Shown in pieces: positions 1 through 34,426 of a stretch of 34,426 nt of DNA. Origin of the DNA: Anaerolineae bacterium (GTDB lineage: Bacteria > Chloroflexota > Anaerolineae > Aggregatilineales > Phototrophicaceae); assembly GCA_013360465.1 (NCBI GenBank), contig JABWBO010000084.1:1-34426 (forward strand), read 5' to 3'. Both the position numbers and the translations under genes were made by a program. Positions within the stretch are counted from its first letter, which is position 1. The number at the start of each line of letters is the position of its first letter. A model generated the notes under the pieces. That model did not search any database and was not told the origin of the DNA. It saw only the letters and a list, made by a program, of their open reading frames with translations.

Positions 1-734
1 CCCCATTCGCCGAAGGTGATGGCATCTGCCTGCCCTTCGACCAGTACCGCCTGTTCCGCATCAGTGCTATATAGGTGATTGGAGTAGGGACGGCGCTCAC
101 CCAGAATTTCACGCGGCGGATTGTAGTGCTGTTTACCGATGATTGAACGTCCGCTCAGATAGGCTAAACGCCCCTGCTCCAGATGGATGTAAACCAGCAT
201 TCCTGCCGGGAATTTGCCGACCGCCATCCGCCATTTATCGGGCAAGTTGAGATCAGCCAGCAGCGGACGCTTGTCTTGCGGCATGAAACCGAGCCGCGCA
301 GCTTTGACCGTCGAAGGCTGCCATCCGCGTGTCTGGGTGACATATTCCAGCGCAGCAGGCGTGTTAAGCAGTGTCTCATGCAGCCGATGCACGAGCTGGC
401 GTTCCGCCCACGCAAATGACTTGTGGAAGTCATTCTGTGTTTCGATTGCAATGCCTGCTCGCTGTGCCAGATAGCGCACAGCTTCCATGAACATCGCTGG
501 GTCACGGTTGTTCCAACGATTGTCATAGCCGAGCAGATGCCGTCCGGCGAAGTCGAAGGCGTCGCCGTATTCGCCTCTGGAGTTCCAGAAATATTGTCCA
601 GTTTGCGGGGTAACAACCAGACTATCGTGTTCTACGCCGACGTAGCGTGTCCCCATCCGCTTCAAGGCGAATTTTTCGCCGACGATCTGTTCAATTGGAT
701 ATGTGGAGCGAATTTGCTCCAAGTCGATACTCAT
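1..734 (-). CDS. DnaG-like primase, N-terminal part (runs off window)
   Basis: An open frame of 244 codons starts at an ATG (732-734) and runs to the window edge without a stop. An AGGAGAG ribosome site lies about seven bases upstream. The first ~65 residues follow the layout of the DnaG CHC2 zinc-finger region (a VVTPQTGQYFW strand, then GDAFDFAGRHLLG), but the zinc-binding cysteines and histidine are absent. Near the window edge the motif VLVEGQADAIT looks like the start of a TOPRIM domain, with the conserved Glu-Gly. Family knowledge: such proteins make RNA primers for replication of plasmids and phages. It follows parB on the same strand, which suggests one replication and partition module. 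The C-terminus is outside the window, so a fused helicase domain cannot be excluded. I am fairly sure of primase-like and less sure of activity. Confidence 0.72.
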   Translation of the reverse strand, partial: MSIDLEQIRSTYPIEQIVGEKFALKRMGTRYVGVEHDSLVVTPQTGQYFWNSRGEYGDAFDFAGRHLLGYDNRWNNRDPAMFMEAVRYLAQRAGIAIETQNDFHKSFAWAERQLVHRLHETLLNTPAALEYVTQTRGWQPSTVKAARLGFMPQDKRPLLADLNLPDKWRMAVGKFPAGMLVYIHLEQGRLAYLSGRSIIGKQHYNPPREILGERRPYSNHLYSTDAEQAVLVEGQADAITFGEW

Positions 735-957
735 AAGAACACTCTCCTTGCGCTGCGCGCGGGCAAAGTTGAAGACAACCGGTGTTGAAAAAACACGGTT
801 CAAAGTTGCTATCGAGTTGCACAGGGAGAGAGGTTGTGATACATTGTGAGTGCCTAGTTCACGATGTACCCCATCCCACCGCCCATGTGCTTTCCAGCTT
901 GTGGGCTTTTTCTTTTCTTAGGGTGGCGGTCGTGCCAGTTTCATGTCCGTCCTCCAA

Positions 958-983
958 AAATTGTTTGCACGTGCAAACAATTT
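958..983. promoter_or_regulatory. parS-like centromere palindrome
   Basis: A perfect 26-bp palindrome whose inner 18 bases are TGTTTGCACGTGCAAACA. It resembles the chromosomal parS consensus TGTTTCACGTGAAACA with one extra G/C pair inserted on each side of the CACGTG centre. Its last base overlaps the parB stop codon. There is no loop and no T-run after it, so a terminator is less likely. Binding by the adjacent ParB is inferred from position and likeness. Confidence 0.6.
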
Positions 984-2185
984 CAATCCTCTCCGAGATA
1001 GCGTTCTGTTTCCGAGATCAGTTTCTTCATTGCCTGAAGCCTCGCTCTTGCGATACTTGTGTCTCCTTCTTGGCGTACCAATGCGCGAGCGAATTCTTGG
1101 GGGGTCGTGGACTGGATCGCTTGTGTCACCTTTGCCATCTTCACGGCTGATGGAGATACATCATCTTCATCATTCACTTGCTGCTCCGAGCCATCACCTT
1201 CACACAGCTCTTTGACTTGCTTCACACTGAGATTGAAGTCGATGATTTGACGCACAAGCTCGGCGTGATATTCGGCAGGCACGCCAACCACATAGCGCAG
1301 CTTGCCTTCTTCAATGCTGTGACGATCTGCCATCTCAAGCGCTTCGTCAGAAAGTCGGAGAAGTGACTTCACGATGCTGAACTGAGAACGCTTGATACCG
1401 CCCATCGCACTGAGAACTGCATCCGTGTACTCACGCTTACCACGCAAGTCGAGTTCGAGCGCCTGACGGTAAAAGTCGTTTTCGACGGCATAGGTGGGGA
1501 TTTCGTAGCCGTGAACCGTGAGCAGCAAGAGCGCCGCTTGTCGTGCCAGTGCTACCGCTGTCAGCCCTGAGCGTGCCGTATTCTCTTTTGCCTGACGAAA
1601 GACGGATGAATGGTTTGCGGGGATGACGATGCACGGGATCATGCCGTCACCGGTGTAGTTCGGAATGAAGTCACGGAGCAGCCACGTCGCCCAGTAGCGC
1701 CGCTCACCGGTTTCGATGCGGAACAGCCGCGTCACGCCTTGACTGACATCGACCACGGTCAGCGGATTGACCTGTCCGTCATCGCGAATGGTGGTCGCCA
1801 GATTGACTAGATCGCGCAGAAATACTTCCTCTGGAGTGAGGGTTGCGACGGGTTCGTCGTCGCGCTCATCATCTGCGTTTGGGAGCAGCTCAAGGAGGTT
1901 GTTGAACGGTCTTCCCCGATGCCGTGCCGCAATCTGCACAATCTGCACCAGTTCGCGCAACGCCTGTGTCGGCGTGATCTGATTCTGGTGAAAGCGCAGA
2001 TGAATGCTTTCCGGCAGCACACGGCGCGGCTGCACCGGATCAGGGCGTACCATCTCCAGCAGAATGCGCTCAACATGGATCGCGTTGCCATTTAGATTCT
2101 GCGGCAGTTCGCCAAGAAGGTCGCTGGTGACGGATGCCAGCAAATCATCCATGCGCTGCGTATCGTGATTCGGGCGCGCCATCAT
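983..2185 (-). CDS. parB: ParB/KorB-like partition protein
   Basis: A 400-residue protein of the ParB family. These bind centromere sites, spread along DNA and work with a ParA ATPase to segregate plasmids or integrative elements. The ParB N-terminal domain is seen in the central third, with QVNPLTVVDV followed by IETGERRYWA, the conserved G-E-R-R-x-x-A box. A helix-turn-helix segment (SGLTAVALARQAALL and beyond) follows, then an acidic C-terminal half. The N-terminal ~90 residues (helical, with many Leu and Pro) are an extension I do not recognise. The start overlaps the parA stop as ATGA, so the two genes are translationally coupled. A parS-like palindrome abuts the stop codon. Family assignment is secure; symbol by family and context. 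Confidence 0.88.
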   Translation of the reverse strand: MMARPNHDTQRMDDLLASVTSDLLGELPQNLNGNAIHVERILLEMVRPDPVQPRRVLPESIHLRFHQNQITPTQALRELVQIVQIAARHRGRPFNNLLELLPNADDERDDEPVATLTPEEVFLRDLVNLATTIRDDGQVNPLTVVDVSQGVTRLFRIETGERRYWATWLLRDFIPNYTGDGMIPCIVIPANHSSVFRQAKENTARSGLTAVALARQAALLLLTVHGYEIPTYAVENDFYRQALELDLRGKREYTDAVLSAMGGIKRSQFSIVKSLLRLSDEALEMADRHSIEEGKLRYVVGVPAEYHAELVRQIIDFNLSVKQVKELCEGDGSEQQVNDEDDVSPSAVKMAKVTQAIQSTTPQEFARALVRQEGDTSIARARLQAMKKLISETERYLGED

Positions 2186-3006
2186 TCGCCGCCCTTCAGC
2201 AGATAGCGCACCAGCGATGCGACCACCTGCATATACGCCTTACTTGCTGAGGCGGTGGGATTATAAGTGAACAGGCTCTGATGGTTGCTGTGAGCATACG
2301 AGACGGCTTCGTTGGCTGGGATCACGCCGAGCAGAAGCTTACCTAAGACCGGATGTGCTTTAACCTCTGCCAGCAGGTGGTTATGACCGCGAATGCGACT
2401 GTCCATCTTAGTCACGATCAATCCGCTCACGCGCAGCGTCGGATGCCGCCAGCCTTCACGGATGTCGTTGATCTTCTCAATCACGCTGGTCAAGCCGACC
2501 GTTTCCAGATAGCGCGGCTCGACTGGTACAATTGCATCGGTCGCGGCAAGCAATCCCATTTCGGTCAGCAGACTGAATGAGGGGCGGGTGTCGATGATGA
2601 TCGCCGCGTACTGATTTGCGATTTTGCTGACCGGATCCACCAGACGATAGGGTGCGCCTGCCACGCCCGTCAGTTCCCGCTCTGCGCCTTCGAGCATAGG
2701 GGACGCGGGCAGGATGTGCAGATCGGGATCCCACTGACTCTGCGTGATGCAATTCAACAGCGTTTGCGGCGCATTGGTGCGATCGGCCATCAGGACGGTG
2801 TATAGACTATCGTCCGCGCCGTAATTCTTGCGTCCGGTCGTGATCAGCGACGCATGTCCCTGCGAATCGGTGTCGATAATCAGGACACGCGGGTTGGTTG
2901 CGTTGGCGCGGCGCAGCAATTGCACCATGCCGAGCGCGATATTGGTGGCAGATGTCGATTTACCGACACCCCCTTTGTGGTTGGTGAATACGAAAGAACG
3001 AGTCAT
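2182..3006 (-). CDS. parA: ParA-type partition ATPase
   Basis: A deviant-Walker ATPase of the ParA/MinD/Soj family, which forms DNA-bound gradients that move ParB-parS complexes. The N-terminus holds the deviant Walker A motif KGGVGKST, then VLIIDTDSQGHAS, and AAIIIDTRPS in the Walker B region. No helix-turn-helix precedes the ATPase, so it is a short (type Ib or chromosomal) ParA. Two ATGs are possible, at 3012 and 3006. The AGAGGA ribosome site sits only a couple of bases from the first and about seven from the second, so I prefer 3006 (274 residues). It overlaps parB by four bases. The 206 bp upstream, to the recombinase stop, must hold its promoter, but I saw no convincing -35/-10 pair there. 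Confidence 0.93.
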   Translation of the reverse strand: MTRSFVFTNHKGGVGKSTSATNIALGMVQLLRRANATNPRVLIIDTDSQGHASLITTGRKNYGADDSLYTVLMADRTNAPQTLLNCITQSQWDPDLHILPASPMLEGAERELTGVAGAPYRLVDPVSKIANQYAAIIIDTRPSFSLLTEMGLLAATDAIVPVEPRYLETVGLTSVIEKINDIREGWRHPTLRVSGLIVTKMDSRIRGHNHLLAEVKAHPVLGKLLLGVIPANEAVSYAHSNHQSLFTYNPTASASKAYMQVVASLVRYLLKGGE

Positions 3007-3218
3007 TGCCATTTCCTCTCAGAACCCAACGAACCGTCGATTTCGCTGTGGCTGGCAATGCTCATCAGAGGTTGGTGTAAACTCTCTAAGGGAGCTTTGC
3101 TGGCACGGGCAGCGAGCTTCAAGGCGGGCGGGGGAGGGCACACCTCCTCCGCTCACCGCAAAAGCCGAATGTTGTTAGGCTAAGCAGGAAAGCCGTTGTT
3201 CACGTTTGGGGTAAGCGA

Positions 3219-4928
3219 TTACTGCGAGGAAATGAGAGAGAACCGATTGCCCGCTGGGTTCGGTTTGTATACAACTGGTGGAGCTAGTTTGGAGCCAGTC
3301 CGAACATCCAGCCAATGCGCTGGATGTTTGCATTTCAGGGGTTCCCTCACGTTCGCGTCGTGCTCTATCTGAGAGGGCGCTCGCAGTTCCAACACAATCT
3401 CGCCATCAACGTTCACAACCACCCGCTTGACCATGTGATGCAGCAGCTCTTTCTGTGCGCTGCGATCAAGTCGATTATACAGCGTTCCTACTTGCGCGAT
3501 GATTCCAAGTGCCGACTCCAAATTCTCGATGTGATACTGCTGCTGTTGTGTCATACCTTCCAGCGTCGCGCGTAGTTTCAAACGACGGTCCTGCCACTCT
3601 GCCCACAGCGAATTCCACAGGTCTTCCGAGATTTTCCCGGTCGCCAGCAGTCTCACTGTCCGAGCTTCTTCCTGATCGATGGCTTCCAGTGCCGCCACAA
3701 GCTGTTCACGCTCGCTTGGACGATTGTGACCCAGCTTTTCCGCCAGGTCGTGCGTATAGTACGCTCGGATCATGGGCAGCATGTCGGGATCAACCTGGAT
3801 GCGCTTCAGTTCATCGGGTATCTGTCGATCAATTCCATCACACTTGAAGTTTATGTTACTGCGCGGGATGCAGTAGTACGCCGTGCCACCTCCACGGCGA
3901 TAAGTGTTTGAAGTCGAACCCGTCAGTTTCGCTTCATTGCCATCTTCCCCAATGTAGAAGATGATCCCTTTAAGCAGGTAATCATGTCGGCGCTTCGCTA
4001 TTCGGTGACGGTTCCGCCGCTCCAGGATTTCCAACCCACGCTCGAATTCTTCGGTAGTGACGATGGGTTCCCAGTTGCCACGGATAGTTTTCGGAAGGAT
4101 TTTGTTCTTTTCGCTTACCACCCATCCCGCATACATCCAGTTGTGGAACACGTTCGAGATAGTGCTAATGTTTGCCCGACGAGTACCGCTGGGCAATATC
4201 TCAACAAATGGACGTCCGGTGCGGTGGTGATAGCCCCGCTCGTGCAGTTTTTCCGCAATCTCTTCAAGCGTCCACCTATCCTCTAACAGTAAATCCCAGG
4301 CGTAACGCCAGATCGTGGCGCGCTTGGGGTCTTGTTCGACCCATTTGTCGAAGCGCCCCAGATCATGTCGCTTTGACTCATCTGTTCGTGCGGTCACGTT
4401 GATGTAGCCTTCGGGAGCGTAGTTTGCATATCCGCCACCCCTGCGTTTTGCCTGCTGCCCACCGCGTGTGCGTATGCCTAACAGCGTTGATTCACGTCGG
4501 GCGAGCGTAAACGACAGCGCCACGATTACACGACCATCAGGATCCATTGGATCGAGATCTGGCGAGTTGGCAAATCTCACGCCGACTCCAAACTCATGCA
4601 ACTCGTCTATAGCTCGCAGGGCTTCGGTATCATCGCGTCCAAAGCGGTCGGCACGTTCCACTATCACATGTGAAAACTTCCCCGCCCGTGCGTCTGCCAG
4701 CAGTCGTTGGTAGCCGGTGCGATTCGGCGTCTTTCCTGTGAGTACATCGATGTATTCATCATAGACTGGCATGTCCGAGTGTGCGAGGACATTGCTTTCA
4801 ATAATGGCACGCTGGCGTGCGCGCGATAGTTCCGGCTTCTGATGATCTTCACTGCTCGTTCGTAGGTACACTGCCCAGCCCGGAGTCGGTGGAGTAGCTA
4901 GCCCTTTTTTCCGTTTTTGTGATGTCAT
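3219..4928 (-). CDS. Large serine recombinase (full-length copy of a tandem pair)
   Basis: A 569-residue site-specific serine recombinase. The resolvase domain starts WAVYLRTSSED, where the first Ser of R-T-S-S is the expected nucleophile, and contains VERADRFGRDD and LARRES. The Recombinase domain follows (WTLEEIAEKLHERGYHHRTGRPF). The zinc-ribbon segment is degenerate: the usual paired CxxC is absent after LLKGIIFYIGEDG and only scattered cysteines remain (YYCIP, FKCDG). A coiled-coil-like stretch rich in Glu, Leu and Gln comes next. Family role: integration, excision or inversion between att sites. Its first ~300 residues closely match the downstream-numbered neighbour at 4958-5899, and the two are 29 bp apart on one strand, so they are probably co-transcribed paralogues. 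Only a weak AGGG precedes the ATG. Confidence 0.88.
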   Translation of the reverse strand: MTSQKRKKGLATPPTPGWAVYLRTSSEDHQKPELSRARQRAIIESNVLAHSDMPVYDEYIDVLTGKTPNRTGYQRLLADARAGKFSHVIVERADRFGRDDTEALRAIDELHEFGVGVRFANSPDLDPMDPDGRVIVALSFTLARRESTLLGIRTRGGQQAKRRGGGYANYAPEGYINVTARTDESKRHDLGRFDKWVEQDPKRATIWRYAWDLLLEDRWTLEEIAEKLHERGYHHRTGRPFVEILPSGTRRANISTISNVFHNWMYAGWVVSEKNKILPKTIRGNWEPIVTTEEFERGLEILERRNRHRIAKRRHDYLLKGIIFYIGEDGNEAKLTGSTSNTYRRGGGTAYYCIPRSNINFKCDGIDRQIPDELKRIQVDPDMLPMIRAYYTHDLAEKLGHNRPSEREQLVAALEAIDQEEARTVRLLATGKISEDLWNSLWAEWQDRRLKLRATLEGMTQQQQYHIENLESALGIIAQVGTLYNRLDRSAQKELLHHMVKRVVVNVDGEIVLELRAPSQIEHDANVREPLKCKHPAHWLDVRTGSKLAPPVVYKPNPAGNRFSLISSQ

Positions 4929-4957
4929 GCTGGCTAACCCTACTTTGACACGCGATA

Positions 4958-5899
4958 CTACTTGGAGTGGTAACCACTGCTCAGAAGATGTTCAAGGGCG
5001 AGCAGTCCAGCCTCGAAATCTTCAGTTGAGACGAGCGGTTCCCAATCGCCACGCACAGTCTTCGGTTCGATCCCATCGCACTCGCTGACCACCCAACCTG
5101 CATATGTCCAATCCTGAAATCCACGCAGCAGTCCATTCGTGATGGGCTTACATTTGCCAAGCTTCGGACTGACGACGACAAACGGCTTGCCGGAACGGTG
5201 TCGATAACCACGTTCATGTAGGACAACAGCGATGTCCTGCAATGTCATCGTTCCTGTCAGCAGCATTGCCCATGCTTCTCTCCATATTGACGCGCGTTCC
5301 GGATCAGGTTCAATCCAGTGGTGAATACGCCCCAAGTCACTGCGCTGGTCGGGATCGCTTTGTCCCCAAGCATTGATATAGCCGTCGGGCGCTCGTCCGG
5401 CATATCCACCGCTCGCACGCTTCGCCTTCAGACCACTTTTCACCCGCTGACCCATGAGCATGGACTCGCGCTGTGCAAGGAAGAACGACAACGCAACCAC
5501 GACGCGATCATCCGGATCCATCGGGTCGAGGTCAGGCGCATTGGCAAACCGCACCGCAACACCGAAGGCGTACAGCTCATCAATTGCGCGCAGTGCTTCT
5601 GTGTCGCTGCGCCCGAATCGGTCGGCACGCTCTACGATGACGTGGGAGAACTTGCCAGCGCGTGCATCAGCGAGCATCCGCTGATAATCCTTCCGACGCG
5701 GGTCCTTGCCGGTCAGCACGTCAATGTATTCGCCATAGACCGGCATGTTGGAGTGTTCTAACACCTGCTTCTCAATCGTGAATCGCTGTCTTTCGCGCGA
5801 GAGTTCTGGCTTCTGATTCTCGTCGCTGCTGGTTCGCAGATAGACTGCCCATCCGGGCATGGGCGGGGGAGGTGGTGTTGCTTTTGCGGTTTGTGACAT
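4958..5899 (-). CDS. Serine recombinase, short paralogue lacking C-terminal domain
   Basis: A 313-residue protein with a complete resolvase domain (WAVYLRTSSDE, VERADRFGRSD, LAQRES) and Recombinase domain (MTLQDIAVVLHERGYRHRSGKPF). It stops at ALEHLLSSGYHSK, just where the zinc-ribbon and coiled-coil half begins in the paralogue. AAAAGGAT precedes the ATG by about eight bases. It lies 12 bp after a small gene and 29 bp before the long paralogue, so it looks like part of a five-gene operon. It may be a decayed duplicate, or a functional partner that works only with the full-length protein. The catalytic residues look intact, which argues against simple decay. Large serine integrases need the C-terminal half to choose att sites, so alone it would probably not integrate DNA (inference). 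Confidence 0.85.
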   Translation of the reverse strand: MSQTAKATPPPPPMPGWAVYLRTSSDENQKPELSRERQRFTIEKQVLEHSNMPVYGEYIDVLTGKDPRRKDYQRMLADARAGKFSHVIVERADRFGRSDTEALRAIDELYAFGVAVRFANAPDLDPMDPDDRVVVALSFFLAQRESMLMGQRVKSGLKAKRASGGYAGRAPDGYINAWGQSDPDQRSDLGRIHHWIEPDPERASIWREAWAMLLTGTMTLQDIAVVLHERGYRHRSGKPFVVVSPKLGKCKPITNGLLRGFQDWTYAGWVVSECDGIEPKTVRGDWEPLVSTEDFEAGLLALEHLLSSGYHSK

Positions 5900-5911
5900 T
5901 GCGTATCCTTT

Positions 5912-6118
5912 TTATCTGTTACGAACGGGACTGCGCTTGTATTCACGATACTGCAAATCGATGATGGCGTGTTTTTCCGAGCAGTTTTCGAGTGCTACAT
6001 CGGTTGGCTCAGGCACATCTCGACCGCGAGCGAGAATTGCAGCCACAGCAAACAAACGGCTGATCATCTTGTTTGCCTCTGATTGCTCAGCAGTGACTGG
6101 TGTTTGGACTGTTTCCAT
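5912..6118 (-). CDS. Small hypothetical protein of recombinase operon
   Basis: A 68-residue frame I do not recognise. It has a mid-protein helix (NKMISRLFAVAAILARG) and a basic tail (YREYKRSPVRNR). The ATG at 6118 is preceded by GGAG at a good distance. A GTG at 6124 would overlap the upstream stop as GTGA but leaves almost no room for a ribosome site, so ATG is preferred. It sits between the zinc-finger gene and the short recombinase with gaps of 2 and 12 bp. Recombination directionality factors are often small basic proteins encoded next to serine integrases, so that role is possible but rests on context only. Confidence 0.6.
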   Translation of the reverse strand: METVQTPVTAEQSEANKMISRLFAVAAILARGRDVPEPTDVALENCSEKHAIIDLQYREYKRSPVRNR

Positions 6119-6120
6119 TC

Positions 6121-6372
6121 TCACGCTCCAATCTCGATCACCGCTCCCTCGAAAGATTCCCCCATCACAGCTTCAAGTTCAAGTAACCCACCGCTCATCC
6201 CGCAGCGACCGAGACAACGGAATTGATCGGTTGTTACGATCATGAGAGAGTGTGACCGACGTTCGCAGCAGGGGCAGCGCCACAGCGAAGCAAGATGGCT
6301 GACTGCCAGGGGATGCCCCCAGCTTTGCGATGCAATCAAACGAAGGTCGGTGCTGGATGCCATAGTGCGCAT
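6121..6372 (-). CDS. Small CHC2-like zinc-finger protein
   Basis: An 83-residue protein with a CPCC motif (Cys33-Cys36) and, 16 residues on, CLGRCGMSGG (Cys53 and Cys57). The order and spacing, including HSLMIV between the two knuckles and GG(D/L) after the second, resemble the CHC2 zinc finger at the N-terminus of DnaG primases, with one extra residue in the second knuckle and Cys replacing His. The primase-like gene at the left edge lacks exactly these residues, so the finger may act in trans (inference). It lies in a tight row with the ribbon-helix-helix gene (2 bp gap) and the next small gene. The ribosome site is weak, as expected for coupled translation. Confidence 0.65.
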   Translation of the reverse strand: MRTMASSTDLRLIASQSWGHPLAVSHLASLWRCPCCERRSHSLMIVTTDQFRCLGRCGMSGGLLELEAVMGESFEGAVIEIGA

Positions 6373-6374
6373 GT

Positions 6375-6566
6375 TTATCCCAACTCCTCAGCTGTGACTT
6401 CTGGGGTCAATCGACGTTCGCGTTCCGCCACCGCCTGCTTGACGATGGTGTAAACCAGATTCGCCAGCGGTCGATCTTCTTCCTCTGCCCATTTCTCTAA
6501 CTTGTCATACAGCGGTTGTGGCAGACGAAAGGCAATTCGCGCTGCATAACGATCATCCCGATTCAT
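6375..6566 (-). CDS. Ribbon-helix-helix (CopG/Arc-like) DNA-binding protein
   Basis: A 63-residue protein with a short strand RIAFRLPQPL, then helix YDKLEKWAEEEDRP and helix LANLVYTIVKQAVAERERRL. This is the strand-helix-helix layout of CopG/Arc repressors, which bind DNA as dimers through the strand. AAGGACAG lies at normal spacing before the ATG. It is the first gene of the minus-strand recombinase operon and diverges from the LuxR-type regulator at 6917. Autoregulation in the 350-bp divergent region, which holds several repeats, is likely but not shown. Confidence 0.82.
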   Translation of the reverse strand: MNRDDRYAARIAFRLPQPLYDKLEKWAEEEDRPLANLVYTIVKQAVAERERRLTPEVTAEELG

Positions 6567-6636
6567 CGCTCTGTCCTTTTGTGTATCAACGTGTCTACAG
6601 GGTACTGGATAGTGACAGAATTGCGGCGCGAAATTA

Positions 6637-6860
6637 GGACAAGTGTTCGGAGTTTAATGGCAATTGCATGAGAATGTTTGACACGGTGAGAATTGGTGAC
6701 ACCCGGATGTCAAAAAGTGACACCGCGCCACCCGAAAATCTAATCGCTTGTCGATTCGAACCAGACTCTAACGGTTTTATAGCTGTATTTTGGAACAAAT
6801 GTCTTCACCAACATTTGGTTTTTGTAATACAATGGCTGATTGAATATAGAACAAGTGTCC
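6637..6860. promoter_or_regulatory. Three GRACA-NN-TGTYY operator-like boxes
   Basis: The 350-bp divergent gap (6567-6916) has no gene. It holds three 12-bp near-palindromes: GGACAAGTGTTC at 6637-6648, GAACAAATGTCT at 6793-6804 and GAACAAGTGTCC at 6849-6860. The last overlaps the -10 element described separately, as expected for a repressor site. TGACAC also occurs three times on the plus strand at 6679, 6697 and 6718. Which regulator binds is unknown; the two divergent genes flanking the gap are the first candidates. Confidence 0.45.
6822..6850 (+). promoter_or_regulatory. Sigma-70-like promoter of regulator gene
   Basis: TTGTAA at 6822-6827 and TATAGA at 6845-6850 are separated by 17 bp, a good sigma-70 layout. 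The start codon at 6917 is about 60 bp from the expected start of transcription. An operator-like box overlaps the -10. Confidence 0.6.
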
Positions 6861-6916
6861 TGTTTTTCTAGTCGCGCCGTGTTCATTGGAGTCATCTTTG
6901 AGGAGAAGGTCGCAAC

Positions 6917-7570
6917 ATGCCAGACATTCACATTGTCGTCATCGCCTCTAATGCTTTGAATCGCAGCGGTATTGAGTCGCTGATAGTCAAAGCGAGCCAG
7001 GGGATGAAAGCCACCGCATCATTCGGGGATCTGCCATCGGCAGATCGTTTTATGAAAGACAATCGGGTTGATATCCTGATCGTCGACGATACGCTTCCAC
7101 GTTCGGTTGATGTGGGTAGGGTGATTCGCAAGCTACTCACACAACATCCGAGCCTGGGCATCCTGATGGTTGCCAGTCGCCCAACGGGCAGCCTCATTCG
7201 GCGAGTGCTGGATTGTGGCGCACGGGGATTTCTCCACAAGGATGACGCAATGGACATCACGCTGGTAGAAGCCATCCACGGAATGCGAAAAGGCGGACTG
7301 TACTTATCGCGACGCGCCAATCAGCTTGTCCAGGTGCAGCGAACACTGCCGGAAAAGATGAGCGGCAGAGATGTGGACGTGCTTCAGCTCACGGCGGATG
7401 GGTTTGAGGCAAAAGAAATCTCAGCGCAGATTGGTGTCGGTGAGAAGACGGTCTACCGAATTCTGGATAACTTGCGGGAGCACTACGGCGCACAGAACAA
7501 CGCCAATCTCATCAATATTGCCTACCATGCGAAGCTGCTACCCAGCAACGATCCGAATGACCATGAGTGA
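6917..7570 (+). CDS. NarL/FixJ-type regulator with atypical receiver
   Basis: A 217-residue protein with a receiver-like domain (1-~125) and a LuxR-type helix-turn-helix at the C-terminus (MSGRDVDVLQLTADGFEAKEISAQIGVGEKTVYRILDNL). The phospho-acceptor position is kept (Asp57 in ILIVDDTLP) and so is the conserved Lys (GFLHKDD). The acidic pair expected after the first strand is missing (IVVIASN instead of I-D-D), so normal Mg-dependent phosphorylation is doubtful. AGGAGAAGG lies before the ATG. No histidine kinase is encoded nearby. Its paralogue follows 131 bp downstream, and the secretion genes follow that, so control of transfer genes is the natural guess. Confidence 0.85.
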   Translation: MPDIHIVVIASNALNRSGIESLIVKASQGMKATASFGDLPSADRFMKDNRVDILIVDDTLPRSVDVGRVIRKLLTQHPSLGILMVASRPTGSLIRRVLDCGARGFLHKDDAMDITLVEAIHGMRKGGLYLSRRANQLVQVQRTLPEKMSGRDVDVLQLTADGFEAKEISAQIGVGEKTVYRILDNLREHYGAQNNANLINIAYHAKLLPSNDPNDHE

Positions 7571-7581
7571 GACTCACGGGC

Positions 7582-7600
7582 CATGAGAAAAATTCTCATG
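7582..7600. repeat. Perfect 8+3+8 inverted repeat
   Basis: CATGAGAA-AAA-TTCTCATG lies 12 bp after the stop of the first regulator. It could be an operator or a small RNA hairpin. A perfect 11-bp palindrome, GTGAGACTCAC, lies at 7566-7576 over the stop codon of the same gene. Confidence 0.5.
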
Positions 7601-7612
7601 CCTCTACCAATG

Positions 7613-7701
7613 ACTGCCCTCAGGATGTCCCATCCTCTCAACCCCCGCAGATCTGGTTCTGATAGACTGCAAAGTTGAGATGGGAATGAGGGCAGTTTTT
7701 T
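7613..7701 (+). terminator. Hairpin plus U-run that contains the next gene's ribosome site
   Basis: ACTGCCCTCA at 7613-7622 pairs perfectly with TGAGGGCAGT at 7687-7696, and inner stretches (TCCCATC with GATGGGA, CAAC with GTTG) extend the stem. Six T follow (7696-7701) and the start codon ATG is at 7702. The only Shine-Dalgarno candidate, GAGGG, is in the right arm. The structure could end transcription of the first regulator gene and hide the ribosome site of the second. Drawn by eye, not folded by software. Confidence 0.6.
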
Positions 7702-8343
7702 ATGGTGAACACCCACATCTTGATCGCAGACAGCAGCAGTCTCACGGTGGTCGGGGCAGAGTCGCTTCTCAGTCAGCGCCCTGATACAGTGATCACCAAA
7801 GCTGAGAATGGCGATAGTCTGCTGGGGCTGGCGAGCGAACTCAAACCCAGTCTGATCCTCCTGGGCGACCGCTTCGATCCTCTGTTCGATACATTGATCC
7901 TGGTTGAGCGCCTCCTGACAAGTAATCCGTCGCCTCGCCTCATCATCATGGGCGTGTCTACCGATGGATTGATCATCCGTGATCTGTTCGCCATGGGCGT
8001 GCGCGGATACCTGGCAACCGCTGACGATCTGTCCGAGTGCCTGCTGACAGCCGTCGAAATGGTGCTGCGGGATCGCCCGTACCTCTCGCCGACAGCGAAC
8101 GCAGAATATCTCATCACGATGCAAGGCAGCAAGCGAGATTGGCAGCTTGACGCCGAAGCACGTGCCATCCTGCGTCTGCTGGCAGGCGGTTGCACCCCCG
8201 GTCAGATCGCGTCCCGGTTAAAGCTGAAGCGCCGCCGTGTGTACTGGGTCACGGAAAAGATGCGCGCTCGGTTTGGCGCGATGACCAATGAGCACCTGAT
8301 CAGCCGCGCCGTCAATGAGGGTTTCGCGGGGTTTCCCGACTAA
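7702..8343 (+). CDS. NarL-like regulator with degenerate (pseudo) receiver
   Basis: A 213-residue paralogue of the preceding regulator. The receiver fold is suggested by THILIADSSSLTVVG and RLIIMGVSTDGLIIRDLFAMGVRGYL. The phospho-acceptor position aligns with Gly in LILLGDRF, and the conserved Lys is replaced (GYLATADD), so it probably works without phosphorylation. The C-terminal helix-turn-helix is AILRLLAGGCTPGQIASRLKLKRRRVYWV. Its ribosome site is inside the stem just upstream, so synthesis may depend on opening that stem. The stop codon is one base before the first CCGG box of the secretion-gene promoter. It could be the activator of that promoter (inference from position). Confidence 0.8.
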   Translation: MVNTHILIADSSSLTVVGAESLLSQRPDTVITKAENGDSLLGLASELKPSLILLGDRFDPLFDTLILVERLLTSNPSPRLIIMGVSTDGLIIRDLFAMGVRGYLATADDLSECLLTAVEMVLRDRPYLSPTANAEYLITMQGSKRDWQLDAEARAILRLLAGGCTPGQIASRLKLKRRRVYWVTEKMRARFGAMTNEHLISRAVNEGFAGFPD

Positions 8344-8344
8344 A

Positions 8345-8430
8345 CCGGAATCGTTCATCCGCGTCTGTACGATTCCCACCCCCAAACCGGAATCTTCCAG
8401 CTGTTCGCCACCCCCACTTTGCTAGGCTGA
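8345..8430 (+). promoter_or_regulatory. Promoter/operator block, copy A
   Basis: An 86-bp block that recurs without gaps at 18712-18797, with 70 identical positions by hand count. Two CCGGAATC boxes start exactly 42 bp apart (8345 and 8387), four helical turns. GTACGATTCC lies between them and is inverted relative to the boxes (GGAATCGT against ACGATTCC in this copy). TAGGCT near the right end fits a TAnnnT -10 element, but there is no good -35 at 17 bp, which points to an activator-dependent promoter. Alternatively GGAATC is an ECF-sigma -35 element. The gene it serves starts at 8462. Confidence 0.65.
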
Positions 8431-8461
8431 AACGAGCAGGAACAAAGCTGGGAGTGATGCG

Positions 8462-9679
8462 ATGCGACGACTGGTGCTGCTCATTCTGGCGGCGCTGTGC
8501 CTGACGGTATGGGCTGCCGCCTTTTTCTTGTTTCGGACCCAATCCACTTCGGTTGAGGTGGCGCTGCCGACGTTGATGGTGCTGCCGTCGCTTACGCCGA
8601 CGGATATACCCCCGCCGACACACATACCGACCGCTACCGCGACGCCGACGGTGTCCCCTACATTGACGCCGCTGCCGACCGAGACAGTGGTGCCGACGGT
8701 CAACCCTACGCTCTCCACTCGTGTATTGGAGATCGTGGCAGTCATGCCCGGCGTGTACGTCGCGCCGACGCTCACGCCATTTCCGCCTGGGACGATCCTG
8801 CTGCCCGCGCCGCCCAACCCGGTTGAACCGCTCCCAGATGCCACCCACACCGCGCCGCCCTTCAATGGCTGGTACAGCTTTGAATCGGATTACCCGACCG
8901 TGCAGTATTCGCCTCCGTGGACGCCGCGCCTGTCGCAGTATGCCAGTCGAGGACAGTATCACCGCACGGAAAGCGCTTCTGGGGTCGCGTCCTTCTCGTT
9001 TGAGGGCGAAGGACTGCGGATTCGGTATGTTGCCGCGCAAAACATGGGGGTATTCGAGATTGTCGTCGATGGCGTAGTCATCGACACGATAGATGCCTAC
9101 GCGGACGAACTGCGGTTTCCCGCCACACCGGTGTATTTCGTCGGATCGGGCAGTCACCGGATGGAGATCCGCGCCACCGGACGCAAGAACAACGCGAGTG
9201 AGGGGTATGTGGTCGCGCTGGATGCCGTGCAGGTGTTTCGTGGGGATGCTCATACCCTCATTATCCCGCCTTCTTCAATCACTACGACGCCCACGCCTGA
9301 AGCCCAACCCGCCGAACGGGTCGAACTGGTCGGCGCGCCGCCCACCGTGCAGCCTACCGGGACTCCGGTGCCTCCGCGCGTCATCACGGCGGCGGTCGTC
9401 ATTGCCTATGACGAGAACGGCAATCGCACGGTCGATCCGGCGGAAGGTGTCGCCGGGATTTCGGTGCGGGTGGTCGAGAGCAACACCAACCGCGTGATCG
9501 CCAGCGCGTTCACCGACGCGCGCGGCTACGTGGAATTCGAGCTGGTCACCGATTCGCCCGCTCGCATTGTCGTGCCGTACTTCGGCGAGACCTGGGAACT
9601 CCAGCGGGGCGGGAACAGCGCCGCGCCTGCCTACACCCTCCTGCTCACGCCCGGCAATCAGCCGGGGCTTATCCCCTAG
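8462..9679 (+). CDS. Membrane-anchored Thr-Pro-rich surface protein
   Basis: A 405-residue exported protein. The N-terminal segment RRLVLLILAALCLTVWAAAFFL is a signal anchor. A Thr-Pro linker (~residues 35-80) leads to a beta-rich domain (~140-265) with FEIVVDGVVIDTIDAY and MEIRATG, which resembles carbohydrate-binding-like sandwich modules in Chloroflexota surface proteins. A second Pro-rich linker precedes an SdrD/Cna-B-like domain (VVIAYDENGNRTVDPAEGVAGISV), usually a rigid calcium-binding stalk. GGGAG precedes the ATG. It is the first gene behind promoter copy A and is followed seven bases on by a lipoprotein gene. A role as the cell-surface part of a conjugation machine is inferred from context. 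Confidence 0.75.
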   Translation: MRRLVLLILAALCLTVWAAAFFLFRTQSTSVEVALPTLMVLPSLTPTDIPPPTHIPTATATPTVSPTLTPLPTETVVPTVNPTLSTRVLEIVAVMPGVYVAPTLTPFPPGTILLPAPPNPVEPLPDATHTAPPFNGWYSFESDYPTVQYSPPWTPRLSQYASRGQYHRTESASGVASFSFEGEGLRIRYVAAQNMGVFEIVVDGVVIDTIDAYADELRFPATPVYFVGSGSHRMEIRATGRKNNASEGYVVALDAVQVFRGDAHTLIIPPSSITTTPTPEAQPAERVELVGAPPTVQPTGTPVPPRVITAAVVIAYDENGNRTVDPAEGVAGISVRVVESNTNRVIASAFTDARGYVEFELVTDSPARIVVPYFGETWELQRGGNSAAPAYTLLLTPGNQPGLIP

Positions 9680-9686
9680 AGGTGAC

Positions 9687-10574
9687 ATGAAGAACCCCGT
9701 CTGGATGATCCCGGTTCTCTTCGGGCTGGCGGCGCTCGCCTGCACCGGCACGCCGTCTGCCATGCAGATTCTGGACGAGCCGGTCTACGTCTGCCCGACG
9801 GCAACACCGCGCGCGACCGATACGCCCCCGCCCACGTCGGTGCAGCCGCCGATCATCATCCCGCCTTCCGGGTGGGCGACGCTCACGCCGGTGCCAGGCT
9901 GTATCTGGAACGGCACGCTGTGTGCGACCAACACGCCTTACCCAGGCGGCGTCTACAGCACACCCGGCTACAGTCTTCCCGGCGCAACCTCGACACCGCG
10001 CCCGACGACGACACCCTATCCGACGCCGACGCCGTTTGTGATGCGTTCGCCGCAGGACTTCTTCGTCGGGGATGCGATCTACACGGGTGGGTTTGTGAGC
10101 GGCGTCAATGCCCGGCTGCGCCTGCTCAATGTCGTCACACTGGCTGCTTCAGCCGCGTCAGATGGGAGTCCGCGCAGCATCGTTCGCTGGGAGATCGAAA
10201 TCAGGAATGTCGGTTCTGTCGCCTACGAGGTGTTCCCCGCCTGGCAGATGGTTGTGTCAACAGTGACCACAGGGAGTGGGGATGTGGCAGGCATTTGGGG
10301 CGCGAGTCGCGATGCCGCCGCCGAAGCGGGACTCTCGACGCTGCTGGAAGCGATCACGCTCGCGCCAGGCGAGACACGGCTGTTCGCACTGGCCGCCTAC
10401 ATCCCGGCAGGGACGGCGCGGCGCTTCGCCTATGCGCTCGATCCCACCACACGACCTGTCCCGGCAACGCCCGGTGTGCCCGGAACCAACCTGATGGTCT
10501 GGACGAATACCACCAACACGATTTGCGCGGGCGATCTGGCAGAACCGCCGGTGCTGCCCACGCCGCTGCCGTAG
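9687..10574 (+). CDS. Putative lipoprotein of the secretion operon
   Basis: A 295-residue protein starting MKNPVWMIPVLFGLAALAC, a signal peptide ending in a lipobox-like A-L-A-C. The mature part has Pro/Thr repeats (PTATPRATDTPPPT, RPTTTPYPTPTP) up to ~residue 120, then a beta-rich domain (VRWEIEIRNVGSVAYEVFP and LAPGETRLFALAAYIPAG) that looks like an immunoglobulin-like or DUF4352-type fold. The ATG at 9687 follows AGGTGA closely, and an upstream in-frame ATG at 9567 is inside the preceding gene and would destroy the signal peptide, so it was rejected. It may scaffold the envelope complex; exact function unknown. Confidence 0.72.
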   Translation: MKNPVWMIPVLFGLAALACTGTPSAMQILDEPVYVCPTATPRATDTPPPTSVQPPIIIPPSGWATLTPVPGCIWNGTLCATNTPYPGGVYSTPGYSLPGATSTPRPTTTPYPTPTPFVMRSPQDFFVGDAIYTGGFVSGVNARLRLLNVVTLAASAASDGSPRSIVRWEIEIRNVGSVAYEVFPAWQMVVSTVTTGSGDVAGIWGASRDAAAEAGLSTLLEAITLAPGETRLFALAAYIPAGTARRFAYALDPTTRPVPATPGVPGTNLMVWTNTTNTICAGDLAEPPVLPTPLP

Positions 10575-10592
10575 CGAAAGGAGTCTTCAGTC

Positions 10593-13148
10593 GTGCCCAT
10601 CGTCGATGATGTCCTGCGCGGACTGCAAATCCAGATTGACACGCTCTGGTACAACCTGCTCTTTTCGCTGGCAGGGATGCACTGGAGCATTCAGCGCGCC
10701 TTCCTGATGATGGGTTACACCATCGAACTGATGAATCAGTGGCTGATCGACAACGCCTTCACGCCCCTCATTCAGCAGACCAACGCCAGCTTGCAGTTAG
10801 CCGTCGGCCTGTCGTTCATCGTCGCGCTGCTGGTGCTGGGGATCACGTATCTGCTGGCGGCATTTGCGCGCATGCGGGTGGTCGAGCCGAAAAGCGCCAT
10901 CGCCTGGTATCTGGCGGGCGCGCTGTTCTTCGCGCTGGGGCCGCAGCTCTATCAGGGCATGACCGATTTCCGGCGCGATCTCTCACAGGCCTTCTATGGC
11001 AGCACACTCAGCGGGCTGCAAGGCGCGACCGGATCGGCCTTCGACTCGCTCAACAGCGTGGACAGCGCCGATCTGGGCCTGATCAACCTGTGCGATAACT
11101 TCGGCTCTTACATGCCCGTCTGGAGCCCGACCGTGGATGGGCTGGACGTGGCGCTGGCCTATCTGCGCGCCGACGGCATCGACCTGATGGGCTATCCCTC
11201 CACACCGCGCGATCCAGCGTGTCAGCCGCACACGCCCGATCCGGTGTCGGGGTTATGGACTGCCGGGACAGTTCCATGGGAATGGCGGCGACCGGGGTCG
11301 TTCTTCGCCAATGACCGTGAGCCAGTCTTCTTCACCGTGATGACCGATGCCGAACGCGCCGCGTCGATCAGCCTGGCGTCATCTGCGCAGGGGCGATTGC
11401 TCACCGCCTGGCCGCTGATCCTGTTCGGCGTGACCGAGCAGCTCGTTTATCTGCTGCTGACCATCGCTCAGGGACTGACCTTCATCTCGTTTGGCGTGGC
11501 GATCCTGTTCGCGTTCTTCAAGAAGACAGAAGTGATTGCGCGTTCCATCGTCGATCTGTGGATTGAGTTGATCGTCCAGACGGTGATAATTGCGCTCATT
11601 CAGGCGCTGGTCGTCACCTTCTTCCTGAGAGGCACGACCAGCGGCAACGGGATTGTGGTGCTGGGTATCGGCTTGATCTGCCTGATCTTCATGGTCATCG
11701 TGCTGTGGTCGGGTGTCAAAGCCGTATGGAATTCGTTCAACCGGCTGTTCAATGCCTTTGGGCAGGCGACGGGCGGCGCGGTCATCAGCCCCGGAACGGC
11801 AGCCGTCACCGCTGGCGCAGCGGCAGTGGGCGTTACCGGCGCGGTCGTCAGCATGGGATCGAGCGCAACGGCAGGCATGTCCGCCCTGATGAACGGCGCG
11901 ACTCCGGCACAGGCAGCGGGACTGACGTTTGGCGGCGTGCAGCCGCTGGCGGATGCAGCGCGCACCATCACCCGCCTGCCCAGTCTGCGCGGCACGCCGA
12001 TGGGCGATGCGGCGGAGCAGTTCACCGAAGCGGCGATCACGCGCCGCGTGGCGCGGGAGATCCCCCTCGTCGGCGGAGCCGTCGGTCCGATGATCGGCGC
12101 GAAGCTGCTCACGGATTACGACCCGAACAAAGCCGAGTATGACGACAAGGGGCGGCTGATTGGGCGTCCGATGCTGGTCCCGGCGGTGGGCGAAGGGCTG
12201 GAGGCGCTGACCTATCCGCTGGGCAAACGACCGGCCAAGCGGCGCGCGGTCGATGGCGAACTCGACTGGTTCGAAGATGAAGAGGGCGAACTCTTCCCCG
12301 GCTTCACCGCCGTCAAGCGCAAGCGTTCCGGGATGTTCACGCCGGTGGCAGCGACACAGACGCCTACGGCAGCCTCGGCGGATGAAGAGATCGTCCGCGA
12401 GCGGCAGACCTATGCTGACGACATGCGCGGGGAAGAGATGGAGGAACACATCGCGGACGTTGCCCGCTCGACCTCGGCAAAGAGCGGCGGCACGGCAGGA
12501 TCAGAGCGCATTGAGGGCGCAGCCGGGCGGCTGGAAAAGAGCGCTGAAGCACTGGAGCGAGCTGCGGGGTCGCTGGTCGGAAGCCTGCGGATCAGCGGAA
12601 GCGCGGATGTGAGCAGTGTCATGGGCGATGTGATGCGACTGCTGGGTGGACGGGGCATCAACGGTGTTGACCATCTCACCGTTGCCGGGCTGATGGCGCA
12701 GGCGGTCGGGATGACGCCGCTTGACGATGGCAAACCGCCGGTGCGTGAAGACCTCGCCCGTTTCGGTTTGTTCGTGGACAGCGCGGCTCGGTTGGGCCTC
12801 TCGCCGGAACAGACCGAGCGCGTCGGACGGGAAGTCAAGGAAACGCCGGATCGACGCCTGACGCGGGACACCCGCACTGAACTGGTCGAAAGCGCAGTGA
12901 TGACCGGTCGTTCGCGCGAAGCAGCTGAGCGCGAAGTCAACCGGTTGGAGATTGCCGCGCGGTTGCTCCCGAACGAGCTGACCGCGTACGGCTCGATGCC
13001 TGTGCCGTCGGTCACGGTCGAGCCAGAGGTGAAGGTCGAACCGATCATCAATGTCAATACGGACAGTCAGGATAGTGATTACGACGCGGCGATGCGCTCC
13101 AGCGCGTCGATGAGCGGCAGCGGGGCGGTACTGGGAGGAACAGAATGA
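10593..13148 (+). CDS. VirB6/TrbL-like polytopic membrane protein
   Basis: An 851-residue protein with a GTG start and AAAGGAG nine bases upstream. The first ~380 residues have several hydrophobic segments (around 67-92, 102-123, 268-310, 322-347 and 353-374), typical of VirB6/TrbL channel proteins of type IV secretion. A small-residue-rich stretch follows (Ala/Gly/Thr, ~390-440), then a long hydrophilic tail (~450-851) with charged helical segments, as in TrbL proteins of Gram-positive and Chloroflexota elements. The stop overlaps the next start (ATGA). Assignment rests on topology, length and neighbours, since VirB6 proteins have little sequence conservation. No lytic or enzymatic domain was seen in the tail. 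Confidence 0.72.
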   Translation: MPIVDDVLRGLQIQIDTLWYNLLFSLAGMHWSIQRAFLMMGYTIELMNQWLIDNAFTPLIQQTNASLQLAVGLSFIVALLVLGITYLLAAFARMRVVEPKSAIAWYLAGALFFALGPQLYQGMTDFRRDLSQAFYGSTLSGLQGATGSAFDSLNSVDSADLGLINLCDNFGSYMPVWSPTVDGLDVALAYLRADGIDLMGYPSTPRDPACQPHTPDPVSGLWTAGTVPWEWRRPGSFFANDREPVFFTVMTDAERAASISLASSAQGRLLTAWPLILFGVTEQLVYLLLTIAQGLTFISFGVAILFAFFKKTEVIARSIVDLWIELIVQTVIIALIQALVVTFFLRGTTSGNGIVVLGIGLICLIFMVIVLWSGVKAVWNSFNRLFNAFGQATGGAVISPGTAAVTAGAAAVGVTGAVVSMGSSATAGMSALMNGATPAQAAGLTFGGVQPLADAARTITRLPSLRGTPMGDAAEQFTEAAITRRVAREIPLVGGAVGPMIGAKLLTDYDPNKAEYDDKGRLIGRPMLVPAVGEGLEALTYPLGKRPAKRRAVDGELDWFEDEEGELFPGFTAVKRKRSGMFTPVAATQTPTAASADEEIVRERQTYADDMRGEEMEEHIADVARSTSAKSGGTAGSERIEGAAGRLEKSAEALERAAGSLVGSLRISGSADVSSVMGDVMRLLGGRGINGVDHLTVAGLMAQAVGMTPLDDGKPPVREDLARFGLFVDSAARLGLSPEQTERVGREVKETPDRRLTRDTRTELVESAVMTGRSREAAEREVNRLEIAARLLPNELTAYGSMPVPSVTVEPEVKVEPIINVNTDSQDSDYDAAMRSSASMSGSGAVLGGTE

Positions 13149-14482
13149 GCGAGAGTTTGCGCTTTCACACGGTGGACGAACTGCGGGCGCTTTCGCTCGA
13201 TGAGTTGCGCGCGTTGTGGGAGCTGGTGCCGACCGACCGGCAGCGCGGCTACCGTTCCGCCTATGAACGGGAGGTCAAGTGCGCGAATGCTGAAGGCTCG
13301 GACGCGAAAGAACGCAGGATCGCGCTGGCGCTGCTCAAACGCTACGACGAAGCCGGGCTGGTGCCCGTCGGCACGCGCTGGGCGCGCGCACCCCGGCGGG
13401 TGCAGGAGGCGGCGCGACGCGGTGAGCGTGTGGGTGAAGCTGAAGCGGGGACAGATGCCCGCAGCGGCAAGCCATCCGGCAAAGTGCTGGCGGTGCTGGG
13501 CACGTTCCTGATTGGGATGGTCGCGCTGCTGCTCGTGCGCGGCATGGGCGGAGGAGAAGCGCAGTCCACGCCGGACATGACAGTCACGGTGACGCTGCCC
13601 GCAGGCATCACGCCGACGCCGCTGGCGCTGGAAGCGCAGGATGAGGTCATCGAAGGCGGCGATAACAGCCGCGCGCCATTCTACCCGATCAACCTGCAGA
13701 TCAGCCTGCCCGACCAGACGGTGCCGCGCGTGTGGGTGGTGCAGCGCCGGGCAGTGCGTGCCTCAGAATGGAACTTCGACCCGAACCCGGATACCGCGTC
13801 GTTCCTGAACGGGATGAGCGTGCGCCCGGTGATCGGCGTCCCCTGGTCGGAGGAGAATGCCGCCTGGTTCGCGCAGATCGGCGCAGGCGCGGAATTTCGC
13901 TTACAGATGAACACTGGCGCGATCCTGACCTTCACCTTTGAGGACAGGCGCGACGTGCGGCGCAGCGACACGGGCATCTTCCGCCAGGTCAATCCGGGTC
14001 TTGTCCTGCTGCTGCTCGGTGAGACCGATGAGGAAGGTTTAACGACTGGAACTCGCACGCTGGTCACCGCCGCTTACCCGGTCGAGCAGGAATTGGGGCG
14101 ATCCGGTGAACTCATTGGCGCGCTCGCGCAGTCAGTCGCTGCTGTTACGCCAACCTCACTGCCGACCGCAAACCCGACAGCGAGCCTGTTCATCGGGCTG
14201 GATGTGCAGGTCGTGAGCGTCACAACGCTGCCGGGGCAAATCACCGTGCGACTGCGCCTGTACAACGGCGGGAGCGCCCCCCTTCCCATCACGCCGGATG
14301 ATGTGTGGTTGGCGCTCGGCTATGCAGAAAACCCGCCGGGTCCGCGTGTGCCAGCGGAAGGTATGCTGCCGTTCGACCTGCTGCCCGGTCAGGCTGCGGA
14401 TATGACGCTGACTTGGTTGTGGCAAGGCGAACCCTTTGGGAGTCTTGGAGTCGGCGGCTACCGCTTTGCTTTGCAGTTTTGA
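13145..14482 (+). CDS. Bitopic membrane protein, sortase-fold-like ectodomain (tentative)
   Basis: A 445-residue protein. Residues 1-110 are charged and cytoplasmic (VDELRALSLDELRALWELVP). One membrane segment follows (VLAVLGTFLIGMVALLLVRG, ~113-134), then a Pro-rich spacer. The outer part contains GAEFRLQMNTGAILTFTFED, IFRQVNPGLVLLLLGE and TRTLVTAAYP, an order of strands that recalls sortases. The T-L-x-T-C catalytic motif is absent, so it would not be an active sortase. A C-terminal beta domain (QVVSVTTLPGQITVRLRLYNGG) resembles the one in the lipoprotein two genes upstream. It is translationally coupled to the VirB6-like gene. It could be a VirB8-like assembly factor by topology. The fold call is tentative. 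Confidence 0.65.
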   Translation: MSESLRFHTVDELRALSLDELRALWELVPTDRQRGYRSAYEREVKCANAEGSDAKERRIALALLKRYDEAGLVPVGTRWARAPRRVQEAARRGERVGEAEAGTDARSGKPSGKVLAVLGTFLIGMVALLLVRGMGGGEAQSTPDMTVTVTLPAGITPTPLALEAQDEVIEGGDNSRAPFYPINLQISLPDQTVPRVWVVQRRAVRASEWNFDPNPDTASFLNGMSVRPVIGVPWSEENAAWFAQIGAGAEFRLQMNTGAILTFTFEDRRDVRRSDTGIFRQVNPGLVLLLLGETDEEGLTTGTRTLVTAAYPVEQELGRSGELIGALAQSVAAVTPTSLPTANPTASLFIGLDVQVVSVTTLPGQITVRLRLYNGGSAPLPITPDDVWLALGYAENPPGPRVPAEGMLPFDLLPGQAADMTLTWLWQGEPFGSLGVGGYRFALQF

Positions 14483-14519
14483 GTTTCGATCCGCGCGAAA
14501 AACCGCGCAAACCGTACAT

Positions 14520-14564
14520 AACCCTACATACCGTTCATGTTATCACGCAACCGTATGTAGGGTT
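14520..14564. terminator. Inverted repeat between convergent genes
   Basis: AACCCTACATAC at 14520-14531 and GTATGTAGGGTT at 14553-14564 are a perfect 12-bp inverted repeat with a 21-base loop, followed by TTTTCT on the plus strand. It lies between the end of the first secretion block and the end of the opposite-strand Hsp90-like gene, so it most likely terminates transcription there. It also sits at the left edge of the AT-richer cargo and could be a boundary element. Confidence 0.6.
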
Positions 14565-14596
14565 TTCTGATTACGACCTAAACTTTTAAATAACAC

Positions 14597-17158
14597 TCAT
14601 GCCAAATCGTAGTACCGGCGGATACCTTCTTTCATTTCCTCAATAAGTCCAGTAGACAAACCGAATCGTCGAGAGACTGTTCGGGTGTCGGTATTAAGGA
14701 ATGACATAGCATTCACGAATTCTCTTGACAGAGCTTCACCAACCGTATAATCGAGGCCTAAACGATTTAAAACGATCGGTGATAGAAATCTTGTACTGCT
14801 GTTCAATGCGCGAAGCGCGGAATTGTTGCGTAGCTGTTCGCGTAGTTGAATCAACAGATCGGATTTATCAGAGTACGAAACATATATTGCCCCATGCAAG
14901 TCAACTGGTACAGGTTGTGCATCGAGTTTCCGCAGCAATATTCGCGGACGATCGAAATATTGTTGCATTATCCCTAACTCAAGTCCTACGTTAAAATTCC
15001 GATCTGAGATCTCCGCCACGTACAAATGTGACCGCCTAATATGCTTATATACACTTCCAAAGACAGTTGGATCAAGCTGTTCTTCATCTGCGCGTACAAC
15101 TTGCCAGAAATTGGGCTTGTCTTCAAACACTTCTTTTAATGCGTCAAGAACGAAATCATAACCAGAAAATGGGATGGCTACAAAGCACGATACATGATCG
15201 GTTTTTTCCGCGTCTGCATCGTCGATATTAACCACTGAGTGTAAATCGCGGGATTGTCGAATTTCGTCAAGTTCCATCGTATTCGAGATAAGCAAATCAA
15301 CAACTTGATTAAACTGACGAACCATATCCTCAACCTTCTGGCGATTGAGAACACGAGTGCTAAGTAACAGCGAATTGTTCACTATAGCGGTCATCGCATA
15401 CTGAGCAACTGCTGATCGTAAATCAAGAGTTGTTAAACGCTGAATACTGGAGTTTTCCGCATTTAGGTAGAGAATTGTTGGCAGTGATGCTTGAGCACTA
15501 AGCGCAGTTTTGAGAAGCTTGCTAATGCTTGCAGGCAGGGAAACGTCTTCGCTCGCACTTTCAACTTCTTTGAACAGTTTCGCTTCTCGTGTCTGCATCA
15601 CTATGGCTGGCATATCTTCTGGGCGGAATCGAACTACCTCGACACTACTATTCTCCAAAATTCGTCGGAATTCAACCTCAAGCTGCATATACATCGTTTT
15701 GTCTTCAGGGGACAACGGGTAGAAAACTGAACGACCGGTTGGGTCTGTCATTTCCTTCAGTGTTATCGAATTGGCTGTCGCATATTTGCGTAGCAGTTCT
15801 TCATCGAGTGGATTTCCGGCGTTGATCACTACCAAGCCTTGCTTATCAGCTAATAGAAAATAGAGGATAGCACTGTTTTCATCAGTGAAATGCAAAATCT
15901 GGCCGCGATCACTGTCCGTGCTCGAATATCGGAAATATGTCTGAAGGTTCATCTCACCGCGATTTGTTTCGAATGGGATCATCTCAGCGATTTCTGAGAA
16001 GAAATCATCATCTGTGAGAGCCATAGCCTTAACCGATGTGCCGTGATAGCTTAACAATCGTTGTAATTTAGATGGGTCATGTTGTGCCAACGCCTTAAAC
16101 TCATCAACGATTACTCTACCTAGTGACTCTGCAAGTTCCGTTAACCTTGTGTTCTTAAATAGGCCTTCTCTATTCAAGGTCAGGGTTAAGTCAGGGGAAT
16201 CTAGCACACCTCCAACGAATTTTGCCCATGGTGGAAGCACCTCACGATTACCGGACTGCACAAACATGCCATTCTGGTAAACATCCACCGCACCTCTAGC
16301 TTGAAAATCTAGTGTTACGCGATTTGTAACGAATAAGGCACCTCGAACCCTTATCGGAACCGAAACCTCTACTGGTATTACGTGTAAGATGATGTCTTGA
16401 AACCGCCGGTTTAAAAACGAGTAATATTCCTCAAGTTTGGCCTCATTGTTTGAATACGCCCTTGCCCATGGGGGAGTAATGACGTTACATGGGGTTGTTT
16501 CCTCATCTAGATAGATCGGGAACTTCATGAAGTCAGCATACTTTCGTATTATCTTGCGAACATTATCAGGATTTAAAATCTCATTATCCTGATCCGTTGC
16601 GACGTATATGTTTACGATTGTGCCAATATCTCGACTTTCATCGCTCCGATCTGATCCATATAGGTCGCTGATCTTTCCGAGGGTGTAGCTTTTGTCACCA
16701 ATCGTAGACCATCGCCATGCAGGTTGGTTTTGTCTGAAACTGCGTGTAATGATTTCTACTTCATCTGCTACAACAAAGGCAGAAAGTAATCCGATTCCGA
16801 ACTGACCAATCAATGTGGATTCGGCCTGTCTACCTTTTTCTATGAGTTTAGCTCTGAATTCTTGTGTTCCGCTTCGTCCTATTGTTGCTAAGTACTCATG
16901 AATTTCAGTTTCGGTTAGTCCGGCACCATTGTCGCTGAACGATATTCTTCGACCAGTACGATCAATTCCGACTCTGATTCCTCCAAGAGGCGCATTCTGT
17001 CCTTCCTCCAAACGTCGTCGCTCAATGGCGTCATGCGCATTTTGAAGCATCTCTCGCACGAAGACATCAGTATCGGAATAGAGATGCTTTGCAAGCAGCT
17101 TAATAATCCCGCGAAGATCAATTCGAAAGTCATATGATTGAGGCACATTATTCGCCAT
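14597..17158 (-). CDS. Hsp90-like ATPase fused to TIR/nucleosidase-like domain
   Basis: An 853-residue protein with AGGAAA before its ATG. The N-terminal GHKL ATPase is intact: EMLQN (Glu36, Asn40), DNGAG (76-80) and GQFGIG (118-123). The Hsp90 middle domain follows, with VLPPWAKFVGGVLDSPDLTLTL and the catalytic-type Arg330 (LNREGL). Residues ~345-650 are helical and not recognised, replacing the usual dimerisation end. Residues ~655-775 (CFVAIPF, VVRADEE, AEISDRNFNVGLELG with Glu727) match the pattern of TIR-like or nucleoside-deoxyribosyltransferase-like domains often found in defence effectors. A ~65-residue helical tail ends the protein. Base composition is visibly AT-richer than the secretion genes around it. 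Partner: the TPR gene 18 bp upstream. A defence role with nucleotide or NAD cleavage is inference. Confidence 0.85.
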   Translation of the reverse strand: MANNVPQSYDFRIDLRGIIKLLAKHLYSDTDVFVREMLQNAHDAIERRRLEEGQNAPLGGIRVGIDRTGRRISFSDNGAGLTETEIHEYLATIGRSGTQEFRAKLIEKGRQAESTLIGQFGIGLLSAFVVADEVEIITRSFRQNQPAWRWSTIGDKSYTLGKISDLYGSDRSDESRDIGTIVNIYVATDQDNEILNPDNVRKIIRKYADFMKFPIYLDEETTPCNVITPPWARAYSNNEAKLEEYYSFLNRRFQDIILHVIPVEVSVPIRVRGALFVTNRVTLDFQARGAVDVYQNGMFVQSGNREVLPPWAKFVGGVLDSPDLTLTLNREGLFKNTRLTELAESLGRVIVDEFKALAQHDPSKLQRLLSYHGTSVKAMALTDDDFFSEIAEMIPFETNRGEMNLQTYFRYSSTDSDRGQILHFTDENSAILYFLLADKQGLVVINAGNPLDEELLRKYATANSITLKEMTDPTGRSVFYPLSPEDKTMYMQLEVEFRRILENSSVEVVRFRPEDMPAIVMQTREAKLFKEVESASEDVSLPASISKLLKTALSAQASLPTILYLNAENSSIQRLTTLDLRSAVAQYAMTAIVNNSLLLSTRVLNRQKVEDMVRQFNQVVDLLISNTMELDEIRQSRDLHSVVNIDDADAEKTDHVSCFVAIPFSGYDFVLDALKEVFEDKPNFWQVVRADEEQLDPTVFGSVYKHIRRSHLYVAEISDRNFNVGLELGIMQQYFDRPRILLRKLDAQPVPVDLHGAIYVSYSDKSDLLIQLREQLRNNSALRALNSSTRFLSPIVLNRLGLDYTVGEALSREFVNAMSFLNTDTRTVSRRFGLSTGLIEEMKEGIRRYYDLA

Positions 17159-17176
17159 TTGTTTCCTCTTTGTTCG

Positions 17177-18532
17177 TCAATCTGTACTTCTATCACTCAT
17201 GAAGTTGAGCAATAGTCTCAAGTCTTTTTGCAGGCTCTCTAAATCACGTTGCCGTGATTCGGCTAAGGGACGTGATTTCGCAAGGCTTGCGTACTTTGAT
17301 GCTCTATTGCACCACCGTATTCCGGATCGAATGTATCTTTTCACGGAGTCTCGCACATGAGTAGCAGGAAGCTCCCTGCCCAAATCGGTCGGTAGTTCCC
17401 ATGTTTCTGAGATTCCAAGTTGGAAACGAGCTTGCCAGAAACGCATCTGACAACACCGTCGATATGTCCAGTAGTGCAATTCTGAACTCGCAATACGCTT
17501 ATCAAGTAAACACATGCATGCAGCCGCGTGTTCGGCTTCTGCAAACTCACCTCTTCTTGAACACACCAAGCAATGAAAACTATATGCGCTCCGTAGGGGA
17601 GCTGGGGCATCGATTTGTTGAGCGACGGAAACCTCTAGCTTTGACAGCTCAGCAGCATCACTTAAATTATCAGTATAGAAATATACATCTCCCAACCCTG
17701 CAAGCACTCTACGACGTTCACCAAAGCCCAGATTAGGAATGCTGTTTGCTCGATCATATATTTGTGCTGCTTCACTATAGCGACGTAACATCACTAAGTA
17801 CTCGCCTACAAAACATAAATGGACAACCAGCCTAAATCCTGGACCGTCCATATCCTTCTCACGTGACGCAAGTGACAATTTCGCTTCTTCCAATGCATTC
17901 TGAAGTTGCCCTTCAAGCTCCAAAACATATGCTCTCTCGAATTGAAATCCATGTTTCCATTCAGGATGACCTGTACTCTCAATGAATTGAATTCCATCAT
18001 CCAACACTTCATGCAGAAGCTTTAAAGGGAATTCCGGTATTGTTGCAGCCACGTCAACTAAACTGCAAAACGCGCTGCAGATTATCCGTTCTGCGTTTTG
18101 GTCAAAAGTATTGCCAATTAACGTTCCGAACGGGCCAAGTCTATCGACTAGGTGTTTGATGTCATTTTCAAAACGCGTTTGTATTTTGCGGTCACTCGAT
18201 AGTGCGATTATTTGTGTGTATAGTGCCAGTGCCTCTCGCGTTTTGTTTGTCAGAGAATACACTTCGGCAAGAGTGTTTTTCGCTCCCAACTCAAGCGGCA
18301 ACACCTGAGTTGCCTCAGCGGCCCTTAGCAATCTAATAGCCAGTGTTTCTGCACTTCCCCACTTACCTGCTGCAATATGCTCCCGGACCTCGCGCGACAG
18401 CCTTGTGTACTCGATCCAGTAAGATATATCAGGAAATACCTCAGCGACTAGCGGGACTACTTCTGCAAAGTCAACGTTAAAATCAACGTTTTTAAACCAT
18501 TCGCGCAGTTGTTCAAGCGTTCCCCATTCCAT
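17177..18532 (-). CDS. TPR-solenoid protein, partner of Hsp90-like ATPase
   Basis: A 451-residue, almost wholly helical protein. TPR-like repeats are visible, for example GAKNTLAEVYSLTNKTREALALYTQ (written here only to the helix pair), LVMLRRYSEAAQIYDRA and RVLAGLGDVYFYTDNLSDAAEL. No enzymatic motif or membrane segment was seen. AAAAAGG lies eight bases before the ATG at 18532; a GTG at 18541 overlaps that ribosome site and is less likely. The gene ends 18 bp before the Hsp90-like gene, so they form an operon. TPR domains commonly dock on Hsp90 proteins in eukaryotes; here the pairing suggests a sensor or adaptor for the ATPase-effector (inference). Confidence 0.78.
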   Translation of the reverse strand: MEWGTLEQLREWFKNVDFNVDFAEVVPLVAEVFPDISYWIEYTRLSREVREHIAAGKWGSAETLAIRLLRAAEATQVLPLELGAKNTLAEVYSLTNKTREALALYTQIIALSSDRKIQTRFENDIKHLVDRLGPFGTLIGNTFDQNAERIICSAFCSLVDVAATIPEFPLKLLHEVLDDGIQFIESTGHPEWKHGFQFERAYVLELEGQLQNALEEAKLSLASREKDMDGPGFRLVVHLCFVGEYLVMLRRYSEAAQIYDRANSIPNLGFGERRRVLAGLGDVYFYTDNLSDAAELSKLEVSVAQQIDAPAPLRSAYSFHCLVCSRRGEFAEAEHAAACMCLLDKRIASSELHYWTYRRCCQMRFWQARFQLGISETWELPTDLGRELPATHVRDSVKRYIRSGIRWCNRASKYASLAKSRPLAESRQRDLESLQKDLRLLLNFMSDRSTD

Positions 18533-18592
18533 TGACTGCACCTTTTTGATTTGTTGCGATGGTACACAAAATCGGCACTCAGGGATCGATGC

Positions 18593-18651
18593 GCCTGTAG
18601 AGACTAAATGAAAAGTATGATACTAACCTCAGAGATTTTACATCTACAGGC
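18593..18651. promoter_or_regulatory. 9-bp inverted repeat flanking putative cargo promoter
   Basis: GCCTGTAGA at 18593-18601 and TCTACAGGC at 18643-18651 are a perfect inverted repeat with 41 bp between them. On the minus strand the interval holds TATCAT, a possible -10 for the TPR-Hsp90 operon. It may be an operator, a hairpin, or the trace of the cargo's insertion boundary. The whole 18533-18936 stretch has no other supported gene. Confidence 0.4.
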
Positions 18652-18711
18652 AACAAAACGCCCAATACTGCTGTGCGACATCTGCCTTTGAGAGTCTAAC
18701 TCGCGCCAAGA

Positions 18712-18797
18712 CCGGAATCCTCCATCGCCCAATGTACGATTCCTAACCTCAAACCGGAATCTTCCAGCGGTTCGGCACCCTCGCTTTGCTACCCTGA
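18712..18797 (+). promoter_or_regulatory. Promoter/operator block, copy B
   Basis: Second copy of the 86-bp block seen at 8345-8430. Boxes CCGGAATC start at 18712 and 18754, again 42 bp apart, with GTACGATTCC between and CTTTGCTA next to a TACCCT -10-like element. It precedes the VirB2-like, VirB3-like and VirB4-like genes, so both secretion blocks seem to be under the same control. Confidence 0.65.
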
Positions 18798-18936
18798 GAG
18801 CATGTCAGGGTGAAGCTTCGTCGTGCCGGATGACCCCACACGCATCAGCGCTCCGCCCCTGTGCGGCAGCCCACACGTCATGGCGCACGCCCCCTTCTCT
18901 CTGACGGTTTCGTCCCGATACGGAGGAACTACCCGC

Positions 18937-19176
18937 GTGAATCTCGCACAAGCCATTCAAGACCTGTTCAACGACATTCGGGATACGGCGCAGATCATCG
19001 CGCCTATCGCAGCCATCATCGGGTTCCTGGGATTGGGCATCATGTACATGGGGAGCAGCTGGCCCCTGATCTCCGACTGGAAGCGCGACAACCCAAAAGC
19101 CGCCAACCAGGTCGTGATCGGTCTGCTGTTCGTCGTCTTCGCCTCCAGCGTCACCGCGCTCATCTCCTTCGCCTGA
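18937..19176 (+). CDS. VirB2/TrbC-like small membrane protein (putative pilin)
   Basis: A 79-residue protein with two hydrophobic segments: IIAPIAAIIGFLGLGIMYMG and VVIGLLFVVFASSVTALISF, separated by a short charged loop (SDWKRDNPKAA). This is the usual layout of VirB2/TrbC-type pilins and of the small membrane proteins before VirB3/VirB4 in conjugative elements. I chose the GTG at 18937 because GGAGGA lies nine bases upstream. A longer frame from 18823 would add 38 residues with no such site and no sequence character, and is rejected. The next gene is VirB3-like, which supports the call. Confidence 0.72.
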   Translation: MNLAQAIQDLFNDIRDTAQIIAPIAAIIGFLGLGIMYMGSSWPLISDWKRDNPKAANQVVIGLLFVVFASSVTALISFA

Positions 19177-19242
19177 TCACGCTCGTCGGCAGCGCGGGGG
19201 CGCTCGACCAGCCTCCGCGCCTTTCATTCCTGGAGGCTGTCG

Positions 19243-19731
19243 ATGGCAGCGGATTTCAAATCACACATTCTCAGCCGTGACGAGAAAGGCTTCGGCGGCA
19301 TCCCCTTCAAGCGGCTGCTGCTGGGCGGCATCGGCGGCGGCTTTGCCTACACGCTGTTCCGTTTCGCGCTGCCTGATCTGGCTATCCCGGTGGGGGTCGC
19401 GGTCGCCATCTTCCTGATCGCGTCTACCGCTCCGCGCGGCGGCTTGCCGCTGTGGATGAGGCTGTGGCTGAACCTGCGCGGTGCGATCCTGCTGGCCGCT
19501 GCTCAGAACCGCACCGGATTGGCGGGTGAACTGGCGCGAATGCTCAGCCTGCCGTCCAACCTGGCGGCGCTGGATGCCGAGGTGGTGTTCGCGCCGCCTG
19601 CCGGAATGGTGGAGGTTGATCTGTCGGAGTGGGTGACGTTTGCCCGTGCTCGTGATCTGGATCGGGGTGATGGGCTGGTGTTCGTCAATGCACCTTTAGG
19701 TGCGCCGACGCTGGAAGAGGAGGCGCTGTGA
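19243..19731 (+). CDS. VirB3/PrgI-like membrane protein
   Basis: A 162-residue protein with an N-terminal soluble stretch, two close hydrophobic segments (RLLLGGIGGGFAYTLFRFAL and VGVAVAIFLIAST) and a soluble C-terminal half rich in Leu, Ala and acidic residues. This is the topology of VirB3/TrbD/PrgI proteins, which are encoded right before VirB4 and anchor it to the membrane. GGAGG precedes the ATG. The stop overlaps the GTG start of the VirB4-like gene (GTGA), so the two are translationally coupled, as expected for direct partners. Confidence 0.72.
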   Translation: MAADFKSHILSRDEKGFGGIPFKRLLLGGIGGGFAYTLFRFALPDLAIPVGVAVAIFLIASTAPRGGLPLWMRLWLNLRGAILLAAAQNRTGLAGELARMLSLPSNLAALDAEVVFAPPAGMVEVDLSEWVTFARARDLDRGDGLVFVNAPLGAPTLEEEAL

Positions 19732-21668
19732 GCCAGGTTCGCACGTTCCTGATCGAGCCATTCGACATCATGCTGCACGCCACCGAAGAGGGCGTCAACG
19801 CTTTGCAAGCGCGCTTCTCAACCTGGCTGCGGACGCTCTCCGACGAAGCGCGCTTTCTGTGCTGGCAGATGCCCGCCACGCTGGATACCAAGATCGCCGC
19901 CTTGAATGACATGGCGGAAACCATTGCCGATGAGCAGCGGCGCGATCTGCTGGTTGAATACCGCCGCGACTACGAGCGCATGAACCTGAGCGCCGAGTAT
20001 CAGCGGGCGCTGTGCGGGATGGCGCTGTGGAGTGATGGCACGACGCAAGCGTCAGCGCGAGCGCTGGCGGGCGGATTGATGTCGGCATTCGATACGCCGG
20101 TGACGGAGGCGGCGTTCCCGGCGCTGTTTGAGGGCCGCTACGAATTGCACGACCGTCCGTTCTGGCATCTCGCGCCATCGGGTCGTCCGGGTGGTCGTCC
20201 GTTCTGGGCGGTGCTGACTTCGTATGAATTCGCGCCTTCGACCTGGAACTTCTTCCGCCCGCTGCCACCCCTGCTCCGGCTCAACTTCCCGCTGGCGCTG
20301 GCGGTCGATATTCCTAAGACCTACGACCGCAATGCTGCCATCGATGCGATTGAGAACATCATTCAGGCGTATCAGGTGCATCTGGCAGGCGTGCGCGGGG
20401 AGGACTCGCGCTCGGTGCAGCGCGTGACCGACTGCCGCCGGGCGCTCCAGGAGATCAACAACGGCGATGCCCTGCATCTGGTGCAGATCGCCATCGCCGT
20501 GGCTGCCGACGATCTCGACACGTTGAAGGAGCGTCTGCAGGCGGTCATCAGCGAAACGCGAGCGTGGTTCAGTCTGCGTCAGGAGGTTGGAGAGCTGCTC
20601 TCGCGGGCGGTGGGCTTCTTCACGGCGCGCCGGACGAAAGACATCAACCTGCCGACGACGACCTGGCCGGTCACCTCACGCGAGCTGGCGCTGATGCTGG
20701 CACCGCTCGGCTATCGCAAGCTCTCGACCACCGACGGCGTGATGCGCGGGGAAGCGGTCGGTGCAGCGTATCCCGTGTTTCACAATTCCTGGAAGGACAA
20801 ACGCGCCACACATGAAATCTGGGTGGGCGTCAGCGGATTTGGAAAGACATTTGGAGTCAACTGCTACCTGACCCGCGAATACGCCGAGAATGGCATCCCC
20901 TTCGACCTGCTCGAACCGATGGGACACGGGCGGCATCTGGCGGAAGCCTTCGGTTTGCCTTGGTACATCCTGAGCGCAAAAGCGACCAAGCTCAATCCGC
21001 AGGATGTGATGTTCCCAACCTTACTCGAACAGGTCAGCCATACCACGCGCCTGTACGAGACGGTGCTGGGGCGGCCCTTAAGCGGCGGGCAGCGGGAGAA
21101 CCTCGAACGCGGACTGCTCGGCGAGGCGCTGGAGACGCTCTATCGCGGCTTTCCCGATCTGAACCGCGTTACACCCGATCTCGCGCCAACGTGCGAGACG
21201 GTCTGTGATGTGCTGGCGAGCCTGGGCGACAAGCCCGCCATTCAAGCGATTGCCCGCGATCTGGCGGATGAGATCGCGGGACTGTGTACCGGGTCAGGTC
21301 CGTGGTCGGCGTTCCTCAATGGCACGACCAATATCGACCTGACGCGCGGGGGGCGGGCGTGGATTCAGCCGCGCGTGTTCTCGTTCCATGAACTGGAAGG
21401 CGACCCGATTCTCCAGGCGCTGGCGTACACCCAGGTCTTGAGTGCTATCCGTCGTGACAGCCTGATCGACGAACAGCCCCGCATTATCGCCGTCGATGAG
21501 GTCTACCGCCTGATGCGTCATCCCTCGCTCTTGGATTTTCTGATCGAGGCGGCGAAGACCTTCCGAACACGGCGCAAAAAGGCCCTGATGGTTGATCAAA
21601 CACGGCGCAAAAAGGCCCTGATGGTTGATCAATGGATGCAGCACTCGCCGCAAGTTGTGGCGGGTTAG
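19728..21668 (+). pseudogene. VirB4-like secretion ATPase, C-terminally truncated
   Basis: A 646-residue frame with a GTG start. The N-terminal ~330 residues are the variable VirB4 domain. Walker A is GVSGFGKT (~residues 366-373) and Walker B is RIIAVDEVYRL (~585-595). VirB4 ATPases power assembly and substrate transfer of type IV secretion. The protein should continue well past FRTRRKKALMVDQ with a conserved Thr-Gln motif and C-terminal helices. Instead that 11-residue stretch is duplicated in frame, and the sequence ends after only 12 unrelated residues (WMQHSPQVVAG and stop), in DNA shared with the convergent recombinase gene. The sensor-like and C-terminal parts are lost, so activity is unlikely unless an intact copy lies elsewhere. 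Confidence 0.82.
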
Positions 21669-23622
21669 CGCGTTCGGCTTTGAATTCTTCCGTCCCCCGC
21701 CAGTGCGTATACCGTCCATAGGGTTTCTTACCCGCATAGGCGCTGCGCCAGTGCCCGTTCCCGTACTTATAGGCATAGCGTTCTTGCAGCGCCTTCCACG
21801 AATAATCGGGGAAGGTGCGAAGGATAATCCACTGATCGACATCCCCCTCAACCATCGTCCGCAGCTTTTCCAAATCGTCTTCTTCCCAGAAATAGCCGAG
21901 ACTCTTGTGGGTTGTGCTGCGACGTGAGGTTGTGCCGTCGCGCCAGCACACCACTGCCTGTTTGGTATGTCGGCTGATTTTGTTGACCTTCACGTAGTGA
22001 GCGAATGCCTCGAACAGCGCTCGCTTTTCTTCGCTCGGCACATCGTCCCATCGGGCAATGACCATCTCCAGTGCCGGACGTGCCTCGACCAGTGAGCGCG
22101 AGCGCTGTTTCCCCGACTCAATTCGCGCGAGTTCGGTCCGCAAATTGGCGATCTCGTAATCCGCCTTCTCGAAATGTGCCTGAGCGCGGGCGACCATCTC
22201 GGCATTGGAGAGCAGTCCCAAGCTGGCGATGATGTTGTCTTTCGCCGTTTCCGCCTGCCGGATCGCTGCCTTCAGCCGCCGCACCTCAGATTGATCGACA
22301 TTCTCAAAACTTGCCAGCGCTGCTGCCCACGCTGCCTCGTCAATGGTTGTCGCCCGCAGCCGTTCGAGCAGCATCTCGTCGATCAATCCGTCGAGGATGA
22401 ATGCGCGCAGTTTCCATACGGTTGAACGGTACGGATACTCATTGAGCACGTACTCGTACTTCTCGGCATGTGAATTCCAGATACCAGCCAGCCGTTTATG
22501 GGGACAGGCGGGCAAATCGTCGGTGTAGATCAACCCGGAATAGGTCGGCGGTTCGGCGCAGCGTTCCGCCTTATCATGCCGGATCCACGGGCGATACGGG
22601 ACGTAATCCGGGTTCGGCTCACCGTGAAAGTCGGTCGGTGAGAGGCGGTTGAAGGCATACATGAACAGATCAAGCGGGATGATCGGCTCGTGGTTGTTCC
22701 ACTGCACCACCGCACCCATATGCACCCAATGCCCGATATATGCGACATTGATGAGCATGTATTCCAACCCTGTATGGGACGGAGTCAGCTTGCCTGTGAC
22801 CAGCGAACGACGGTCGAGATGATCCGTCGCCTTGAATCCCTCTGGCACCATCCCCTCGACAATATCGGGGAAATACGGACCGTTGCGTTCGATAAACCGC
22901 CACGTCTGAAACAGGTTGCCGTTGTTCTCGCGGAACAACTCAAAGTAGCGCAGCGCCACATCAGCATACAAATCGAAGCGCTTGTACTTGCGGAAGTCGG
23001 GGTTGCGCTGCTCATTCACCTTCGCGCGGCAGTCCACCATGAAACCGGGGAGAATCTTGCGTCCCGACCACATACCACCGGCGCTCCGGCTGTGCCGCGC
23101 CTTGACCAAACGCCCCCGAATCTGGTATTCGAGGTAATCGGCGGCGCGCTGGGCTTCCTCGCGGAACATCTTAACATGCGACGATCCCATGATCGGGTGC
23201 GCGAAGTCGTAGACCATGCGCGGGGTCATCACCTGCACGTTGTGTGCCCGGCACGCTTCGATGAACTTGTTGGTCTCGATCATCGTCACGTCACGGAAGA
23301 AGCGATCCACATCTTGGGCGGCGACCAAGCCAATCTGCCCCGCTTCGATCATCTGCATGAGCTGCGTCATGCCTTTGCGTTCGTGAATCTTCTTGGTTCC
23401 GCTCACGGCGGCATCGGCATCGATCATATGAACATTCTCGCGTAACCAGCCGCGATCCAGCAGATGCTCGATCATGTCGATGGTTTGGAGCGTGGTTGAG
23501 ATGTTGCCAATCTGCCCTTCGGACGACTGGCGGTAGTAGACGGCTGCCGGGCGACCGAGCGGCAAGGGCTGTGCCTTGTACGGATCAATCGGCTGTTCAG
23601 GGCGTTTCAACGGACGCGGCAT
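21484..23622 (-). CDS. Large serine recombinase (third), chimeric C-terminus
   Basis: A 712-residue serine recombinase. The resolvase domain has VYYRQSSEGQ (nucleophile Ser in R-Q-S-S) and AAQDVDRFFRD. The Recombinase domain follows, then a coiled-coil region (VARAQAHFEKADYEIANL) and a C-terminal region with many Trp and Tyr. AAGGAGAA precedes the ATG. It is not closely similar to the pair at 3.2-5.9 kb. Its last ~60 residues are antisense to virB4, including the duplicated segment (DQPSGPFCAVF twice), so the native end was probably lost when it was joined to virB4. Inferred role: integrase of an element inserted into, or recombined with, virB4. Confidence 0.85.
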   Translation of the reverse strand: MPRPLKRPEQPIDPYKAQPLPLGRPAAVYYRQSSEGQIGNISTTLQTIDMIEHLLDRGWLRENVHMIDADAAVSGTKKIHERKGMTQLMQMIEAGQIGLVAAQDVDRFFRDVTMIETNKFIEACRAHNVQVMTPRMVYDFAHPIMGSSHVKMFREEAQRAADYLEYQIRGRLVKARHSRSAGGMWSGRKILPGFMVDCRAKVNEQRNPDFRKYKRFDLYADVALRYFELFRENNGNLFQTWRFIERNGPYFPDIVEGMVPEGFKATDHLDRRSLVTGKLTPSHTGLEYMLINVAYIGHWVHMGAVVQWNNHEPIIPLDLFMYAFNRLSPTDFHGEPNPDYVPYRPWIRHDKAERCAEPPTYSGLIYTDDLPACPHKRLAGIWNSHAEKYEYVLNEYPYRSTVWKLRAFILDGLIDEMLLERLRATTIDEAAWAAALASFENVDQSEVRRLKAAIRQAETAKDNIIASLGLLSNAEMVARAQAHFEKADYEIANLRTELARIESGKQRSRSLVEARPALEMVIARWDDVPSEEKRALFEAFAHYVKVNKISRHTKQAVVCWRDGTTSRRSTTHKSLGYFWEEDDLEKLRTMVEGDVDQWIILRTFPDYSWKALQERYAYKYGNGHWRSAYAGKKPYGRYTHWRGTEEFKAERANPPQLAASAASIDQPSGPFCAVFDQPSGPFCAVFGRSSPPRSENPRARDDASGGRPHRRR
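21566..21631. repeat. 33-bp perfect tandem repeat at virB4/recombinase junction
   Basis: Two adjacent identical 33-bp units (21566-21598 and 21599-21631), each containing CGGCGCAAAAAGGCCCTGAT. They keep both overlapping frames open (11 residues each). virB4-like sequence stops right after the second unit. This may be a duplicated attachment-site core or a slippage product. Confidence 0.9.
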
Positions 23623-23658
23623 GAGTCAATTCTCCTTTTCATTGTCTGCCTCCAATAC

Positions 23659-23704
23659 AAAACGCCCTGCTCCCGTGAGTGAAATTACGGCAAGAGCAAG
23701 GCGC
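23659..23704 (-). terminator. Rho-independent terminator
   Basis: On the minus strand CGCCTTGCTC-TTGCCGT pairs with ACGGGAGCAGGGCG across a short loop and is followed by TTTTGT. It ends the small gene at 23721-23918 before the recombinase gene, which therefore probably has its own promoter or depends on read-through. Confidence 0.6.
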
Positions 23705-23720
23705 TTGATATACAATGCGT

Positions 23721-23918
23721 CTAGCCCTGCGGTGAGTCACTATCACTCGCGGGGTCAGCCGGATCGGGGTGTACCACCACCTCGGTTCGGCGTTCAATAG
23801 AATCAGTATAGGCATTTCCTTCCAAGCGCGCAACAATCCGCATGATCTGGCGGCACACATCCACCAGATTGATGCGTTCTTCGTTAGCTGAGGGCGTATC
23901 GCGCAGTTCATCGTGCAT
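23721..23918 (-). CDS. Small hypothetical protein upstream of third recombinase
   Basis: A 65-residue acidic protein starting MHDELRDTPS, with a helix NLVDVCRQIMRIVARLEG-like stretch and an Asp/Pro-rich end (HPDPADPASDSDSPQG). The ATG at 23918 has GGGGGTGAAC just upstream; a TTG three bases earlier is less likely. I do not recognise it. It is followed by a terminator and then the recombinase gene on the same strand. An accessory role in recombination is possible, from position only. Confidence 0.5.
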   Translation of the reverse strand: MHDELRDTPSANEERINLVDVCRQIMRIVARLEGNAYTDSIERRTEVVVHPDPADPASDSDSPQG

Positions 23919-24035
23919 CAATGTTCACCCCCGTCGGGCTATTCAGTTGTTGAGAAATGGCGTGCTGCCGGTTCATCGTTTGCTCCGGGTTTTACCGATG
24001 AACTCAGCATATCAAAGTGGGATCGTCAAAAACCC

Positions 24036-24108
24036 GGAATCTTACAGTTTTGGGTTGGTAATCTTCCAGTCGGCGCTGTTAATTTTACAGTTTTGACTGA
24101 ACGATTCC
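24036..24108. promoter_or_regulatory. Cluster of operator-like boxes, copy C
   Basis: Four related boxes lie at near two-turn spacing: GGAATCTTACAG (from 24036), TAATCTTCCAG (from 24059), AATTTTACAG (from 24081) and CGATTCCGG (to about 24110). The TTMC cores start at 24042, 24064, 24085 and 24105. AATCTTCCAG is also the second box of the two secretion promoters. The 23919-24226 stretch holds no other supported feature; an AT-rich spot and a 20-codon frame near 24165 were not accepted. Confidence 0.5.
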
Positions 24109-24226
24109 GGTTTTTCTTGCGCTTGAGGCGAACATAAGGCAGTTCTGACACACAATGTAAATATGTGATGACTACAAGGTACCCGATTATCGAAACTGGA
24201 TCAGCCAAATCGTGCAAAGCATTGCG

Positions 24227-25810
24227 CTAGAAAAGCGCTTCTTGCTGGGGAGTCATCGCTAGAAACTCGTGATGCCAGTCGAAAATAGCCGTCACCGGAA
24301 GATTGCCCAATTCATTCGGTTCGAGCTTATACAACCCTCCACCATACACACGCCCCTCATCGACGAGCATTTCGACCGTGATTGCTTGCAGCGACTCCCA
24401 GATAGTACGCTTTAAGTCGGGTTTTTCGGCAATGGCAGCAGTGAGCATCCGATTAGGATAGATGTTGAGATAAACGTTCGGTGCGACCGCACGCGAATGG
24501 TTCAGGATGAATCGAAACGGGTTGACGGTATGACCATTGGACGGTCTGCCCATATACGTACAAAGGAACGGCGACGGCGTGCGTTTGTCCTGTGCGTACC
24601 AAAAGGGACGATGCCGGCATAGATAGCCGTTCGGGATACCCTGCACAATGCCTAACTGGAGGTAGCGCCAAAGTGTCGGATAATGCCTCTCGACCTGATC
24701 TTCAGGGATGTCGCAGTCGAGTAGAAACAGCAGTCTCTTGAGCAACGGATTGCCATGAGTATCCGCTGCTATCTCGTCTGATTCAAGATAGCGTGGGCTA
24801 GGCAGAATCGGTGTAAGAAACTTGTCAGGTAATTCGTGCTGACAAACTTGTTCCGAATCCAAGATGAAAAACTCGTTCGCGCCCGTAGCGATACCCCGCT
24901 TGATCTCGAACAGGTCACGGAAACGTGGTTCTGTTTCATTGGCGAAGCGCACACTGCGGGTCGGAAAGCGCGTCCACTTCGTCTCTTGACACAGCGCACT
25001 GAGCGCAATTTGCTGATGGGCTTTCGGCTGATCCAGCCTACCTCCGAGCGAGAATTGCACTCCGTGATCCGGGTGCGGCTTTTGCTTACGAAACCAGACA
25101 ATGACCGATGATACCAGCGCATCATCAAACTGGACTTCGAGTGGATCGAATCGATGGATTTCGAGAAGCGTGACCTGTGAAGTGAGGTAGTGACGAAGCG
25201 CGCTGCCATAGTTCACATCCATAAATTCGCTTGGGATCAGCCACCCCGCGATTCCACCCTCCCGAAGCCAGGCATGAGCAATCCCGACAAAATACACGTA
25301 CATTCCTGCCAGTCCGCTCAGTTTGGTATGAAAAGTGCGCGCTGCTTGTGTCTGTAGACGCTTCTTGTCGTCTGTCGGGATATGATGGTGGCGTACATAC
25401 GGCGGATTGCAGATCAGCAGACTGAACTTATCCACCTCTCGTTCTGGTGGCAAGGCTTGGGTGAAATCGCCGATGACAATCTCTGCGTGGCGATCCCGCC
25501 ACAACAGCCGTGATGGTTCGCCATAATGCGGGTCAACTTCGTATCCACGCGCTGCCACTATGCGTTGTTCAGGGAATACATGCAGCAGCGCGGAGTAAAA
25601 TGCCCCGGTGCCAATGGCTGGGTCAAGGAAACGAACGGGCTGATCAGAGGGTAAAAGGCGCTCTGCCTGTTGGAGAATCGCAGTTGCAAGACGTGAAGGC
25701 GTGGCGAATTGCCCAAGCTGATTGCGCTCCCGCTTCGACTTGGCAGCATCTAATTCCGCTTGCAGCTCTAGCCGATGCACCTCAAGCTGCTGCAACGCCT
25801 CCTGCGTCAT
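24227..25810 (-). CDS. N6-adenine DNA methyltransferase of XamI-type R-M system
   Basis: A 527-residue gamma-class adenine methyltransferase. After an N-terminal coiled-coil (LEVHRLELQAELDAAKSKRER) come GQFATP (33-38), the AdoMet motif LDPAIGTGAF (62-71) and the catalytic NPPY (135-138), then a long target-recognition part (~230-480). It protects host DNA from the cognate nuclease. The start overlaps the nuclease stop by four bases (ATGA), so nuclease and methylase share one transcript with the nuclease first. Family knowledge: XamI-family nucleases are commonly paired with Eco57I-like methyltransferases of this form. The XamI prototype recognises GTCGAC; the target of this pair is unknown. 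Confidence 0.9.
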   Translation of the reverse strand: MTQEALQQLEVHRLELQAELDAAKSKRERNQLGQFATPSRLATAILQQAERLLPSDQPVRFLDPAIGTGAFYSALLHVFPEQRIVAARGYEVDPHYGEPSRLLWRDRHAEIVIGDFTQALPPEREVDKFSLLICNPPYVRHHHIPTDDKKRLQTQAARTFHTKLSGLAGMYVYFVGIAHAWLREGGIAGWLIPSEFMDVNYGSALRHYLTSQVTLLEIHRFDPLEVQFDDALVSSVIVWFRKQKPHPDHGVQFSLGGRLDQPKAHQQIALSALCQETKWTRFPTRSVRFANETEPRFRDLFEIKRGIATGANEFFILDSEQVCQHELPDKFLTPILPSPRYLESDEIAADTHGNPLLKRLLFLLDCDIPEDQVERHYPTLWRYLQLGIVQGIPNGYLCRHRPFWYAQDKRTPSPFLCTYMGRPSNGHTVNPFRFILNHSRAVAPNVYLNIYPNRMLTAAIAEKPDLKRTIWESLQAITVEMLVDEGRVYGGGLYKLEPNELGNLPVTAIFDWHHEFLAMTPQQEALF

Positions 25811-26757
25811 AGCCCGAACTCCGCTAAATCATCCATACGATGTTCCCACACCCAATCAATGCCCTCAGCCGCTTCGTAACCGAGATAACCGCTGTCGAAG
25901 TAGCCACCCAGCAGCAGAATGAACCGCACCTGTTCACCGAAAGCATTGCGAAGCTGGCGCATTTTGGTTGCTTCCTCTTTGCGTCGTTTGTTGGTGTTCG
26001 TGAAATCGCCCGCCGACTTCGCTTCAACCAAAAGGGGAAGATCACCTAGCGCAGACGATAAAGGCATGATCACGGTGTCGATGGGGATATTCACAACGAT
26101 ACTCCCCTCCTGCATCGCGGCAACATTGACCCGATGGGCGAAGGTTCCGGGCATCATCTGCCGCAAGCTGCGAACTTCGGACAGCATATAGCCGCGTGCT
26201 TCGAGCCATTGGGTGATGCGCTGAAGCTGACGTTTCTCCTGAGCATTCCGAATCAAGGGATCGGTCAGCATTCCGCACAACCGATCCGCAACTACCGTAG
26301 ATGCCCGCCTCACATCATCAGCCGTCGGATCACTATCCCCGTTGAACCAGATGAAGATGTCCCGATCAATGAGGTGAGTGATGATCGACGTGATGCGTTC
26401 GAGCTGCTCGCGCACAGCAGTTTCAGACAGGTTAGGCGAAACTCGCTTGTGGCGCTCCATGTTCTCGATCAGACTTTTTGACACCTGCGCCAGCCCGACC
26501 AACCGATCTCGCGCTATCGGTGGGGAAGTGGACATGCGTAGCATTTCCAGTGCATCAGGGTGCTGAAATAAGAGATCACCTGTCAGGCGTCGTAGATTAT
26601 CGGTACGCAGCAAAATATCTTCGACGTAGAGAGTGGCGCGAGCGCGGGTTTCCCGATAAGTGATAGGCGCATAGTCGAGAAACCAGCGATTGTAATCATC
26701 GACTGAGAGCCGAGTATCCGCTTTCCATCTCTGCGGCTTGTCTAAATTGACCGCCAT
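25807..26757 (-). CDS. XamI-family restriction endonuclease
   Basis: A 316-residue type II restriction endonuclease. The N-terminus (NLDKPQRWKADTRLSVDDYN) is characteristic of the XamI family. The core of the PD-(D/E)xK fold is LPLLVEAKSAGDF, with Glu245 and Lys247 as the E-x-K pair; the preceding acidic residue is likely Asp in the strand VIMPLSSALGD. It cuts DNA not modified by the methylase encoded right after it. Its ATG is only about six bases from the transcription start predicted from a strong promoter, so the transcript may be nearly leaderless. No controller (C) protein gene is present. Confidence 0.88.
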   Translation of the reverse strand: MAVNLDKPQRWKADTRLSVDDYNRWFLDYAPITYRETRARATLYVEDILLRTDNLRRLTGDLLFQHPDALEMLRMSTSPPIARDRLVGLAQVSKSLIENMERHKRVSPNLSETAVREQLERITSIITHLIDRDIFIWFNGDSDPTADDVRRASTVVADRLCGMLTDPLIRNAQEKRQLQRITQWLEARGYMLSEVRSLRQMMPGTFAHRVNVAAMQEGSIVVNIPIDTVIMPLSSALGDLPLLVEAKSAGDFTNTNKRRKEEATKMRQLRNAFGEQVRFILLLGGYFDSGYLGYEAAEGIDWVWEHRMDDLAEFGL

Positions 26758-26770
26758 GTAAAATTCCGTC

Positions 26771-26799
26771 TATATACAGGTCAGAAACGATAACGTCAA
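26771..26799 (-). promoter_or_regulatory. Strong sigma-70-like promoter of the R-M operon
   Basis: Read on the minus strand: TTGACG (26799-26794), a 17-bp spacer, then TATATA (26776-26771). This is close to consensus. Transcription would start near 26764, only about six bases before the nuclease ATG at 26757. Confidence 0.75.
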
Positions 26800-26906
26800 G
26801 GAACAAAGATAGAACAAGTTTATCACACAAGCGGGTGGGGTGCTTTGCTGAGGACTCGCAAAATAAAAGCCGGCTGGAGTTAGCGTCCCCAGTCAAGACG
26901 AAAATG

Positions 26907-27785
26907 TCACGCTGCACAGCGGTATATCTTGTTCAGTTCACGGTGAGCAACCAACCGCAAATACTGAACATGGCTCTTGGGGAGTTGAAGCCGCTGCATC
27001 AGCTTTTTGCAGCTCTCATAAGCCGCCATGCTTTGCAGGGTCGCCACCATTCGCAGATTGCCTTCCGCATCGTATCGATCAACCAAGCGCAGCAGCGGTG
27101 CCTCAATCCCGGCACGATAGCGATCTTGCCAAGTCCCTTTGGTCGGTGCGAACAACTCCAGTTTCTCACAGAGTTCGCTTCGCATTGGCTTGACCACGCT
27201 CGTCAGCCACCAACATTTCTTCGTGCCACCCTTACCTGCAATCGCCGCTGCATCATCGGGACCAACCTCGGTTGTGATGTAGTACAGTGCTGCGAGGTGA
27301 GGCAGGCTGTCAATGTACTTCTCAGCCGTTTCACCAATAGCGCGTTCGATGTCGAGCCGTAGATCAATCGCTTCCGCGTACTCAGCGTAGCCACTGCTGT
27401 GACCGTGCTCGAAACCGTCGATGACAAATTCATCTGGGTCACCGCTCCGCGTGGCGAGGTCGTCAAGATAGACCTCATGGCGGTACAGCTTGCGGAAAAT
27501 CTGTGGATTAGTGCGGTTTAAGAGCAGCCTCAGTGCGCCGCCTTTGTCCACACCTGCCAACATGATTGTGTCCGCACTTAAGTCCATCCAGAGACGCATG
27601 AAGGCATGGGCGACCAGATCGGGAATGTCGATGTCCGCATTACCGTAGTAGCGCAGCAGGCGATTGAGGTTAGGTGTGAGATCGGCGTAAATCTCATCGA
27701 AAGTGCGGCATCCTGCCCATCCGGTAGCATACGGGGCAACACGGGGAAAAGGACGAATACCAAATGAATTCTTCAAGTCAGACAT
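26907..27785 (-). CDS. ECF-sigma-factor-like protein (orphan)
   Basis: A 292-residue protein. The N-terminal third has the sigma-70 region 2 pattern (TFDEIYADLTPNLNRLLRYYG then DIPDLVAHAFMRLWMDL). After a middle part (GGALRLLLNRTNPQIFRKLYRHEVYLDD), a segment IERAIGETAEKYIDSLPHLAALYYITTEVGPDDAAAIAGKGG recalls region 4, which reads -35 elements (given here as landmarks ERAIGET, LPHLAALYYI, DDAAAIAG). A basic C-terminal extension follows. GGGAG precedes the ATG at 27785; a start at 27896 would add 37 residues without a ribosome site. No anti-sigma gene is adjacent. It could direct polymerase to the GGAATC boxes, but this is speculation. A sigma-like phage or plasmid regulator is the alternative. 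Confidence 0.62.
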   Translation of the reverse strand: MSDLKNSFGIRPFPRVAPYATGWAGCRTFDEIYADLTPNLNRLLRYYGNADIDIPDLVAHAFMRLWMDLSADTIMLAGVDKGGALRLLLNRTNPQIFRKLYRHEVYLDDLATRSGDPDEFVIDGFEHGHSSGYAEYAEAIDLRLDIERAIGETAEKYIDSLPHLAALYYITTEVGPDDAAAIAGKGGTKKCWWLTSVVKPMRSELCEKLELFAPTKGTWQDRYRAGIEAPLLRLVDRYDAEGNLRMVATLQSMAAYESCKKLMQRLQLPKSHVQYLRLVAHRELNKIYRCAA

Positions 27786-27880
27786 GATAACAACTCCCAC
27801 ACATGCTGGAGTCCGTCCAGCGCAGTGAGCACAACCGCTCACCACACGCGGAACAGCGCAGGGAAGGAGCCTGTCAAACA

Positions 27881-27938
27881 AAAAAGCCGACCCCAAATAG
27901 GTCAGCTTCTTGTCGTTTGATCTTCAGGTCGGCTTTTT
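27881..27938. terminator. Bidirectional terminator with a competing third arm
   Basis: AAAAAGCCGACC at 27881-27892 and GGTCGGCTTTTT at 27927-27938 are a perfect 12-bp inverted repeat that gives a T-run on either strand. GGTCAGCTT at 27900-27908 can also pair with the left arm (one mismatch, a G-U pair on the minus strand). It separates the sigma-like gene from the transposase remnant. The rest of 27786-28148 has no gene I can support; part of it (from ~28020) may be the left end of the broken insertion sequence. Confidence 0.65.
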
Positions 27939-28148
27939 AGGCAGGTGGTTCGGTGGCCACGTCCCGAAGGGATGAGGGCAGCGTACCGCCTGCCGATGTT
28001 TGATAGGAAGGCGCACGCGCTGTAAGATCGCCGCGTCGGCGGTTGTGCGAGGAAATGTGGGGTCTGTGGAGATTAAACACGGGAAAGCCTCACCACATCG
28101 TCCACAGGGTATCCTCGGAAAAACGCACAATGGAATGAGGATAGTTAA

Positions 28149-28487
28149 GTGAACAACGAGACGGTGTGGGTCTTTGAACGGATCAAACTCTATCAACTGC
28201 TGCAAACCCATCCAGAGTGGAGCTTGCGCCAGCTGGCGCGGGAGTTGGGACATGATGTGCAGTGGGTACGTCGTTGGCGCATGCGCATCAAAGAAGCTGC
28301 ACAGATGACCCTCGATGTTTTCAAGAGTCGGTCACGAGCACGCAAGACGCCACCGAAGCGCATCAGCCTAGAAGCCAAAAGTCTCATCGCTGAACTGCGG
28401 CAGGAACTCTCTGAGCAGTTTCATCGGCGTGCCGGTCCCAAAACGATCTGTACGACTTCAAAGCCTGTGAGACACGAAAGGCAGTAA
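28149..28487 (+). pseudogene. Transposase N-terminal fragment (IS481-like), cut by IS3
   Basis: A GTG-started frame with GAGGA at a normal distance. It has a helix-turn-helix (HPEWSLRQLARELGHDVQWV) and then ISLEAKSLIAELRQEL and FHRRAGPKTI, like the N-terminus of IS481-type transposases. Native sequence ends at the left end of the IS3 element (28449); the last 13 residues come from the inserted DNA. No DDE domain from this transposase was found on the far side of the IS, so the rest was deleted. Confidence 0.65.
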
Positions 28488-28537
28488 AGTTAAGAGATAC
28501 TTTCCCCATCTGGATCAGCAAAAAGGAGACAAATCAG

Positions 28538-28909
28538 ATGGCAAAAGACGAGAAAGTATCAGCAGAAGCAGTGGTGCGGGAGATCCGCCGTCAAACAAGG
28601 CGGAAGTACAGCGCGGAGGAGAAGATCCGGATCGTGCTGGAAGGACTGCGCGGGGAGGAAAGCATCGCCGAGCTGTGCCGTCGGGAAGGCATCAACCCGA
28701 ACATGTACTACAAATGGAGCAAGGAATTCCTCGAAGCAGGTAAAGCGCGGCTGACGGGCGATACGAGACGCGAAGCGACCAGCAGCGAGGTGGACGGGTT
28801 GCGCCAAGAGAATGAGCAGCTCAAGCAGGTGGTGGCGGAGTTGCTGCTGAAGAACCGGGTGCTGAAAAAAAGTGCGCTGGGCGGGGAGACAAGCACATGG
28901 GAGGATTGA
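28538..28909 (+). CDS. IS3-family OrfA (helix-turn-helix protein)
   Basis: A 123-residue protein typical of IS3 OrfA: a helix-turn-helix (YSAEEKIRIVLEGLRGEESIAELCRREG in outline, with IAELCRREGIN and YYKWSKEFLEAGK as landmarks) followed by a leucine-zipper-like coiled coil (GLRQENEQLKQVVAELLLKN). It binds the IS ends and regulates transposition. AAGGAG precedes the ATG. It overlaps orfB by 13 bases. Ribosome slippage by -1 at the A-run near its end would give the OrfAB transposase. Confidence 0.9.
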   Translation: MAKDEKVSAEAVVREIRRQTRRKYSAEEKIRIVLEGLRGEESIAELCRREGINPNMYYKWSKEFLEAGKARLTGDTRREATSSEVDGLRQENEQLKQVVAELLLKNRVLKKSALGGETSTWED

Positions 28910-29895
28910 CCCGAACTTCAGCCAGTGAGAAGTACGAAATCATCCGGTTAGTGGAAGAGTCGGCTTTGTCGGTGAAGCAGACACTGGCGGAAATCGGGGT
29001 GCCGCGCAGCACCTTCTACCGTTGGTACGAGCAGTATCAGCAGGCTGGCATAGACGGGTTGCAGGATCGCTCCAGCCAACCGCGTCAGTTCTGGAATCGC
29101 ATCCCCGAAGCCGTCCGCGAGCAGGTGGTGCAGATTGCCCTTGCACACGCGGAACTCTCGCCCCGTGAGCTGGCTTGGCACATCACCGACAGTGAAGGCT
29201 ATTTCATCTCGGAATCAACCGTATATCGGATCCTCAAGACATTCGACCTCATCACCAGCCCTGCCTTCGTCTTGGTCAAAGCAGCAGATACGTTCAAGCA
29301 CCCGACCAAACGGGTCAACGAGCTGTGGCAAACGGATTTCAGTCAGTTCAAAGTCGTCGGTTGGGGCTACTACTATCTCTCAACCGTGCTGGACGACTTC
29401 TCGCGCTATATCATCGCTTGGAAGCTAACAACAGGTATGAGTCACTCGGATGTCGAAGCGACGCTGGATCTCGCCATCGCTGCCACTGGGGTCAAACAGG
29501 TCGCCGTCAAACATCGTCCCCGTTTGCTTAGCGACAACGGCTCGGCTTACATCTCTGGCGAACTGGCGCACTATCTGCAACAGGTGGGCATGTCTCACAC
29601 TCGTGGTGCGCCATATCATCCCCAGACCCAAGGCAAGATCGAGCGTTACCATCGTTCGATCAAGAACCTGATCTGTCTGGAGCATCACTATTCCCCTTGG
29701 CAGTTGGAGCAGGCGATTGCCGCCTTCGTTGAACACTACAACCAGCAGCGCTACCATGAGGCGCTGGGCAATCTCACCCCAGCGGATGTGTTTTTTGGAC
29801 GAGCAGCACAGATTCTGGATGCCCGCGCAGCCGTCAAGCGGCGGACCTTGGCACAACGACGGACGCAGCATCTGCTGGCACAGTCGTCCGCTTGA
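28897..29895 (+). CDS. IS3-family OrfB, DDE transposase
   Basis: A 332-residue protein with a helix-turn-helix start (LSVKQTLAEIGVPRSTFYRWY) and an rve-type DDE domain: WQTDFSQFKV (first Asp), LLSDNGSAYIS (second Asp) and QGKIERYHRSIK (Glu), followed by NQQRYHEALGNLTPADVFFG. All three catalytic residues are present and the frame is intact, so the element may be active. Normally made as a fusion with OrfA by frameshifting; a separate start at the ATG is also possible. Confidence 0.93.
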   Translation: MGGLTRTSASEKYEIIRLVEESALSVKQTLAEIGVPRSTFYRWYEQYQQAGIDGLQDRSSQPRQFWNRIPEAVREQVVQIALAHAELSPRELAWHITDSEGYFISESTVYRILKTFDLITSPAFVLVKAADTFKHPTKRVNELWQTDFSQFKVVGWGYYYLSTVLDDFSRYIIAWKLTTGMSHSDVEATLDLAIAATGVKQVAVKHRPRLLSDNGSAYISGELAHYLQQVGMSHTRGAPYHPQTQGKIERYHRSIKNLICLEHHYSPWQLEQAIAAFVEHYNQQRYHEALGNLTPADVFFGRAAQILDARAAVKRRTLAQRRTQHLLAQSSA

Positions 29896-29927
29896 CATTA
29901 TTGGCTATACTTGGGGAAAAGTGTCTC

Positions 29928-30101
29928 TTAGCAAAATACCTCTTCTGTCCCATTTCTTTTGACGACGTACACTCGCAGTGTAACTGTGAAGGCACGCGAT
30001 GTTTGTGACTCAATTTCCAATTGACCTATGAGGCGATTTAGTTCTTCAAGAGTCGGTATTTCAGAATCTTCATCTTCATTCCATTTTAGATAAGGGATCA
30101 T
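29928..30101 (-). pseudogene. Imm1-like immunity protein gene, cut by IS3
   Basis: A 57-codon frame. The first 43 residues (starting MIPYLKWNEDEDSEIPTL and including EELNRLIGQLEIES and FTVTLRV) lie outside the IS; the last 14 and the TAA stop come from the IS end. The layout, an acidic start, a helix T-x-E-E-L-x-x-L-I and then a beta strand, recalls Imm1-type immunity proteins, which are about twice this length or more. GAGG lies at suitable distance before the ATG. It heads no other gene and is probably dead. The family call is tentative because so little remains. Confidence 0.5.
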
Positions 30102-30178
30102 TATTTCGCCTCTGTTTCAAAATTCTGCTTTGTGATCTGATTGGCATTATTCCTGTATTTTGACACCGCACATATTAT

Positions 30179-30568
30179 CTACTGCCAGAAATACCTGCGG
30201 GCTGATCGAAGCTGCTCTTGCGTAATGATTGTGTTTTTCAGCGACGCGCCTCGAATATCCGCATTCTTCATCTTCGCCCCGGTGAAATTCGCACCATCCA
30301 CTTTAGCGTTCTTGAGGCTGGCATTCTGCAAATTGGCGTTCACTAGACTGGCATTTCGCAGATCGGCTTCTTCCAGATCAGTTCCCTGCAAATTGACACG
30401 ATCAAGATTGGCAGATTCCAGCGCCGCAAACGGTAGTGCAAGACCACTCAGGTCAAGATCACTCAGATCATGGCAGTTGAGATTTAGCCCAACTCCTTCA
30501 AAATCCGTCATAACGACGCGGGTGTCTTCAATCAGTTTCTGAATGTCCTGTCGGGTTAGTTTAGCCAC
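30179..30568 (-). CDS. Pentapeptide-repeat protein
   Basis: A 129-residue protein. Residues ~30-115 are pentapeptide repeats of the A(D/N)LxN form (for example LESANLDRVNL, EEADLRNASL, VNANLQNASL, TGAKMKNADI), which fold as a right-handed quadrilateral beta helix. A short helix (LTRQDIQKLIED) comes before and a helix (EEQL-like TQEQLRSARRYF) after. Members with known roles include DNA-gyrase protection (Qnr/MfpA) and immunity, but most are uncharacterised. It lies six bases after the SUKH gene and is co-transcribed with it. A gene resembling the gyrase B subunit is 1.6 kb away, an association worth noting but unproven. Confidence 0.88.
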   Translation of the reverse strand: MAKLTRQDIQKLIEDTRVVMTDFEGVGLNLNCHDLSDLDLSGLALPFAALESANLDRVNLQGTDLEEADLRNASLVNANLQNASLKNAKVDGANFTGAKMKNADIRGASLKNTIITQEQLRSARRYFWQ

Positions 30569-30574
30569 TTCGAT

Positions 30575-31060
30575 TCACCATTCCCATTCAAAGGGTTCGA
30601 ACGTGTTGTCCTGCATGGGTTCGATCAGTATCCCGGAACGACACAGCCATTCCAGTGCCTCAAATAGGGTGGTTCCTACCTGGAAAATAGTGTCTTTATT
30701 TCGGGGAAGCACGTAGAGACGATCAGGTTCATCCGGGCAGAATATGAGTTCATCACCTTCCATCGTATCAGCAATGATGATGGCTTGCAGTGCTTTTTCT
30801 TTCGGCAGGACATCCCGACTTTCATCCCAGAACCAGTATTCTGTCCATCGTTTTTGAAAATCCCGATATTCTTTGAGGATGCGACGCGGAGGGTATACGC
30901 GAATATAACTTTCACAGAAGAAACCCTGTCCCAGCAGTGTGACAAATTCACGGTAGCCAACCGGAAATCTAATCTTTAGCTTCGATTCGACCTCCGATAC
31001 CACTTCGTCAGTAATCGGGTTCAATTTGCCCCCGACAACCTTTACAACTTCCAGGTTCAT
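30575..31060 (-). CDS. SUKH (SMI1/KNR4) family immunity protein
   Basis: A 161-residue protein with the SUKH pattern: an N-terminal helix and strand leading to LKIRFPVGYREFVTLLGQGFF, later KALQAIIIADTMEGDELIFCPDEPDRLYVLPR (landmarks IIIADTMEGDEL and LYVLPR) and a C-terminal helix TTLFEALEWLCRSGI. SUKH proteins usually neutralise toxins of contact-dependent or polymorphic toxin systems, often in immunity arrays with no toxin alongside. It is the first gene of a two-gene transcript with the pentapeptide protein, and an Imm1-like remnant follows. No toxin gene is seen in the window. Confidence 0.85.
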   Translation of the reverse strand: MNLEVVKVVGGKLNPITDEVVSEVESKLKIRFPVGYREFVTLLGQGFFCESYIRVYPPRRILKEYRDFQKRWTEYWFWDESRDVLPKEKALQAIIIADTMEGDELIFCPDEPDRLYVLPRNKDTIFQVGTTLFEALEWLCRSGILIEPMQDNTFEPFEWEW

Positions 31061-31110
31061 GTTAGCGTTATCCTGCCTGTATGAATATATTTGACACTTT
31101 AATTCGGCGC

Positions 31111-32091
31111 TCAGGTATTGTTTTCGCGCAAGCTCAACCGATAAATCACCACCTCGTTACCCATCATGCCTACTAGAGTTTGTCCACGCAGCGGATTGAC
31201 ACAGTGTGCGCTGGCTTTGAAATCAAGCGGCATCGCGCAGCGCGCCAGTACCGCTTCATTCGGGATGTCTACAATACACAGCTCATCTTTTGATTCACTG
31301 CCAATTTCGATGATTCACTGTTCGCCTAAAAATGTAAGTACGCCGAATTCCTCATTTTCATTGTCTATGTCGAGCAGATTTTGCAGTCCTCGCCCCAGAA
31401 GCTGCATATCTGCTAACCTCCATACCCATACAAAAGGGCCGTCAATGCCCGCCAAAAGCTGCCCACTGGACGAAAAAGAGATGTAATGCATTGTCCTGAA
31501 GCTTGCAGTGGGCGAAATGAATAGTTTTTGCTGCTTGATTTGCCTGTCATGGTGCCTGAAAAAGAATACTCCCATCAGATGATCGCCGCCTGCATGATGC
31601 AGCGCCAAAGTATCAGATGGAAGGTGGAGAATCGAATGCGGTTCTGCCCAGTAGTCAAAATCATCCTGTCGTGCTTTAGGCATTGGAACAAATGTGATTT
31701 CTTCCAGTGTCACCGCATCCAGCAGCGCCAGTCTCCCGTTTCCATCGTCATTACAGAGTGTCACCCACAACTGCTGACTGTCTGCCGTGAAGCAGACATC
31801 ATCACCGTAATGCTTTATTCCGGGATAGGTATACGTTTTTACCACCTGTCTACCGTCAAGGTGAGCGACTCGGATTAGGCCGTCTCTCATGCTTGCCAGT
31901 GCTGTACCATTGGGAGAAACAGTAGCCCACTGTGAATCGGGAAGGTGGATCCTGCCGTTTTCCTGCCCGGTGAGCGCATCGACCATACGCCATTCGCTGC
32001 CATATTGCAGCGCTACCCAACGTCCATCGGCTGAGAGTTCGATCCAACCGGGTCTACCGTTGATTTGCGCGACTTGCTCTAACTTCAGCAT
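31111..32091 (-). pseudogene. Beta-propeller (WD40-like) paralogue 1, internal stop
   Basis: The frame from the ATG at 32091 to the TGA at 31111 would give 326 residues but has a TGA at 31315-31317, after VLTFLGEQ. The sequence beyond it stays in frame and keeps matching paralogue 2 (LRGQTLVGMMGNEVVIYRLSL), so this is a nonsense change in an otherwise conserved gene. Propeller-like blades are seen as repeated strand sets with Trp or Asp turns (WIELSADGRWVALQYG, WATVSPNGTALASM, VCFTADSQQLWVTL). AAAGGG fits the ATG at 32091 better than one at 32097. No signal peptide. Function unknown. It diverges from the GyrB-like gene. Confidence 0.72.
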
Positions 32092-32203
32092 CTCCATTCC
32101 CTTTGCAACAACTTACCATCACGTTCTTTCACGTAGCCAGATCAAGTACAAAAGTGATATGATTCAAGATAGAACCCAGGCTGAGCAAAGTAAGGAAACG
32201 GGC

Positions 32204-33358
32204 ATGGATTTCTACACTGATGATGACCTCACAACTGTTCCACTGACACCCCGCGACCTCGTGCGTTTGCGCCCTGCAATGTACGTTGGTGGGACAGATA
32301 GCCGCGCTCTGCATCATCTGCCTTATGTAGTTCTCGATCACATGGCGGAAGAGGCATCCATCGGACGCTGCACCCACATCGCCCTTGAATTGCACGATGG
32401 GGATTGGATTTACATTCAGGATAACAGCGATGGAATGCCTGTTGCCCCATACAAGAACACCCCATTTACCCAGATGGAAGCATTGTTGCAGCACATTGGT
32501 TACCATAAAGGGCAGATTGAACCTGATCGCTATAGGAGTGTTGGCGGCATTCATGGTTTGGGTTTGGCGGTGGTCAATACGCTCTCCTCAACGATGTTGG
32601 TACAAAATGACTGTGAGGGCTATCGATGGGAACAAAGTTTCCACTCAGGGAAGCCAGAAATGCCGCTGATCCGCATACCGCTCGATAACCCAAAACAATC
32701 TGGAACACTCTTCAAATTTCGCCCTGATGACTCTATTTTCCCCCAAACCATCTTTGATTATGACCGCCTGAGTCAACGTGCCCAGGAACTCGCCTACCTG
32801 ATTGGTGGGTTGCACATCGCTGTTCACGATCTGCGTACTGGTTCGCTGCAAGTAGGTGCGTTTCTTTACCCCGGCGGACTGAAGGACTGGGTGAGCGATC
32901 GGGTAGCATCTGACGACCGCCTCCATGATCCCATTTACAGTCGCCATGAGTTGGATGTGCAGCGGGAGCATGGAAACACTACCAAAATTGGAATTGAGGT
33001 CGCCATCCAATTCTCTGCTTCAGGTACTGGTGAGCAGGTCAGTTATCTGAATACGGTGCAAACACCAGATGGCGGGACACACATGGAGGCATTGAAACAA
33101 GCGATTCTTAACAGCCTCAATCAGCAATGTGTAAACCTGCCAGCATTCGCTCACTGTTCATCACTCCAGTGGGAGACCATTCAACCATATGTGACAGCGG
33201 TTATCGCTGTCCAGCACCCTTCTCCAGCATTTGTTAGCCCCACAAAAGTGAAACTTGCCAGTACAGAAGTTCGCGAACCTATTGAACATCTGGTTTCAGA
33301 AGCCATGCTGCAACTTGATACAACAGCCATGCAGCGAGTTTTGACGCATGTGAAGTAG
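32204..33358 (+). CDS. GyrB/ParE-like protein without TOPRIM, degenerate ATPase
   Basis: A 384-residue protein matching the N-terminal half of type II topoisomerase B subunits: RPAMYVGG (23-30), LPYVVLDHMAEEA (39-51), IQDNSDGMPV (71-80), GGIHGLG (114-120) and, in the transducer part, PDGGTHMEAL. It ends without TOPRIM. Aligned to E. coli GyrB, the general base Glu42 is Val42 and the Mg ligand Asn46 is His46, and DNGRG is DNSDG, so ATP hydrolysis is unlikely. AAGGAAA precedes the ATG at 32204; an in-frame ATG at 32159 and an open extension to 31889 lie over the divergent gene and are not supported. Possible gyrase decoy or binding partner (inference). Confidence 0.78.
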   Translation: MDFYTDDDLTTVPLTPRDLVRLRPAMYVGGTDSRALHHLPYVVLDHMAEEASIGRCTHIALELHDGDWIYIQDNSDGMPVAPYKNTPFTQMEALLQHIGYHKGQIEPDRYRSVGGIHGLGLAVVNTLSSTMLVQNDCEGYRWEQSFHSGKPEMPLIRIPLDNPKQSGTLFKFRPDDSIFPQTIFDYDRLSQRAQELAYLIGGLHIAVHDLRTGSLQVGAFLYPGGLKDWVSDRVASDDRLHDPIYSRHELDVQREHGNTTKIGIEVAIQFSASGTGEQVSYLNTVQTPDGGTHMEALKQAILNSLNQQCVNLPAFAHCSSLQWETIQPYVTAVIAVQHPSPAFVSPTKVKLASTEVREPIEHLVSEAMLQLDTTAMQRVLTHVK

Positions 33359-33387
33359 GTTTCCACTCCCTTTACTGCAACCTACTA

Positions 33388-34364
33388 TCAGCTTTCGTTC
33401 AGGCTCAACCGATAAATGACCACATCAGCGCCTTTCATGCCCACCAGCGTTTGCCCGCGCATTGGAGCAATACAGTCGTACAGGGGAAATGCGATTTCCT
33501 GCGGCAGTGGTTGGTGGGACACTATTCTTGCGCTTGTGGCATCCACAACCCGCAGTTCATAGTTTGATTCATGCTTAACTGCTGCTATCAACTGTTCACC
33601 AATGAAAGTCAAGGCAGCGAAGGTTTCGTTGCCATCTCCGCTGAGAATATGCTTGAGACCGTCGCCAATCAACTGCATATCCACCACCGCCAGACATGCA
33701 AAAACACCCCGTCAATCCCCGCAAAAAGCTGCCCACTGGCTGAAAACGAGATGCTGTTCATCTGCCTAAAATCGCCGCTGTCGGGCGAGACAAAGAGGGG
33801 ATGTGGTTTGATCTGATTCCCATGCTGATTGAAAAAGAATACGCCAAAAAGATGATCGCCGCCTGCATGTTGCAGCGCCAGGGTATTGGAAGGAATGTGG
33901 AGAATCGAATACGGTTCTGACCAGTAGTCCAAATCATCCGCGCGTGCTTTAGGCATTGGCACAGATGCGATTTCGCTCAGTGTTTCAGCATCCAGCAGCG
34001 CCAGTCTCCCGCTTTCATCTTCATTCCAGAGCGTCGTCCACAGCCGCTGACTGTCTGCCGTGAAGCAGACATCATCACTATAATACTTTGTACCGTGATA
34101 CGTACAGGCTTTTGTTACCTGTTTGCTATTGAGGTAAGCAACTCTGATTACACCACCTCTCATGCTCGCCAGTGCTGTGCCGTCGGGGGAAACCGTTGCC
34201 CAGTATGCATCGGGAAGGTGGATTCTGCCGTTTTCCAGCCCGGTGAGCGCATCGACCATACGCCATTCGCTGCCATATTGCAGCGCTGCCCAATGTCCAT
34301 CCGTTGAGAGTTCAATCCAGTTGGGTCTACCGTTGATTTGCGTGATCTGCTCTAGCTTTAGCAT
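33388..34364 (-). pseudogene. Beta-propeller (WD40-like) paralogue 2, frameshifted
   Basis: Paralogue of the gene at 31111-32091, on the same strand. The frame from ATG 34364 ends after VFLHVWRW, and a second frame starting near 33687 continues the protein (VDMQLIGDGLKHIL, then MRGQTLVGMKGADVVIYRLSL) to 33388. Compared with paralogue 1, one base is missing in the GGTGGTGG tract around 33680-33690, between VWR and DMQL. Restored, it would be 325 residues. The break could be a sequencing error in the G-rich tract, a real mutation or programmed slippage. It ends 29 bp from the end of the convergent GyrB-like gene. The last 62 bp of the window hold nothing I can support. Confidence 0.72.
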
Positions 34365-34426
34365 CTAAAGAAACTTTCTACCTGGTGGGGTGAACGCTAT
34401 CAATCCGGTTCGTTTAACTGCTGTTA

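Follow-up and report, generated by a model that had tools for sequence, protein, structure and literature searches.

A putative activator-dependent promoter array shared by conjugation operons and the recombinase of a gene-interrupting insert in mobile elements of Chloroflexota

The window analysed here comprises 34,426 nucleotides of an Anaerolineae bacterium (assembly GCA_013360465.1, contig JABWBO010000084.1) and carries, in front of two secretion operons on the plus strand, two related blocks, A (8345-8430) and B (18712-18797). The preliminary description of this DNA had reported that the copies align without gaps, with 70 of 86 positions identical, and both the alignment and shuffle controls bear this out: in three dinucleotide-shuffled versions of the window the top 86-mer pair reaches 49, 47 and 46 identities, and the only other pairs above 51 in the real sequence are paralogous stretches (82, 66, 63, 61 and 61). 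The open reading frame of a LuxR-type protein ends at 8343 and adjoins block A, so the remark that its stop codon touches this copy also holds. Operon A (8462..14482, plus strand) encodes a 405-aa protein, hydrophobic at its N-terminus and including a Thr/Pro-rich stretch, followed by three more ORFs, all with weak Pfam matches only. Operon B (18937..21668, plus strand) consists of genes for a TrbC/VirB2-like pilin (Pfam TrbC, 1.9e-5), a 162-aa protein and a VirB4-like ATPase that is truncated at its 3' end. The leader between promoter B and trbC (18823-18936) holds many copies of GTGCCGGATGACCCC or close variants, which could encode either a leader peptide or an N-terminal extension of the pilin. 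In some relatives trbC itself is interrupted past codon 49 by about 2.5 kb (L152:645-3175 and L160:13723-16250; also L071 and L088); a group II intron (Rfam RF00029) lies at the 3' side of the interruption in L152 and L160, and L071 and L088 were seen on one side only.

Each block contains an array built from three copies of a 14-bp box, CCGGAATCnTCCAG, spaced by about two helical turns and set at a fixed distance from an extended -10 element that lacks a -35 partner. The string CCGGAATC starts at 8345 and 8387 in block A and at 18712 and 18754 in block B, in agreement with the reported distance of 42 bp in both copies, and has an additional plus-strand copy at 24034. Between the boxes, GTACGATTCC is present as described (8367 and 18734), and is accounted for by the 14-bp box itself in inverted orientation (CTGTACGATTCCCA), on a centre where relatives have a direct box. 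In block A, box 1 (8345..8358, plus strand, direct, CCGGAATCGTTCAT, PWM score 16.1 bits) lies at -42 from box 3 (8387..8400, plus strand, CCGGAATCTTCCAG, 23.6 bits), and box 2 (8365..8378, minus strand, inverted, CTGTACGATTCCCA, 12.1 bits in that orientation) starts at -22, as does the direct box 2 of relatives; from the start of box 3 to the end of the extended -10 (8418..8428, plus strand, TTTGCTAGGCT) there are 42 bases. Block B has the same geometry, with box 1 at 18712..18725 (plus strand, direct, 19.2 bits), box 2 at 18732..18745 (minus strand, inverted, ATGTACGATTCCTA, 6.0 bits inverted and thus slightly below the cut), box 3 at 18754..18767 (plus strand, CCGGAATCTTCCAG, 23.6 bits) and the extended -10 at 18785..18795 (plus strand, TTTGCTACCCT). 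Within 8250-8500 and 18620-18950, a promoter scan detected no sigma-70 site that includes a -35, in keeping with the earlier observation that neither copy has a good one. By eye, class-specific inverted repeats lie over the -10 and the presumed start in many relatives, at both blocks (for example TACGCTGAACACAGCGTA); one of them, ACCCTGA-N7-TCAGGGT, occurs in relatives and in block B (18785-18815) and was not seen in block A. Such repeats are possible candidates for a repressor site.

The geometry of the array is conserved among related elements. A search that permitted nine distances between box 3 and TTTGnTAnnnT placed the box 42 bases upstream, measured from box start to -10 end, at all 33 distinct sites. 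A second set comprised 33 promoters in which the position of box 3 was set by search, near-identical sites from sister genomes included. Upstream of box 3 these promoters hold 54 further boxes, confined to positions -21/-22, -42/-43 and -63, with no box elsewhere within 95 bp; the chance expectation is a mean of 0.66 and a maximum of 2 in 50 shuffles, or about 1.3 estimated from whole loci. The preliminary description had counted a lack of conserved box spacing in relatives among the findings that would refute its reading. On examination the positions of the boxes proved conserved, but the particular value did not: among 28 pairs of boxes 1 and 3 above the cut, the spacing is 43 bp in 23 and 42 bp in 5, so that 42 bp is a local variant of a usual 43, and an exact 42-bp spacing was rejected as a defining feature. 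At -22, 18 promoters have a direct box and 6 have an inverted one with an identical start, as expected of a dyad; the dyad of the CCGGA-type box is imperfect (p 0.038), and the boxes of other sequence dialects, such as GTGTAATTCTACAC and CTGAAATTTTACAG, look more symmetrical by eye.

The motif CCGGAATCNTNCA has 25 occurrences in the genome of origin, compared with 0 for a reversed control. Within the genus, 14 of 15 genomes contain it, though many single matches there seem unrelated to promoters; single matches inside genes were not counted as promoters. When genome contigs were scanned for two motifs at any of 31 gap lengths, 33 stretches were recovered, of which the 11 at 43 bp all belong to Chloroflexota (CH1, OLB13, CFX9, CH4, BIN16, SJ143 and RH21), and the remaining 22 have different spacings and come nearly all from other phyla. 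Five of the latter, Bacteroidota loci with pairs at 42 bp, were set aside as short tandem repeats within open frames, with no -10 at the distance typical of the regulon. Viral contigs contained no such box pairs, and a viral origin was rejected on this ground. Of 98 genomes in the family, 28 contain a match to a profile of the proposed regulator (E up to 1e-25), and plasmid records yielded three distant response regulators, at no more than 31% identity.

Four classes of downstream genes recur behind these promoters in related elements, and the window holds three of them, A, B and D. The class C operon encodes a ribbon-helix-helix protein (Pfam), a small protein and a VirD4/TraG coupling protein, the last assigned by a Pfam T4SS-DNA_transf match of 2e-35 (L068:3668-5725). 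The small protein is called relaxase-like here from its place and an HxH motif recognized by eye, and has no Pfam or NCBIfam family match. Class D consists of serine-recombinase genes. Contig C98 begins with the same 99 bases that end the window, a sequence matched in full nowhere else in the genome, and C98 in turn shares a 99-base overlap with C150, on which a class C promoter lies (C150:11754, minus strand). From these overlaps we infer that the window, C98 and C150 probably represent one element.

Assuming a transcription start 7 nt downstream of the -10, the boxes are centred near -41.5, -63.5 and -84, which would match the layout of class II activation by dimers arranged on one face of the DNA. 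The sequence features of a class II promoter, a site at the -35 place and an extended -10 with no -35, are present, the start site being assumed. We therefore regard it as probable that the block is an activator-dependent class II promoter, served by the NarL-type regulator of the element itself and common to one conjugation regulon; the regulator would bind as one dimer per box and would activate rather than repress. Alternatively, the array could be an operator for repression, with the regulator or another protein covering the -35 region until a signal arrives. Box 3 does occupy the -35 place, and in several relatives inverted repeats seen by eye also cover the -10 and the presumed start point, yet the promoter scan found no -35 that could be blocked, and class II activation by SetCD is reported to use just such a site beside the -35 place (PMC4344509), so that repression seems unlikely.

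The gene that precedes block A (7702..8343, plus strand) encodes the proposed regulator, a 213-aa NarL-type protein with a pseudo-receiver. No Pfam domain matches it and its NCBIfam NarL-type matches fall below the cut-offs, but the predicted structure (pLDDT 84.3, pTM 0.72) combines a receiver fold with a LuxR/GerE-type helix-turn-helix; the top Foldseek matches are LiaR, spr1814, RcsB and VraR (E 9.7e-11 to 5.6e-10), and a profile match to NarL of 1.6e-16 agrees with the fold and the helix-turn-helix in placing it in the NarL/FixJ family. In an alignment of 22 family members against NarL as the reference, from which the partial regulator L094 was excluded, none retains the phosphoacceptor aspartate (glycine in 20, one asparagine, one histidine), which makes the protein a pseudo-receiver variant of NarL/FixJ. 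Receivers without this residue are known as aspartate-less or pseudo-receiver regulators (PMC4395418, PMC12632262); the present family differs from those in its NarL-type C-terminus and its occurrence in conjugative elements of Chloroflexota, and raises the question of how a receiver without a phosphorylation site is controlled.

The boxes follow this regulator. In a comparison of 40 regulators with their promoters, GGAATC occurs in box 3 for all 14 that have threonine, methionine or isoleucine at one column of the recognition helix and for none of the other 26, which have arginine (22), glutamine (1) or a residue that was not read (3) and include five (L079, L182, L184, L187 and L191) whose promoters were apparently misplaced by the script. 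The 14 form one clade (FastTree support 0.994), and the match between regulator and box should thus be counted as one main evolutionary event; with that weight, the sequences support the earlier proposal that a LuxR-type protein drives the block. A Thr-type regulator was not found in the draft genomes G001 and G009, despite their CCGGA-type promoters.

A different reader of the boxes could be the first response regulator (6917..7570, plus strand; Pfam Response_reg and GerE) or a factor of the host cell, the second regulator then having another role. The first regulator is adjacent and keeps its phosphoacceptor aspartate in the window. Within elements with CCGGA boxes, however, its mean identity is 44% (49% without doubtful ORFs) compared with 75% (77%) for the second, which is the better conserved in 84 of 91 pairs, or 25 of 28 once doubtful first ORFs are removed, and it is the second that the boxes track. 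A single host factor, for its part, does not explain the several dialects that coexist within one genome, as in the window and contig C155. Both versions strike us as quite improbable compared with direct reading by the NarL-type protein.

The promoters of one element also resemble one another. For the seven elements in which both promoters A and B were in hand, a sample less tied to the Thr/Met/Ile clade, the true pairing of boxes 1 to 3 is the best of all arrangements (1 of 5040); box 3 alone ranks 6 of 5040 and the 8-bp spacer between boxes 2 and 3 ranks 73, and no pairing is seen from box 3 to the -10 (752), in the -10 (3600) or in the 20 bp downstream (3968). One of the seven, G005:C499, shows no likeness between A and B, with 27 mismatches. 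Contig G003:C44 has CTGAAA-type boxes at each of its promoters A, B and C. The notion of a switch that coordinates the transfer apparatus, put forward in the preliminary description, gains support both from this covariation and from the recurrence of the array before the two secretion operons, the operon for the ribbon-helix-helix and coupling proteins, and the recombinase genes. The likeness of the spacer within elements could also reflect gene conversion. It is nevertheless very improbable that the repeats are simply recombining sequences (attachment sites, iterons or gene conversion tracts) with no regulatory role, as might be supposed for a mobile element that has several recombinases and similar A and B arrays, since the likeness lies in the boxes and weakly in the spacer but not in the -10 or downstream, the boxes keep a fixed position relative to the -10, and the junctions of the insert described below do not involve the boxes; on the latter two grounds the attachment-site and iteron readings were rejected.

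A third array, of class D and absent from the preliminary description, lies on the minus strand at 24006-24110, with its boxes at 24034-24110. The outermost box (24097..24110, CCGGAATCGTTCAG, 22.2 bits) is at -63 from box 3 (24034..24047, CTGTAAGATTCCGG, 22.3 bits, position 0); between them, CTGTAAAATTAACA (24077..24090) is recognized by its place in a 20/21/22-bp series and scores below the PWM cut, and CTGGAAGATTACCA (24056..24069; 5.4 bits, also below the cut) is assigned mainly by place. The extended -10, TTTGATATGCT, is at 24006..24016, and all these features are on the minus strand. Downstream on the same strand are a 65-aa ORF (23721..23918), with a similar ORF in the corresponding place at five other recombinase loci (L070, L072, L088, L114 and L125), which we take as a candidate directionality factor, and a large serine recombinase (21484..23622; Pfam Resolvase, 5e-12) at the edge of an insert. 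The best NCBIfam match of the recombinase is XisF (7e-11), but at 41.7 bits against a cut-off of 375 it falls short of membership in that equivalog. Elements of the fdxN type interrupt genes and carry the recombinase XisF. The present insert is like them in this best match and in that excision would restore a reading frame, and unlike them in that the interrupted gene belongs to conjugation and the recombinase scores so far below the cut-off.

The insert divides the VirB4-like gene after ...ALMVDQ, where intact relatives continue with QMSVFLEG..., and its left junction has the core ATCA (21628..21631, plus strand). Left junctions occur at the same site in the window and in C75, C40, C155, G003:C13, G070:C6, G073:C327, G009:C212 and G084:C620; right junctions were found in G003:C13, in C98/C150 of the same genome as the window and in G005:C237, all with the core ATCA, and in G009:C212 with ACCA. 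The insert has defined ends, empty sites occur in other elements, and the joined flanks are in frame. On G003:C13 both junctions lie on one contig, 26,014 bp apart, and the joined flanks give 708 open codons, within the 706-728 codons of intact relatives. In the contig chain of the window the insert measures 32,926 bp (about 33 kb) and the joined flanks are open for 738 codons, the greater length being due in part to 33 bp that are exactly duplicated in tandem where the left flank meets the insert. This duplication repeats the end of the VirB4-like gene in frame (21566-21631). Contig C110 was considered as an excised allele and rejected, with identities of 82.6-85.0% against three interrupted copies and of 76% against the C150 fragment. 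The identity of the VirB4-like protein itself rests on weak profiles below the cut-offs (NCBIfam, E 0.0065; Pfam P-loop_TraG, E 0.0038-0.024 in five intact relatives), with which its position after TrbC and Walker-type motifs seen by eye agree; a PDB sequence search gave no match, and the structure model (pLDDT 32) was too poor for a fold check. Among the genes within the insert are those for a type II restriction pair, for primase-like and actin-like proteins and for a 332-aa protein that is 38% identical over 176 aa to the product of the second gene of the class C operon; the 332-aa protein is likewise called relaxase-like from its place and an HxH motif seen by eye, and has no Pfam or NCBIfam family match. 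In its gene content the insert resembles an integrative mobilizable element (IME).

Among related recombinase genes, 24 of 29 have a regulon-type promoter upstream, as judged with a PWM built from class A boxes only, with eight doubtful box-3 strings left out, and at a lenient threshold that 2% of shuffles exceed. Seven of the 29 upstream regions have two such promoters, and several of these pairs differ in dialect by eye; in four of the seven both box scores are positive, at least one of them modest, and in three one score is negative. At L067:7252 and 7384 (G000:C8), the recombinase gene has tandem promoters whose boxes are seemingly of two dialects, CTGGACGATTCCGG and CTGAAATATTTCAG. In the C155 insert one recombinase promoter is in the dialect of its host. 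A strict match of dialect between recombinase promoter and host is not general: in G070:C6 the recombinase boxes are CTGGAATATTCCGG, compared with TTGTAATCCTGCAC in the A promoter of the host. The recombinase there is 94% identical to that of the window and has one internal TGA, so that it has perhaps decayed.

These data can be combined into a scheme in which dimers of the NarL-type regulator (7702-8343) would bind the three 14-bp dyads about two helical turns apart and, from the innermost box at the -35 place, would recruit RNA polymerase to the extended -10 by class II activation. The common array before the secretion operons, the ribbon-helix-helix/coupling-protein operon and the recombinase would constitute a single conjugation regulon. 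The pseudo-receiver protein, at high level or on an unspecified signal, would fill the arrays and turn on A, B, C and the recombinase; the insert would then be excised, the VirB4-like ATPase restored, and transfer could proceed. As the same switch also stands before the recombinase, transfer and gene repair may be induced together. A further step, which we offer tentatively and consider somewhat doubtful, the more so given the weak VirB4 profiles and the one junction that departs from ATCA, is that a parasite element residing inside the VirB4-like gene of its host obeys the transfer activator of that host, excises, restores the ATPase and travels along; with dialects differing between hosts, its recombinase may carry promoters of more than one dialect and in this way serve several of them.

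The SetCD proteins belong to the FlhDC family. In the ICEs of the SXT/R391 group, SetCD is reported as an element-encoded class II activator with a site near the -35, acting on transfer genes and on a mobilizable island (PMC4344509). The proposed system would be similar in combining an element-encoded factor, a site near the -35, transfer genes and an island, but SetCD works as a complex of two proteins and its site spans 19 bp, whereas here a NarL-type protein would act on an array of 14-bp boxes, three or four in number and spaced at about 21 bp, in dialects that are specific to the element. AcaCD of IncA/C plasmids, also of the FlhDC family, is reported to bind the xis promoter of the hitchhiking island SGI1 (PMC4605294), and the activator of a helper acting on the promoter of an island's excision gene is what we would propose here; SGI1 is chromosomal and has its xis controlled, while the present island lies within the VirB4-like gene of the helper and it is the recombinase promoter that carries the boxes. 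By fold and profile our regulator is of the NarL type and not a member of the FlhDC family, so it may work like SetCD and AcaCD though unrelated to them in family. Streptococcal IMEs with serine integrases are reported to disrupt conserved ICE genes, the targets being traG/virD4, maff2 and snf2, and oriT for those with a tyrosine integrase (PMC5357655, PMC5704250, PMC7563843), and it has been hypothesized that induction of conjugation triggers IME excision and repair of the gene (PMC5357655, PMC5704250). The insert described here differs from these in its target, a VirB4-like gene, in its phylum and in having a common operator as a possible link.

A literature search limited to titles and the starts of abstracts, with most subscription papers outside its reach, returned no report of this arrangement; none of the open papers returned on Chloroflexota conjugative elements treats this subject by title, and none of those returned on tandem sites and coevolution comes close by title. 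The present analysis provides a cis-regulatory map of conjugation genes for these elements and turns the published hypothesis on ICE induction and IME exit into a concrete prediction that names the promoters, the junctions and the recombinase involved, for which the arrays may supply a cis-regulatory basis of induction-coupled repair. The CCGGA, CTGAA and GTGTA dialects, with more than one in a genome, also form a natural series of regulator/operator pairs for the study of how separate conjugation switches evolve.

Other parts of the window carry further genes. Genes for ParB- and ParA-like proteins and two more serine recombinases occupy 983-5899, with paralogous recombinase stretches at 4798 and 5772 (66 of 86 identical), and minus-strand genes for an HSP90-like and a TPR protein lie between operons A and B (14597-18541). 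Towards the right end, a 489-aa GyrB-like ORF (31889-33358) with HATPase and DNA_gyraseB domains is found near a 300-bp repeat whose copies, at 31510-31809 and 33783-34082, are 81% identical.
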